Below are positions 1 to 42,640 of a stretch of DNA of 42,640 nucleotides, in pieces. The position numbers were made by a program, and so were the translations under genes. Within the stretch, counting starts at the first letter, position 1. The number at the start of each line of letters is the position of its first letter. The stretch is from a virus: positions 1-42,640 of the IMG/VR virus record IMGVR_UViG_3300032298_000109. The stretch is one strand, 5' to 3'. The notes beneath the pieces were generated by a model. It worked only from the letters and a program-made list of their open reading frames with translations. It was not told the origin of the DNA and did no database searches.

Positions 1-890
1 CTGGTACAGCCGCTGCTGATACAATCGCTGATGACTTCGGTCTTGGTGGTGGTATGACTACAGCTGAGTCTGAAGCTTTAGGTGATTCTTCAACTAATTC
101 TTTCGCTCAAATGGCATTCAGCATTGAAAAAGCAACAGTGACTGCAAAGACACGTGCTTTGAAAGCTGAATACACAATGGAATTAGCACAAGACTTAAAA
201 GCAGTTCATGGTCTTGACGCTGAAACAGAATTAGCGAACATCCTTTCAGCTGAAATCTTAGCTGAAATCAACCGCGAAGTTATCCGTACAATCAACGTAA
301 AAGCTAAGTTAGGTGCTCAAACAGCTAACTGCACAAACGCTGGTGTATTTAACTTGGTAACTGATGCTGATGGTCGTTGGTCAGTTGAAAAATTCAAAGG
401 TCTTTTAGTTCAAATCGATCGCGAAGCTAACAAGATTGCCAAAGATACTTGTAGAGGTAAAGGCAACTTCATCGTTTGTTCATCAGACGTTGCAACAGCT
501 TTAGCTGCTTCTGGCATGTTGGTATACAATCCAGCTATGTCAGTTGATTTAGCAGTTGACGACACTGGCAATACATTTGCTGGTGTATTAAACGGCAAGA
601 TCAAAGTGTACATCGATCCATATGCTACACAAGACTACGTAACTGTTGGTTACCGTGGTACAAACCCATATGACGCTGGTTTATTCTACGCTCCATATGT
701 ACCACTCACAATGGTTCGTGCTGTTGATCAAGGTTCTTTCCAACCTAAGATCGGTTTCAAAACACGTTATGGCATGATTGCAAACCCATTCTCAAATCCA
801 GGTACAGCACCTGTAAATGATACTGGTTTAAATCGTACTAACGTTTATTTCCGTATCTTTAAGGTAACAGGTCTTTTAGACAACGCTTAA
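1..890 (+). CDS. 23: Major capsid protein gp23, C-terminal part (5' end outside window)
   Basis: Reading frame is open from base 3 with no start inside the window, so the N-terminal half lies upstream. The protein forms the hexameric shell of the T4-like head after cleavage by the prohead protease. The stretch MTTAESEALGDSS followed by FSIEKATVTAKTRALKAEY and LAQDLKAVHGLDAETELANI is the strongly conserved gp23 core, and INREVIRTI follows at once. The C-terminus PNVYFR-like (TNVYFRIFKVTGLL) is also typical of the family. The ATG at 54 is an internal methionine, not the start. The gene is followed by a strong terminator, so it is probably the last gene of its late operon. Identity is from remembered family motifs; confidence is high. 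Confidence 0.95.
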   Translation, partial: GTAAADTIADDFGLGGGMTTAESEALGDSSTNSFAQMAFSIEKATVTAKTRALKAEYTMELAQDLKAVHGLDAETELANILSAEILAEINREVIRTINVKAKLGAQTANCTNAGVFNLVTDADGRWSVEKFKGLLVQIDREANKIAKDTCRGKGNFIVCSSDVATALAASGMLVYNPAMSVDLAVDDTGNTFAGVLNGKIKVYIDPYATQDYVTVGYRGTNPYDAGLFYAPYVPLTMVRAVDQGSFQPKIGFKTRYGMIANPFSNPGTAPVNDTGLNRTNVYFRIFKVTGLLDNA

Positions 891-928
891 TCTATACAAG
901 CTTAGAATTATAATAAGTATAGAACTCT

Positions 929-957
929 AAGAGGGAACTTCGGTTCCCTCTTTTTTT
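929..957 (+). terminator. Intrinsic terminator after gp23
   Basis: Perfect stem GAGGGAAC / GTTCCCTC (931-938 and 943-950) closed by a UUCG tetraloop (939-942) and followed by seven T. The flanking AA/TT extend the stem. This is a textbook factor-independent terminator and separates the capsid gene from the tail tube gene. Confidence 0.95.
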
Positions 958-969
958 ATCTGGTGTGGA

Positions 970-977
970 TATAAATA
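970..977 (+). promoter_or_regulatory. T4-type late promoter
   Basis: Exact TATAAATA box, the late -10 element recognised in T4 by the gp55 sigma factor with the gp45 clamp. It lies between the gp23 terminator and gp19, about 26 nt before the start codon, where a late promoter is expected. Confidence 0.85.
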
Positions 978-1003
978 GATAATATTGCGGAGATACATTA
1001 AAA

Positions 1004-1507
1004 ATGGCAAATAAAAATTACGATATAGGTCTTGAACCAGGCTCGGTAACAGCAAACAAAAATCCATTAGTCACGGCAGATGGGTTTAGATTCATATTCG
1101 CTAGAGCACCTAACGTTCAATACTTTGCACAAAGCATCAGCATCCCTTCTGTCACTGTACCAGAGGTTGCAATCCCTCGTGGCAAACAAACTGCGTTTGT
1201 ACCTGGAGATCATATTCAGTATGATCCATTGACCATCACAATGTTAGTTTCTGAAGATATGAATAACTTCAAGGAAATCTATGATTGGTTGAATCGCAGC
1301 ATTAATATGGCGAAATATGAAGATAAGTTTGACGACTTAACAATCTACGTTTTAACTAGCAAAAATAATCCTAACAAGAAAATATTTTTCCGCAATGTAT
1401 TCCCTACTAGCATAGGTAATGTTTCATTCTCAGTACAAGAAGCAGATATTGTTTATGGCACTGTAGATGTTACTTTCCGCTACGACTATTTCACGTTCGA
1501 AAATTAA
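1004..1507 (+). CDS. 19: Tail tube protein gp19
   Basis: 167 residues, close to the 163 of T4 gp19. The protein polymerises into hexameric rings that form the inner tube of the contractile tail. Family-like features are the N-terminal FRFIFARAPNVQYFAQSISIP, the central IQYDPLTITMLVSEDMNN and IYDWLNRS, and the C-terminal VTFRYDYFTFE. The start has a GGAG ribosome site about 12 nt upstream and sits behind a late promoter. Its position beside gp23 and before uvsY gives a compact virion-to-recombination junction. Confidence is high from sequence pattern and length. Confidence 0.92.
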   Translation: MANKNYDIGLEPGSVTANKNPLVTADGFRFIFARAPNVQYFAQSISIPSVTVPEVAIPRGKQTAFVPGDHIQYDPLTITMLVSEDMNNFKEIYDWLNRSINMAKYEDKFDDLTIYVLTSKNNPNKKIFFRNVFPTSIGNVSFSVQEADIVYGTVDVTFRYDYFTFEN

Positions 1508-1510
1508 CTG

Positions 1511-1539
1511 TTTACTTTCCTCTAAAAATGTGGTATAAT
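1511..1539 (+). promoter_or_regulatory. Early/middle promoter of the uvsY-uvsW operon
   Basis: TTTACT (1511-1516), 17 nt spacer, then TATAAT (1534-1539) preceded by TGTGG, an extended -10. Same architecture as the other promoters in the window, with one change in the -35. It lies 29 nt before the uvsY start. Confidence 0.8.
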
Positions 1540-1568
1540 AGGGTATAAAATAACCCTAAGGTTTTAAC

Positions 1569-2018
1569 ATGCTGACACTTGATCAAATATTAGATAATTG
1601 GAAAGTCGATTGCCAGATCGACGATGTTGAATTGGATAAGTCTTCCAAAGATACACCTAAACTACATGCAAAATATGTAGAACTTCTTTCACTAGCTAAA
1701 CTTCAAAAACATCGTAAAGAGATGGAGTTTAAGAAACTATTAAAAGATAAATTCATGTGGTACAATGGCAAGATGGATAAGACGACTATCGATGAGAAGG
1801 GTTGGGACTATGATCCGTTTGATGGATTAAGTAAACCCATGAAAAGCGATATGGATTATTTTTATGAAAGCGACGATCAAATTCAAACACTTCAATCACA
1901 AATTGAATATTGGAAAACTGTAGTAGATACACTATCAGATATAGTTTCTAATATTACTTGGCGTCATCAGACGATCGGTAACATGATTAAGTGGAGACAA
2001 TTTACATCCGGTGTATAA
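1569..2018 (+). CDS. uvsY: Recombination mediator UvsY
   Basis: 149 residues (T4 UvsY is 137). UvsY loads the UvsX recombinase onto single-stranded DNA coated with gp32. The helical, highly charged sequence, the central KDKFMWYNGKMDK and the C-terminal pattern LQSQIEYWKTVVDTLSDIVSNI resemble aquatic-phage UvsY. Its placement directly before uvsW is the usual order in T4-like phages. The start follows an AAGG ribosome site and its own promoter at 1511-1539. The stop overlaps the uvsW start by one base (TAATG), so the two are translationally coupled. Confidence 0.88.
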   Translation: MLTLDQILDNWKVDCQIDDVELDKSSKDTPKLHAKYVELLSLAKLQKHRKEMEFKKLLKDKFMWYNGKMDKTTIDEKGWDYDPFDGLSKPMKSDMDYFYESDDQIQTLQSQIEYWKTVVDTLSDIVSNITWRHQTIGNMIKWRQFTSGV

Positions 2019-3496
2019 TGGACAAGATAGTAGTTAGCAAAATTAATGATGTGCACTTAAAAGTAGAGTGTGATGGTGGTGTTAAACAAGAATTAGCAGA
2101 CTACTTTACATTCTATGTTCCTGGCTATAAGTTCATGCCAGCCTTTAAGAATAAAATATGGGATGGAAAAATTAGATTATATGATCTACGATCAAAAACT
2201 TTATATGTAGGTCTATTAAATTATATAATCAAATTTGCAGAAGAACGTGGCTATGAAGTTGACGTCAATGTTCCTAATCAAATAACAAAAGTCAACGAAG
2301 AAGACTTACAAACCTTCGTCAATAAATTTCTAAAACTTCCGTTCGAACCTCGTGATTATCAATATCAAGCGGCAGTACACGGTTTAAGAAACAAACGAGC
2401 ATTACTCGTATCACCTACCGCCTCTGGTAAATCTCTCATAATCTATATTATCATACGTTTTTATTTGAACGTCTTAAAACAGCAAAGATTATTATTAATA
2501 GTTCCAACTACTAGCTTAGTCGAGCAGATGAGATCAGACTTTTTAACTTATGCACAGAATGACGATTCATTTGATGAGTCGATGATCCACACAATTTATA
2601 GTGGAAAAGAAAAACAAACTGTTGCGCCAATAGTTATCACTACATGGCAATCTGTATATAAGTTACCTAAAGATTGGTTTGCGCCATTTAGAATGGTTAT
2701 TGGTGACGAAGCACATACATTCCAAGCAAAATCATTGTCATCTATCATGGAAAAGTTGATAGATTGCCCGTATCGTTTCGGTTTAACTGGAACCTTAGAT
2801 GGTACATTAACGCATAAGTTAGTATTAGAAGGCTTATTCGGCCAAGTTTATCAAGTCACGACTACTAAAGCTTTGATGGATGCAGATCAACTTGCTAAGT
2901 TAGATATTAAATGTTTAGTGATGAAGTATTCTGAAGAAGAATGCAAGTTAGTTAAAGATAAAACTTATGCTGAGGAAATCGATTTTATTATCGCACACCA
3001 AAAGCGAAATAATTTTATTAAGAACCTAACATTAGATCAACAAGGCAATACACTTGTGTTGTTTAATCGAGTTGATAAACATGGCAAACCTCTATTCAAA
3101 TTAATTAGAGATAGCGCTGCAGAAGATAGAAAAGTATTCTATGTGTCTGGTGAAACTGATGTTGCAGACAGAGAAACAGTTCGTGCTATAACAGAGAAAG
3201 AAAAGAATGCTATCATCGTAGCATCATTAGGAACTTTCTCAACTGGCATTAATATTAAGAATTTACATAATATTATATTCGCATCTCCGTCTAAATCCCA
3301 AATTAAAGTACTGCAGTCTATTGGCCGAGGTTTAAGAAAAGCCGATGATGGTAGAGATACAACGTTGTATGATATATCAGATGACTTGCATTGGAAGACA
3401 AAGAAAAACTTTACACTTATCCATGCTGGAATTCGGATTCAAATATATAGTAAAGAACAGTTTAATTATAAGATCCACGAGGTCAAACTAACATGA
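2018..3496 (+). CDS. uvsW: RNA/DNA helicase UvsW
   Basis: 492 residues when started at the ATG in the TAATG overlap with uvsY; the frame could extend nine codons further upstream into uvsY, but nothing supports that. UvsW is an SF2 helicase that unwinds R-loops and branched recombination intermediates and helps shift T4 from origin- to recombination-dependent replication. Visible motifs: Walker A SPTASGKS (about 132-139), DEAH (230-233), motif III GLTGTLDG (about 255), and motif VI QSIGRGLRK. The N-terminal 110 residues match the UvsW-type substrate-binding domain (FTFYVPGYKFMPAFKNKIWDG). It overlaps the next gene by 4 nt (ATGA). Confidence 0.93.
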   Translation: MDKIVVSKINDVHLKVECDGGVKQELADYFTFYVPGYKFMPAFKNKIWDGKIRLYDLRSKTLYVGLLNYIIKFAEERGYEVDVNVPNQITKVNEEDLQTFVNKFLKLPFEPRDYQYQAAVHGLRNKRALLVSPTASGKSLIIYIIIRFYLNVLKQQRLLLIVPTTSLVEQMRSDFLTYAQNDDSFDESMIHTIYSGKEKQTVAPIVITTWQSVYKLPKDWFAPFRMVIGDEAHTFQAKSLSSIMEKLIDCPYRFGLTGTLDGTLTHKLVLEGLFGQVYQVTTTKALMDADQLAKLDIKCLVMKYSEEECKLVKDKTYAEEIDFIIAHQKRNNFIKNLTLDQQGNTLVLFNRVDKHGKPLFKLIRDSAAEDRKVFYVSGETDVADRETVRAITEKEKNAIIVASLGTFSTGINIKNLHNIIFASPSKSQIKVLQSIGRGLRKADDGRDTTLYDISDDLHWKTKKNFTLIHAGIRIQIYSKEQFNYKIHEVKLT

Positions 3497-3894
3497 TTAG
3501 TAGAGATATAAGACAACTAAAACTAACAAATGGCGAAGAACTCATAACGGAAGTTGTTGGAGAAGATCATGAAGAATTGTTGATTAGAGGGCCATTAAAA
3601 GTTTATAGAGAACGAGTAGAACTTGGAACTATAGCTAGAGAAGCTAATATGTTTACTCGTTGGATGGGATTCTGCGATGATGATGAACACATTATAGCAA
3701 AGACTAACATACTCGCTATGGCTCTCGTCAATGACGCTGTTGCAATGTACTATACTAAGATGATGGTGAATGTAGAGCAAGATTTAATTGAACCCATAAC
3801 AGATGCATCTCAAGCAAAGATACCTGAAGTAGCTCAGCGTCAATCATCTTTCCAGATTTTAGAAGATGATGATACACCGCCAACCTATCATTAA
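3493..3894 (+). CDS. Sm-like (LSm/Hfq-fold) small protein
   Basis: 133 residues of unassigned function. The N-terminus (LKLTNGEELITEVVGEDHEELLIRGP) has the strand-turn-strand pattern of an Sm fold, and the middle (NILAMALVNDAVAMYYTKMM) fits the closing strands. A second protein of similar pattern is encoded at 16612-16902. Sm-like proteins of cyanophage origin are known, but the partner RNA is not. The gene overlaps uvsW by 4 nt (ATGA), so it is the third gene of the uvsY operon. A - strand promoter just downstream points back into it. The fold is inferred from pattern only; RNA binding is untested. Confidence 0.6.
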   Translation: MISRDIRQLKLTNGEELITEVVGEDHEELLIRGPLKVYRERVELGTIAREANMFTRWMGFCDDDEHIIAKTNILAMALVNDAVAMYYTKMMVNVEQDLIEPITDASQAKIPEVAQRQSSFQILEDDDTPPTYH

Positions 3895-3925
3895 TCTTAT
3901 ACCTGCTGGCCCTGGGGGTAGATCT

Positions 3926-3954
3926 ATTATATACTGTAAATATCCTGTTGTACA
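3926..3954 (-). promoter_or_regulatory. Antisense promoter pointing into the Sm-like gene
   Basis: Read on the - strand: TGTACA (3954-3949), 17 nt, TATAAT (3931-3926), preceded by GGGGGCCTA. This matches the + strand promoters at 7955, 10264 and 30967, including the GGGCCTA element upstream of the -35. It lacks the TGG before the -10. The predicted transcript would start near 3918 and run antisense to the 3' end of the gene at 3493-3894. No protein-coding gene is evident downstream on this strand. Confidence 0.6.
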
Positions 3955-3983
3955 TAGGCCCCCGAAAATAAATTTTAAATAGT

Positions 3984-4012
3984 TGTACATTTTGTTATTT
4001 TTATGGTATAAT
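3984..4012 (+). promoter_or_regulatory. Promoter of the gp55-gp47-gp46 operon
   Basis: TGTACA (3984-3989), 17 nt, TATAAT (4007-4012) preceded by ATGG. It lies 36 nt before the gp55 start and is divergent from the - strand promoter at 3926-3954. Confidence 0.85.
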
Positions 4013-4048
4013 ACCAATATGTGTCCCATTAATTGGAGTGAATGAAAC

Positions 4049-4666
4049 ATGTCTGAAGTAAAGGCTCGTCCGCATTATGTGGATAATAAAAAATTCGGCC
4101 TAGCGTTAGTCGACTATGCAGCAACGGTCGATGCAGCAAAGGCCAACGGAACAACAATCCCTGTAGTACCTAATTACATAGCTGAATGCTTTCTTAAGAT
4201 CGCAGAAGGTTTATCGCATAAAGTTAATTTTATTCGATACACTTACCGAGAAGAGATGGTCATGGATGCAGTAGAGAATTGCTTAAGAGCGATCACCAAC
4301 TATAATCCAAATGCAGTAACTAGAACTGGTACACAAAACGCATTCTCATACTTTACTCAAATTTGCTTTTTTGCATTCTTAAGACGTATTGAAAAAGAGA
4401 AAAAACAACAAGACATCAAATTTAAGTTTATTGAACAAGCCGGTATCGAGGAGTTTATTGCTCAAGTTGAAGGTGATGACACACACGGTGAACAAGCATT
4501 CATTGACTCTTTAAGAGAACGTATTGGTCGAATTAAAGAAAAAGACTCTCAAATTAAAGATTTTGCAAAGAAAGAAAAGAAAAACAAATCTTTAGAACTA
4601 TTCATGACTGATTCTATGGTAGATGAATTAGAATCTTTTATTGCTGAAAACACTGAGGCTGCTTAA
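4049..4666 (+). CDS. 55: Late-transcription sigma factor gp55
   Basis: 205 residues (T4 gp55 is 185). gp55 replaces host sigma-70 on RNA polymerase and recognises the TATAAATA late promoters, with activation by the gp45 clamp. The reduced sigma region-2-like core is visible: YTYREEMVMDAVENCLRAITNYNP, then AFSYFTQICFFAFLRRIEKEKK. A GGAG ribosome site lies about 10 nt before the ATG. It is followed without a gap by gp47, as in relatives. Three TATAAATA boxes in gaps before virion-type genes in this window are its expected targets. Confidence 0.93.
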   Translation: MSEVKARPHYVDNKKFGLALVDYAATVDAAKANGTTIPVVPNYIAECFLKIAEGLSHKVNFIRYTYREEMVMDAVENCLRAITNYNPNAVTRTGTQNAFSYFTQICFFAFLRRIEKEKKQQDIKFKFIEQAGIEEFIAQVEGDDTHGEQAFIDSLRERIGRIKEKDSQIKDFAKKEKKNKSLELFMTDSMVDELESFIAENTEAA

Positions 4667-5728
4667 TTGAAGATCGCTATATTAAACGACACCCATTGTG
4701 GTGCACGTAACTCATCTGATATTTTCATGGATTACCAAGAAAAATTCTACACAGATGTGTTTTTCCCCTACTTACTAGAAAATAAAATTGACAAGATTAT
4801 ACATCTTGGAGATTATTACGAGCACCGAAAGTATGTTAACTTTAAAGCGCTAGAACACAATCGCCGTATTTTCTTAGACAGATTACGAGAATACAATATT
4901 ACTATGGATATTATTCCAGGTAATCACGATGTGTTTTATAAAAATACTAATGAGCTATGTTCTCTTAAAGAACTTATGGGACACTATATGGATTGTATTA
5001 AGATCTATATGGATAATGTAGTAGTTGAATATGATGGTTTGAAAATAGCTTTGGTCCCTTGGATTAATACTGAAAATTATGCTGATACTATGGAATTCAT
5101 CAAGACATGTACAGCAAATATTGTAGGAGGTCATTTTGAATTCTCTGGTTTTGAAATGTATAAAGGTATTCCAAATCCCCATGGAATGGAAACAAAAGAG
5201 TTTAGTCGCTTTGAGATGGTGCTGTCTGGCCACTTTCATACTAAGTCTAGTAGGGATAATGTTCATTATCTTGGTTCCCAAATGGAGTTTACTTGGGGTG
5301 ATTGTGATGATCCTAAATATTTTCATGTGCTTGATACTAACACACGAGAAATAACACCTGTTCGTAATCCATATACACTTCATACAAAACTAGTGTACAA
5401 CGACGAAAAAACAGATTATAATACTATAGATGTATCTCACATGGATCAGCAATTTGTTAAAGTAGTCGTAGAAAGAAAGCAAGATTTTTTCGGCTTTGAT
5501 AGACTCATTGATCGTATTACACAACGACCAATACATGAACTTAAGATCGCAGAATCTTTTACAGAATATATGGGTTCAAACGTAGAAGACGAAGAGATTA
5601 AGTTAGATGACACTCAAGTCTTATTAGATTCATATGTCGATGCAGTTGAGACTGAAGCTAATAAAGATAAATTAAAAACTCTATTGCGCGGGTTATATGT
5701 TGAAGCGCAAACTACAGAAACAGTATAA
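4667..5728 (+). CDS. 47: Recombination endonuclease subunit gp47 (SbcD/Mre11 type)
   Basis: 353 residues (T4 gp47 is 339). With gp46 it forms the Mre11/Rad50-like complex that resects DNA ends to load UvsX. Metal-binding motifs are in order: DTH (8-10), GDYYEHR (48-54), GNHD (85-88), GGHFEFSG (about 154) and SGHFHTKS (about 192). The start is a TTG placed immediately after the gp55 TAA, with GAGG upstream, so translation is likely coupled. No ATG fits near the conserved first strand (MKIAILNDTHCG), so TTG is the credible start. gp46 begins directly after the stop. Confidence 0.93.
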   Translation: MKIAILNDTHCGARNSSDIFMDYQEKFYTDVFFPYLLENKIDKIIHLGDYYEHRKYVNFKALEHNRRIFLDRLREYNITMDIIPGNHDVFYKNTNELCSLKELMGHYMDCIKIYMDNVVVEYDGLKIALVPWINTENYADTMEFIKTCTANIVGGHFEFSGFEMYKGIPNPHGMETKEFSRFEMVLSGHFHTKSSRDNVHYLGSQMEFTWGDCDDPKYFHVLDTNTREITPVRNPYTLHTKLVYNDEKTDYNTIDVSHMDQQFVKVVVERKQDFFGFDRLIDRITQRPIHELKIAESFTEYMGSNVEDEEIKLDDTQVLLDSYVDAVETEANKDKLKTLLRGLYVEAQTTETV

Positions 5729-7444
5729 ATGGCAGCAATCATTTTTAAGACAGTACGTTGGAAAAACTTCTTAAGTACTGGTGATAAATTTACAGAGATT
5801 GAGTTAAATCGTAATGATAGCACTTTGATCATAGGTCAAAATGGTGCAGGTAAATCTACGTTGTTAGATGCATTATCATTTGGTTTATTTGGTAAACCAT
5901 TTAGAAATATTTTAAAGCCTCAACTATTAAACTCAATCAATAATAAGAATGCAGTGGTTGAAGTTGAGTTCTCTGTTGGTGCAGCAGAATTCAAGATAGT
6001 TCGAGGTATTAAACCAAACACATTTGAGATATACCAAAACGGCAACTTAATTAATCAAGAAGCAAACTCAAGAGATTATCAAGCATTCTTAGAGCAGAAC
6101 GTATTAAAATTAAATCACAAATCGTTCCATCAAGTAGTAGTAATTGGATCAGCATCATTCACTCCTTTTATGCAGTTACCTCCAGGTCAACGAAGAACGA
6201 TCATAGAAGAATTACTCGATATCCAAGTTTTTTCTAGGATGAACCAAATCCTAAAAGAAAAAATAGCACGAACTAAGGAACAGATCAATGACGTCAACAA
6301 CCAACTCGAGATCATATCAGAAAAAGTCAGACTTCAAAATAAATACATTGTTGATGTCGAATCACTTGCAAAGGATCAGGTTCGAGATAAGCAGAAAGCC
6401 ATCACGGACAACCAAGTATCGATCAAGGATCTACAATCCAAAAATGCTGGACTATCCGAGAGGTTGGCACAACTGGTTTCAAAGCAAAGATCCCTTAAAT
6501 CAATTGAGACCAAGAAAAATAAACTCTTATCATTTGGTGATAAGTTTAATACTACCATTAAGAGTCTACAAGAAAACAGAACTTTCTTTGTGGAATCAAC
6601 TGCGTGCCCAACGTGTTCTCAAGAAATATCTGCCGACACACGGCAAGAGCATGTGCATAGGTGCGATAGCAAGATCGGGGAAGTTAATAAGCATATTGAA
6701 GAGTTAGAAGAAGAACTCATACTTATTGAAGCTGAAGAGATGATTCTATTAGAAGAAGTAGAATCTTTTCAAAATGCTCAGATGGATATAGTAGCAAACA
6801 ATGCATCTATCACAGCACTACAAAATCAAATAGACAAGTTGGAATCTGAAGTCTTAAAGATAGAAGGAACCGAAGGAGATGTTGGAGCTGCAATGGCAGA
6901 TCTAAAAACTTTACAGGTTGAAAAAGAATCTTTAGCAGAATTAAAACTATCACATATAGATGGTCAAAACTATAATATGATAGCAAGCGAAATGCTTAAG
7001 GATACAGGTATCAAGACCAAGATCGTTAAGCAATATTTGCCGGTTATCAATAAACTTGTTAATCAATACCTACAGATCTTAGACTTCTTCGTATTGTTTA
7101 ACTTAGATGAATCCTTCAATGAGACTATCAAATCTCGATATCGCGATGAGTTTACATATGCAAGTTTCTCTGAAGGTGAGAAGCAACGTATTGACTTAAG
7201 TCTTCTATTCACATGGCGTCAGATCGCTAAGATGAAGAACTCAGCTAATACAAACTTATTGATCTTAGACGAGACGTTTGATTCATCGTTAGACACTGAT
7301 GGTATCGACAACCTTATGAAGATACTTGGATCTGTGCAAGACACCAATGTGTTCGTCATCTCTCATAAAGGAGATGTACTTGATTCTAAGTTTAGAAACA
7401 AGATTGAATTTGTTAAAGAAAGAAATTTTTCAAGGATTAAATGA
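5729..7444 (+). CDS. 46: Recombination endonuclease subunit gp46 (SbcC/Rad50 type)
   Basis: 571 residues (T4 gp46 is 560). ATP-binding SMC-like partner of gp47. Walker A GQNGAGKST is at about 36-44. Two long coiled-coil arms flank a zinc-hook CPTC near residue 292. The ABC signature SFSEGEKQR is near 480 and Walker B LLILDETFD near 511. All motifs needed for an active Rad50-like ATPase are present. It abuts gp47 and overlaps the deformylase gene by 4 nt (ATGA), so the operon continues into that gene. The hook region (about 6380-6660) is somewhat richer in C than its surroundings. Confidence 0.94.
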   Translation: MAAIIFKTVRWKNFLSTGDKFTEIELNRNDSTLIIGQNGAGKSTLLDALSFGLFGKPFRNILKPQLLNSINNKNAVVEVEFSVGAAEFKIVRGIKPNTFEIYQNGNLINQEANSRDYQAFLEQNVLKLNHKSFHQVVVIGSASFTPFMQLPPGQRRTIIEELLDIQVFSRMNQILKEKIARTKEQINDVNNQLEIISEKVRLQNKYIVDVESLAKDQVRDKQKAITDNQVSIKDLQSKNAGLSERLAQLVSKQRSLKSIETKKNKLLSFGDKFNTTIKSLQENRTFFVESTACPTCSQEISADTRQEHVHRCDSKIGEVNKHIEELEEELILIEAEEMILLEEVESFQNAQMDIVANNASITALQNQIDKLESEVLKIEGTEGDVGAAMADLKTLQVEKESLAELKLSHIDGQNYNMIASEMLKDTGIKTKIVKQYLPVINKLVNQYLQILDFFVLFNLDESFNETIKSRYRDEFTYASFSEGEKQRIDLSLLFTWRQIAKMKNSANTNLLILDETFDSSLDTDGIDNLMKILGSVQDTNVFVISHKGDVLDSKFRNKIEFVKERNFSRIK

Positions 7445-7929
7445 TGGAATTAATTTATAAACTCATACCGTATGATGATCCGCTTTTAACTAAGCACTTA
7501 GAATATAAAGAAGTAGAAGATAAAGCAAAGTTTGCAGAGATGTTAGTCAACGCATGTAAATTCTTTAAAGGCATCGGTCTGTCAGCAAATCAAGTTGGCA
7601 TTGATAATAGGATTTTCTGTATTACCTTTAACGATTTCTCAGAAACTTTCTTTGATCCCAAAATTGTAGAGTATTCTAAAGAAGAAACTTTATTCGATGA
7701 AGGATGTCTATCTCAACCGGGAGTTTTCATTAATTTAAAACGACCTAAGACAGTTAAGATTGAATATACCAATAAAGACGGAGAACGTGTCACCACAGAA
7801 TTTAGCGGTATTACAGCGCGCATCATTCAACACGAATACGACCACATGGAAGGTACAAACTTCTTAGAAAGGGCATCTCCGCTTAAACGAGCTTTGGCAT
7901 TAAAACATGCTAAGCGGAAAAATCGCTAA
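7441..7929 (+). CDS. def: Peptide deformylase
   Basis: 162 residues, similar to bacterial deformylases. It removes the formyl group from the first methionine of new proteins. The three family motifs are intact: GIGLSANQVG (motif 1), EGCLS (motif 2, metal-binding Cys) and HEYDH near residue 131 (motif 3, two His and the catalytic Glu). Phage deformylases are known from cyanophages and are thought to support protein turnover or maturation during infection. It overlaps gp46 by 4 nt and is the last gene of the gp55 operon before a new promoter. The first of two adjacent ATG codons is used here; the second would also fit. Confidence 0.92.
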   Translation: MMELIYKLIPYDDPLLTKHLEYKEVEDKAKFAEMLVNACKFFKGIGLSANQVGIDNRIFCITFNDFSETFFDPKIVEYSKEETLFDEGCLSQPGVFINLKRPKTVKIEYTNKDGERVTTEFSGITARIIQHEYDHMEGTNFLERASPLKRALALKHAKRKNR

Positions 7930-7945
7930 TGAAATCAATGACTTG

Positions 7946-7995
7946 TAGGGCCTATGTACTGCAGGATATTTTTATGGTATAATATACCTATATTA
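7946..7995 (+). repeat. 50-bp exact promoter repeat, copy 1
   Basis: The 50 bases from TAGGGCCTATGTACTG to the terminal TATATTA are identical to 10255-10304. The repeat holds the whole promoter (-35, spacer, -10) and the GGGCCTA upstream element. The two copies stand before the VWA gene and its MoxR-like partner. Confidence 0.95.
7955..7983 (+). promoter_or_regulatory. Promoter of the VWA/metallopeptidase gene
   Basis: TGTACT (7955-7960), 17 nt, TATAAT (7978-7983) with ATGG before the -10. It is part of the exact 50-bp repeat and lies 42 nt before the start codon. Confidence 0.85.
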
Positions 7996-8025
7996 AGTAA
8001 TAAATAACATGTAAAAGGTGTCCAA

Positions 8026-10257
8026 ATGCCAGTCGAAAATATAGCAATAAATTTTAATCAACAGTCTACTCTAGCTAAACTTCTAGCTAAAGAGAACATC
8101 AACGTTATTCATGGGTCTTATAAGACCGCATGGTTCGATCCACAACGCAGAGTCTTAGCTTTACCAGTTTGGAAAAATAAAGGTAAAGCTGTCTATGATC
8201 TACTCACAGGTCACGAAGTTGGTCACGCGCTTTATACACCATCAGTTGGTTGGCATGATGCTGTTGATGATGTCGACGGCGCACCTAAAGCATATCTCAA
8301 TGTGTTAGAAGATGTACGTATTGAACGCAAAGTTCAAGACAAGTATCCTGGTCTTCGTTCACAATTTCAAAAAGCATACAAACAATTATCAGCTGAAGAT
8401 TTCTTTGGATTAGAATCTCAAGGCATCGACGTCGATAGTATTCGTGTTATCGATAAAATCAATCTTAAATCTAAGCTTGGCCCAAACATAGAAGTTCAGT
8501 TCGATACCATCGAGCGTGGATTTTACAATGCATCGTTTAAGACTGACACCTTTGAGGAAGTCGTTAAGCTTGCTAAAGACATCTATGCATATCAAAAAGC
8601 TTTAGAAGAAACTGCTCCGAGAGAATCAGAGCAAACGATGGTTACTCAATCTCTTGATGATCTTCAAGAAGATGACGGTGCCACTAGCGAAAATGACTAT
8701 GAGAAACCCGATCAAAGTGCTTCTGATGGAGAATCTGAAGAAACGGAAAAGGATGCTAAAGGTCAAACTGGTAAAGGTCATGACGGACAAAACGAAGGAT
8801 TATCTGAAGATGATGTCACAAAAGGACCATCTGAAAAATCTACTCAAGACGAAGAATCTGCTTCTGCAGAATCTTTGACAGATAAAGCTTTCCGTGATCG
8901 CGAAAAAGAATTAGTAGTAGGAGACATGCAAGAAAACGTTTTCACTATTAATAAAGTTCGTCAACCAAACATAGTGATCGACTATAAAGATTATTTTGCA
9001 GAATGGGAAAAGCACCTTCGCTTTGAAAATCCAGATCAAGATCATTTAACCTCACGTATTGCTGAGCAAAAAGAATTGCTAAAAGATAAGTATCGTAAAT
9101 TTAAAAACGAGACTGAGATGGCTGCAGCATATATGGCTAAAGAATTTGAACTTCGTAAAGCTGCATTCCAGTATTCTAGATCTAAGTTGGAAAAAACTGG
9201 TGTCATCAACACAAATAAATTGCATGCCTACAAGTATTCAGAAGACATCTTCTTAAAATCTACCAAGCTTGCAAATTATAAGAATCATGGTATGATGATG
9301 TTCATCGACTTTAGCGGTTCTATGCAAGAGAATTTAGGACCAACTATTCGCCAACTATTAAACTTGACTTTATTCTGTCGTATGGTTCAAATACCATATG
9401 AGGTATATGCGTTTACAACGCGTGTACGTGATGATCAAGATGATCGCGATCAAAAATGGGAAGACTTCTCTGATAACGAGATTATCCCAGAAAAATTCAA
9501 CTTGCTTAATTTAATGTCTTCACGCATGACTCGTGCAGAATATAATAAAGCACAAGAGATGTTATGGACATTATCTCAAGCTTGGGACGGTGCAATTTCA
9601 CAATGGTATATTAATTCTTGGAATCAATTGCATAGTACGCCGTTAAATACATGCATTGTTGTTGCTAATGAAATGATTAAAAAATTCAAACTTCAACACA
9701 ACATTGAAAATATGACAGCTATGTTTTTATCAGATGGAGAATCTGATAACTTCCAAGTTCGCATGACAGAGGAAGGCGAGAAACATAGAACGCAAGCAAC
9801 AGGATACTACTATCGTTCTAGAAAATGTTATGTTAGAATTGATGGTAAGACTTTAGAATTGGACTCAGCAGTCGGCAGCGCTATGACTGAGGGACTATTG
9901 AAGTTCTTAAAAGAATCTACTAATAGTAATGTGCTAGGTTTCTTTATCTCGCAATATCGTAACCAAGCAATCAATAAAGTGTTACATGAAGTTGGACCTG
10001 CAAACTATATTAAGAATAAAGAAAAATATACCACGCAAATGACTAAGAATCGTGCTATCATTGAAGACAAGATCTTTGGCTATGATCGCTATTTTGGTCT
10101 ATGTACAAAATATATGGACATCGTTGAAGATGAGTTTGGAGAGCTTGTGGAAGACGGAGCAAGCAAAGGTAAGATTAAGACAGCATTTGCAAAGATGACA
10201 AAGGCTAAGCGAGTTAATCGTGTATTATTGAATGCTTTCGTAGACTCTATTGCATAG
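8026..10257 (+). CDS. CobT-like VWA-domain protein with an N-terminal HExxH metallopeptidase-like motif
   Basis: 743 residues. The N-terminal part carries HEVGH (63-67), a zincin-type metal site, in a helix after VYDLLTG. An acidic, low-complexity linker rich in D, E, S and Q spans about 210-285. The C-terminal half is a VWA domain with a MIDAS motif DFSGS (near residue 429) and SDGESDN near 570. VWA proteins of this type pair with MoxR/CobS AAA+ ATPases, as in the CobS-CobT cobalt chelatase. The expected ATPase is the next gene, behind an identical promoter. Related pairs occur in cyanophages under cobalamin names, but no cobalamin pathway is visible here, so a remodelling or chelatase-like role on an unknown target is as likely. 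The start follows AAAGGTGTCC, shared with the next gene. Confidence 0.8.
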   Translation: MPVENIAINFNQQSTLAKLLAKENINVIHGSYKTAWFDPQRRVLALPVWKNKGKAVYDLLTGHEVGHALYTPSVGWHDAVDDVDGAPKAYLNVLEDVRIERKVQDKYPGLRSQFQKAYKQLSAEDFFGLESQGIDVDSIRVIDKINLKSKLGPNIEVQFDTIERGFYNASFKTDTFEEVVKLAKDIYAYQKALEETAPRESEQTMVTQSLDDLQEDDGATSENDYEKPDQSASDGESEETEKDAKGQTGKGHDGQNEGLSEDDVTKGPSEKSTQDEESASAESLTDKAFRDREKELVVGDMQENVFTINKVRQPNIVIDYKDYFAEWEKHLRFENPDQDHLTSRIAEQKELLKDKYRKFKNETEMAAAYMAKEFELRKAAFQYSRSKLEKTGVINTNKLHAYKYSEDIFLKSTKLANYKNHGMMMFIDFSGSMQENLGPTIRQLLNLTLFCRMVQIPYEVYAFTTRVRDDQDDRDQKWEDFSDNEIIPEKFNLLNLMSSRMTRAEYNKAQEMLWTLSQAWDGAISQWYINSWNQLHSTPLNTCIVVANEMIKKFKLQHNIENMTAMFLSDGESDNFQVRMTEEGEKHRTQATGYYYRSRKCYVRIDGKTLELDSAVGSAMTEGLLKFLKESTNSNVLGFFISQYRNQAINKVLHEVGPANYIKNKEKYTTQMTKNRAIIEDKIFGYDRYFGLCTKYMDIVEDEFGELVEDGASKGKIKTAFAKMTKAKRVNRVLLNAFVDSIA

Positions 10258-10304
10258 GGCCTATGTACTGCAGGATATTTTTATGGTATAATATACCTAT
10301 ATTA
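10255..10304 (+). repeat. 50-bp exact promoter repeat, copy 2
   Basis: Identical to 7946-7995. Its first three bases are the TAG stop of the VWA gene, so the promoter starts exactly where the upstream gene ends. Confidence 0.95.
10264..10292 (+). promoter_or_regulatory. Promoter of the MoxR/CobS-like gene
   Basis: TGTACT (10264-10269), 17 nt, TATAAT (10287-10292). It is identical in sequence to the promoter at 7955-7983 and lies 49 nt before the chosen start. Confidence 0.85.
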
Positions 10305-10341
10305 TGTAATTTTATTATGTTAAAAGTGAAAGGTGTCCAGT

Positions 10342-11490
10342 ATGAAATCAGAAATTAAACAAGCATTTGTCAAAACCTTAGGCGACAAATTTCCAGGTCG
10401 TTCAGTGTTTGATGTACAAGAATTAGTAGACCACGCTCGTGATATGGGATTGGGATATCCTAATTTTATCACAAAGCCAGAAAATCGAGTAGGTCGTGGT
10501 CGTTATCAAGTAGAAATGTTGGCAGCAGTAGTGCCTCTTAAAAAATCTGCAGCGCAAGCTACAGATCAACCAACAGAAAAAATTACACAGAAAGTATTTC
10601 AACAAGTGCAAATCGAAGTACCAGAAAAAGATTCAATGTATGTTTCATGGGGATTCTTCCGCGATGTAAAACAAATTGTCGAGTCTAATGCATTCTATCC
10701 ACTGTTCATTTCAGGTCTCTCTGGTAATGGTAAGACTATGATGGTTGAACAAGCATGTGCTCAATCTAAGCGTAAGTACGTACGTGTAAACATTACAGAA
10801 GAAACTGACGAAGATGATCTTATTGGTGGTTTTCGTTTAGTTAACGGTGAGACTGTATGGTGTGATGGTCCTGTACCACAAGCCATGAAACAAGGCGCGA
10901 TCTGTTTGATTGACGAGATCGATCGTGGATCCAATAAGCTTATGTGCTTGCAAGCCATCTTAGAAGGCAAGTCATTATACATTAAGAAAACTGGCGTAGT
11001 AATTAAACCTGCAGACGGTTTTAATGTCATCGCAACGGCTAATACTAAAGGTCGTGGTTCTGAAGACGGTCGTTTTACAGGTGCTCGTATCCTTGACGAA
11101 GCTTTCCTCGAAAGGTTTGTTGCAACACTAGAGCAACCATATCCTTCTATTGCAGTAGAAAAGAAAATTATCTTAAATGCGATGGAGACTTATGGCAAAC
11201 TTGATGGAGAATTTGCAGATAACCTTACAACTTGGGCAGATATCATCCGTCAAACATATAAAGACGGTGGTGTAGACGACTTAATCTCTACACGTCGCTT
11301 AGTGCATATTGCACGCAGTTATGGTATTTTTGCAGACCGTGCTAAAGCAATTGAATTGTGTATCTCTCGTTTCGACGAAGACACTAAAGTAGCTTTCTTA
11401 GATCTCTACACTAAAGTAGATTCTAAAGCAATCATAGCACCGACTGTAGGAGAAACAGTTGTTGAGAATGTTCAACCTCAGCAGCTATAA
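10342..11490 (+). CDS. cobS: CobS/MoxR-like AAA+ ATPase
   Basis: 382 residues from the ATG at 10342. A GTG at 10333 is in frame, but the preceding AAAGGTGTCCA is the same ribosome-site leader that stands before the ATG of the upstream partner gene, so the ATG is preferred. Walker A GLSGNGKT (125-132), Walker B CLIDEIDR (about 184-191) and sensor I ATANTKGRG (about 229) define an AAA+ ATPase of the MoxR/CobS class. The N-terminal 60 residues (VFDVQELVDHARDMGLGYP) form a small domain common in phage copies. It is paired with the VWA protein at 8026-10257. Aquatic phage homologues are named cobS, but cobalt chelation is not shown. Confidence 0.85.
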   Translation: MKSEIKQAFVKTLGDKFPGRSVFDVQELVDHARDMGLGYPNFITKPENRVGRGRYQVEMLAAVVPLKKSAAQATDQPTEKITQKVFQQVQIEVPEKDSMYVSWGFFRDVKQIVESNAFYPLFISGLSGNGKTMMVEQACAQSKRKYVRVNITEETDEDDLIGGFRLVNGETVWCDGPVPQAMKQGAICLIDEIDRGSNKLMCLQAILEGKSLYIKKTGVVIKPADGFNVIATANTKGRGSEDGRFTGARILDEAFLERFVATLEQPYPSIAVEKKIILNAMETYGKLDGEFADNLTTWADIIRQTYKDGGVDDLISTRRLVHIARSYGIFADRAKAIELCISRFDEDTKVAFLDLYTKVDSKAIIAPTVGETVVENVQPQQL

Positions 11491-11499
11491 GAACACCTT

Positions 11500-11526
11500 C
11501 GGAAAGGATTTCACGCTCCCTTTCCG
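11500..11526 (+). other. Hairpin downstream of the MoxR-like gene
   Basis: Stem CGGAAAGG / CCTTTCCG (11500-11507 and 11519-11526) with an 11-nt loop, 10 nt after the stop codon. No T-tract follows, so it is either a message-stabilising or processing structure or a weak attenuator before the small HTH gene. Confidence 0.55.
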
Positions 11527-11569
11527 GTCAATAGGTGAATTTGAGTGTGTATATTATGGAGCTTTAATA

Positions 11570-11806
11570 ATGAAGAGCAAATCAAGCCGCCTTTTAGCGG
11601 CATTTCAAAAAGGCCAAAATTTTACGGCCGGTCAAATCGGTTCTCGATTTGGCATCAAGAACGTAACTGCTACTGTTAGCAACTTGCGTTCACAAGGTTT
11701 TTGCATCTATGCAAATAAAACCAATGGCATGACAACTTATCGTTTAGGTACACCTACACGTTCAGTTATTGCTGCTGGTATTCGTGCCCTCCGCGGAACG
11801 ATTTAA
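11570..11806 (+). CDS. Small helix-turn-helix DNA-binding protein
   Basis: 78 residues from the ATG at 11570, chosen because GGAG lies 11 nt upstream; the longer frame from 11459 overlaps the MoxR gene and crosses a hairpin. QIGSRFGIKNVTATVSNLRSQG reads as a winged-helix recognition unit: a helix after FTAGQI, a turn at FGIKN, and a recognition helix TATVSNLRSQ, followed by a beta wing (CIYANKTNGMTTYRL). The protein is basic at its N-terminus (MKSKSSRLL). Likely a small regulator; the target is unknown. Two hairpins follow it. Confidence 0.65.
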   Translation: MKSKSSRLLAAFQKGQNFTAGQIGSRFGIKNVTATVSNLRSQGFCIYANKTNGMTTYRLGTPTRSVIAAGIRALRGTI

Positions 11807-11813
11807 CCTTGTT

Positions 11814-11831
11814 GCCTAATATTGTTTAGGC
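11814..11831 (+). other. Small hairpin after the HTH gene
   Basis: GCCTAA / TTAGGC (11814-11819 and 11826-11831) with a 6-nt loop, followed by ATTTTG. A weak terminator-like element just before the larger hairpin at 11840-11872. Confidence 0.45.
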
Positions 11832-11839
11832 ATTTTGAA

Positions 11840-11872
11840 GAGAGAGGGGAGATTGGACACCGACCCTCTCTC
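11840..11872 (+). terminator. Probable terminator
   Basis: Perfect 9-bp stem GAGAGAGGG / CCCTCTCTC (11840-11848 and 11864-11872) with a 15-nt loop, followed by a pyrimidine-rich stretch with several T. The T-tract is interrupted, so termination may be partial. Confidence 0.6.
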
Positions 11873-11899
11873 CTTCATTTCTTATTTTAGGATTATATT

Positions 11900-12001
11900 A
11901 TGGATATTTGGAAAAACATTGTAAACCAGATTGCTGGTTATTCACCGACAAAATTAACTCTACGTGAAAAATTTAAATTATGGTTAGCAAGAAAGATTTA
12001 G
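11900..12001 (+). CDS. Small 33-residue basic protein, unrecognised
   Basis: ATG at 11900 with AGG about 8 nt upstream. Translation begins MDIWKNIVNQIAGY and ends KFKLWLARKI. It is amphipathic and basic at the C-terminus. It overlaps the next gene by 22 nt in another frame. No function can be assigned. The clean ribosome-site spacing in the gap after the terminator is the main support. Confidence 0.45.
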   Translation: MDIWKNIVNQIAGYSPTKLTLREKFKLWLARKI

Positions 12002-12333
12002 TAAAGCAGTCACAGACTGCTACGACAGGCGGTAGAAAGTTTGATGGTGACAAAGCTCAATATGGTTTGTTACCACCTTTGGCATTAAGAGCCACAGCAG
12101 AAATCTTAACATTTGGTGCAGAGAAATACGAACCAGATAATTGGAAATATGTACCAGATTCTAAACGCAGATACTTCGATGCACTACAACGACATGTGTG
12201 GGCATGGAAAGAAGGCGAACAAAACGACCCCGAATCGGGCAAGAATCACTTAGCACATGCTTTATGTTGTCTCATGTTTTTATATGAACACGACGTAAAA
12301 TATAGTGTACAAGATGAGAAAAATGTGGTATAA
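11980..12333 (+). CDS. DUF5664-type protein (dATP/dGTP diphosphohydrolase-like)
   Basis: 117 residues. The pattern GGRKFDGDKAQYGLLPP, FGAEKYEPDNW, then RRYFDALQRHVWAWKEGE with DPESGKNHLAHALCC is the signature of the DUF5664 / dATP-dGTP diphosphohydrolase N-terminal family, an all-helical NTP pyrophosphatase group found in many phages. Members are thought to clear or reshape deoxynucleotide pools. It is the first of three putative pool-editing proteins in the window (with 19521 and 20973). The ATG lacks a strong ribosome site and lies inside the preceding small ORF. The promoter for gp45 lies within its last codons. Substrate is inferred from the family only. Confidence 0.75.
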   Translation: MVSKKDLVKQSQTATTGGRKFDGDKAQYGLLPPLALRATAEILTFGAEKYEPDNWKYVPDSKRRYFDALQRHVWAWKEGEQNDPESGKNHLAHALCCLMFLYEHDVKYSVQDEKNVV

Positions 12334-12334
12334 T
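12306..12334 (+). promoter_or_regulatory. Promoter of the sliding-clamp operon
   Basis: TGTACA (12306-12311), 17 nt, TATAAT (12329-12334) with TGTGG before the -10. It overlaps the 3' end of the DUF5664 gene and lies 26 nt before gp45. Confidence 0.85.
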
Positions 12335-12360
12335 TATATTATTAATCGTGAGGAATCAAT

Positions 12361-13035
12361 ATGAAGTTATCTAAAGAGACGATTGCAATCTTAAAGAATT
12401 TTGCAACCATTCAACCAAACCTTATGTTCAAGGCTGGATCTGAACTAAAAACCATTGCTGAAGCTAAGAACATCGTAGCTAAAGCAGCAATTACAGAACA
12501 AATCCCTCAAGATTTCGGCATCTATGATGTAAACGATTTCTTGTCATCGCTATCTTTATTCAATGATCCAACATTTGCTTTTAATGCAGATGGTAAATCA
12601 GCACATATCGAAGAAGGTAAATCATCGATGACTTACTTCTTCTCCGATGAAGCTTCATTGACATTCCCACAAAAAGACGTTTCGATGCCTGCAACCGATG
12701 TATCATTTGTACTAACAGATGCTACGTTAAGCTCATTGAAACGTGCAACATCTCTACTATCTGTATCAACAGTTGCTGTTGAAGATGCTGGTAGTGGAAT
12801 GGTAATCAGAGTTAAGGATGCTAAGAATAATACATCTAACTCATATGGTACTGAGGTGGAAGGTTCCAACGGTAATCACAAATTTAAATTCCACTTCGAT
12901 ATCAGTAATTTTAAGATTTTACCTGGTGATTATGATGTATCCATCTCAGGTAAATTAATCTCCCATTTCAAACACAAGACATTACCTATTGAGTATTGGA
13001 TTGCACTTGAAAAATCATCAACTTACGAGGCATAA
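12361..13035 (+). CDS. 45: DNA polymerase sliding clamp gp45
   Basis: 224 residues (T4 gp45 is 228). It forms the trimeric ring that tethers gp43 to DNA and, in T4, also activates late transcription together with gp55. The sequence MKLSKETIAILKNFATIQPNLMF with IAEAKNIVAKAAI is the conserved first domain, and GIYDVNDFLSSLSLF marks the inter-strand region. A GAGG ribosome site precedes the ATG, which follows its own promoter. It heads a replication operon with dsbA, gp44 and gp62. Confidence 0.94.
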   Translation: MKLSKETIAILKNFATIQPNLMFKAGSELKTIAEAKNIVAKAAITEQIPQDFGIYDVNDFLSSLSLFNDPTFAFNADGKSAHIEEGKSSMTYFFSDEASLTFPQKDVSMPATDVSFVLTDATLSSLKRATSLLSVSTVAVEDAGSGMVIRVKDAKNNTSNSYGTEVEGSNGNHKFKFHFDISNFKILPGDYDVSISGKLISHFKHKTLPIEYWIALEKSSTYEA

Positions 13036-13037
13036 TT

Positions 13038-13250
13038 ATGAAGTTAACAGACTTACAATTAGTAGTACAGATCATTGATTTGGCATCTGAAAAGGGTGTA
13101 TTTAAAGGTGCTGACCTTAAGACAGTCGGCGAAGTACGTGAACGTATTATTGAGTTCGTAAAAGCAAACGCTCAACAAGTACCAGCACAACCAGCAGAAT
13201 CAGCAGCAGAAGGAGTAACGACAGATGAGCCTAACACAGAGACTAAGTAA
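13038..13250 (+). CDS. Small conserved protein between gp45 and dsbA
   Basis: 70 residues beginning MKLTDLQLVVQIIDLASEKG. The first half is helical with hydrophobic spacing (a VGEVRERIIEFVK helix). The tail is rich in A, P, Q and E and probably disordered. It starts 2 nt after gp45 stops and overlaps dsbA by 26 nt, so it is co-translated with the replication genes. Function not recognised; the position suggests a replication or transcription accessory factor. Confidence 0.6.
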   Translation: MKLTDLQLVVQIIDLASEKGVFKGADLKTVGEVRERIIEFVKANAQQVPAQPAESAAEGVTTDEPNTETK

Positions 13251-13485
13251 TCCGTCAGATCGTAAAGCAGTATACGATGCGATCGTAGAGATATCCAATT
13301 CTATGACTCGTATGGAAGCAGAACGAGATCTTATTCGTGAGACACTAAAAGACGTAGCAACTAAGTATGAGTTGCCACAAAAATATACACGGACTCTTGC
13401 TAAGATCTATCACAAACAAAACTTTAATGAGTTTAAAGCTGAGCAATCTGAAGTAGAAGATCTATACGAATCTATCAGCGCTTAA
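13225..13485 (+). CDS. dsbA: DsbA-like double-stranded DNA-binding transcription accessory protein
   Basis: 86 residues, close to the 89 of T4 DsbA, which binds late-promoter DNA. The C-terminal pattern ELPQKYTRTLAKIYHKQNFNEF followed by EQSEVEDLYESI agrees with the family (LPKK..NKLLKIYHK...E.E). An AGGAG ribosome site precedes the ATG. In relatives this gene lies near gp45/gp44 or gp33, and here it sits between gp45 and gp44. Assignment rests on the C-terminal motif and context. Confidence 0.7.
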   Translation: MSLTQRLSNPSDRKAVYDAIVEISNSMTRMEAERDLIRETLKDVATKYELPQKYTRTLAKIYHKQNFNEFKAEQSEVEDLYESISA

Positions 13486-13516
13486 TTGTTGTACTATTAT
13501 ATTATGGAGTTTTTGA

Positions 13517-14455
13517 ATGCAAGATCAATTTTTATGGGTAGAAAAGTATCGTCCTAAAACGATCGACCAATGTATCCTTCCAAAGGCTCTTAAGGATACA
13601 TTTCAAACCATAGTCAAGAACGGTGAATTGCCAAACCTCATGTTCTCTGGAACTGCAGGTCTTGGCAAAACCACTGTAGCACGTGCCTTATGTGAACAAC
13701 TTGGCATTGACTATATCATCATCAACGGATCTGAAGAAGGTAACATCGACACCCTTCGCACTAAGATTCGTCAGTTTGCATCAACAGTATCACTACAAGG
13801 CGGTTATAAGTGTGTGATCCTAGACGAGGCAGACTATCTCAATCCACAGTCAACTCAACCAGCTCTTCGTGGATTCATTGAAGAGTTTGCTGATAACTGT
13901 CGGTTCATCCTGACATGTAACTTTAAGAACCGTATCATCGAACCACTCCATTCTCGTTGTGGTGTTATCGACTTCAAGTTTGATAAGAAGCAGCTAGCTG
14001 GTCTATGTGGTCAATTCTTAACACGCCTTAAAGAGATCCTTACAACAGAAAGTGTAACATTCGAAGAAGCCACACTCGCTGAACTAATCATGAAGCATGC
14101 TCCAGATTGGAGACGTGTGCTTAATGAAGCTCAACGTTATTCTGTTGGTGGTACCATCGATTCTGGTATCTTAGTTACACTCAATGATAAGTCTATCAAA
14201 GATTTAATGGAAGCACTTAAAGCTAAAAACTTTAAAGGCATGCGCGAATGGGTTGTCAATAATATTGATACAGAACCACACGCAATCTTCCGTAAAGTTT
14301 ATGATGTTCTTAGCGATCACCTCCAACCTCAATCAATTCCACAAGTAATTCTTATACTTGCTGATTATCAATATAAGAATGCGTTTGTAGCGGACCACGA
14401 ACTTAATGTTGTTGCATGTATGACTGAAGTTATGGCTTCAGCGGAGTGGAAATAA
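13517..14455 (+). CDS. 44: Clamp-loader large subunit gp44
   Basis: 312 residues (T4 gp44 is 319). AAA+ ATPase that, with gp62, opens and loads the gp45 ring. The N-terminus LWVEKYRPKTIDQCILP is typical of clamp loaders. Walker A is GTAGLGKTT, Walker B ILDEADYL, sensor I FILTCNF, and the arginine-finger SRC motif lies in PLHSRCGV. The stop overlaps the next ORF by one base (TAATG). Confidence 0.95.
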   Translation: MQDQFLWVEKYRPKTIDQCILPKALKDTFQTIVKNGELPNLMFSGTAGLGKTTVARALCEQLGIDYIIINGSEEGNIDTLRTKIRQFASTVSLQGGYKCVILDEADYLNPQSTQPALRGFIEEFADNCRFILTCNFKNRIIEPLHSRCGVIDFKFDKKQLAGLCGQFLTRLKEILTTESVTFEEATLAELIMKHAPDWRRVLNEAQRYSVGGTIDSGILVTLNDKSIKDLMEALKAKNFKGMREWVVNNIDTEPHAIFRKVYDVLSDHLQPQSIPQVILILADYQYKNAFVADHELNVVACMTEVMASAEWK

Positions 14456-14634
14456 TGCTAGCTAAAATATATCCTAAAGAAGAATTTTGGTTTGTAGAAT
14501 ATATAGATGATAACACAGATAAAGCTCCAGCTACTGGCGTTTTTATAGATTTACAAGAAGCTAGACAATCAGCAATTGAGTGGTGCAAAGGAGTTGTAGA
14601 AAATGTGGCGATTATGGGCAAAAGCAATCGGTAG
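14455..14634 (+). CDS. Small unrecognised protein after gp44
   Basis: 59 residues from the ATG in the TAATG overlap with gp44: MLAKIYPKEEFWFVEYIDDN, then ending IMGKSNR. The composition is ordinary and the coupling to gp44 argues for translation. Its 3' end overlaps the next small gene by 32 nt. No family recognised. A possible antiparallel strand pair (FWFVEYIDD and GVFIDLQEA) precedes a helix. Confidence 0.5.
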   Translation: MLAKIYPKEEFWFVEYIDDNTDKAPATGVFIDLQEARQSAIEWCKGVVENVAIMGKSNR

Positions 14635-14752
14635 TAAAGGAAGTTCTAATAATTCCGAAGCTGATAAAATTGCTATTATTAGAACACTCATCCTCTGCAG
14701 CTATATTATAACTAACCTGTTCATTATTGCAGGTGTATTACATCATTGGTAA
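14603..14752 (+). CDS. Small membrane protein (MWRLWAKA type)
   Basis: 49 residues starting MWRLWAKAIGSKGSSNN. The C-terminal half (IRTLILCSYIITNLFIIAG) is one hydrophobic transmembrane segment. Proteins with this start and a single C-terminal membrane helix recur in aquatic T4-like phages, which supports a real gene. AGGAG lies about 11 nt before the ATG. It overlaps the upstream small ORF in another frame and ends 3 nt before gp62. Function unknown. Confidence 0.65.
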   Translation: MWRLWAKAIGSKGSSNNSEADKIAIIRTLILCSYIITNLFIIAGVLHHW

Positions 14753-14755
14753 TAT

Positions 14756-15130
14756 ATGAATCCTTTTGAATATGTAAATGCCATATGCGATACTAAAGAA
14801 AATCTTATCGTAGATGAGCTAAGTGAGAAAAATTATAATCCTTTCATGGTGAATAGATCTTTGTCCTATCACTATGACACTGTCCTGCTGGCCAATGAAA
14901 TGAACCAGCGTCATTTCCTAGATAAGAAGCTTCAAAACGAGTTTCTTATAAATACAATCAGGAAGAAAAAACGGTTTGCCAAATGGATTAAACCTATTTC
15001 TTCTGATGATTTGGAAGTGGTTAAAGAGTATTATGGCTATAGCAATGAGAAGGCTCGTCAAGTTCTGCCTCTGCTTAGCGATGATCAAATGGGACAATTG
15101 AGACAAAGGATTTTCAAAGGTGGAAAATAA
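14756..15130 (+). CDS. 62: Clamp-loader small subunit gp62
   Basis: 124 residues, shorter than T4 gp62 (187) but the usual length in aquatic T4-like phages. It is the non-ATPase subunit of the gp44/62 clamp loader. The motifs NPFEYVNAICDTKENLIVD, YNPFMVNRSLSY and YYGYSNEKARQVLPLL are characteristic. It overlaps regA by 11 nt when regA starts at its GTG, the order seen in T4 (44-62-regA). Confidence 0.92.
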   Translation: MNPFEYVNAICDTKENLIVDELSEKNYNPFMVNRSLSYHYDTVLLANEMNQRHFLDKKLQNEFLINTIRKKKRFAKWIKPISSDDLEVVKEYYGYSNEKARQVLPLLSDDQMGQLRQRIFKGGK

Positions 15131-15545
15131 CGAAAAGAGCGTCGAGTGGACACCAGCTTCTATGCTGGAAATCACACTAAACGAGCCGGACGATTTCCTA
15201 AAAGTACGCGAGACTCTAACTAGAATTGGAGTAGCGTCACGTAAGGATAAAAAATTATATCAATCTTGCCATATACTACATAAGCAAGGTAGATATTTCA
15301 TCGTTCATTTTAAAGAATTATTTGTATTGGATGGCAAGCCGTCAACCATTACAGAAAACGATATTCAAAGACGAAATACAATCGCGGTGTTATTATCTGA
15401 TTGGGGTCTTGTGACTATAAATAATGTAGAACAGTCCAAGGATCGGGCTCCTCTAAGACAGATCAAAGTATTGTCATTTAAAGAGCGCGATGAATGGGAG
15501 TTGTGTCCTAAATATAATATAGGTAACACACGAAAAGAATTCTGA
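15120..15545 (+). CDS. regA: Translational repressor RegA
   Basis: RegA binds start regions of early phage messages and represses their translation. The core MLEITLNEPDDFLKVRETL, then KKLYQSCHILHKQGRYFIVHF and the C-terminal ELCPKYNIGN match T4 RegA (122 residues). Two starts are possible: GTG at 15120, which has AAAGGA about 9 nt upstream and gives a 14-residue extension ending WTPAS, or ATG at 15162, which aligns with the T4 start but has no ribosome site. I list the GTG. Three hairpins follow the stop. Confidence 0.93.
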   Translation: MENNEKSVEWTPASMLEITLNEPDDFLKVRETLTRIGVASRKDKKLYQSCHILHKQGRYFIVHFKELFVLDGKPSTITENDIQRRNTIAVLLSDWGLVTINNVEQSKDRAPLRQIKVLSFKERDEWELCPKYNIGNTRKEF

Positions 15546-15618
15546 TCCCCTCGGGATGGGAACATGGCGGCAGTAACCATGTAAATAACTGTCACCCTCA
15601 CGCCCATTTTGGGGTGAG
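15545..15618 (+). other. Three consecutive hairpins between regA and hsp20
   Basis: Stem 1 ATCCC/GGGAT (15545-15557). Stem 2 ACATGG/CCATGT with a 9-nt loop (15562-15582). Stem 3 CTCAC-CCC/GGG-GTGAG with one bulged G (15597-15618), followed by ATTTTAATAA. The last stem may be a weak terminator. The run of three looks like a structured intercistronic RNA element such as a processing site, an attenuator or a leader for hsp20. Confidence 0.55.
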
Positions 15619-15654
15619 ATTTTAATAAACTTAACTCGCTTAATAGGAGCTATT

Positions 15655-16158
15655 ATGAACGCATTAGTAAAACAATTATTCGAAAAACCTTTCGATGTCT
15701 TAAACGTTTCCTCAAAAGATTTTGACAAATTTTTTGTGGGTTTCGACAAGCAATTTGACGAAATGGCTAAGCTCGGTCAAGAGCTAGCAAAAAACGTACC
15801 AAACTATCCTCCATTCAATATCAAAAAAGTATCTGATAACAAGTATACTATTGAAATTGCAGTTGCTGGATTTTCTCAATCTGATGTAGATATTACACTA
15901 GAAGGCAACAAGCTTGTTGTATCTGGTAAAACTACAGACGACGCTGATAACCAAGAATTCTTGTTTAAAGGTATTGCAAACCGTGCATTCACCCGTACAT
16001 TTGCATTAGCTGACAAGATCGAAGTTCAATCTGCTGAGATCATTAATGGTATGTTAAAGATTGCTTTAGACAAGATGGTTGACGTACAACCAATTCGTAA
16101 GATTGAAGTTAAAGGTGAAAAGAAATCTAAAAAAGAACTCTTGAATGAGAGTGAATAA
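15655..16158 (+). CDS. hsp20: Small heat-shock protein Hsp20
   Basis: 167 residues. ATP-independent chaperone of the alpha-crystallin family. NYPPFNIKKVSDNKYTIEIAV opens the alpha-crystallin domain. AVAGFSQSDVDITLEGNKLVVSG and FKGIANRAFTRTFALADKIEV are the typical strands, and NGMLKIAL closes the domain. The I-x-I anchor motif is not obvious in the Lys-rich tail. Hsp20 is widespread in cyanophages and other aquatic T4-like phages. The start has AGGAG about 7 nt upstream. No strong promoter was found directly before it; a TATAAATA box inside regA (15416-15423) is a possible but unproven late source. Confidence 0.92.
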   Translation: MNALVKQLFEKPFDVLNVSSKDFDKFFVGFDKQFDEMAKLGQELAKNVPNYPPFNIKKVSDNKYTIEIAVAGFSQSDVDITLEGNKLVVSGKTTDDADNQEFLFKGIANRAFTRTFALADKIEVQSAEIINGMLKIALDKMVDVQPIRKIEVKGEKKSKKELLNESE

Positions 16159-16159
16159 A

Positions 16160-16294
16160 ATGAAAAACTTTTTTAGACACATTTGGATCATCTTAAAAGG
16201 TTTTGGTTATGCGCGTGCTGCAGCTGAACTTTCCAGAAATGGAAAGCAAAAAGAAGCAATCGCTTTGATGAAACAATATGAGGCATGCAAATGA
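16160..16294 (+). CDS. Small conserved phage protein (44 residues)
   Basis: MKNFFRHIWIILKGFGYARA at the N-terminus, then AAELSRNGKQKEAIALMKQ. The second half reads like a single TPR-type helical hairpin (AAELSRNGKQKEAIALM). The first ten residues are hydrophobic and may touch the membrane. Close look-alikes recur in aquatic phages. It starts 1 nt after the hsp20 stop and overlaps the next ORF by 4 nt (ATGA). Function unknown. Confidence 0.65.
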   Translation: MKNFFRHIWIILKGFGYARAAAELSRNGKQKEAIALMKQYEACK

Positions 16295-16368
16295 ATAACT
16301 GGGTCCCAATGACAGACGACGATTGGGATTGGGTTAACGGCATACCACCTAAAAAACCTCAGTCGTAA
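16291..16368 (+). CDS. 25-residue acidic, Trp-rich peptide
   Basis: MNNWVPMTDDDWDWVNGIPP followed by KKPQS. It overlaps the preceding gene by ATGA and is followed 5 nt later by a terminator stem, so it closes the hsp20 operon. Three Trp and the W-V-N-G-I-P-P pattern look selected rather than random. Its function is unknown; expression is inferred from coupling only. Confidence 0.5.
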   Translation: MNNWVPMTDDDWDWVNGIPPKKPQS

Positions 16369-16373
16369 AAAGC

Positions 16374-16402
16374 GGGAGGCCTCAGTGCCTCCCATCTCTT
16401 TT
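16374..16402 (+). terminator. Terminator of the regA-hsp20 region
   Basis: GGGAGGC / GCCTCCC (16374-16380 and 16387-16393) with a 6-nt loop, followed by ATCTCTTTT. Strong stem with a moderate T-tract. Confidence 0.85.
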
Positions 16403-16414
16403 ATAGATAATACT

Positions 16415-16615
16415 ATGAAAGAAAAAACAAACCATTTAGTTTCAATGGAAACAGTTCGATTAGGAGATTGGTATATAAAAGCCAGTCAAATGAAAGGATA
16501 TGTTTTATTGATTATGATAAATTTTTATAATGCTAAGTTTGTTCTACAACATGTTGATGATGTACATAAGGCAAACTTAATCGTTGAATACGTTATTGAA
16601 AAAGGTGATTTATGA
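16415..16615 (+). CDS. Small unrecognised protein before the second Sm-like gene
   Basis: 66 residues from the ATG at 16415 (MKEKTNHLVSMETVRLGDWY). The longer frame from 16385 starts inside the terminator stem and is unlikely. A hydrophobic segment GYVLLIMINFYNAKFVL could be a buried strand pair. No good ribosome site is visible; a TATAGATA box (one change from the late consensus) lies just upstream. It overlaps the next gene by 4 nt. Function unknown. Confidence 0.5.
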   Translation: MKEKTNHLVSMETVRLGDWYIKASQMKGYVLLIMINFYNAKFVLQHVDDVHKANLIVEYVIEKGDL

Positions 16616-16902
16616 TTAGAGTACTTCAATTAGTAACTGCACAAGAAATTATTGGTGAAGTTACAGAAACCGCAGATACATTTACTGTTAAAAATCCTGC
16701 AACAATCCACATGGTACCACAACAAAACGGTGGTTCATTCGGAATCGGACTAATACCATTTATGCCGTACTTAGATGGTTCTCAAGTTAATATCAATAAA
16801 GACAAAATAGTAATTACCGCAGAACCTTCAGTGGATATGCGAAACAATTACAATAAAATGTTTGGGAGTGGCATTCAAATAGCCAATGTAATACCAAAAT
16901 AA
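16612..16902 (+). CDS. Sm-like (LSm/Hfq-fold) protein
   Basis: 96 residues. IRVLQLVTAQEIIGEVTETA forms the first strand pair of an Sm-like barrel. VKNPATIHMVP and IGLIPFMPYLD continue it, and KIVITAEPSVDMRNNYNKMFG fits the closing strand and a C-terminal helix. This is the pattern of the Sm-like proteins known from cyanophages. The gene resembles 3493-3894 in layout, so the phage may carry two Sm-like proteins. RNA binding is inferred from the fold. It is followed by the polymerase promoter. Confidence 0.65.
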   Translation: MIRVLQLVTAQEIIGEVTETADTFTVKNPATIHMVPQQNGGSFGIGLIPFMPYLDGSQVNINKDKIVITAEPSVDMRNNYNKMFGSGIQIANVIPK

Positions 16903-16916
16903 GATTCAAAAAAGCA

Positions 16917-16945
16917 TGTACTTTTTTTTCTCGTTGTGGTATAAT
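16917..16945 (+). promoter_or_regulatory. Promoter of the DNA polymerase gene
   Basis: TGTACT (16917-16922), 17 nt, TATAAT (16940-16945) with TGTGG before the -10. Only seven bases separate the -10 from the gp43 ATG, so the transcript should begin at or within a base or two of the start codon. Confidence 0.85.
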
Positions 16946-16952
16946 AGGCTAT

Positions 16953-19469
16953 ATGGAATTCTACACAAACATTTCTCGCTACGGCAATCAACTTCTTTAC
17001 CGCGGTTATAAAGACGGTAGACGAATACAAACAAAAATCCCCTTCTCCCCTACGCTGTACGTACCAGTAGAAAAATCTACTGCATGGAAAGCTCTCGACG
17101 GAAAGTCAGTTGAACCTGTCCGTCTCGAAACTATGCGTGAAGCCAAAGAATTCCTCGAACGATATAGAGATGTGTCGAACTTCGAGATCTATGGCAATAC
17201 TAATTACATTGCGCAGTTCGTTGCAGAGAAGTTCCCAAATGAAATCAAGTTTGATTCTTCATTAATTAATATCACCACTATCGATATCGAGGTTGCTTCT
17301 GACGAAGGTTTTCCTGAACCTGAACAAGCTAATTATCCTATCACAGCAATCACTATTAAGAATAATATAGACAACACTTTCTATGTGTTCGGTCTCGGTG
17401 ATTACGATGTGTCTAAATCCATCATGAAAGATAATCGTGTTAAGTACGAGAAGTGTCGTGATGAACATGAACTGCTAATTAAGTTTATCGCCCATTGGGG
17501 TACACCTTCTCACATGCCAGATGTTGTGACTGGTTGGAATATTCGAAACTTCGATATCCCATACATTATCAATCGTGCAGCTCGTATCGTGCATGAAGAT
17601 ACAATTAAGAAGCTATCTCCATGGGGTAGAGTCGAAGAAAAACAAGTCACTATGCAGAAAAAGCAAGTGCAGATGTATGACATCATCGGCGTAGCACAAC
17701 TAGATTGGATGGATCTATTCAAAAAGTTTGGTTATACTTTTGGTCCACAAGAAACATATCGCCTAGATCATATCGCTAATGTGGTACTCGGTGAACGTAA
17801 ACTAGAATATGATGGTACACTACATTCGTTGTACATGACTGACCACCAAAAATTCATCGACTATAATATTCGAGATGTAGATCTTGTTGATCGTATGGAA
17901 GATAAAGTAGGTTTGATCGTATTATGTTTTACGATGGCTTACAGAGCTGGTGTCAACTATAATGATACCTTCGGTACAACTGCTATTTGGGATAGTCTAA
18001 TCTATCGTTATTTGTTACCACAAAATATCGTAGTACCACCAAACAAAGAATCTATTAAAGAAGCTTACGACGGTGGTTATGTTAAAGATCCACATTGTGG
18101 TGTTCATGATTGGGTTGCATCGTTCGATGTTAACTCACTATATCCAAACATCATTGTTCAGTGGAATATGTCACCTGAAACTATCGTAAAAGGTCGACAC
18201 GACCATCGCGTATCGCCCGATTCTATCCTCGAAGGATATCAACCTGAGAAGACAGAATACGGTATCGCAGGCAGCGGTCAGATGTTCTCTAATCAAAAGC
18301 AAGGTTTCATGCCCAAGATCATCGAAGACATGTATGATGAACGTGTTAAGATTAAGAAGCTTATGCTTGATGCTAAGAAAGAATTGGAAGCATCTGATAA
18401 GTCCAACAAACAAGAAATCTATAGGATCGAACGAGACATTGCTCGATACGAAAATCAGCAAACATCTATTAAGATTCTACTGAACTCTCTTTACGGTGCA
18501 CTTGGTAATAAGTACTTCCGTTACTTTACTATGGAAATTGCAGAAGGTATCACATTATCTGGTCAAATGATCATTCGATGGGCTGAGAAAGCAGTAAACG
18601 AATATCTCAACAAAGCCCTAAAAAATCAAAGGGAAAAAGACTATGTCATCGCTATTGATACTGATTCTGTGTATGTTAATCTTAGTGAGGTTGTTAAGGT
18701 AACTAACATAACTGATAAAGCAAAGATAACTGACTTCCTCGATAAGTTGTGTACTGAATCATTAGAGTCTGTATTAAGTAAATCATTCGATGAACTTGCA
18801 GATAAGATGAATGCCTATAAAAAACGTCTTAGCATGAAACGAGAAGCTATCGCAGATCGTGCTATATGGACTGCTAAGAAACGATACATCTTAAACGTAC
18901 TAGATAACGAAGGAGTACGATATGCTAAACCGAAACTCAAGATCATGGGCATTGAGGCGATCAAGTCGTCTACACCGGGCACGTGTCGCACGGCTTTTGA
19001 AGAGTTGTTTAAAGTGCTCATCAATGGTACGGAAGCTGAGACTCAGACGTTTATTCAAAATTATCGAGAAAAATTTGACCAACTCCCTGCGCATGAGAAA
19101 GCTTTCCCACGAGGCGTCTCGTCGGTTAAAGAATACCAATCGCGCGATACGATATACAAGAAAGGTACGCCGATAAATTCACGTGCAGCCATCTTGTATA
19201 ATCACATGCTACAAAAACAAGGATTGAAGACTTACACACCTATTAAAGGCGGTGACAAGATTAAGTACATTTATTTGTATCCTCATAATCCTATGAAAGA
19301 AGACGTTATCGGTTTTGTTGACATATTGCCACCAGAATTTAAACTTGATAAGTATATCGATAACGACAAACAGTTCGAGAAAGCATTCTTAGAACCAGCA
19401 AAATTAATCCTTGATGCAATCGGCTGGAAAGCAGAACAAACAGCATCACTCGAGGATTTCTTTGCTTAA
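16953..19469 (+). CDS. 43: DNA polymerase gp43 (family B)
   Basis: 838 residues (T4 gp43 is 898). Replicative polymerase with a 3'-5' exonuclease. Exo I is TIDIEVASD (D111, E113), Exo II VTGWNIRNFDIPY, Exo III YNIRDVDLVDRM. Polymerase motif A is SFDVNSLYPN near residue 391, motif B KILLNSLYGALGNKYFRYF, and motif C IDTDSVYV near 569. All catalytic aspartates are present. The start MEFYTNISRYGNQ aligns with the T4 N-terminus, so it is correct despite the absence of a ribosome site; see the leaderless-message finding. Confidence 0.96.
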   Translation: MEFYTNISRYGNQLLYRGYKDGRRIQTKIPFSPTLYVPVEKSTAWKALDGKSVEPVRLETMREAKEFLERYRDVSNFEIYGNTNYIAQFVAEKFPNEIKFDSSLINITTIDIEVASDEGFPEPEQANYPITAITIKNNIDNTFYVFGLGDYDVSKSIMKDNRVKYEKCRDEHELLIKFIAHWGTPSHMPDVVTGWNIRNFDIPYIINRAARIVHEDTIKKLSPWGRVEEKQVTMQKKQVQMYDIIGVAQLDWMDLFKKFGYTFGPQETYRLDHIANVVLGERKLEYDGTLHSLYMTDHQKFIDYNIRDVDLVDRMEDKVGLIVLCFTMAYRAGVNYNDTFGTTAIWDSLIYRYLLPQNIVVPPNKESIKEAYDGGYVKDPHCGVHDWVASFDVNSLYPNIIVQWNMSPETIVKGRHDHRVSPDSILEGYQPEKTEYGIAGSGQMFSNQKQGFMPKIIEDMYDERVKIKKLMLDAKKELEASDKSNKQEIYRIERDIARYENQQTSIKILLNSLYGALGNKYFRYFTMEIAEGITLSGQMIIRWAEKAVNEYLNKALKNQREKDYVIAIDTDSVYVNLSEVVKVTNITDKAKITDFLDKLCTESLESVLSKSFDELADKMNAYKKRLSMKREAIADRAIWTAKKRYILNVLDNEGVRYAKPKLKIMGIEAIKSSTPGTCRTAFEELFKVLINGTEAETQTFIQNYREKFDQLPAHEKAFPRGVSSVKEYQSRDTIYKKGTPINSRAAILYNHMLQKQGLKTYTPIKGGDKIKYIYLYPHNPMKEDVIGFVDILPPEFKLDKYIDNDKQFEKAFLEPAKLILDAIGWKAEQTASLEDFFA

Positions 19470-19471
19470 CA

Positions 19472-19500
19472 TGTACAGCGAGAAAATTATGTGGTATAAT
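19472..19500 (+). promoter_or_regulatory. Promoter of the MazG-like and primase-like genes
   Basis: TGTACA (19472-19477), 17 nt, TATAAT (19495-19500) with TGTGG. It begins 2 nt after the gp43 stop. The box-plus-spacer start TGTACAGCGAGAAA is shared with the promoter at 20918. Confidence 0.88.
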
Positions 19501-19520
19501 ATTATTTTAAGGAGTAAAAT

Positions 19521-19922
19521 ATGAGTAGAGATTGGGTACAAGATATACATGAGATGCACAGCAAATATGGTGTGCGAGAAGTCGTCGGTAAGTTTGATGC
19601 AAATAAGTTAGACACATATCTAACATTTAGAGCAAACTTTTTGCAAGAAGAGTTGGATGAATTAAAAAAATCCAATAATGCAGATGACGCAGTTGATGCT
19701 TTGATCGATCTTTGTGTGGTTGCAATCGGTACACTCGATGCATTTGGTGTGGATGCATATACTGCATGGGATCGTGTACATAAAGCCAACATGAACAAAG
19801 AAGTTGGTATCAAAGAATCTCGACCAAATCCATTGGGATTACCAGATCTTATCAAGCCACAAGGTTGGACGGCGCCAACTCACGTTGACAATGTCGGACT
19901 ACTTGAAAAGATCTATGATTAA
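19521..19922 (+). CDS. MazG/HisE-like NTP pyrophosphohydrolase
   Basis: 133 residues. FRANFLQEELDELKKS and DAVDALIDLCVVAIGTLDAFG give the EExxE and later acidic metal-binding motifs of the all-helical NTP pyrophosphatase superfamily, annotated in related phages as MazG-like or phosphoribosyl-ATP pyrophosphohydrolase-like. It would hydrolyse a nucleoside triphosphate to the monophosphate. The tail (NPLGLPDLIKPQGWTAPTHV) is typical of phage members. AAGGAG precedes the start by 8 nt. Substrate is unknown; in this context removal of an unwanted dNTP is plausible. Confidence 0.75.
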   Translation: MSRDWVQDIHEMHSKYGVREVVGKFDANKLDTYLTFRANFLQEELDELKKSNNADDAVDALIDLCVVAIGTLDAFGVDAYTAWDRVHKANMNKEVGIKESRPNPLGLPDLIKPQGWTAPTHVDNVGLLEKIYD

Positions 19923-19924
19923 TT

Positions 19925-20917
19925 ATGAATTATTCTTTGACAGCGTTTGCGTCTATCTTTGATAATAAGACGCATCGCCAAATACATCATGAAAATTGGG
20001 AAGAATTCGAAGCCATGCTATATAAGATGGCTGAAACTCCTGGTTATAAATTAAAACGCGGAGAACGCAAAGCGCCGAAAGGTCTTAAAGCTTCTCCATT
20101 AATTTCTCCAGCAATATTCCCCGAAGGTAAGACTCGTGCCAACGATAACGTCATCGAGTGGGCAGGATGGGCAGCACTAGATATCGATGACCATAAATTC
20201 CAAGGCGACTTACAAAATGAACTACATGCTCTTTACGGTAATTATTATTACGTGTGTTACTCTACCTCTAGTAGTACTATCGATCATCCGAAGTTCCGCC
20301 TTGTATTCCCACTTAAATCTAGTGTGCGGAAAGAATCGATCAAACACTTCTGGTTCGCTCTCAACAGAGAGTTCAACAACCTCGGAGATGAACAGACTAA
20401 AGACTTATCAAGGATGTATTATGTCCCTGCTGTTTATCCAGGGGCTAATAACTTTATCTTTACTAATGATAGTGGTAATGTTATTGATCCAACTGTTTTG
20501 ATGAATAAACATCCATATGTTGTACAGCAATCAGGAGTTGCAACATTCATGGATAGATTACCACCAGATGTACAGAAAAAAGTTATCTCTCATCGAGAAG
20601 AACTATTAAAGAACGAAGCAAACTATGATTTCGAATGGACATCATATAGAGATTGTCCCTTTGTCAATAAAAAACTTGTGAATGAATATAGCTCTATATC
20701 TAATGTAGATGGATCAGGTCGTTATGCAATGATCTATAAGATCATGACATCTATAGCATGTAATGCAATCAAACGCAAGTATCCAATCACATCTAATCAG
20801 ATTGCTGAATTAATTCGGCAGCTTGATAGAGATACGTCTCGTCGTTATCAGAAACGACCATTGCAGACTGAAGCTGAAAGGGCTTTAGAATATGCTTATA
20901 GGACCGCTGAAATCTAA
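19925..20917 (+). CDS. Primase-polymerase-like (AEP superfamily-like) protein
   Basis: 330 residues, not a member of the T4 gp61 DnaG-type primase family. WAALDIDDHKF gives a DxD (D86, D88) after a hydrophobic strand. YSTSSST, HPKFRLVFPL (121-130) and DLSRMYYVPAVYPGANN (160-176) follow in the order seen in phage and plasmid primase-polymerase (AEP-like) N-terminal domains. The C-terminal third (about 240-330) is helical and may be a PriCT-like or DNA-binding domain. It lies between polymerase/MazG and the modification operon. Initiation of primers is inferred; a classical gp61 gene may still exist outside the window. Confidence 0.55.
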   Translation: MNYSLTAFASIFDNKTHRQIHHENWEEFEAMLYKMAETPGYKLKRGERKAPKGLKASPLISPAIFPEGKTRANDNVIEWAGWAALDIDDHKFQGDLQNELHALYGNYYYVCYSTSSSTIDHPKFRLVFPLKSSVRKESIKHFWFALNREFNNLGDEQTKDLSRMYYVPAVYPGANNFIFTNDSGNVIDPTVLMNKHPYVVQQSGVATFMDRLPPDVQKKVISHREELLKNEANYDFEWTSYRDCPFVNKKLVNEYSSISNVDGSGRYAMIYKIMTSIACNAIKRKYPITSNQIAELIRQLDRDTSRRYQKRPLQTEAERALEYAYRTAEI

Positions 20918-20946
20918 TGTACAGCGAGAAATTAATATGGTATAAT
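20918..20946 (+). promoter_or_regulatory. Promoter of the nucleotide-modification operon
   Basis: TGTACA (20918-20923), 17 nt, TATAAT (20941-20946) with ATGG. It begins at the first base after the primase-like gene and lies 26 nt before the first gene of the eight-gene operon. Confidence 0.88.
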
Positions 20947-20972
20947 ATACCTATCAACGTTAAGGAAATAAC

Positions 20973-21356
20973 ATGCAAAAATCATACTCAAGACCATCAG
21001 CAAATATCCTGCTAGAAGCTGCAGAAATCCAAGAGAAAAAAGGTCAAGATTATAATAATGCAGCTAGTCGTGTTGAACAAGCTGACTATTATCCACGAGG
21101 CGTAGTCTCTATCCTTGATATCATTCATGCAAAATACCTTCGCATGGTTTCAGTCCTTGAAACTATGGAAGCTGGTGGTAATGTCAACTACGAATCAGTC
21201 GAAGACTCAGCACTTGATATGATTAACTATGCATCATTCGTAGTTGCTTATATGCGCGGTGAAGTACCTGGTCAAAAACCTGATCGTGATATCTTCAACA
21301 AACCAAATCCGCAAAATCAAGCACTTATCCCAACAAAGTTTAGAGGTACTAAGTAA
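20973..21356 (+). CDS. Nucleotide modification-associated domain 1 (DUF1599-like) protein
   Basis: 127 residues. EIQEKKGQDYNNAASRVEQ, YPRGVVSILDIIHAKYLRM and NYESVEDSALDMINYASFVV carry the acidic/lysine pattern of DUF1599, also called nucleotide modification-associated domain 1, a predicted all-helical NTP pyrophosphatase-like family. In published genome surveys the family travels with base-modification genes, and here it stands directly before a dCMP hydroxymethylase (TAATG overlap). It might remove an unmodified or wrong nucleotide. Substrate unknown. First gene of the operon, behind its own promoter and an AAGG ribosome site. Confidence 0.7.
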   Translation: MQKSYSRPSANILLEAAEIQEKKGQDYNNAASRVEQADYYPRGVVSILDIIHAKYLRMVSVLETMEAGGNVNYESVEDSALDMINYASFVVAYMRGEVPGQKPDRDIFNKPNPQNQALIPTKFRGTK

Positions 21357-22060
21357 TGTATGTTATTCCAACAGTTTATGATATCCGTCATCAACTTATT
21401 AATGAGTTACACGATCAAAATTTTGTAACTGATAAATCTGGTGTTAAGACCATCGAGATAGTAAATGCTTCTTTCATAGCTGATGAAGCTGCAATCTTCG
21501 GCACACCAAATCAAGATTACATTGAACGTGAACTCAAATGGTATCGATCAATGTCACGCAACGTTAATGATATTCCTGGTGGTACTCCAGAAATATGGAA
21601 AATGGTTGCTGATAAAAATGGCATGATTAATTCTAACTATGGTTGGTGCATCTACTCAGAAGAAAATGGTTACCAATTTGCTAAAGTCGTAGAGGAACTA
21701 ATCAAGTCTCCGCTATCTCGTCGTGCAACAATGATCTATACTAGACCAAGTATGCATGAAGATTATAATAAGAATGGCATGTCTGATTTCATGTGTACTA
21801 ACACTGTACAATATTTCATTCGTAAAGGTAAACTCCACGCGTCAGTCTATATGAGGTCAAACGATGCTGTCTTCGGTTATAAAAATGATTATGCTTGGCA
21901 AAAATATGTTCAACAACAAGTCCTTGAGGCAATCAATGGCAAGCGTTCTACTGTATATGATCTTGGTGATCTTTTCTGGAATGTCAGCTCTCTTCATGTC
22001 TATGAGCGGCATTTTAAACTAGTAGAAGATGAGGACGGAGAATATGGATCAAACACATAA
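21356..22060 (+). CDS. 42: Deoxycytidylate 5-hydroxymethyltransferase (gp42 type)
   Basis: 234 residues (T4 gp42 is 246). It transfers a hydroxymethyl group from methylene-tetrahydrofolate to dCMP. It aligns over most of its length with T4 gp42 as remembered: DKSGVKTIEIVNASFIADE, INSNYGWCIYSEENGYQ, IYTRPSMHEDYNKNGMSDF. The catalytic cysteine is in FMCTNT (C147, T4 C148). GYKNDYAWQKY has Asp178 (T4 Asp179), where thymidylate synthases have the Asn that selects dUMP; Asp is the dCMP-specific residue. So the sequence favours hydroxymethyl-dCMP over dTMP synthesis. It overlaps its neighbours on both sides. Confidence 0.9.
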   Translation: MYVIPTVYDIRHQLINELHDQNFVTDKSGVKTIEIVNASFIADEAAIFGTPNQDYIERELKWYRSMSRNVNDIPGGTPEIWKMVADKNGMINSNYGWCIYSEENGYQFAKVVEELIKSPLSRRATMIYTRPSMHEDYNKNGMSDFMCTNTVQYFIRKGKLHASVYMRSNDAVFGYKNDYAWQKYVQQQVLEAINGKRSTVYDLGDLFWNVSSLHVYERHFKLVEDEDGEYGSNT

Positions 22061-22493
22061 ATGGGATTTACGATACCTCCATTTAGCTAAGCACGTTGCA
22101 CAGTGGTCGAAAGATCCTAACACTAAAGTTGGTGCTGTAGCAGTTGGACATATGGGTCAAATCTTGGCTCAAGGATATAATGGATTCCCTCGAGGTATCT
22201 TAGATACTCCTGATCGCCTAAACGATAGACCAACTAAATATAAGTTCGTAGTTCATGCAGAGATGAACGTAATCTATAATGCAACATACAATGGAGTATC
22301 ATTGAATGGTGCTAGATTATATGTGTATGGTTTACCAATTTGCAGTGAGTGCGCAAAAGGTATCATTCAAGTTGGAATAGAAGAAGTTATCATCTCTCAA
22401 GAATGTTTGAATCTTCAACCACACTGGGTTGAAAGTTGGAAAATATCTGCAGACATGTTTGCTGAAGCTCGCATCCTTGTAAAAGTAATATGA
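22044..22493 (+). CDS. cd: Deoxycytidylate deaminase
   Basis: 149 residues from the ATG at 22044, chosen for the GGAG 5 nt upstream; an ATG at 22029 is also in frame. The zinc and catalytic motif HAEMN (71-75) and PICSEC (C100, C103) are intact. It converts dCMP to dUMP, the substrate for the ThyX encoded at 30104. NTKVGAVAVG and GYNGFPRGILD are typical of the family. It overlaps gp42 by 17 nt, so two enzymes that compete for dCMP are made from one coupled message. Confidence 0.92.
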   Translation: MDQTHKWDLRYLHLAKHVAQWSKDPNTKVGAVAVGHMGQILAQGYNGFPRGILDTPDRLNDRPTKYKFVVHAEMNVIYNATYNGVSLNGARLYVYGLPICSECAKGIIQVGIEEVIISQECLNLQPHWVESWKISADMFAEARILVKVI

Positions 22494-22903
22494 AATCTGT
22501 AAAAGATTTTGTTGATGTTACGTCTTCAGATGAGATCATTATACTTGGTCAGTGTCCATCCACAAAGACAGAACCATTTTCTAATGGAACTTTCGCTAGA
22601 TTAAAACGTTGGTGCGATACTGTTGGACTTACAGAATGGGATTTTCATAACGTTATACCTAATAAGATAAACAGTTATGATATGAAAGACGTGGACATCT
22701 TTGCATTACACGATGCTGTGTATAATAAGAAAGTTGTAATTGCACTCGGTGGATTTGTCTCTAAGGTGTGCACTAAATATAAGATAGATCATTATAAGAT
22801 CGATCATCCATCTCCAAGGAATAGGAATCTTAATGATCCTACCTATGAAAAGCAACTTTTAAAAAATTTAAAGAAATATTTGAATGAGCATAGAAACCAC
22901 TAA
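22490..22903 (+). CDS. Uracil-DNA-glycosylase-fold protein
   Basis: 137 residues. IIILGQCPS (16-24) resembles motif A (GxxPG-like) of the UDG superfamily. NGTFARLKRWCDTVGL matches the following helix, FHNVIPNK carries an Asn on the expected strand, and KVVIALGGFVSKV then HPSPRNR (106-112) resembles the motif B loop. The length is shorter than most family 4/5 glycosylases. The usual catalytic acid near motif A is not obvious, so activity may be altered. Inside a base-modification operon it could bind, read or excise a modified cytosine or uracil. Overlaps of 4 and 20 nt link it to its neighbours. Confidence 0.6.
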   Translation: MKSVKDFVDVTSSDEIIILGQCPSTKTEPFSNGTFARLKRWCDTVGLTEWDFHNVIPNKINSYDMKDVDIFALHDAVYNKKVVIALGGFVSKVCTKYKIDHYKIDHPSPRNRNLNDPTYEKQLLKNLKKYLNEHRNH

Positions 22904-24053
22904 ATACTATGACGAATATATTCGTTATTTCAATCTAGCTTTAGATCAACAAAAAAAGTGTAACGTATCTGACGAGCCTCCTTATGGTATGCTTGCGCAC
23001 ATAGATTCAGATATGAATGATGAACTATTTCATCACGTAGAACTATATGATGTAGTAGAACGTAAGTATGCTGGATTCTCACAGATCGTCAACGATTGTT
23101 TCTATGGTTGGACAGAAGAACATCCTTATTGGAAAAAGATGGAAGCTGGTAAAATTACCAGACAACGAGAAGTAGTTGCAAAAGATTGGACTGGTAAACA
23201 TTCTGATTTTAAATTACCAGAATGGTTGTACATCTTTATCCTTCATCGTGTTTGTGGTTCAGCTATCAACTATTCTACTAAACCATCTGGTTATCATAAC
23301 ACATTACTCTTCAACTTGCATAAAGCAAAGACGATTGAAGAGATGACTACGATCGTTAATAAACATCCTAAACCATTCTATACATCAGTAGGTTACCAAT
23401 TTCCAGCATTTCCAAAACCACCAGCTGGATCCAACTATAAACGAAATGGTGATTATTACCTAACAGAATTTGCACCACGCTTAGCGCGTGATCTTGCAGA
23501 GTTCTTAGAGAGTGGAGGTAAACGAGATCTTCGAGAGATCGGAGATTACATGTTGAAATGGAACGTAGATAATGGTCTTCGTCAATATCATTTCCAATAT
23601 GCAGCAGTCGTAGCAGATATTGCCGATTGGTATCCGCAATACGTCAATAAAGAATCGCCGTTTTATTATGGAACAAATGCAGTTGAGTGTATCTCTTACT
23701 TGGCTAAACCAACAAGCAAGATGAAACCAATTCAATTCTTAGATAAAGTTATGGAGAAGATTTATGAAGATGTTAAGTCATATCCATATAATGCTGAAGA
23801 TGTATGTTGTGACTTTATCCGATGGGTAGAAAACTATGTTAGACCTGGTGCAGATTACGATCACTTAGATTTCGATAATGTCTGGTCATCATGTAAGATT
23901 AAAGACCATCCATTTGGTAGACAACAAAATATGTTGAAACTAGGATTGGTAAAATCATTTAATGGTATGAAAGCACATCCTTCAGATGACGCAGTTATTA
24001 AACAAGCAGGTTTGACAGTAGAACAATATAAAGAACTATGCAAAACGATTTAG
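22884..24053 (+). CDS. Unrecognised modification-operon protein A (389 residues)
   Basis: No firm family. Visible features: YGMLAHIDSDMNDELFHHVEL near the N-terminus; a helical block ILHRVCGSAINYSTKPSGYHN; HKAKTIEEMTTIV; and a C-terminal FQYAAVVADIADWYPQYVN followed by FYYGTNAVECISYL. The CGSAINY...GYHN block recalls helical, glycosylase-derived proteins of phage hypermodification systems (the alpha-glutamyl/putrescinyl-thymine pyrophosphorylase clades), but this is a weak impression. The C-terminal pattern, an aromatic stretch, YP, V, S, then GT, recurs in the next gene, so the two may be distant paralogues. Overlaps of 20 and 16 nt show coupled translation. Confidence 0.55.
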   Translation: MSIETTKYYDEYIRYFNLALDQQKKCNVSDEPPYGMLAHIDSDMNDELFHHVELYDVVERKYAGFSQIVNDCFYGWTEEHPYWKKMEAGKITRQREVVAKDWTGKHSDFKLPEWLYIFILHRVCGSAINYSTKPSGYHNTLLFNLHKAKTIEEMTTIVNKHPKPFYTSVGYQFPAFPKPPAGSNYKRNGDYYLTEFAPRLARDLAEFLESGGKRDLREIGDYMLKWNVDNGLRQYHFQYAAVVADIADWYPQYVNKESPFYYGTNAVECISYLAKPTSKMKPIQFLDKVMEKIYEDVKSYPYNAEDVCCDFIRWVENYVRPGADYDHLDFDNVWSSCKIKDHPFGRQQNMLKLGLVKSFNGMKAHPSDDAVIKQAGLTVEQYKELCKTI

Positions 24054-25021
24054 CACAATTCATAGATGAGTCATATAATAATATTACATACGAAGGCACG
24101 TGTGATGTAGTATTAAAGAATGGTAAACCAACAGAAAGTTGGATGAAGGATTGGACACAAGAACAAAGGTTCGATAAGTTCTTTGAGTGGTGTAAAGCTT
24201 TCGATAAACGTGAAGATAAATTGTTGAAGGAAGATTATCAGATCTTCTCTCATCGTCTCCATTGGCATGAACATCCATTTGTAGATGTCATGAAACCAAT
24301 CACTGATAATAAGTTACGTCTATTCTATACACTTGTATTCTCATTTAGTAATGAACATTGGGGTACACTCATGTCATTGATGAATGATGGAATCCCTGTA
24401 ACACGTGAAAGATTTAAGACGCAACGACATGCGCGCAATGATCTATTCCAAATCTACTATCCTAAAGGCACTAACGTAAAAGATTGGTTGATTGATGGAC
24501 CAATGAAAGCAGCCGAAGATATTCATACTATCTTAGATGAACCCGCAAAGATGGGTCGACCATTTACGATGATGGAATTTGCTAAACGATTAGAAGCATA
24601 TTTCAAAGAACATCAGGGTTTTAGAAGTCCATTATATCCATGTAAAAATACAGCGCGTTATATGGCATTCGCTTATCCACATTTAGTAGATCCAGAATCT
24701 GTGTTGTTTGGTGGTACAGGTCATTTTGATGGCATGCAACAAATATTTGGTGGTACGAATCTAAACGGTAAAGTTAAGTATGAGATTGGTCCTAATGGAG
24801 AGTTTACAGCCACAAATAAGTATGGTATAATATGGCTAGAGCAGATGAATTTATTAGCTAATGATACTCGTAATCCAATGACTGTACAGAAGATGTTGAA
24901 TGTAGAGGATAAAACTTGTTTCTTCTATAAACACATAGCTATTAGTCACGGAGTAAAATCACCAACAAAACGTATACCATATACATGGATTTTTCCAAAA
25001 GAATTTAGCCTGAAAAAATGA
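24038..25021 (+). CDS. Unrecognised modification-operon protein B (327 residues)
   Basis: No firm family. The middle has HRLHWHEHPFVDV and LRLFYTLVFSFSNEHWGTLM. The C-terminal half has YPCKNTARYMAFAYPHLVD and VLFGGTGHFDGMQQIFGG, which parallels the AVVADIADWYP...YYGTNA region of the gene before it. CKNTARYMA followed by a GTG turn would suit a nucleotide- or DNA-binding helical domain, but this is speculative. An internal promoter lies in its last 220 bases. ATGA overlap with the next gene. Confidence 0.55.
   Translation: MQNDLAQFIDESYNNITYEGTCDVVLKNGKPTESWMKDWTQEQRFDKFFEWCKAFDKREDKLLKEDYQIFSHRLHWHEHPFVDVMKPITDNKLRLFYTLVFSFSNEHWGTLMSLMNDGIPVTRERFKTQRHARNDLFQIYYPKGTNVKDWLIDGPMKAAEDIHTILDEPAKMGRPFTMMEFAKRLEAYFKEHQGFRSPLYPCKNTARYMAFAYPHLVDPESVLFGGTGHFDGMQQIFGGTNLNGKVKYEIGPNGEFTATNKYGIIWLEQMNLLANDTRNPMTVQKMLNVEDKTCFFYKHIAISHGVKSPTKRIPYTWIFPKEFSLKK
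24803..24831 (+). promoter_or_regulatory. Intragenic promoter for the SGNH/PLP end of the operon
   Basis: TTTACA (24803-24808), 17 nt, TATAAT (24826-24831) preceded by TATGG, inside the coding region of protein B. The architecture equals that of the intergenic promoters. It could raise expression of the last two genes of the operon. Confidence 0.6.
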
Positions 25022-26001
25022 ACGTCTTAACAAACCCGATTAGTAATGTACCTCAACTAAAGAACTCTCACGTCCTTGGTTGGTCACAAGTATGGGCAGA
25101 TCAATTAGATGCTGCTATCGATCATAAGTGTTCTCCAAATATTGCTAATGCTTCAATCGTTTATATTGAACACGGTGTAAACTTTGGTGGTACACTTAAC
25201 TTATTTGGTGGCGCAACTAAAGAGATCTATGATAGAATCAATAGAGTTGCAGCACATCCTAATGTAGTATCATTAGACTTCGACATGCCAGATTGGGGAG
25301 ACCAACTTAAGAAACGAATTGGTGCACCGACTACATATACAGGTATCACTGAACAATGGTGTGATGCTTTGTCTTTGCGCCTATCAAAAGTACAATCTGT
25401 CAAACAACAAGACTTATTACAAGTATCATCTAAGTTCGACGGTATTTCTGTTGGTGATTCTCATACTCCAGCATTCTCGCGTTCTACTGATATTGTACTA
25501 AGAGAAAATGGTAAGACACTATACGGCACTCTTAAACGCGGATTAATCACAGAGTTTAGAGGATTGAAACCATTTGGTAATGTAACATTTTGTTATGGAT
25601 CGATTGATGTTCGTCATCATATCCTTCGTCATGAGAACTTTAACTTAGATGATATGTTAGATGAGTATGTTAGACAAGCTGTCACCATACAAAAAGAACA
25701 TAGATGTAATATCTCATTCACAACTCCAGTTCCAGTTGAATACGAAGATCGTAGATTACCAAAGACTGGTTACTATAAAGGCACTCCATTCTTTGGATCA
25801 AGACATGCTCGTTTAGGCCTTACATACCGAATTATCGAAGGACTAAATAAAAGAAAGGTGAATGTTATTATGCCACCTGAAGAGTGGTACAAGATGGACG
25901 GTGAGAAGTATGCAAAGACTTATATGGAAAATAGTTCAAGCGTCCATATCTCTCCACAATATTATAGAAGAAAAGATTGGGGACAAACTTGTTTAGCATA
26001 A
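25018..26001 (+). CDS. SGNH/GDSL-hydrolase-like protein
   Basis: 327 residues with two parts. The N-terminal 130 residues (GWSQVWADQLDAAIDHKC, then SIVYIEHGVNFGGTLNLFGG) are unrecognised. From about 140, GISVGDSHTPAFSR (nucleophile Ser148 in GDSH), CYGSIDVRHHIL (193-203, block III-like) and NSSSVHISP (about 305-313, a candidate catalytic His) follow the SGNH order. Such folds act as esterases, acyltransferases or, in phages and glycan loci, unassigned transferases. It sits between protein B and the PLP enzyme and could add or remove an acyl-type group on a modified base. The catalytic Asp before the His is not evident. Confidence 0.55.
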   Translation: MNVLTNPISNVPQLKNSHVLGWSQVWADQLDAAIDHKCSPNIANASIVYIEHGVNFGGTLNLFGGATKEIYDRINRVAAHPNVVSLDFDMPDWGDQLKKRIGAPTTYTGITEQWCDALSLRLSKVQSVKQQDLLQVSSKFDGISVGDSHTPAFSRSTDIVLRENGKTLYGTLKRGLITEFRGLKPFGNVTFCYGSIDVRHHILRHENFNLDDMLDEYVRQAVTIQKEHRCNISFTTPVPVEYEDRRLPKTGYYKGTPFFGSRHARLGLTYRIIEGLNKRKVNVIMPPEEWYKMDGEKYAKTYMENSSSVHISPQYYRRKDWGQTCLA

Positions 26002-26951
26002 CAGAAGATACAGGTAACAAAGATATTCCTATGGGAATGGATCGCAGCGATGCGAAGAAATATTATGAAGAATTGTGGGGAACATTTACATCTAGAATAT
26101 CGGATCCAATAGTAGAATCATATGGAGATAAGTTTATACTGAGAGCTGATCTTGCACCAGGAGGATTGAAAGCTTTTGGTGGAGAAAGAGTGATAGCACA
26201 ATCGAAGTATAACATATTGACATATTGCGCACCTCGACAAGGTCATGCTATGGATGCTATCTCAATGTTAGCAGAGATGTATAATAAAAAAGTAGTATTC
26301 TTTTGTCCATCATCTAAAGAAGTATCAGATCATCAAGGTGCATTGTTTGCCTATCCTCATGTTGATATGAGATTTGTACGTATTGCTGCAATGCCAGTTT
26401 TAAATCAATATGCTAAGAAATGGGCAAAAGAAAACAATGCACAATATTTGCCATTAGGTTTAAAAGATATGCCAATGGTTACAGCAGGTCTTGTTAATAT
26501 GGCTAATAAAATAACCAAACAATTAGGGAAAGAACCTACACAAATTTGGTGTGCAGTATCAACAGGTACGATGACGCGAGCATTACAAATTGGATGGCCG
26601 ACAGCAGAAGCACATGGTATTGCAGTGGCACGTAATATACATAAAGGTGAAATTGGTGATGCAAAGGTTATAACAGCAACTATACCTTTCCTTAAAGCAT
26701 GCATTACAAAAAATCCCATGCCATTTCCATCTACAGCAGCATATGATGCGAAAGCTTGGGATTCTTTCGTTGAGCATGGAAAAGCAGGATCTATCTTCAT
26801 CAACGTTGGTGCTGATGAACATATCAATAGAAACTTATCGAAAGTAGATATATCTAACATCAATAGTTACAGAGAATGGCATGATATGGAAGATTTAAAA
26901 CGTAATAGAGCATTTAAAAACAGTGTACAAATAAGTGCAAATATGGTATAA
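25977..26951 (+). CDS. PLP-dependent enzyme, fold type II (TrpB/ACC-deaminase-like)
   Basis: 324 residues from a TTG at 25977; an ATG at 26031 is an alternative that removes 18 residues. GGLKAFGGERVIAQ could hold the PLP lysine. CAPRQGHAMDAISMLAEMYNK with VVFFCPSS matches the gNh.qA..A......vvfvP strand-helix of the fold, and CAVSTGTMTRAL is the Gly-rich phosphate-binding loop. These enzymes do beta-replacement, elimination or deamination on amino acids. In thymidine-hypermodified phages PLP enzymes act on amino-acid-decorated bases; a similar step on hydroxymethylcytosine is my inference. Last gene of the operon. The next promoter lies inside its end. Confidence 0.7.
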   Translation: MGTNLFSITEDTGNKDIPMGMDRSDAKKYYEELWGTFTSRISDPIVESYGDKFILRADLAPGGLKAFGGERVIAQSKYNILTYCAPRQGHAMDAISMLAEMYNKKVVFFCPSSKEVSDHQGALFAYPHVDMRFVRIAAMPVLNQYAKKWAKENNAQYLPLGLKDMPMVTAGLVNMANKITKQLGKEPTQIWCAVSTGTMTRALQIGWPTAEAHGIAVARNIHKGEIGDAKVITATIPFLKACITKNPMPFPSTAAYDAKAWDSFVEHGKAGSIFINVGADEHINRNLSKVDISNINSYREWHDMEDLKRNRAFKNSVQISANMV

Positions 26952-26952
26952 T
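26924..26952 (+). promoter_or_regulatory. Promoter of the uvsX-gp41 operon
   Basis: TGTACA (26924-26929), 17 nt, TATAAT (26947-26952) with ATGG. It overlaps the end of the PLP gene and lies 31 nt before uvsX. Confidence 0.87.
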
Positions 26953-26983
26953 ATACAATGATTACAAATAGGAGTAATATGCA

Positions 26984-28054
26984 ATGGGCTTAATGGACAA
27001 ATTACAGAAGAATTCAAAGATTGAATTTACTTCGCCACTCGAAGACTCAAAATTCTTCGGTGATAAAGATATGATTACGACACCAGTTCCTATGGTGAAC
27101 GTAGCACTAAGTGGTAAACTCGATGGAGGTTTGACACCTGGATTGACAGTACTTGCTGGTCCATCTAAGCATTTCAAAACCGCCTTTAGTTTGCTTATGG
27201 CTAAAGCATATATGGACAAATATAAAGATGCAGTATTATTATTCTATGATTCTGAATTCGGCACTCCTCAGGGGTATTTCGATTCTTTTGCTATTGATAA
27301 ATCTCGTGTGCTTCATACTCCTGTCACCGATGTAGAACAACTTAAGTTTGACTTAGTATCACAACTTAATAATCTTGAACGCGGTGAAAAGGTCATTGTA
27401 GTTATCGACTCTGTGGGTAATCTTGCATCTAAGAAAGAATTGGAAGATGCATTGAATGAAAAATCTGTGGCAGATATGTCACGTGCTAAGGCACTTAAAG
27501 GTTTATTCCGTATGATTACTCCATATCTAACAATGAAAGATGTGCCATTACTTGCCGTCAATCATACATATATGGAAATTGGGATGTTCCCTAAAGCAGT
27601 AGTTTCTGGTGGTACAGGTATCTACTACTCAGCTGATACGATTTGGATCTTAGGTCGTCAACAAGATAAAGAAGGCACAGAGATTAAAGGATACCACTTT
27701 ATTATTAATGTGGAGAAGAGTCGTTATGTTAAAGAAAAGTCTAAGATACCTTTATCTGTTAGTTATGAAGGTGGAATTCAGCGTTATTCTGGGTTGCTTG
27801 ATGTTGCTATGGCTGGTGGTTTCGTCGGTAAACCTTCTAACGGGTGGTATCAAAAAGTGGACAGAAACACAGGTGAGTTCTTGGATGGAAAGGTACGGGA
27901 GAAAGACACGTTGTGTGAAGAATTCTGGTCACCACTATTAAAAGATCCCGATTTCGCAAAATATATTGTTGACACATATCAAATCGGAAGCGGTAAGATG
28001 TATCAGCCGCAAGAACCACAACATGTAGAAGAGCTACGCGATGAAGATATCTAA
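26984..28054 (+). CDS. uvsX: RecA-like recombinase UvsX
   Basis: 356 residues (T4 UvsX is about 390). Strand-exchange protein loaded by UvsY. Walker A is GPSKHFKT (59-66), the phage variant of the P-loop. LLFYDSEFG and VIVVIDSVGNLASKKE hold the acidic catalytic and Walker B residues, and PLLAVNHTY is the L2-preceding strand. GGTGIYYSADTIW agrees with the family. An AGGAG ribosome site is about 9 nt upstream. A second ATG three codons in is possible. It overlaps the next gene by 14 nt. Confidence 0.95.
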   Translation: MGLMDKLQKNSKIEFTSPLEDSKFFGDKDMITTPVPMVNVALSGKLDGGLTPGLTVLAGPSKHFKTAFSLLMAKAYMDKYKDAVLLFYDSEFGTPQGYFDSFAIDKSRVLHTPVTDVEQLKFDLVSQLNNLERGEKVIVVIDSVGNLASKKELEDALNEKSVADMSRAKALKGLFRMITPYLTMKDVPLLAVNHTYMEIGMFPKAVVSGGTGIYYSADTIWILGRQQDKEGTEIKGYHFIINVEKSRYVKEKSKIPLSVSYEGGIQRYSGLLDVAMAGGFVGKPSNGWYQKVDRNTGEFLDGKVREKDTLCEEFWSPLLKDPDFAKYIVDTYQIGSGKMYQPQEPQHVEELRDEDI

Positions 28055-28382
28055 AGATAGCTATAACTTCGTTGAACATAAAGGTGATGAAGATTGGTAT
28101 GTTAAGATTAAAGAAGGCGACTATAAAGATATCATTTACAAGTATGGTCGTATAGAAGTTCAAGAAGAAACAGACAACGCAAAACTAAAATTTCAATTTA
28201 ATATATCTAAAATTCCAGATGATCTATTGATGACGCAAGAAGAGCTACAAGAAGACGTAGCCTTCATGAATCTTTTAGGTGATATCTTAACACATATCAT
28301 TGAAGATGCAATGGACACTGGAAAATATAAGCTAGGGAAAAATGATAAGCCAACTGATACTGAACCAACTGTGCACGAATGA
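28041..28382 (+). CDS. Conserved protein between uvsX and gp41
   Basis: 113 residues beginning MKISKDSYNFVEHKGDEDWY. The first half looks like a compact beta domain (WYVKIKEGDYKDIIYKYGRI, then KLKFQFNISKIP), and the second half is one acidic helix (QEELQEDVAFMNLLGDILTHI). Proteins at this position occur in other aquatic T4-like phages without a known role. It overlaps uvsX by 14 nt and gp41 by 41 nt, which implies a link to the recombination-replication machinery. Confidence 0.65.
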   Translation: MKISKDSYNFVEHKGDEDWYVKIKEGDYKDIIYKYGRIEVQEETDNAKLKFQFNISKIPDDLLMTQEELQEDVAFMNLLGDILTHIIEDAMDTGKYKLGKNDKPTDTEPTVHE

Positions 28383-29721
28383 AGAATTTACCAGACGTGC
28401 ACTGCCGTTTCTAAAGGATGAATACTTTGAAAGAGGAGAAAAACTTCTCTTCGCAGTAATAAACCACTTTATTGACAAATACAATAAAGTTCCAACCGAA
28501 GCAGCATTAAAGATTGAGTTACAACGTATTCCAAATGTCACTAACGACGTGATGGATATCGTCGATAAAGCGTATAAAGCAGAACCCGTTGATATTGAAT
28601 GGGCGTTGGATGAGACGGAGAAGTTTTGTCAAGAACGTTCCATCTATCTTGCAATTATGGAATCAATTCAAATCATAGATGGTAAACACAAGGATCTTTC
28701 TAATAATGCAATCCCCGACATCCTATCTAAAGCACTATCTGTTAGCTTTGATACCAACGTTGGTCATGACTATATTGACGCTTCTGATGCGCGTTATGAT
28801 TTTTATCATAGGGCTGAGTCGAGGATTCCATTCGACCTTGATTACTTCAATAAGATCACTAAAGGCGGTCTTCCAAATAAAACGTTGAACATCATCTTAG
28901 CTGGTACAGGTGTTGGTAAATCTTTATTCATGTGTCATATGGCTGGTTCATCGTTAGTACAAGGTAAAAATGTATTATACATAACGATGGAAATGGCAGA
29001 GGAACGCATAGCTGAACGTATTGATGCGAACCTTATGAATATCCCGATCGACCAGTTAGAACAATTGCCAAAGCAAGTATATGATCAAAAGATCCAAAAG
29101 ATTGGCCAAAAGAATATTGGTAAACTAATCATTAAAGAATATCCAACTGGTGCAGCTCATGTCGGGCACTTTAGAGCATTAATGAATGAACTTAAACTTA
29201 AAAAGAATTTTAAACCCGATATCATCTTTATTGACTATCTTAATATTTGCGCCAGCTCGAGGATTCGTGGACTGGGTGGATCAGTTAATACTTACTCATA
29301 CATTAAATCGATCGCAGAGGAAATGCGCGGCTTTGCTGTCGAAAACAACTGTCCAGTCGTATCAGCAACACAAACAACCAGATCGGGTTTCTCGAATACG
29401 GATGTTGGTCTTGAGGACACAAGTGAATCTTTTGGTTTACCGGCTACAGCTGATCTTATGTTTGCGGTCATCTCGACGGAAGAGCTTGAGAAACTTGGCC
29501 AACTTATGGTTAAACAACTCAAAAACAGGTACAACGATCCAACGTTCCACAAAAGATTCATCATCGGTGTAGATCGTTCTAGAATGAAGCTTTATGATGT
29601 AGAAGCAAGTGCTCAGACACTAATTAGCGATGCAGCACACGTAAAAGAAGATGATAAACCATTAAATACTTTTGGCGATAGAGAAGGTAAAAAAGATTTT
29701 GGAGCATTTAAATATGATTAA
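28342..29721 (+). CDS. 41: Replicative DNA helicase gp41 (DnaB-like)
   Basis: 459 residues (T4 gp41 is 475). Hexameric 5'-3' helicase at the fork. The N-terminal helical domain (LCTNEEFTRRALPFLKDEYF) is followed by a RecA-like core with Walker A AGTGVGKSL (about 189-197), LYITMEMAEERIAERIDANL, Walker B IIFIDYLNICASSR, and VVSATQTTRSG near the arginine-finger region. TAGGG precedes the start, which lies inside the upstream gene. It overlaps the next small gene by 8 nt. Confidence 0.95.
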   Translation: MISQLILNQLCTNEEFTRRALPFLKDEYFERGEKLLFAVINHFIDKYNKVPTEAALKIELQRIPNVTNDVMDIVDKAYKAEPVDIEWALDETEKFCQERSIYLAIMESIQIIDGKHKDLSNNAIPDILSKALSVSFDTNVGHDYIDASDARYDFYHRAESRIPFDLDYFNKITKGGLPNKTLNIILAGTGVGKSLFMCHMAGSSLVQGKNVLYITMEMAEERIAERIDANLMNIPIDQLEQLPKQVYDQKIQKIGQKNIGKLIIKEYPTGAAHVGHFRALMNELKLKKNFKPDIIFIDYLNICASSRIRGLGGSVNTYSYIKSIAEEMRGFAVENNCPVVSATQTTRSGFSNTDVGLEDTSESFGLPATADLMFAVISTEELEKLGQLMVKQLKNRYNDPTFHKRFIIGVDRSRMKLYDVEASAQTLISDAAHVKEDDKPLNTFGDREGKKDFGAFKYD

Positions 29722-29950
29722 AGACGAAGACTTAGCAAAACTTAGTTATGAACTAGATGATCTTATGCATAGATTGTGCATGGAATATAAAATATCTCCT
29801 TTGGTATTATCATCGATTGTGATAGCAAGATTATCTCACTTAAACGTTGCAGCAAAATCTGTAGATGATTATGTAAATTTATTGTTGACTGTTACTAATA
29901 TGGACTTCACAGTATTAAATGACAAGCAAGAACCTGTACAGGTGCATTAA
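29714..29950 (+). CDS. Small helical protein after gp41
   Basis: 78 residues from the ATG at 29714 (MIKDEDLAKLSYELDDLMHR), chosen for GGAG about 10 nt upstream and overlap with the gp41 stop. It appears all-helical with ISPLVLSSIVIARLSHLN as a hydrophobic core helix. No family recognised. It shares one base with the next ORF (TAATG). Confidence 0.6.
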   Translation: MIKDEDLAKLSYELDDLMHRLCMEYKISPLVLSSIVIARLSHLNVAAKSVDDYVNLLLTVTNMDFTVLNDKQEPVQVH

Positions 29951-30114
29951 TGTATAAAGTAACTTATTATATAAACGGTTCGACAGTACAATTCAAATGG
30001 TTTAAAACTTTCCACGAAGCTACGGATTATTGTATTAATAAAATACCAACCGGAGAAGTACTAGAGATTAAAAAATATGATGACCCGGAGAAATTTCACC
30101 ATCATGGAGATTAA
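29950..30114 (+). CDS. Small protein between gp41 and thyX
   Basis: 54 residues: MYKVTYYINGSTVQFKWFKT, then a helix FHEATDYCINKI and a strand GEVLEIKKY. It looks like a small alpha-beta fold. Start in a TAATG overlap; end overlaps thyX by 11 nt. The tail is His-rich (KFHHHGD). No family recognised. Confidence 0.6.
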   Translation: MYKVTYYINGSTVQFKWFKTFHEATDYCINKIPTGEVLEIKKYDDPEKFHHHGD

Positions 30115-30790
30115 ACTTGTTTCCTATTCACAACCAACCGAATCATATAGATCTATGGGTATCGAAGATGCGCAGGAACTCATTGCGTATTGTGCCCGTG
30201 TCTCCAATCCAACCAACCAACTTAACACCGAATCATCAGCAAAACTCATCTCATACCTCATCAAACACCAGCACTGGTCACCACTCGAAATGGTCTCAGC
30301 ATGCATGGAAATCACCACAACAAGAGATATCGCAAGACAAATGTTGCGACACAGAAGTTTTAGCTTCCAAGAATTCAGTCAACGATATGCTGATCCTACT
30401 AAAGACTTGTCGTTTGTACTTAGAGAAGCACGAAAGCAGGATCCCACTAATCGACAAAACAGTATAAAGTTAAGTGGACTTACACTCACTGAACAGAACT
30501 TGATGGAACAATGGAAGTGGAAGCAACAAGAAGTTATATCTGCTGCTGAACACGCATACGATTGGGCAATCAACAATGGTATCGCTAAAGAACAAGCACG
30601 TGCAGTGTTACCAGAAGGTTTGACTGTCAGCAGATTGTATATGAACGGCACATTACGTTCATGGGTACACTTCATTGAACTACGTAGTGGACATGGTACT
30701 CAATTGGAGCATATGGAAGTAGCTCGAGGATGCGCTCAGGTCATCTCAAAGATCTTCCCCTTGATGGATACATTAGTCTCCAAAGACTAA
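30104..30790 (+). CDS. thyX: Flavin-dependent thymidylate synthase ThyX
   Basis: 228 residues from the ATG at 30104 (MEIKLVSYSQPT). It makes dTMP from dUMP with FAD and methylene-tetrahydrofolate. The signature RHRSFSFQEFSQRY (82-95) fits RHRxxSxxxxSxR/Y. QHWSPLEMVSACMEI and the C-terminal LRSWVHFIELRSGHGTQLE are also typical. It takes the dUMP made by the deaminase at 22044, freeing the gp42-type enzyme for hydroxymethylation. Starts at 30077 or 30080 are in frame but add nine or fewer residues not expected in the family. The first third is unusually C-rich. A terminator follows. Confidence 0.94.
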   Translation: MEIKLVSYSQPTESYRSMGIEDAQELIAYCARVSNPTNQLNTESSAKLISYLIKHQHWSPLEMVSACMEITTTRDIARQMLRHRSFSFQEFSQRYADPTKDLSFVLREARKQDPTNRQNSIKLSGLTLTEQNLMEQWKWKQQEVISAAEHAYDWAINNGIAKEQARAVLPEGLTVSRLYMNGTLRSWVHFIELRSGHGTQLEHMEVARGCAQVISKIFPLMDTLVSKD

Positions 30791-30850
30791 CGCAACCAGG
30801 CGCTGCGGGTGAGTAGTAAAAAGGTTAACAAAATCAATGACTTACAAAGG

Positions 30851-30875
30851 GGCCCCTTGGAGGGTCTTTTTTTTT
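30851..30875 (+). terminator. Terminator after thyX
   Basis: GGCCC / GGGTC stem (30851-30855 and 30862-30866, one G-U pair) with a 6-nt loop, followed by nine T. An overlapping palindrome AAGGGGCCCCTT covers the 5' side. Ends the uvsX-gp41-thyX operon. The gap to the next promoter (30876-30966) holds a second T-rich run and nothing else I can identify. Confidence 0.85.
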
Positions 30876-30966
30876 AACTTTTTTTACGGTATGAAAAGCT
30901 TCCAGATCCAACGCCGCCCGTGCAAGTCTATGATTTCATTAGCGAATAAATTTTTAGGGGGGCCTA

Positions 30967-30995
30967 TGTACAAACTGCGGGTTTCAGGGTATAAT
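30967..30995 (+). promoter_or_regulatory. Promoter of the small-gene operon at 31026
   Basis: TGTACA (30967-30972), 17 nt, TATAAT (30990-30995), preceded by GGGGGGCCTA upstream of the -35, the same element as at 3926, 7955 and 10264. The -10 has CAGGG instead of ATGG in front. It lies 30 nt before the next gene. Confidence 0.8.
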
Positions 30996-31025
30996 GGTTA
31001 CATAAATTGAAAAAAGGAAAACATT

Positions 31026-31301
31026 ATGACACACACAGAAAAATTAGCTTGGGAAAAACAAGCATACGGTATGACAGCAGCAGAAGTAGATCAGATGGTA
31101 AAGCAACAAGCTTTCCCCGGTACTGAGATGATGTTTGCAGCTGGTCTTATCAGTGACGCTCAACACGTCATTGATGCAGAATTCAACAACGATGGTTGGG
31201 TTTCTCCACAGCGTGCAAATCAAGCACGTCAATACATGAATATAGCAAAAAAGATTATGTTCGATATGATGGATAATTCTGAAGAAAGAAAGGCAGCTTA
31301 A
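31026..31301 (+). CDS. Small unrecognised protein (91 residues)
   Basis: MTHTEKLAWEKQAYGMTAAE at the N-terminus, then two predicted helices (AEVDQMVKQQ and QRANQARQYMNIAKKIMFDM). Methionine- and Gln-rich. AAGGAAAA precedes the ATG. It heads a run of small genes behind a dedicated strong promoter, which suggests early expression. No family recognised. Confidence 0.65.
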   Translation: MTHTEKLAWEKQAYGMTAAEVDQMVKQQAFPGTEMMFAAGLISDAQHVIDAEFNNDGWVSPQRANQARQYMNIAKKIMFDMMDNSEERKAA

Positions 31302-31302
31302 T

Positions 31303-31635
31303 ATGTCAAAGACTAAACGTGCAGATTCTTATGTTTTTACCGCTGATCCTCAGTCTGTTGCTGACATGCAACAAATTGACATCGTTAAGAAGACAGTCAA
31401 AGCTATCAACTTAAGCAATGCTCAGTCTTACAAATACGCATGTCGCGCTGCTGAATATCGTGGAGAACCATTACCTAAAAAACCTGCAGTCAAACGTGTT
31501 CGTTTGATGGGACGTGGACCACGTCGTGTACATGCAAATATGCGATATGGTGGTCGTCATAACAGTGCTTATGACGCATACTTGCCACAGAAACATGCCA
31601 CTCGTTTTGATGTTTATATTGCGGACGTAAGATAA
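31303..31635 (+). CDS. Small basic unrecognised protein (110 residues)
   Basis: Starts MSKTKRADSYVFTADPQ. The C-terminal half is strongly basic (KKPAVKRVRLMGRGPRRVHA), followed by NMRYGGRHNSAYDAYLP, which suggests nucleic-acid contact. It starts 1 nt after the previous stop and shares one base with the next gene (TAATG). Confidence 0.6.
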   Translation: MSKTKRADSYVFTADPQSVADMQQIDIVKKTVKAINLSNAQSYKYACRAAEYRGEPLPKKPAVKRVRLMGRGPRRVHANMRYGGRHNSAYDAYLPQKHATRFDVYIADVR

Positions 31636-31808
31636 TGAGATACAATGACACCGTAACCATCGTAGATGGCGTGAAGTTTACAGTATGTGAACCACGTAAA
31701 ATTAAGGCAGCACAGCGGACATTTCCTAATCGCACAGGAACTATATGGAAGATCGGTGCACGTAATGCCAATTTGATTAGCAACAACTTTAAGAAAGGAA
31801 AAGCATGA
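31635..31808 (+). CDS. Small unrecognised protein (57 residues)
   Basis: MRYNDTVTIVDGVKFTVCEP followed by a basic stretch (RKIKAAQRTFPNRTGTIWKI). The first half looks like a beta hairpin, and KIGARNANLISNNFKKGK at the end is basic. Overlaps: one base upstream (TAATG), four bases downstream (ATGA). Translation is strongly implied by this coupling. Confidence 0.6.
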   Translation: MRYNDTVTIVDGVKFTVCEPRKIKAAQRTFPNRTGTIWKIGARNANLISNNFKKGKA

Positions 31809-31978
31809 GTCGCATGAAGGAACTTGCCATGGATATTGAAGATCACTTGCGTCAAGGCTATAAACCTTTGACTATCGCAGCGATGATGAATATCCCGTTG
31901 GATATGGTAGAGGATGTTGAAAAAGACTTAATGCAACTTGCAGATCCTCGTTTTTATGGTCCAGATTATGATGAATAA
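31805..31978 (+). CDS. Small helix-turn-helix-like protein (57 residues)
   Basis: MSRMKELAMDIEDHLRQGYK, then PLTIAAMMNIPLDMVEDVEK. The segment KPLTIAAMMNIPLDMVEDV has helix-turn-helix spacing (IA..M.IP...V), as in small phage HTH proteins. The acidic tail PRFYGPDYDE argues against strong DNA binding by itself. ATGA overlap with the previous gene. Confidence 0.55.
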   Translation: MSRMKELAMDIEDHLRQGYKPLTIAAMMNIPLDMVEDVEKDLMQLADPRFYGPDYDE

Positions 31979-31992
31979 GAAAGGTGGATAGT

Positions 31993-32403
31993 GTGGTGGT
32001 TTATATAAAGCAATCGAGATATCTTACCGCTGCAAAGCGCGAAGAGTTGTACAGCGCAGCTTCACTTTTCCTAAATGAATTGTTAGGTAAAAAAGACAGA
32101 AAGGTTTATATTGAAGTATCTGTACGAGGCAAAGGTTTGAAGGACTACGTCGATGGTTATTGTCTATGCACAGAAGACTATCCTAATGGTAAACCTAAAG
32201 AGATCATGGTAGATATCAGGGGAGATCGAGGTTTAGACTTTGCTATCAAGTGTTTAGCACATGAGCTAGTACATGTATGGCAAATGATGACCGGTAGGAT
32301 CGACAATAAAGCATATAAAGGAGATCACTATTATTCTCCGTGGGAGATAGAAGCCAGAGAACTCGAAGATCCCCTATATGAGATGTATGTAAAGAATAGT
32401 TAA
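31993..32403 (+). CDS. SprT-like zinc metalloprotein
   Basis: 136 residues from the GTG at 31993, placed 8 nt after GAAAGG; GTG at 31984 or 31996 is also possible. CLAHELVHVWQMMTG carries HExxH (about 90-94), followed at a distance by EIEARELE, which may give the third ligand. This fits the SprT/WSS1-type metallopeptidase fold, whose cellular members cut DNA-bound proteins. A small phage version next to early genes might act on host DNA-binding proteins. Activity is inferred from the motif. A terminator and a late promoter follow. Confidence 0.65.
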   Translation: MVVYIKQSRYLTAAKREELYSAASLFLNELLGKKDRKVYIEVSVRGKGLKDYVDGYCLCTEDYPNGKPKEIMVDIRGDRGLDFAIKCLAHELVHVWQMMTGRIDNKAYKGDHYYSPWEIEARELEDPLYEMYVKNS

Positions 32404-32430
32404 GTAGTGTCATAATGTAGTACTTTGAAA

Positions 32431-32455
32431 GGGGGCTTCATGCCCCCTCTTTTTT
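32431..32455 (+). terminator. Terminator before the late region
   Basis: GGGGGC / GCCCCC (32431-32436 and 32442-32447) with a 5-nt loop, then TCTTTTTT. Strong intrinsic terminator that separates early small genes from the late promoter just downstream. Confidence 0.93.
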
Positions 32456-32456
32456 A

Positions 32457-32464
32457 TATAAATA
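32457..32464 (+). promoter_or_regulatory. T4-type late promoter
   Basis: TATAAATA directly after a terminator, the same arrangement as at 929-977. It precedes a block of putative virion genes starting at 32518. Confidence 0.85.
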
Positions 32465-32517
32465 GATCTTGTATATGTCAGTTGCCATTTAGAGCAACAG
32501 TAACATGGAGCAAGGTT

Positions 32518-33486
32518 GTGGCACAAAGTCAATATAAGAAACTTACACCCAGTGAACTATTAAAACCTGGGCGAGAAGGCAGAGGACCAACATTAATCAA
32601 GAAGATTGAAGAAGGCCAAGATTTTGTTTTATTTTCCGGCGAAGTTGTGAAGTTTAAAAAAGATGCTGCTGTTCTTGGAGCGATAGCTCAAGGTTTAAAA
32701 CAAGGCAGCAATGATTTATTAAATGCAATTCGTTTGAAGAGCACAACAAATAAAGAATACAAGATATCAGATCTTGCAAAGACTGCAGAATTCGGCGGTA
32801 AAGGTGCTGGATCTGGCACAGTAGCTGAGTCAATAGCGTTAACAGATATCCAAGCTAAGTTGCAAGCACTCTTAAATAAAGAAAACAAACCGTTTATTAA
32901 AGTTGACATAAATGGTAAAGTAGTTCAGTGTTCTAACTTTCAGAAAACTGACGGAACACCTAAGAGCGACTTTCATATATTAGATCCTAAAGGTAAAGAG
33001 GTTGCATGGATCTCCCATAAAAAAGGTACACGTGCAAAAGATTTCCAACAGTACGGAGGCATGATCGAGTTGTCTCCATCAGAAGAGCTAGACGTATTTG
33101 TAAAAGATGTGAAGAATATATTATCGACTGATGGTTCTCCTGGTGTTTTACCTATGAAGACTGCATATTATAGAAAAGTTAAAGATAAACGTACACGTAT
33201 GAAAACTCTTTTTGGTAAAGATTTTAAAACTTCAGGTCCTGACTCCAGACAAAACATTGATGTGTTGTATCAAGGAGTATTAGATTTTAAAAAGGGTACC
33301 GGTGGAATTTACACCATCACTAGCAGTCATACAGTATTTCATGGTAAAGAACCAACGGGTGATTACGAACCATATTATTATATTAGACCAGAACAAGCTA
33401 AGACACAATTCGGAGTTAGAGGCGGTAGATTTTTTATCGTAGCTAAATTAACAGCAATTTCAAATAAGAATGCCAAAGAGATATGA
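32518..33486 (+). CDS. Putative late protein with restriction-endonuclease-like motifs
   Basis: 322 residues from the GTG at 32518, which has GGAG 7 nt upstream. A longer frame from 32425 would begin before the late promoter and inside the terminator, so it is rejected. GTPKSDFHILDPKGKEVAWIS followed by HKKG resembles the (P)K-x-D...(E/S)xK layout of PD-(D/E)xK-like nucleases of the KaDi...iSlK type, followed by AKDFQQYGGM. Ser stands where Glu is usual, so activity is uncertain. It heads a late operon and overlaps the next gene by 4 nt. Confidence 0.5.
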   Translation: MAQSQYKKLTPSELLKPGREGRGPTLIKKIEEGQDFVLFSGEVVKFKKDAAVLGAIAQGLKQGSNDLLNAIRLKSTTNKEYKISDLAKTAEFGGKGAGSGTVAESIALTDIQAKLQALLNKENKPFIKVDINGKVVQCSNFQKTDGTPKSDFHILDPKGKEVAWISHKKGTRAKDFQQYGGMIELSPSEELDVFVKDVKNILSTDGSPGVLPMKTAYYRKVKDKRTRMKTLFGKDFKTSGPDSRQNIDVLYQGVLDFKKGTGGIYTITSSHTVFHGKEPTGDYEPYYYIRPEQAKTQFGVRGGRFFIVAKLTAISNKNAKEI

Positions 33487-33866
33487 TAACTTTCAAAGAA
33501 TACTTACAAGAAGAACACGGCGCAGGAGAATGGGGAACAACCAAACTTACAAAGCGTTATAAGAAAGATACTCCTGGACAAGACGATAAAGAAGATATCA
33601 AAGAATATGCTATTGATGCTAAAGGACACAAGTCATCTACTGGCGGATTAACACAAAAAGGCGTTGATGCTTATAAGAGAGAAAATCCTGGCAGTAAACT
33701 TCAAACAGCCGTGACTACTAAACCATCTAAATTAAAACCAGGAAGTAAAGCTGCTAATCGTCGTAAATCATTTTGTGCTCGTATGAGCGGTGTTGATGGT
33801 CCTATGAAAGACGAAAAAGGTAGACCAACTAGAAAAGCTTTAGCTTTAAGAAAATGGAATTGTTAA
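33483..33866 (+). CDS. Late protein with capsid-targeting-like N-terminus (DUF6321-like)
   Basis: 127 residues. The start MITFKEYLQEE resembles the T4 internal-protein capsid-targeting sequence (MKTYQEFI-x-E). The C-terminus KAANRRKSFCARMSGVDGPM followed by KDEKGRPTRKALALRKWNC is a conserved basic block seen in many aquatic phages. Two Cys and many Lys/Arg suggest DNA contact. Packaging into the head is inferred from the N-terminal motif. ATGA and TAATG overlaps join it to its neighbours. Confidence 0.6.
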   Translation: MITFKEYLQEEHGAGEWGTTKLTKRYKKDTPGQDDKEDIKEYAIDAKGHKSSTGGLTQKGVDAYKRENPGSKLQTAVTTKPSKLKPGSKAANRRKSFCARMSGVDGPMKDEKGRPTRKALALRKWNC

Positions 33867-35002
33867 TGATTACTTTTAAAGATTTCTTATTTGAGGCTAC
33901 ATCAGTAGATGATGAGATGCTTGGTCATCTAACACATACTAAAGATTTACCTCATGAAGATTCACGATATGGCAATGCAGCTATAAATCTAATACACCAG
34001 TTTCATAAGCTTCGTAAAGGCGAGAAGAGCGAAGTGTCTGCTTCATTGAAAACCGATGGTGGTTCATCTGTGCACGTAGTACACGATGCTAAGGGAGTAG
34101 GTGTATCAGATAAACATAGAATTGCAAGAGGAGTTATCGCAAGAACTCCTGAAGAAGTAGATCAGCATTTTGGGCATCAACCACAATATGCACATGCATT
34201 AAAACATCTATTGAAACACGGTCATGAGATCGTAAGTAAAGGACACCACATTCAGGGTGATTTGTTACATACACCAAAAGATGAAACTACCAAACAAAGT
34301 AAAGATACTACTACTACAACCCCAAACAGAATCACATATAAAGCAAAGACAAAAGCTCCTATTGGATTGGCTATACATACTGAAGTAACTAAAGGTGTTG
34401 CTCATGCACCATCTAAAGGTGCTGTGAAGAAAAGTAGTAACGTATTTGTTCCAGCATATGCATTTAATCATAAAGAACATCCATACACAGCTGAAGATCA
34501 AGCACACGTAGAACATCATTTGACTGCTGCTAAAAAATTAATGGACCAGCATTCAACTCATCACTTAACACCAGAACATACTAATAATTTTACTATATAC
34601 TTGAATAGAACTACACGAAGAGGTGAAGCACCTTCAATTGCTGGATATAAAAAGCATTTGGCTGGCGAAGGAGAAAAGGCAGCTGGTAAATTAAAGACCG
34701 CTGTTGGTAAAGAAAAGGCTATGTCGAAGTTTAATGCATTATCTAGTCATGTCGATGCACATAAAGAACATTTCCAACGTTCATTAGATATCCGTCACCA
34801 CTTGGGTCAAGCTACTGAACACGTATTAAAAGGTGTAACTCATCCTGATATGGAAACATCTATCGATGGTAAGAAATCTCCAGGAGAAGGTATAGTATTA
34901 CAGAAAAAACACAATGGAAAATTAAGACCAGTTTCGAAGCTTGTTCCTGTAAAAGTTTCTAATGCTATCTTAAACAATCCAAGATTTGCTAAGGACAAAT
35001 AA
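33866..35002 (+). CDS. Late protein with ligase/nucleotidyltransferase-like motifs and capsid-targeting-like N-terminus
   Basis: 378 residues from the ATG in the TAATG overlap; the frame opens 12 nt earlier. MITFKDFLFEA is a capsid-targeting-like start with a candidate cleavage after FE. SASLKTDGGSS (KxDG at 62-65), HHIQGDLLHTP (about 128-138) and GEGIVLQKK with SKLVPVK (about 348-370) resemble motifs I, III, IV and V of ATP-dependent ligases and RNA-capping nucleotidyltransferases. The middle is rich in His and Lys. An injected nucleotidyltransferase would be unusual. The fold is inferred from motif order. Confidence 0.5.
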   Translation: MITFKDFLFEATSVDDEMLGHLTHTKDLPHEDSRYGNAAINLIHQFHKLRKGEKSEVSASLKTDGGSSVHVVHDAKGVGVSDKHRIARGVIARTPEEVDQHFGHQPQYAHALKHLLKHGHEIVSKGHHIQGDLLHTPKDETTKQSKDTTTTTPNRITYKAKTKAPIGLAIHTEVTKGVAHAPSKGAVKKSSNVFVPAYAFNHKEHPYTAEDQAHVEHHLTAAKKLMDQHSTHHLTPEHTNNFTIYLNRTTRRGEAPSIAGYKKHLAGEGEKAAGKLKTAVGKEKAMSKFNALSSHVDAHKEHFQRSLDIRHHLGQATEHVLKGVTHPDMETSIDGKKSPGEGIVLQKKHNGKLRPVSKLVPVKVSNAILNNPRFAKDK

Positions 35003-35622
35003 TGCAAACCTTTTCAAACTTCCTTAAGGAAGAAGCTGAAGCCAAACATGCAACTCTTGCTTACGGTCGCATGAATCCTCCAACCTCTGGTCATCTTAAA
35101 GTAATCAATAAGGTGCAAGAAGTTGCTAAGAAACATGGAGGTGAGCATCACATGATTGTATCACATTCTGAAGATTCTAAAAAGAATCCATTATCTGGTG
35201 AACAGAAGGTTAAACATCTTAAACGTTATGCACCTGGTGCAAACATCCGTTCATCATCAAAAGAAAATCCCACATTGTTCTCACATGCTGCTGAGCTACA
35301 CAAGAAAGGTGTAACACACCTACATGTAGTTGCTGGCTCAGATCGTGTACCAGAATATAAGAAGAAGTTTAAAGAATTAAATGGTAAACCAAATAAAGAA
35401 GGTCATGTACCATTCCATTTTAAAAAGATCACTGTGCATTCTGCAGGTACTAGAGATCCTGATGCTGAAGGCGATACGGGTATGTCAGGTACAAAAATGC
35501 GAAGTCATGCTGCGAATAAAGACTTCAAGTCTTTCCGTAAAGGTGTACCAGCACATGTCTCAGATGAACATACACACGAATTAATGAATGATGTACGCAA
35601 GGGTATGGGTCATAACGATTAA
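35002..35622 (+). CDS. Cytidylyltransferase-fold nucleotidyltransferase with capsid-targeting-like N-terminus
   Basis: 206 residues. After MQTFSNFLKEEAEA, the sequence LAYGRMNPPTSGHL (19-32) holds the TxGH form of the HxGH nucleotide-binding motif. THLHVVAGSDRVPEY is the central strand. GMSGTKMRSHA (about 158-168) is the ISSTxxR-type phosphate-binding motif. The catalytic set looks complete, as in NMN/phosphopantetheine adenylyltransferase-like enzymes; the substrate cannot be told. It shares one base with the gene before it (TAATG). Confidence 0.75.
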   Translation: MQTFSNFLKEEAEAKHATLAYGRMNPPTSGHLKVINKVQEVAKKHGGEHHMIVSHSEDSKKNPLSGEQKVKHLKRYAPGANIRSSSKENPTLFSHAAELHKKGVTHLHVVAGSDRVPEYKKKFKELNGKPNKEGHVPFHFKKITVHSAGTRDPDAEGDTGMSGTKMRSHAANKDFKSFRKGVPAHVSDEHTHELMNDVRKGMGHND

Positions 35623-35636
35623 CTGAAAGCAATATC

Positions 35637-35909
35637 ATGTCTACAAAACTCCAGCGCAAAAAGAAACAGCGCACTGGCTGGTATGAATTAGAGTATGAAG
35701 AATTAGTTAAGCCTAAGAAAGGTCCGACAAAAAGGACTGATACTAGGAAGTACTATTCTACTCAAGTCACATATGTAAGCATGAGAGAAGAAGAGTATTT
35801 AAACTTAGCAGATAGGATAATTGGTCTTTCCCCAGAATCACATAGGATGACTATATTGACATCAGAAGGTCAACAAGAATTTGATCAAGATGATGATGAA
35901 ATAGATTAG
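35637..35909 (+). CDS. Small unrecognised protein (90 residues)
   Basis: MSTKLQRKKKQRTGWYELEY at the start, then a basic stretch (KPKKGPTKRTDTRKYY), a strand-rich middle (YSTQVTYVSMREEEYL) and an acidic tail (EFDQDDDEID). The charge split between halves is marked. Last gene before a late promoter. No family recognised. Confidence 0.6.
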   Translation: MSTKLQRKKKQRTGWYELEYEELVKPKKGPTKRTDTRKYYSTQVTYVSMREEEYLNLADRIIGLSPESHRMTILTSEGQQEFDQDDDEID

Positions 35910-35925
35910 TGTTGTAGCCTAAACT

Positions 35926-36051
35926 ATTATAAATAAGAGTGAACCAGTTATTAAATTTGATGGAATTGAAATAGAAGCTGTTAACTGGGACCGCTTCGTA
36001 AGATGTTCAATTCGATTATTATCACACGTGGTTAATGGGAAAATATGTTAA
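35926..36051 (+). CDS. Possible short ORF without an ATG/GTG/TTG start
   Basis: Open frame after a TAA, with ATT (35926) or ATA (35929) as the only early candidate starts. It encodes EPVIKFDGIEIEAVNWDRF then VRCSIRLLSHVVNGKIC, protein-like in composition and running 7 nt into the next gene. The late promoter at 35928-35935 overlaps its 5' end, so the message would start inside it. It could be a remnant, an ATT-initiated peptide, or chance. Low confidence. Confidence 0.25.
   Translation: MINKSEPVIKFDGIEIEAVNWDRFVRCSIRLLSHVVNGKIC
35928..35935 (+). promoter_or_regulatory. T4-type late promoter
   Basis: TATAAATA in a 135-nt gap, about 110 nt before the gene at 36045. Third intergenic copy of the late box in the window. 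Confidence 0.75.
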
Positions 36052-36491
36052 AGTTTAAAGAATATTCGCAGGAATTCGACCTACAACTTGAGTCTGTACA
36101 ACTGACAGATGAAGAAGTATCTGAACTCAATGAAGTTTTAGATACGTCTGCTCGAATCAAACGAAGACAACAATTCATTCGTCGTGGTGCACGCGTTGCC
36201 ATGGCTCGTAAAGTACAGCAACGTAGATTTGCTAGTCCTGAACGATTAAAACTTAGATCTAGACAGAGGGCAAAGAACCTCTTAATAAGACGCCTTTATC
36301 AAGGCCGTAGCAGATCTGAAATCCCCCTAGCCCAAAGAAAACAAGTGGATATTAAATTAGGCCGCATGAAGAATGCTGTCACTCGTATATCTCAAAAATT
36401 AATTCGTCGTGTCAGACAAGAAGACATCGCGAGAAAAACAAAAAATAGAAATTTACCAAAATTTGATAGTAAGAGCCAAGCAGGATTTTAA
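36045..36491 (+). CDS. Arg-rich late protein with capsid-targeting-like N-terminus
   Basis: 148 residues. MLKFKEYSQEFDLQLE is a variant of the shared N-terminal motif. The rest is very rich in Arg/Lys: RIKRRQQFIRRGARVAMARK, RQRAKNLLIRRLYQGRSRSE, RISQKLIRRVRQEDIARK. Predicted helical and DNA-binding, suited to an internal head or core protein. Similar Arg-rich proteins are conserved in aquatic T4-like phages. Role inferred from charge, motif and late context. Confidence 0.6.
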   Translation: MLKFKEYSQEFDLQLESVQLTDEEVSELNEVLDTSARIKRRQQFIRRGARVAMARKVQQRRFASPERLKLRSRQRAKNLLIRRLYQGRSRSEIPLAQRKQVDIKLGRMKNAVTRISQKLIRRVRQEDIARKTKNRNLPKFDSKSQAGF

Positions 36492-36493
36492 TT

Positions 36494-37438
36494 ATGAAAC
36501 AATTTAAGGAATACCTTAAAGAAACCAGTGGTAAAGTTGTATTGACATTTGGTCATTTCAACCCGCCAAACATTGAGAATGAAAAGTTAATTAATAAAGT
36601 ACATGAGTCTGCTGAAGGTGGACCATATAGGATTTATACATCGCAAGAATGTGACCAACACTCTCCATTAGAGTACAACACTAAAGTCAAATTTATGCGT
36701 AAGATATTCCCTCGTCATGCACGTTCTATAATTAGTGACTCAAAGATAGTAGATTTATATGATGCATTAGATTCTTTATACGAACAAGGTTATACTAAAG
36801 TCGATTTAGTAATGCCTAATATTCCTAAAGAATTGAAAGAAGAAGTTAACAATTATAATAGATCTCGATATAATTTTAAGTCAATAGAGTTTATCTCTGT
36901 TAATACACATGATATTGAACCAAAAATAATTGAAGCTGCTAAAAATAATAACTTTGAATTGTTTGTTAAAAGTTTACCTTCGACATTAAAAGAAGGACAT
37001 AAGTTATATAATGCTCTTCGTTCAGCACTTGGTTTAAAAGAAACATTTAACTTTAGACAACATATTCAACTTCCTACATTATCCAAAGAACGCGAAGCTT
37101 ATGTAAACGGAGAGTTGTTTAAAGTAGGTGATGTAGTTGAAGTTAAAGAGACTAAAGAGATTGGTCAAATTCAAAGACTCGGATCAAATTATGTAATCAT
37201 TGAAACATATGAAGGCGCAAAACAACGTAAATGGTTGCGTGATGTTATCAAAGTTGAAGAAGCAGTTATCAATCAGATGCTCGAAAAGATGGGTAATCCT
37301 TGTTGGACTGGTTACACAATGGTTGGCACTAAAGAAAAAGGTGGTAAAACAGTTCCAAACTGTGTACCAGTAAATAAGAAAAACAAATCAAAAATTAAGT
37401 CATTCAAAGAAGACTTATCAACATTTAATGGGAAATAA
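36494..37438 (+). CDS. Degenerate nucleotidyltransferase-like late protein with capsid-targeting-like N-terminus
   Basis: 314 residues in three parts. First, MKQFKEYLKE, the shared motif. Second, VVLTFGHFNPPNIENEKLI aligns with the GRMNPPTSGH loop of the 35002 gene but has lost the T/HxGH residues, so this domain is probably inactive. Third, a small SH3/KOW-like domain (GELFKVGDVVEVKETKEIGQ then IQRLGSNYVIIET), ending in MGNPCWTGYTMVGTKEKGGK and a VPNCVP tail, a Cys-containing module common in aquatic phage proteins. Likely a packaged or structural paralogue of the active enzyme. Confidence 0.6.
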   Translation: MKQFKEYLKETSGKVVLTFGHFNPPNIENEKLINKVHESAEGGPYRIYTSQECDQHSPLEYNTKVKFMRKIFPRHARSIISDSKIVDLYDALDSLYEQGYTKVDLVMPNIPKELKEEVNNYNRSRYNFKSIEFISVNTHDIEPKIIEAAKNNNFELFVKSLPSTLKEGHKLYNALRSALGLKETFNFRQHIQLPTLSKEREAYVNGELFKVGDVVEVKETKEIGQIQRLGSNYVIIETYEGAKQRKWLRDVIKVEEAVINQMLEKMGNPCWTGYTMVGTKEKGGKTVPNCVPVNKKNKSKIKSFKEDLSTFNGK

Positions 37439-37440
37439 AA

Positions 37441-37704
37441 ATGTCAGACAGATTAATTCAAGTACTTGCACAAGAAGAAACTCTAGCTGCTAATACAGCA
37501 ACTAATGTATCACTAGCCCACGTGGTAAAGATACATGTTGGTGGTACAGAAAGAAAGTTTACAGTTAAAGATGCTAGCGGAAATACAATAGGATCTACCA
37601 CGACTCACGCTAATCAGACGCTTTATATTCGTAAAAAAGCTACTGATACAGTAGAAGCTAATGGCGCAGGTTGCTTAGCAACATCAATAGCATTCGGAGA
37701 TTAA
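37441..37704 (+). CDS. Small beta-rich late protein (87 residues)
   Basis: MSDRLIQVLAQEETLAANTA, then VVKIHVGGTERKFTVKDASG and TLYIRKKATDTVEANGAG. Strand-rich, with the size and Gly/Thr content of small head-decoration or fibre-associated proteins, but without a recognised family. It lies 2 nt after the previous stop and 1 nt before the next gene, inside the late block. Confidence 0.55.
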   Translation: MSDRLIQVLAQEETLAANTATNVSLAHVVKIHVGGTERKFTVKDASGNTIGSTTTHANQTLYIRKKATDTVEANGAGCLATSIAFGD

Positions 37705-37705
37705 T

Positions 37706-39403
37706 ATGAAAAGTCTTAAGGATTTTTTAGAAGCTCGAATGATAGCAACAGGAGATTTCAAAATCTCTGCATCTGGTCGTAAAGTACGTCGTCTAATTAA
37801 AGTTGGTGATGATAGTTATAATAAAGCCGATGATCTTGATAAAGACGGTGATGTTGATAAAGACGATAGACGCTTAGCTAAAGAAGAAGTCGAACAGATC
37901 GAAGAAGCTACAGTCAAATCTGCTAGCTATTCTTGGGGTACAATGAAGACTGTACATCATGGTAAAGACTTCTCAATCCCTCTTCATCCAGAACACCACA
38001 AACCAATCGCAGCATTAAAGCACGGCGAATCTCATAGTTTTAAAGATGAGACTGGTAATAAGTGGAAAGCTACACGTGATAATGATACAGTTCATTTCCA
38101 CGGTGGTTCATATGGCACACAAAAGACTTCAGTTAAACATGACGCTATGAAAGAGTCTGTTGAGATTACAGAAGCTGAAGAACATTTGGTTCATGTATCC
38201 GATGGTTCTAAGTATGATGAAGTCCCACACCCAAAAGATATTGAACATGTTAAGACTGGTGCAATGCATCATGGTGGTAAATGGGATGGTCATTCAGATA
38301 AAGGCGCATTCTTTAAGTTTAAATCAAAAGAAGATGCACAACACTTTGTAAGTCATGTTAACAAATGCCCACACCGTTCATGTTCAGCAGATCTACACGA
38401 GTCAACAGAACAAGTTAATGAAGCATCTGATAAACAAGATTCACGTCTATTACAGCTTGCTCGCTTAGGTTTATTAGATAAAAATGATGTAGCAATATTT
38501 AGAAATGCTATGCAAACATTTAAAGCTGATAAACAATTATCGATTAAACAACGTAATATGTTATTGAGTGTTTATAACGACTTAGTGAATATGGTAACAG
38601 GCGATGATGCTATGTTTGCCCGCGCTAAGTTAGATGTACAAAAAGAAGATACAGATTTAGAAGAAGGTAAAGTATATGATCCATTCACAAAGAAAATGGT
38701 TCCTACTAAACCAATCAAAGTTCAAGCTGGCGGTGGTGCAACTAGAAATGGTGTTCCTATAGAAACAGGTCCTTCAAAGTATAAAGAAAAATTAAACAAA
38801 GAAGAAGTACAAATTGATGAGTTATCTAAAGGATTAGTTGCTAGATACGCAAATAAAGTAGCAAAAACTACACAAGCTAATTATGATAAATCTAAAGATA
38901 AATTTCAATTCTCGTCAGGTAGACAAGATGGAATGAAAAATGCAGTTAAGAGATTAACTAAAGAAGAAGTACAGATCGATGAAATTTCTAAAGATACATT
39001 AGCTTCATATATTCCTAAGGCTGCTAAAGATGCACGTATTCATGGTCAAATTGCCACCGACTTTGAAAATAGAGGTAAGACAGCTAGAAAACCAGGCTCA
39101 AAAGATAGTTGGAATAGATTATCTATGAAGTATAAAGAGAAAGCTTGGAAGCGTGATGATGGTATATCTAAAGCGGTTAATAAGTTAACTAAAGAAGAAA
39201 CACAATCTGAAGGTTACTATAAAGATATCGATACTAACGCAAAAGAAGATGAGCGTTTAGGTTCATGGAAAAAAGAAACACCATGGCGTAAAATAAAACC
39301 TGGTTCTGATACAGTTACAGACAAATCAGGTGCAACACATACTCCAATGTCTAAAGTTCGTCATCTAGCTAGATTGGCGTTAAAGAAAACAACTAGTAAG
39401 TAA
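37706..39403 (+). CDS. Large modular late protein, possible prohead-protease polyprotein
   Basis: 565 residues. It starts MKSLKDFLEARM (capsid-targeting-like with a candidate LEA cleavage). An EF-hand-like loop, LDKDGDVDKDDRR, lies near residue 45. Several modules then follow, separated by acidic linkers that end in T4 gp21-like cleavage sites: QIEEA, EITEA, QVNEA, DLEEG. Two later linkers read KEEVQIDELSK and KEEVQIDEISK, each opening a similar helical module (LVARYANKVAK; LASYIPKAAKD). Contains a Cys/His-rich patch (CPHRSCSADLH). Cleavage and injection are inferred from motif spacing. Confidence 0.55.
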   Translation: MKSLKDFLEARMIATGDFKISASGRKVRRLIKVGDDSYNKADDLDKDGDVDKDDRRLAKEEVEQIEEATVKSASYSWGTMKTVHHGKDFSIPLHPEHHKPIAALKHGESHSFKDETGNKWKATRDNDTVHFHGGSYGTQKTSVKHDAMKESVEITEAEEHLVHVSDGSKYDEVPHPKDIEHVKTGAMHHGGKWDGHSDKGAFFKFKSKEDAQHFVSHVNKCPHRSCSADLHESTEQVNEASDKQDSRLLQLARLGLLDKNDVAIFRNAMQTFKADKQLSIKQRNMLLSVYNDLVNMVTGDDAMFARAKLDVQKEDTDLEEGKVYDPFTKKMVPTKPIKVQAGGGATRNGVPIETGPSKYKEKLNKEEVQIDELSKGLVARYANKVAKTTQANYDKSKDKFQFSSGRQDGMKNAVKRLTKEEVQIDEISKDTLASYIPKAAKDARIHGQIATDFENRGKTARKPGSKDSWNRLSMKYKEKAWKRDDGISKAVNKLTKEETQSEGYYKDIDTNAKEDERLGSWKKETPWRKIKPGSDTVTDKSGATHTPMSKVRHLARLALKKTTSK

Positions 39404-39415
39404 AAGGTTTTAGAC

Positions 39416-39754
39416 ATGGGAACAGTCGAGAACATTAATATAGAAAGAATTACCAGATTGGAAACTCAAATGGCAGATTTAAAAGAAGATGTTGCAGCAG
39501 TTAAGTCTGATATCAAAGAGTTACACTCTAGAATTACCTCAGGCAATAGAGAGATCATGGATAAACTCGATCAAAAGATAGATGAGTTAGCTAAATCTGA
39601 TAAAGATCAACACGCTTCATTAAAAGAAACAATGGAAAATGTAAAACAACGCGTTGATGTATTAGAAAGATGGCGATGGATGATCGTAGGAGCCGCAATA
39701 GTATGTGGATATTTATTAGGCAACACTAACTTACTAACAATATTAAGTAAATAA
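39416..39754 (+). CDS. Coiled-coil protein with C-terminal membrane segment (XhlA-like)
   Basis: 112 residues. IERITRLETQMADLKEDVAA starts a long coiled coil that ends near ENVKQRVDVLERWRW; WMIVGAAIVCGYLLGN is one transmembrane segment. The layout matches the haemolysin XhlA type, often linked to lysis or membrane anchoring, and here it sits among late genes. A role in lysis is only a suggestion. Confidence 0.65.
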   Translation: MGTVENINIERITRLETQMADLKEDVAAVKSDIKELHSRITSGNREIMDKLDQKIDELAKSDKDQHASLKETMENVKQRVDVLERWRWMIVGAAIVCGYLLGNTNLLTILSK

Positions 39755-39776
39755 CAATTTATAAAGGAAAATAAAA

Positions 39777-40793
39777 ATGAATTGGGGAATTTTCAAAACA
39801 GATTCTGTATCTGAAGCATATAAAAAGATGAAAGCTGAAGAATCATCTTGTGATAAAGATATGAAAAAAGAAGAACTTAAAGGCAATCAACATAAGCTTG
39901 ATAAAAACAAGAATGGTAAAGTCGATGCGCACGATTTTAAGTTGTTGCGTAAAGAAGAAACAGTTGAAGAAGGCATTGATAAATCTGAAAATGAATCAAC
40001 TGAACAGTTAGCTGAAATGGAATTTGATAAGAACGGTGTATATAGACATCAAGCAAAACCTGGTGTTTACGGTGGTTCTGAAAAAGAAAAGCATGTAGTA
40101 GACACATTAGCTGGTCCTAAAAAATCTGATTTAGAAAAGATTGCAGCTAAAAAGAAAATGAAGAAAGAAGACTTCCAACTCTTCAATGAAAGAGAACTAG
40201 ATATTCTTATCAATGAAGTGTTATCTAAAGATGAACCAGCTGGTAAATGGATTAGTGACTTTGTACAATCAGATGCACCACAGTTTGCAGGTAAGTCAAC
40301 AGAAAAACGTAAGCAGATGGCTTTAGCTGCTTATTACTCAGCACAAAAAAATGAATCAACAGAATACGATTCATTTTTAAGTGAAGAAGGCAACCCTAAA
40401 CCGTTCATCGGTCAAGGTGCTAAAGAAATTAAACACACAAATATGAAAGATAAACAAGATGATCAAGACGTTATGGAACCTCATTCAGAGGGCGAGCAAA
40501 GCTTTGTTGACGACCACTCCGTCCTCGTCACCGACGAGCCAAACAAAGACGGAACCCCCAATGGAGCCGACAAAACCAAACGAGCCGATGAACCAAAAGG
40601 AAAAGGTCCAGCAACCTACGACGCCAAAGAAAAGCTCGGAAAACAAGGCGCAGTCAAAGAAGCCGTCTTCAAGACAGCCGCAGGTGAAGAAATCGACACA
40701 ACCCCCCAAACCAAGAAAGACGGCGACGGTAAAAAGAAGTTCGGCGAATTAAAAAAGAAAGTAGCTGCAGCAGATAGCGCTAGCAATTACTAG
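39777..40793 (+). CDS. Acidic modular late protein with an EF-hand-like loop
   Basis: 338 residues. N-terminal MNWGIFKTDSVSEAYKKM, an EF-hand-like loop LDKNKNGKVDAHDF (about 41-54), a linker ETVEEG, then FQLFNERELDILINEVLSK and SDAPQFAGKSTEKRKQMALA followed by AYYSAQK, a block seen in other aquatic phage late proteins. The last 110 residues are low-complexity D, K, P, T and G. Bases 40480-40735, coding this tail, are clearly richer in G+C and C-ending codons than all flanking genes. AAAGGAAAA precedes the start. Scaffold or internal protein is the best guess. Confidence 0.55.
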   Translation: MNWGIFKTDSVSEAYKKMKAEESSCDKDMKKEELKGNQHKLDKNKNGKVDAHDFKLLRKEETVEEGIDKSENESTEQLAEMEFDKNGVYRHQAKPGVYGGSEKEKHVVDTLAGPKKSDLEKIAAKKKMKKEDFQLFNERELDILINEVLSKDEPAGKWISDFVQSDAPQFAGKSTEKRKQMALAAYYSAQKNESTEYDSFLSEEGNPKPFIGQGAKEIKHTNMKDKQDDQDVMEPHSEGEQSFVDDHSVLVTDEPNKDGTPNGADKTKRADEPKGKGPATYDAKEKLGKQGAVKEAVFKTAAGEEIDTTPQTKKDGDGKKKFGELKKKVAAADSASNY

Positions 40794-40801
40794 TAGTAAA
40801 T

Positions 40802-40826
40802 AGTAGGGAGAGATGTTCTCCCTACT
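40802..40826 (+). terminator. Perfect 10-bp hairpin, probable terminator or processing site
   Basis: AGTAGGGAGA / TCTCCCTACT (40802-40811 and 40817-40826) with a 5-nt loop, 9 nt after a stop codon. The following GTAACTTTG is a poor T-tract, so it may attenuate or stabilise rather than fully terminate. Confidence 0.65.
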
Positions 40827-40847
40827 GTAACTTTGTCATAGGATATT

Positions 40848-41216
40848 ATGAATAGTTTTGAAAAATTATCAAGTAAGAATTTTACATTATTTGCGGCAAA
40901 AAACTATAACAACCCGCAATGTATGACGACTGAAGAATTTCAAGAAGATATTCAGAAGTTTAAATACATTAAAAGATTGTTTAACCGTTACGAAACAACG
41001 GGTGAGTTGAGCGAACGTTTAATATTAAACCATTTGATAGTACTCTATAATGTATTTGGTATTAACGCAGCTAATCACATGATGTTCTATAAGATTGATA
41101 AAAAGAACTGGCCTTTATTAAAGACATTTTTAGTCTACTTGAATTATTTGCCAGAGGATCAATATGTTGAAGTACCTCTCGATCAGAAGGTCGTAGATGT
41201 ATTAAGGAAAATTTAA
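40848..41216 (+). CDS. Conserved T4-like late protein (DUF7207-like)
   Basis: 122 residues. MNSFEKLSSKNFTLFAAKNY, NPQCMTTEEFQEDIQKFKYI and NHLIVLYNVFGINAANHMMF agree with a protein family carried by most aquatic T4-like phages in the late region. The role is unknown. ATG follows AGGATATT; the stop is 1 nt before the next gene. Confidence 0.7.
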   Translation: MNSFEKLSSKNFTLFAAKNYNNPQCMTTEEFQEDIQKFKYIKRLFNRYETTGELSERLILNHLIVLYNVFGINAANHMMFYKIDKKNWPLLKTFLVYLNYLPEDQYVEVPLDQKVVDVLRKI

Positions 41217-41217
41217 G

Positions 41218-41811
41218 ATGGCACTAGTACAAAGAGCTGTAGACATATACTACACGTTTAGGTTCATGCGCCAATTAGTAACACCATGGAATGAAACAAA
41301 AGCATTTCAACTTGGACTAATTGATGCAGATGGTAATAAATTAAAGAGCGCTGAAACACCTGAAGAAAAAGATGCATACACATTATTTTTCAGATTAGTT
41401 TACAATATAAAAAGATTATTGAATAAGGTTCCGTTTGGTAAGACTAAGCTAGCTTCTTATGCTGCAGCTCTATGGCTTATCAAAGAGAATACAAACATGA
41501 GTTCTGAAGCTGTGCTTTCAGGATTCACGAAATATACAAAAGATTTGGGTATCGAATTAGATAACACACTAAACGAATCTAAATCTTGGATGTTGAGAGA
41601 TGATAACTTATTGCCAGGAAAATATAAGTTAGCAGAACACTGTTTATCTCCAGCAACTGGACAACCTGTTGCATTTAAAGGATCTATGATCGTAGTTAAT
41701 GAGATGAACTCTGTACCTCATGCAAAGGTTGGTGATGTAAACTTATATTCAGTTTATCATCCATCTAGTAAACAACACATATACGTAACAGTAGAAGATA
41801 TTTACAGGTAA
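41218..41811 (+). CDS. Conserved T4-like late protein, possible virion component
   Basis: 197 residues. MALVQRAVDIYYTFRFMRQL, VTPWNETKAFQLGLIDADGN and LLNKVPFGKTKLASYAAALW are strongly conserved in aquatic T4-like phages next to the preceding gene. The N-terminal half is helical and the C-terminal half strand-rich (GSMIVVNEMNSVPHAKVGDV). No enzymatic motif seen. Confidence 0.7.
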   Translation: MALVQRAVDIYYTFRFMRQLVTPWNETKAFQLGLIDADGNKLKSAETPEEKDAYTLFFRLVYNIKRLLNKVPFGKTKLASYAAALWLIKENTNMSSEAVLSGFTKYTKDLGIELDNTLNESKSWMLRDDNLLPGKYKLAEHCLSPATGQPVAFKGSMIVVNEMNSVPHAKVGDVNLYSVYHPSSKQHIYVTVEDIYR

Positions 41812-41815
41812 ATAA

Positions 41816-42640
41816 ATGCCAATTGATGCATCAATCCAACGCAAAGTAGCTAGCATGTCAGATGAGATGACTAAGCTTCGTCAACAGCATAAAGATAATA
41901 TGTCTGCGCAATCTGATCAAGTGGCAAATAAGCTTGATATGTTGAAGAATAAAAAACAACAGATATTGGATGCTGAAAGAAAACGCTCTAGCGCTACGCA
42001 GTCATCAACTGCCAATAAAGATTCTGCTACAGCTTCTCATTCAGAACAAGTTGATGTAACTATTGCAATTGATGCTATGTTATCTGAAAAAGCAGCCGTC
42101 GGAGGTTTCAATTATGAAAAAGAAGTCAATGACAAGTTGAAAAAGATGGGCAAAGCACATAAAGATTCTACTACTGCTGGTTCTTCAGCTGATGCACCCG
42201 ATGCCAAGTTTACACATGATGGTGAAGAACACCATTTAGAAGTCAAACAAAATAGTAAAGCTATGTTTGGTCAAATCGAACTTCACCATGATGGTAAGAA
42301 GTGGGATATCTCTGAACGTTCTAAGAAAAAATATCCAGCCACACATGCCGCTATAGCAGCTACAGGCTTCTTACAAAAAATAAATAAACAGTGGGATAAA
42401 CCTACTGGTGATTACGATACAGATTTACAAAAAGGAAATGTGTATCATACTCACCACGACGCTGAACCAATTAAAGCACATTATGGTACAGATCGTAAAA
42501 CTAATTACATTCAAATTGGTGGTGGACATGGATTTTACCACACGGGTAATGATGCAGCAGGTTTAGGTTCTCCTGAATTAGAAGGTAAAGCAACACTTCG
42601 TGCACGCATGAAGTATCGTGGCACAGATAGAAAAACAGGC
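41816..42640 (+). CDS. PD-(D/E)xK-like late protein, 3' end outside window
   Basis: 275 codons are open to the right edge without a stop. It starts MPIDASIQRKVASMSDEMTK in an AAATAAATG context 4 nt after the previous stop. The first 70 residues are a charged coiled coil. GFNYEKEVNDKLKKMGKAHK is followed by SADAPDAKF and HHLEVKQNS; this gives E, D and ExK in PD-(D/E)xK nuclease order. A later GGGHGFYHTGND turn is unexplained. Possibly a packaged nuclease; the assignment rests on motif order. Confidence 0.55.
   Translation, partial: MPIDASIQRKVASMSDEMTKLRQQHKDNMSAQSDQVANKLDMLKNKKQQILDAERKRSSATQSSTANKDSATASHSEQVDVTIAIDAMLSEKAAVGGFNYEKEVNDKLKKMGKAHKDSTTAGSSADAPDAKFTHDGEEHHLEVKQNSKAMFGQIELHHDGKKWDISERSKKKYPATHAAIAATGFLQKINKQWDKPTGDYDTDLQKGNVYHTHHDAEPIKAHYGTDRKTNYIQIGGGHGFYHTGNDAAGLGSPELEGKATLRARMKYRGTDRKTG

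Follow-up and report, generated by a model that had tools for sequence, protein, structure and literature searches.

The eight-gene operon described here probably encodes an amino-acid-type hypermodification of hydroxymethylcytosine in virion DNA, perhaps running from activation by an SGNH protein to trimming by a PLP enzyme. It was found in a window of 42,640 nt, the whole stretch of DNA analysed (IMG/VR record IMGVR_UViG_3300032298_000109), whose source virus is T4-like and infects bacteria. Some cytosine hypermodification beyond hydroxymethylcytosine is very likely, and the adduct is likely to be amino-acid-derived. The specificity of the hydroxymethylase g2, the genomic slot, the links of g5, g6, and g8 to the hypermodification toolkit, and the lack of a T4-type glucosyltransferase lend large, if partial, support to the earlier note, which had proposed such a pathway from the sequence. 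A dCMP-type g2, a g8 of the M6 gp52 family, and transferase-like g5 and g6 bear it out, while the decorated base itself we infer. The features of the operon are as follows.

20918..20946, + strand: promoter-like TGTACA-N17-TATAAT with extended -10 (TG), from a consensus scan
20973..21356, + strand: g1, DUF1599/NMAD1-like (nucleotide modification associated domain 1) protein (Pfam 0.0012, phrog_1485 1.3e-18)
21356..22060, + strand: g2, dCMP hydroxymethylase, T4 gp42 orthologue (Pfam thymidylate-synthase family 1.7e-15)
22029..22493, + strand: g3, dCMP deaminase (Pfam 2.3e-19, phrog_174 3e-40)
22490..22903, + strand: g4, small uracil-DNA-glycosylase-superfamily protein (Pfam PF03167 1.8e-6)
22884..24053, + strand: g5, distant g6 paralogue, probable amino acid:DNA transferase-type protein (profile comparison)
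24038..25021, + strand: g6, predicted amino acid:DNA transferase / 5-hmdU-kinase-helical fold (AlphaFold2 model, Foldseek)
25018..26001, + strand: g7, SGNH-hydrolase fold with N-terminal alpha/beta domain (AlphaFold2 model, Foldseek)
25977..26951 (TTG start tentative), + strand: g8, fold-type-II PLP enzyme, M6 gp52 family (phrog_7093 6.8e-65)

The eight open reading frames are codirectional on the + strand (20973-26951), and the gene set was confirmed as a real operon. From g1 to g8 the seven junctions overlap by 1, 32, 4, 20, 16, 4, and 25 nt. The earlier description of eight genes with overlaps of 4-25 nt and one of a single base was thus nearly right, except for the 32 nt between g2 and g3, which shrink to 17 nt when the sixth-codon ATG is taken as the g3 start. 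Two further copies of the promoter-like site, at 19472 and 26924, precede adjacent transcription units; as a class, these sites do not outnumber those in shuffled sequence, and the site by itself is not evidence of function. The operon block is flanked by genes 43 and uvsX. T4 likewise carries a dCMP hydroxymethylase and this slot in its replication block, where gene 42 and the beta-glucosyltransferase are located, whereas the slot in the window holds g5-g8 instead of a glucosyltransferase. The hydroxymethylcytosine of T4 then receives glucose.

The hydroxymethylase g2 shares 57% identity with T4 gp42 and has the thymidylate-synthase fold, with the catalytic Cys147 and the dCMP-specifying Asp178 aligning with the T4 residues. 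Asp replaces the dUMP-contacting Asn in 16 of 16 hydroxymethylase rows including T4, while M6, a thymidine-hypermodifying phage, carries Asn. The Asp of g2 is of the dCMP type, as the earlier note had read from the expected Cys and Asp, and does not fit the hydroxymethyl-dUMP synthase of the thymidine pathway. The dCMP deaminase and the UDG-fold protein named there were recovered in g3 and g4 by the matches listed above. The NMAD1/DUF1599-like reading of g1 stood by its phrog_1485 match, while the Pfam match was weak and under the cut-off. Across related loci g1 adjoins g2 repeatedly; g4 occurs in both payload groups described below and is missing from some loci. Pool or repair functions, not decoration, are probably served by g3 and g4.

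The proteins at 22884 and 24038 (g5 and g6) had been called unrecognised, and sequence searches agree: Pfam gave nothing useful across every g5 and g6 family member, PDB sequence searches with g5, g6, and g7 returned chance-level matches only, and g5 and g6 had no tblastn match among 50,697 phage records. Structure and profile comparison now make both transferase-like, g6 by fold and g5 by its resemblance to g6. The AlphaFold2 model of g6 (pLDDT 89.6) matched a phage protein annotated 'Amino acid:DNA transferase domain-containing' in BFVD (Foldseek 8.4e-29), with prob 1.00 to Pplase1 and the phiRSL1 5-hmdU kinase helical protein and 0.96 to PhiW-14. As modelled, g6 is an amino acid:DNA transferase / 5-hmdU-kinase-helical fold protein, sharing the fold of the ADDT (PF18724) / HMUDK_hel (PF18723) superfamily (BFVD prob 1.00). 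Profile comparison of g5 with g6 gave P 4e-4 to 2e-3; for g6 with HMUDK the value was 0.04, with the motifs in register, close to the 0.03 obtained between HMUDK and ADDT themselves. No signal was obtained for the g5 profile against the 44RR C-terminal domain, ADDT, or HMUDK, and the PF18724 and PF18723 models matched neither g5 or g6 members nor the genomes of group A, a set of 12 records made up of the window and 11 related contigs (49-256 kb, of uncertain completeness). The g6 structure, together with weak profile scores, suggests the link of both proteins to the transferases.

The AlphaFold2 model of g7 (pLDDT 92) matched SGNH esterases and the PatB acetyltransferase in the PDB with a Foldseek prob of 1.00. 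The protein has the fold, the GDS serine, and the C-terminal His of SGNH hydrolases, and the GDSH motif (Ser148), Asp197, and His310 are invariant, so that the SGNH-like assignment at 25018 was borne out. As most SGNH proteins are esterases, g7 may instead add or remove acyl groups on another substrate. Pfam returned scattered weak matches to T4 beta-glucosyltransferase in 6 of 38 g7 family members (best 0.012), with GDSL lipase also weak. The beta-glucosyltransferase matches were not counted as membership because the g7 model has the SGNH fold; in the one genome traced, the match lay inside its own g7 gene.

The PLP enzyme at 25977 (g8) was likewise upheld by its profile, with phrog_7093 far exceeding Pfam PALP (0.0026), and by comparison with PDB sequences it is cysteine-synthase-like. 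Like M6 gp52, g8 is a fold-II protein with an invariant Lys65, an SxG loop, and a YDxKxW...NxG tail in the alignment. In M6, gp52 adjoins the ADDT gp51 (PF18724 1.4e-46) and the radical-SAM gp53. The g8 homologues of Erythrobacter and Microcystis phages are parts of ParB-methyltransferase-PLP proteins, a lead to a PLP role in other DNA modification.

No T4-type glucosyltransferase was found above cut-off in the window, where the earlier note had seen no glycosyltransferase, or in the 11 relatives of 49-256 kb; PF09198 and PF11440 exceeded the cut-off in the T4 control only. A sub-cut-off match (0.0019) in one relative fell within its g7 gene. Some relatives have a GT2-like gene close by, and one has a GT2 together with UDP-galactopyranose mutase; since contig completeness is uncertain, glycosyltransferases of other kinds may exist in them. 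The M6-type 5-hmdU kinase (P-loop plus helical domain) had no convincing match in the 12 group-A records, while the M6 control was positive; the activation step must therefore differ from that of the thymidine pathway.

The same genes recur in shuffled order in about 210 fetched viral loci. By tblastn against the fetched viral contigs they were found together at 25-98% identity, so their grouping is not chance. Among 92 g7-centred loci, g5 was present in 70, and all 92 carried either g5 or c44, the HMUDK_hel-like protein of a sister module, a count biased by the queries used. The pathway is not fixed: a few related loci lack g8 and many lack g6, a gene that these relatives can dispense with. 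One scan of bacterial genomes gave 6 matches, all in draft or metagenome-bin contigs, which makes this essentially a phage system.

In the sister module, g7 is kept while g5, g6, and g8 are replaced by an HMUDK_hel-like domain, matching PF18723 above cut-off, and a myo-inositol-phosphate synthase. The g7 tree indicates that the two payloads were swapped several times. Aeromonas phages 44RR, 31, and relatives (ORF233c) share the g7 domain with the window (30% identity) and carry a second TS-family gene (234 aa). Unlike the window, the 44RR group has g7 fused to the HMUDK_hel-like domain with an SSF symporter adjoining, and tblastn found no g5, g6, or g8 in these phages. Besides 44RR, about 60 loci show such a fusion or have the two close together. 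It is g7, rather than the PLP enzyme, that is the part common to other hydroxymethylcytosine phages.

An amino-acid-type hypermodification pathway is already known for thymine, reportedly operating on thymidine in Pseudomonas phage M6, Salmonella phage ViI, and Delftia phage phiW-14. Likewise, it starts from a hydroxymethylpyrimidine and uses transferase-fold proteins and a gp52-family PLP enzyme, and M6 also has a dCMP deaminase. The window differs in its base (cytosine by the g2 Asp, against the M6 Asn), its SGNH protein, and its two divergent transferase-fold proteins; no M6-type P-loop 5-hmdU kinase, Pfam-ADDT match, or radical SAM was recognised in it. CmoX/CmoY of Synechococcus phage S-B43 produce carboxymethylcytosine-glycine in phage DNA, joining glycine to a modified cytosine much as an amino acid is proposed here, but through carboxy-SAM, a C5-methyltransferase, and an ATP-dependent amide ligase in place of dCMP hydroxymethylase and transferase-fold proteins (PMC12783734).

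The course that we infer, including which amino acid is used, how activation proceeds, and what base results, is as follows. Hydroxymethyl-dCMP would be made by g2, a step supported by its family membership, and polymerised as in T4. After replication g7 would act on hydroxymethylcytosine in DNA, probably activating or conditioning the hydroxymethyl group; this activating role is a tentative prediction, made because g7 accompanies each of the payloads and, in 44RR, forms one protein with a kinase-helical-like domain. Then g5 and g6 would join an amino acid onto the cytosine 5-methylene, and g8 may trim it, e.g., by decarboxylation leaving an amino group. With g1, g3, and g4 as nucleotide pool or repair support, the product would replace glucosyl-hydroxymethylcytosine as an anti-restriction coat.

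A sugar-like modification, in which g5 and g6 carry or attach a polyol or sugar, g7 finishes it as O-acyltransferase or esterase, and the PLP enzyme makes a precursor, is unlikely. Acylated sugars are common SGNH substrates, and g7 adjoins UDP-galactopyranose mutase and a GT-like ORF in phiAS4, lies beside GT2 and GLF in L061, and accompanies inositol-phosphate synthase in the c44 group; yet inositol synthase occurred in 0 of 213 loci resembling the window, no T4-type glucosyltransferase exceeded the cut-off, and g8 groups with the M6 hypermodification PLP enzyme and g6 with amino acid:DNA transferases. It is more improbable still that the DNA holds plain or conventionally glycosylated hydroxymethylcytosine and that g5-g8 form a metabolic or anti-host module of unrelated function travelling with gene 42. 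Against this stand the persistence of g5-g8 with g2 despite rearranged orders and different neighbours, the query-biased 92 of 92 count, and folds that are those of DNA-base hypermodification enzymes, although g2, g3, and g1 would suffice for hydroxymethylcytosine DNA and genes of T4-like replication blocks can stay linked by passive synteny. Hypermodification of hydroxymethyl-dCMP prior to polymerisation, to which the mixture of pool-type g1-g4 with g5-g8 in one operon could point, is very improbable, given that the ADDT and 5-hmdU kinase families sharing the g6 fold act on DNA, as established for thymidine hypermodification (PMC6449724).

No report of a cytosine version of the thymine-type pathway was found in the literature searched, with Lee 2018/2022 and Iyer 2013 outside that search. 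A broader and rather doubtful proposal is that of a modular platform in T4-like phages, in which g7 replaces the kinase and amino-acid (g5/g6/g8) or myo-inositol (c44) payloads are swappable, giving two bases undescribed in the literature searched. If the amino-acid reading is true, the base content of DNA from 44RR-like phages and the metagenomic relatives is testable by nucleoside mass spectrometry, and the operon would be a source of new DNA-modifying enzymes and predict a new target of modification-dependent restriction. It would explain how hydroxymethylcytosine may be protected in T4-like phages that lack a T4-type glucosyltransferase. The decoration of phage DNA with amino acids would then extend beyond thymidine, through T4-type hydroxymethylation, to a cytosine branch with new activation chemistry and exchangeable payloads that recurs across a few hundred viral contigs.

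The window (42,640 bases, from IMG/VR) carries a T4-like replication block made up, in order, of clamp and clamp-loader genes, a small clamp-loader-like ORF, a RegA-like ORF, a DNA polymerase gene, MazG-like and primase-like genes, the operon g1-g8 (20973-26951, plus strand), a UvsX-like gene and a gp41-like gene; the RegA, UvsX, gp41 and polymerase names were assigned by eye from sequence and synteny. In T4, imm, gene 42, beta-glucosyltransferase and segA lie between gene 43 and uvsX, and g1-g8 therefore sit in the slot in which T4 makes and glucosylates hydroxymethylcytosine (hmC). Successive ORFs of the operon overlap by 1, 32, 4, 20, 16, 4, and 25 nt, respectively. A promoter-like TGTACA-17-TATAAT sequence with TG before the -10 occurs at 19472, 20918, and 26924, each copy upstream of a gene block, and the first and last, which precede both neighbouring units, are near-identical to the copy at 20918. 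The three copies possibly represent an early or middle promoter class of the phage. Six further ORFs within 33483-39400 (at 33483, 33854, 35002, 36045, 36494, and 37706) have a common short N-terminal peptide, M-x-x-F-K-E-Y/F-L-x-E, resembling the leader that directs T4 internal proteins to the capsid, and two of them are cytidylyltransferase-like.

The dCMP hydroxymethylase g2 is 57% identical to T4 gp42, and its Cys147 was invariant in a 17-row alignment. Asp178 of g2 aligns with T4 Asp179, and the remaining hydroxymethylases in the comparison, drawn from both payload groups (g5/g6/g8 and c44, a kinase-helical-like protein of the 44RR type), likewise have Asp; the thymidine-hypermodifying Pseudomonas phage M6 has Asn here in the same alignment. 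Asp at this position specifies dCMP in gp42, Asn contacts dUMP in thymidylate synthases, and M6 makes hydroxymethyl-dUMP. Synthesis of hydroxymethyl-dCMP by the operon is supported by family membership. A separate thymidylate synthase gene lies at 30077 (phrog_85; ThyX type by eye).

No Pfam match was obtained for g5 or g6. Among predicted viral structures, the model of g6 (pLDDT 89.6) matched two proteins named 'amino acid:DNA transferase domain-containing', one at E 8e-29 with 54% identity and another, 385 aa long, at probability 1.00 with 12% identity. It also matched Pplase1 as well as helical-domain proteins of the 5-hmdU kinase type from phiRSL1 and PhiW-14. Profile alignment of g5 with g6 gave P 4e-4 to 2e-3 over ~130 columns. 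Against the M6 kinase-helical profile g6 gave P 0.04, similar to an accepted HMUDK-ADDT (amino acid:DNA transferase) pair in the same test (P 0.03), with two motifs in register (GTGHFDGM with AGPGAIRGL and EDKTCFFYKH with EHTLCEFDKY). The fold-II PLP enzyme g8 matched phrog_7093 (7e-65) and has Lys65, a serine-glycine loop and a C-terminal YDxKxW...NxG in common with M6 gp52, which adjoins gp51 (ADDT, 1.4e-46) and gp53 (radical SAM). Lee et al. 2022 reportedly describe the PLP enzymes in the thymidine pathway as decarboxylases. Homologues of g8 from phages of Erythrobacter and Microcystis are found in ParB-DNA methyltransferase-PLP proteins (L002:10786-13200, L003:10387-12705), which suggests another PLP-linked DNA modification.

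The model of g7 (pLDDT 92) comprises an N-terminal alpha/beta domain and an SGNH-hydrolase domain, and its top PDB matches were esterases and the peptidoglycan O-acetyltransferase PatB (probability 1.00 or 0.99). Residues invariant among 36 diverse members include GDSH (Ser148), Asp197, Arg199, and His310. A 795-aa protein of Aeromonas phages 44RR and 31 begins with the g7 domain and continues with a C-terminal part that resembles HMUDK_hel (0.0036; relatives at 1.3e-6 and 9.8e-9, above the cut-off). Because this fusion parallels the M6 5-hmdU kinase, in which the P-loop protein gp54 adjoins the helical protein gp55, the analogy suggests that g7 takes the place of the P-loop kinase. An SSF-family sodium:solute symporter adjoins the fusion in 44RR (L004:6402-7922) and could import the attached metabolite.

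PF18723 and PF18724 were not matched in the window or in 11 related contigs of the g5/g6/g8 payload group (49-256 kb, possibly incomplete). In these same possibly incomplete sequences, the T4 beta- and alpha-glucosyltransferase models matched only the T4 control, bar one sub-threshold match (0.0019) falling within a g7 gene, and M6 gp54 was matched only in M6, bar 31 residues at 0.007. A GT2-like ORF was present in one of the 11 contigs.

Hydroxymethyl-dCMP would be incorporated into DNA, where g7 would act on hmC, g5/g6 would perform the coupling and g8 the trimming. Two kinase-free routes may be proposed: g7 would put an acyl group on the hydroxymethyl as leaving group, or water would be eliminated directly via a covalent C6 adduct, as by C5-methyltransferases on hmC in vitro. 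A recent paper (PMC12783734) names glycosylation, amination, and carbamoylation as modifications of 5-hydroxymethyl-dU or -dC and describes a different cytosine-glycine route. Amino-acid coupling to hydroxymethylcytosine was not described in the literature searched, which omitted key thymidine-hypermodification and bioinformatics papers and leaves priority uncertain.

Searched by tblastn, the viral contigs that had been obtained with g5, g6 or g7 queries showed g1-g8 together. Gene order varied among loci (g5-g6-g7-g8, g7-g5-g6-g8, g5-g8-g7, g7-g8-g5, and more), and many related loci were without g6 and a few without g8. In several contigs the ORF immediately 5' of g5 or g7 resembles, by eye, an HhH DNA glycosylase (L172:2468-3223, L175:703-1494, L085:6018-6815). 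Among 92 loci in which 4 kb or more flanks g7 on each side, 70 had g5, 22 had c44 and none had neither, a tally biased towards co-occurrence because loci were found with g5, g6, g7 and c44 queries. The c44 loci often also carried a HAD-like phosphatase, an FkbM-type methyltransferase and a C5-methyltransferase-like gene. The last, of C5-cytosine-methyltransferase type (5e-17), lies beside g7/c44 at L231:7260-8483 and L281:10836-12047, and in phages with such a gene cytosine should already be hydroxymethylated. A third, sugar-type context was seen at L005:5766-7945 (phiAS4) and L061:9848-12125, with a UDP-galactopyranose mutase and a glycosyltransferase-like ORF beside g7. The following feature distinguished the c44 loci:

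L231:2960-4114, L226:5942-7156, L254:5623-6807 and ~57 more loci: phage-encoded myo-inositol-1-phosphate synthase, in every case near g7 and an HMUDK_hel-like protein

This synthase (PF01658, 1.5e-25) occurred in 60 of the 62 c44 loci and in none of the 213 g5/g6 loci. On the g7 tree, the payload state must change eight times or more, and well-supported branches force several of these changes. From this split and these changes, g7 is therefore the stable part around which payloads are swapped. In phages with myo-inositol-1-phosphate synthase near g7, an inositol-decorated cytosine is possible.

Follow-up and report, generated by a model that had tools for sequence, protein, structure and literature searches.

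Six of the eight genes located between positions 33483 and 39403 of a T4-like phage sequence encode proteins that begin with a common ten-residue tag. It is very likely that the six N-termini are capsid targeting sequences (CTS) of the T4 type, from which we infer that the tagged proteins are docked, cut, retained and injected by this phage. The data argue, with about the same high confidence, for packaging of the tagged proteins in the head as prohead cargo. The cargo consists of five unrelated families: DUF6321, DUF6267, an intact and a degenerate cytidylyltransferase-like protein, an Arg-rich protein and a long modular protein. We propose that residues 1–10, with hydrophobic residues at positions 4, 7 and 8 and Glu10, dock each protein onto a gp22-type scaffold core of the prohead. 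During prohead maturation a gp21-type protease would cut after the Glu, and the peptide would leave. The mature cargo would remain inside the head, surrounded by the DNA, and could enter the cell together with it; judged by analogy with T4, such injection appears reasonably probable.

The analysed sequence, referred to here as the window, comprises 42.6 kb (42,640 nucleotides) and represents a fragment of a T4-like marine phage with a bacterial host. The record start truncates the gene of the major capsid protein gp23, of which only the C-terminal part is encoded (54–890, plus strand). It is followed by uvsW-, gp46/47-, polymerase-, uvsX- and gp41-type helicase-like genes and then by the tagged cluster. 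The genes for gp20, gp21 and gp22 and the N-terminus of gp23 fall beyond the limits of the window, and a search of the window for the portal protein (PF07230) gave no match, as expected for a fragment. The nearest named relatives are mostly Kyanoviridae and include Pelagibacter phage HTVC008M, Methylophilales phage Melnitz, phage C48C1 and Synechococcus phages. A related cluster is present in these phages and in most of them sits between gp41 and gp61/nrd. The T4 late-promoter box TATAAATA occurs five times in the window, which is not above chance, so the label "late" for the cluster genes is drawn from context only. Two of the copies are found close to where p0 and p5 begin.

All eight cluster genes are encoded on the plus strand. 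The preliminary description had reported a shared N-terminus in six of them, and all six peptides were indeed found at real gene starts, the genes at 35637 and 37441 being untagged. The gene p1 (33483–33866, 127 amino acids) encodes the tag MITFKEYLQE and a DUF6321 domain. The frame of p2 (33866–35002, 378 amino acids) opens at ATG 33854 (MELLMITFK...); the tag-bearing start is ATG 33866, which is kept in relatives, and the tag MITFKDFLFE/A (the slash follows the Glu) precedes a DUF6267 domain of the predicted nucleic-acid ligase superfamily. The product of p3 (35002–35622, 206 amino acids) carries the tag MQTFSNFLKE and a cytidylyl/adenylyltransferase-like domain. It is followed by p4 (35637–35909, 90 amino acids), which is untagged and has no family match, and by p5 (36045–36491, 148 amino acids), an Arg-rich protein with the tag MLKFKEYSQE. 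The gene p6 (36494–37438, 314 amino acids) encodes the tag MKQFKEYLKE, a degenerate cytidylyltransferase paralogue and C-terminal modules including CWxGY...VPNC. The product of p7 (37441–37704, 87 amino acids) is untagged and weakly similar to the virion protein S-SCSM1_39 (a single pairwise E-value of 3e-4). The last gene, p8 (37706–39403), encodes a modular protein of 565 amino acids with the tag MKSLKDFLE/A, an EF-hand-like motif and LxE sites. Upstream of the cluster lies p0 (32425–33486, plus strand, start codon uncertain), whose untagged product resembles type II restriction enzymes (PADLOC REase_II, 2.9e-11).

The pattern used to recognize the tag was fixed from T4 proteins alone, namely IPII and IPIII (MKTYQEFIAE), gp24 (MAKINELLRE) and Alt (MELITELFDE). 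As a regular expression it requires a hydrophobic residue at each of positions 4, 7 and 8, of which position 8 may instead be Ser or Thr, together with Glu at either position 9 or position 10. It matches 6 of the 57 genes of the window, exactly the six tagged ones. Applied to internal Met residues it matches none of the 272 within the window, and 25 (0.7%) of the 3443 pooled over the genome sets examined. The binomial probability of finding six tagged genes among eight is about 4e-12, a value that overstates independence, as the genes at 35002 and 36494 are paralogues; merging of p3 and p6 leaves five independent tagged families. The similarity to the T4 sequences put forward in the preliminary description holds residue by residue, at the position of the Glu as well as at hydrophobic positions 4, 7 and 8. 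Position 4 is occupied by F, F, F, F, F and L and position 7 by Y, F, F, Y, Y and F in p1, p2, p3, p5, p6 and p8, respectively. A hydrophobic residue at position 8 and Glu10 are each present in five of the six tags, the exceptions being p5 (Ser8) and p8 (Glu9), and a strict pattern requiring both matches four of the six. The window genes at 1569 and 24038 match looser patterns only; both are rejected by the T4-derived pattern and were treated as chance matches. In HTVC008M the pattern matches none of the 92 genes examined, and only loose tags are seen there. The tag codons differ synonymously and the pN/pS ratio of the tag (0.19) is close to that of the bodies (0.20), which shows that the similarity is maintained at the protein level and that the tag, like the bodies, is under purifying selection.

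The p2 product belongs to DUF6267, a Pfam family of unknown function which does not appear in the literature searched (partial coverage). Across 46 sequences of the family, K62-x-D64-G65, Q130, D132 and E341-G342-x-V344 are invariant, and V356 within a KLV near residue 355 is nearly so. In the covalent nucleotidyltransferase superfamily, KxDG, QGD, EGxV and KLV resemble motifs I, III, IV and V, respectively. For p2, AlphaFold2 gave a model with a pLDDT of 90.8, whose low-confidence part is mainly residues 1–12, which are disordered and lie ahead of the confident fold. In structure comparison with VIA-align, all 50 rows listed are nucleic-acid ligases (best Z 8.4 over 183 residues, rmsd 3.8). 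The hits obtained with Foldseek are also ligases, with a best E-value of 0.05, and no meaningful match was returned when the DUF6267 alignment was compared with the sequences in the PDB. Since a Z of about 8 taken alone is middling and the Foldseek E-values are weak, the assignment is based on fold and motifs together, by which p2 and DUF6267 are probable members of the nucleic-acid ligase superfamily.

The genes p3 and p6 are paralogues. The product of p3 contains TSGH and SGTKMR and thus conforms to both catalytic motifs of the family, (H/T)xGH and SxTKxR. In p6 and its close orthologues neither motif is present and the relation is limited to a homologous fold family. The loss of both motifs implies that p6 is probably a non-catalytic cytidylyltransferase paralogue. 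The presence of nucleotidyltransferases in the set, as proposed in the preliminary description, thus applies to p3, whereas p6 is degenerate; the ligase-like DUF6267 protein p2 has to be added. The Arg-rich p5 probably binds DNA. A relation of p5 to T4 gp68, which is also basic and belongs to the prohead core, was considered and rejected (BLAST E-value 0.17, hhalign probability about 1%).

The long protein p8 is probably a cargo polyprotein. Its LxE sites include those at residues 67, 156, 239, 320, 372 and 426, and a QSE is located at 502. Its modules join at such further LxE sites, so that cutting into several internal proteins is probable. Strong sites of the [LIV]xE[AGS] type number 5 against 1.3 expected (p 0.007), a modest excess. 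The mean distance between local-homology boundaries and LxE sites is shorter than in every shifted version of the protein, and the fraction of boundaries within 10 residues of a site is less clear (p 0.06). Alternatively, the LxE sites could be acidic interdomain linkers that are left uncut, p8 being packaged whole. The Glu-rich composition of p8 favours this, acidic linkers being common, as do the modest site excess, the mixed outcome of the boundary test and the poor predicted model (mean pLDDT 46). Against it, one orthologue (L013) lacks the module 157–239 and carries another module in place of the one from 320 to 426, the flanking sequences being almost identical, and genes that are separately tagged elsewhere are found fused through a DLTE/A junction. 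The latter is the case in phage DLP6, where an Arg-rich domain of the p5 type is fused behind a cytidylyltransferase via DLTE/ALNA. Similarly, a free gene of C48C1 consists of the tag MITFKKYLEEK and a module which in another relative (L023) makes up the C-terminal region of a protein with a cytidylyltransferase. Both fusions lend support to the view that free tagged genes and polyprotein modules may be equivalent. On balance, cutting of p8 by the prohead protease into several internal proteins is slightly favoured, and packaging of an uncut p8 is somewhat less probable, though a serious candidate. No match to p8 was obtained by tblastn in the phage collection. Downstream of the cluster, p9 (39777–40793, plus strand) encodes an untagged protein with an EF-hand-like motif and a few LxE sites, which possibly falls in the same class as p8.

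Packaging of a set of proteins, as anticipated in the preliminary description, is strongly supported by relatives. Published mass-spectrometric analyses detected the cytidylyltransferase in purified virions from S-SM1 (T4-GC190; PMC3037559), S-CREM2 (gp154; PMC10665884), S-SCSM1 (S-SCSM1_91; PMC9602691) and S-SZBM1 (S-SZBM1_140; PMC9146016). The last three proteins are tagged: the N-terminus of S-CREM2 gp154 is MKNFSSFLTEADEK with the tag MKNFSSFLTE/A, that of S-SZBM1_140 is MRFRQFIIEAVAA with the tag MRFRQFIIE/A, and that of S-SCSM1_91 is MKSFLQFLKEAAES with the tag MKSFLQFLKE/A. The passages covered of these three virion papers make no mention of the tag. At this locus of S-SCSM1, each of the genes 89 to 93 carries an annotation as a virion protein. 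The DUF6321 domain of p1 is also present in the virion-detected proteins S-CREM2 gp137 and S-SCSM1_29, and S-SZBM1_192 combines this domain with a tag (MKTFKQYITEAKN). The S-CREM2 and S-SCSM1 virions were CsCl preparations, for which the authors warn of possible carry-over (PMC10665884, PMC9602691). These observations bear on whether the tagged proteins could be scaffold or core components only, degraded or expelled as T4 gp22, gp67 and gp68 mostly are, and without a role in the next host. The three T4 core proteins likewise have LxE sites and enter the prohead, and p5 is basic, as is gp68. The retention of orthologues in mature virions speaks against such a fate, as do the conserved enzyme folds and catalytic residues of the cargo and the lack of a detectable relation between p5 and gp68. 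A purely structural role is therefore unlikely.

Removal of the tag would require a prohead protease. A protease of the gp21 type (PF03420) is encoded in all seven related contigs of at least 165 kb, all of which carry this type of cargo, and also in the named phages compared. The five related records without a PF03420 match are all shorter, four of them below 50 kb. The apparent gp23 maturation sites of related genomes, assigned by motif, are FLAE/AP, ILTE/AA, LLTE/AP, FLGE/IA and YITE/TA, the T4 site being FLTE/AE. The ends of the tags resemble these sites and are of the L-x-E/A type. Cleavage of the tags after the Glu by gp21 is likely on this evidence. The residue following the Glu is not always A, G or S; E, T and F also occur, which implies that cutting may be inefficient for some of the tagged proteins.

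The conservation of individual tag positions is evident from the DUF6267 family. In T4, amber-suppressor work on IPIII indicated that ten residues are enough, positions 4 and 7 serving targeting and positions 8 and 10 processing (PMC9026906). A profile was built from 71 N-termini of DUF6267 homologues, with start codons picked without the use of any motif. A hydrophobic residue is found at position 4 in 82% (mostly Phe), at position 7 in 86% (Phe or Tyr) and at position 8 in 89% (Leu) of the sequences, and Glu is found at position 10 in 73%, most of the exceptions being one-residue shifts. Positions 3, 5, 6 and 9 are variable. The conserved positions 4, 7, 8 and 10 of this motif-free profile are those of T4 targeting and processing, and this is the strongest single result of the analysis. 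The profile also bears on the idea that the tag is some other head- or tail-docking peptide, for example for binding to the portal or the tail, which gp21 leaves uncut. Two of the six window tags do deviate at position 8 or 10. The conservation of precisely these positions, which in T4 serve processing rather than targeting, and the match of the tag ends to the gp23 sites of related genomes render such a peptide improbable, even slightly more so than a scaffold-only role.

The tag behaves as a separable module. Related contigs yielded 95 complete DUF6267 genes, of which 82 encode the tag directly before the domain and 13 lack it, from which the separability follows; several of the tagless genes begin right at the domain. 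In the cytidylyltransferase alignment, F4 and E10 are kept in the window, S-CREM2, syn9 and S-SCSM1 despite the highly variable length of the linker after the tag. The tag core is present in 254 of 1877 non-redundant genes of related loci and on 52 body clusters, a minority of which are false (e.g. uvsX). Real tagged bodies in relatives include an adenylate kinase (MKTFRDFIFE/K..., Pfam ADK 1e-38), HAD-like proteins and a nucleotidyltransferase that by eye resembles the virion-detected S-CREM2 gp156. Nuclease-looking tagged proteins are located near DUF6267 in some relatives. The cytidylyltransferase domain also occurs in E. coli phage 121Q and Pseudomonas phage PA5oct, in different gene neighbourhoods; a cursory look at the N-termini of these two proteins identified no tag. 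Descent of the shared N-termini from gene duplication instead of a targeting signal accords with the paralogy of p3 and p6, yet is already contradicted because the DUF6321, DUF6267, Arg-rich and p8 bodies come from unrelated, non-homologous families, many more unrelated bodies are tagged in relatives and the tag is sometimes absent within one family, which makes it highly improbable.

With the six N-termini read as T4-type CTS, a broader suggestion can be made tentatively: marine T4-like phages might inject a premade kit for processing nucleic-acid ends, partly as a protease-cut polyprotein, with free genes and modules as interchangeable forms of cargo. If this is true, the kit would comprise the ligase-like DUF6267 protein, the nucleotidyltransferase and the Arg-rich DNA binder, and in relatives also adenylate kinase, a HAD-like phosphatase and possible nucleases. 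Repair or counter-defence would then begin before phage gene expression. How the many enzymes and "hypothetical" proteins of cyanophage virions enter the head has lacked an explanation, and authors have even considered carry-over. A tag of ten residues, recognizable in the sequence, predicts packaged proteins and the positions of cuts across one of the most abundant groups of ocean viruses. DUF6267 gains a probable function within the ligase superfamily, and the question of what such phages inject becomes a testable list.

The kind of tag is known from T4. New, as far as found, is a cargo that is rich in enzymes, encoded in a cluster, spread among marine T4-like phages and modular in form; in the literature searched, which was covered in part, no paper was found linking capsid targeting sequences to cyanophage cargo. 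Like T4 IPI–IPIII, Alt and gp24, the proteins described here combine a ten-residue tag bearing hydrophobic residues at 4, 7 and 8 and Glu10 with unrelated bodies, and gp21 is encoded in relatives. In contrast to T4, the cargo is larger and more enzymatic (ligase-like and nucleotidyltransferase proteins here, adenylate kinase in relatives), its genes form a single cluster that follows the gp41-type helicase, and one of the proteins has the appearance of a multi-module polyprotein. The head and ejection proteins of phiKZ and SPN3US also have removable N-terminal propeptides that end in x-x-E and are cut by the prohead protease. These propeptides often exceed 100 residues, whereas the tags described here, as in T4, comprise about 10. 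DUF6267 shares an adenylation-domain-like fold and KxDG, QGD, EGxV and KLV with RNA and DNA ligases such as Naegleria RNA ligase, archaeal DNA ligases and T4 Rnl1 and Rnl2. It shows no detectable sequence similarity to them and differs by a helical insertion of about 110 residues ahead of motif IV, and its activity is a predicted one. Further close counterparts are the cytidylyltransferase/NMNAT-like virion proteins of Kyanoviridae (S-SM1 T4-GC190, S-CREM2 gp154, S-SZBM1_140 and S-SCSM1_91), whose domain is orthologous. The tag is present in the three that were read, the gene neighbourhood is similar in most, and the proteins were detected in virions by mass spectrometry. Compared with them, the window encodes two copies, one of which is degenerate, and lacks the long linker.

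The product of p6 (36494-37438), the second cytidylyltransferase-like protein of the cluster, lacks both the HxGH and the SxTKxR motifs, which are also gone from all its close orthologues. Since both motifs have been lost, yet purifying selection still acts on p6 beside an intact paralogue, p6 is probably a pseudoenzyme. Its C-terminus carries a small module, CWxGYxxxGxKxxxGxxVPNC (37285-37380), which also occurs in the related contigs L023 (position 8031), L053 (9011) and L050 (10841). This module is found in three settings: almost alone after a tag, at the p6 end, and within proteins of Synechococcus phage virions, among them S-SCSM1_29 and S-SZBM1_139. EF-hand-like DxDxDG motifs (DLDKDGDVDKDD; KLDKNKNGKVDAHD) are present in both modular proteins, p8 (37706-39403) and p9 (39777-40793), and are followed by acidic linkers in each.

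The gene p0 (32425-33486), located directly upstream of the tagged cluster, encodes a restriction-endonuclease-like protein (PADLOC REase_II, 2.9e-11). The TATAAATA box at 32457 lies within its annotated N-terminus, the p0 start codon being uncertain. Some relatives have tagged proteins, nuclease-like by eye, close to DUF6267. The gene run 22490-26951 encodes a uracil-DNA-glycosylase-like protein (PF03167), a protein weakly matching a PLP-enzyme, and three large proteins with no Pfam match; this run is possibly a DNA base-modification cluster.

In the cultured phage DLP6, AAY80_068 (722 aa; 5851-8019 of locus L171) joins a cytidylyltransferase, an Arg-rich domain and additional sequence in which LxE sites are numerous.
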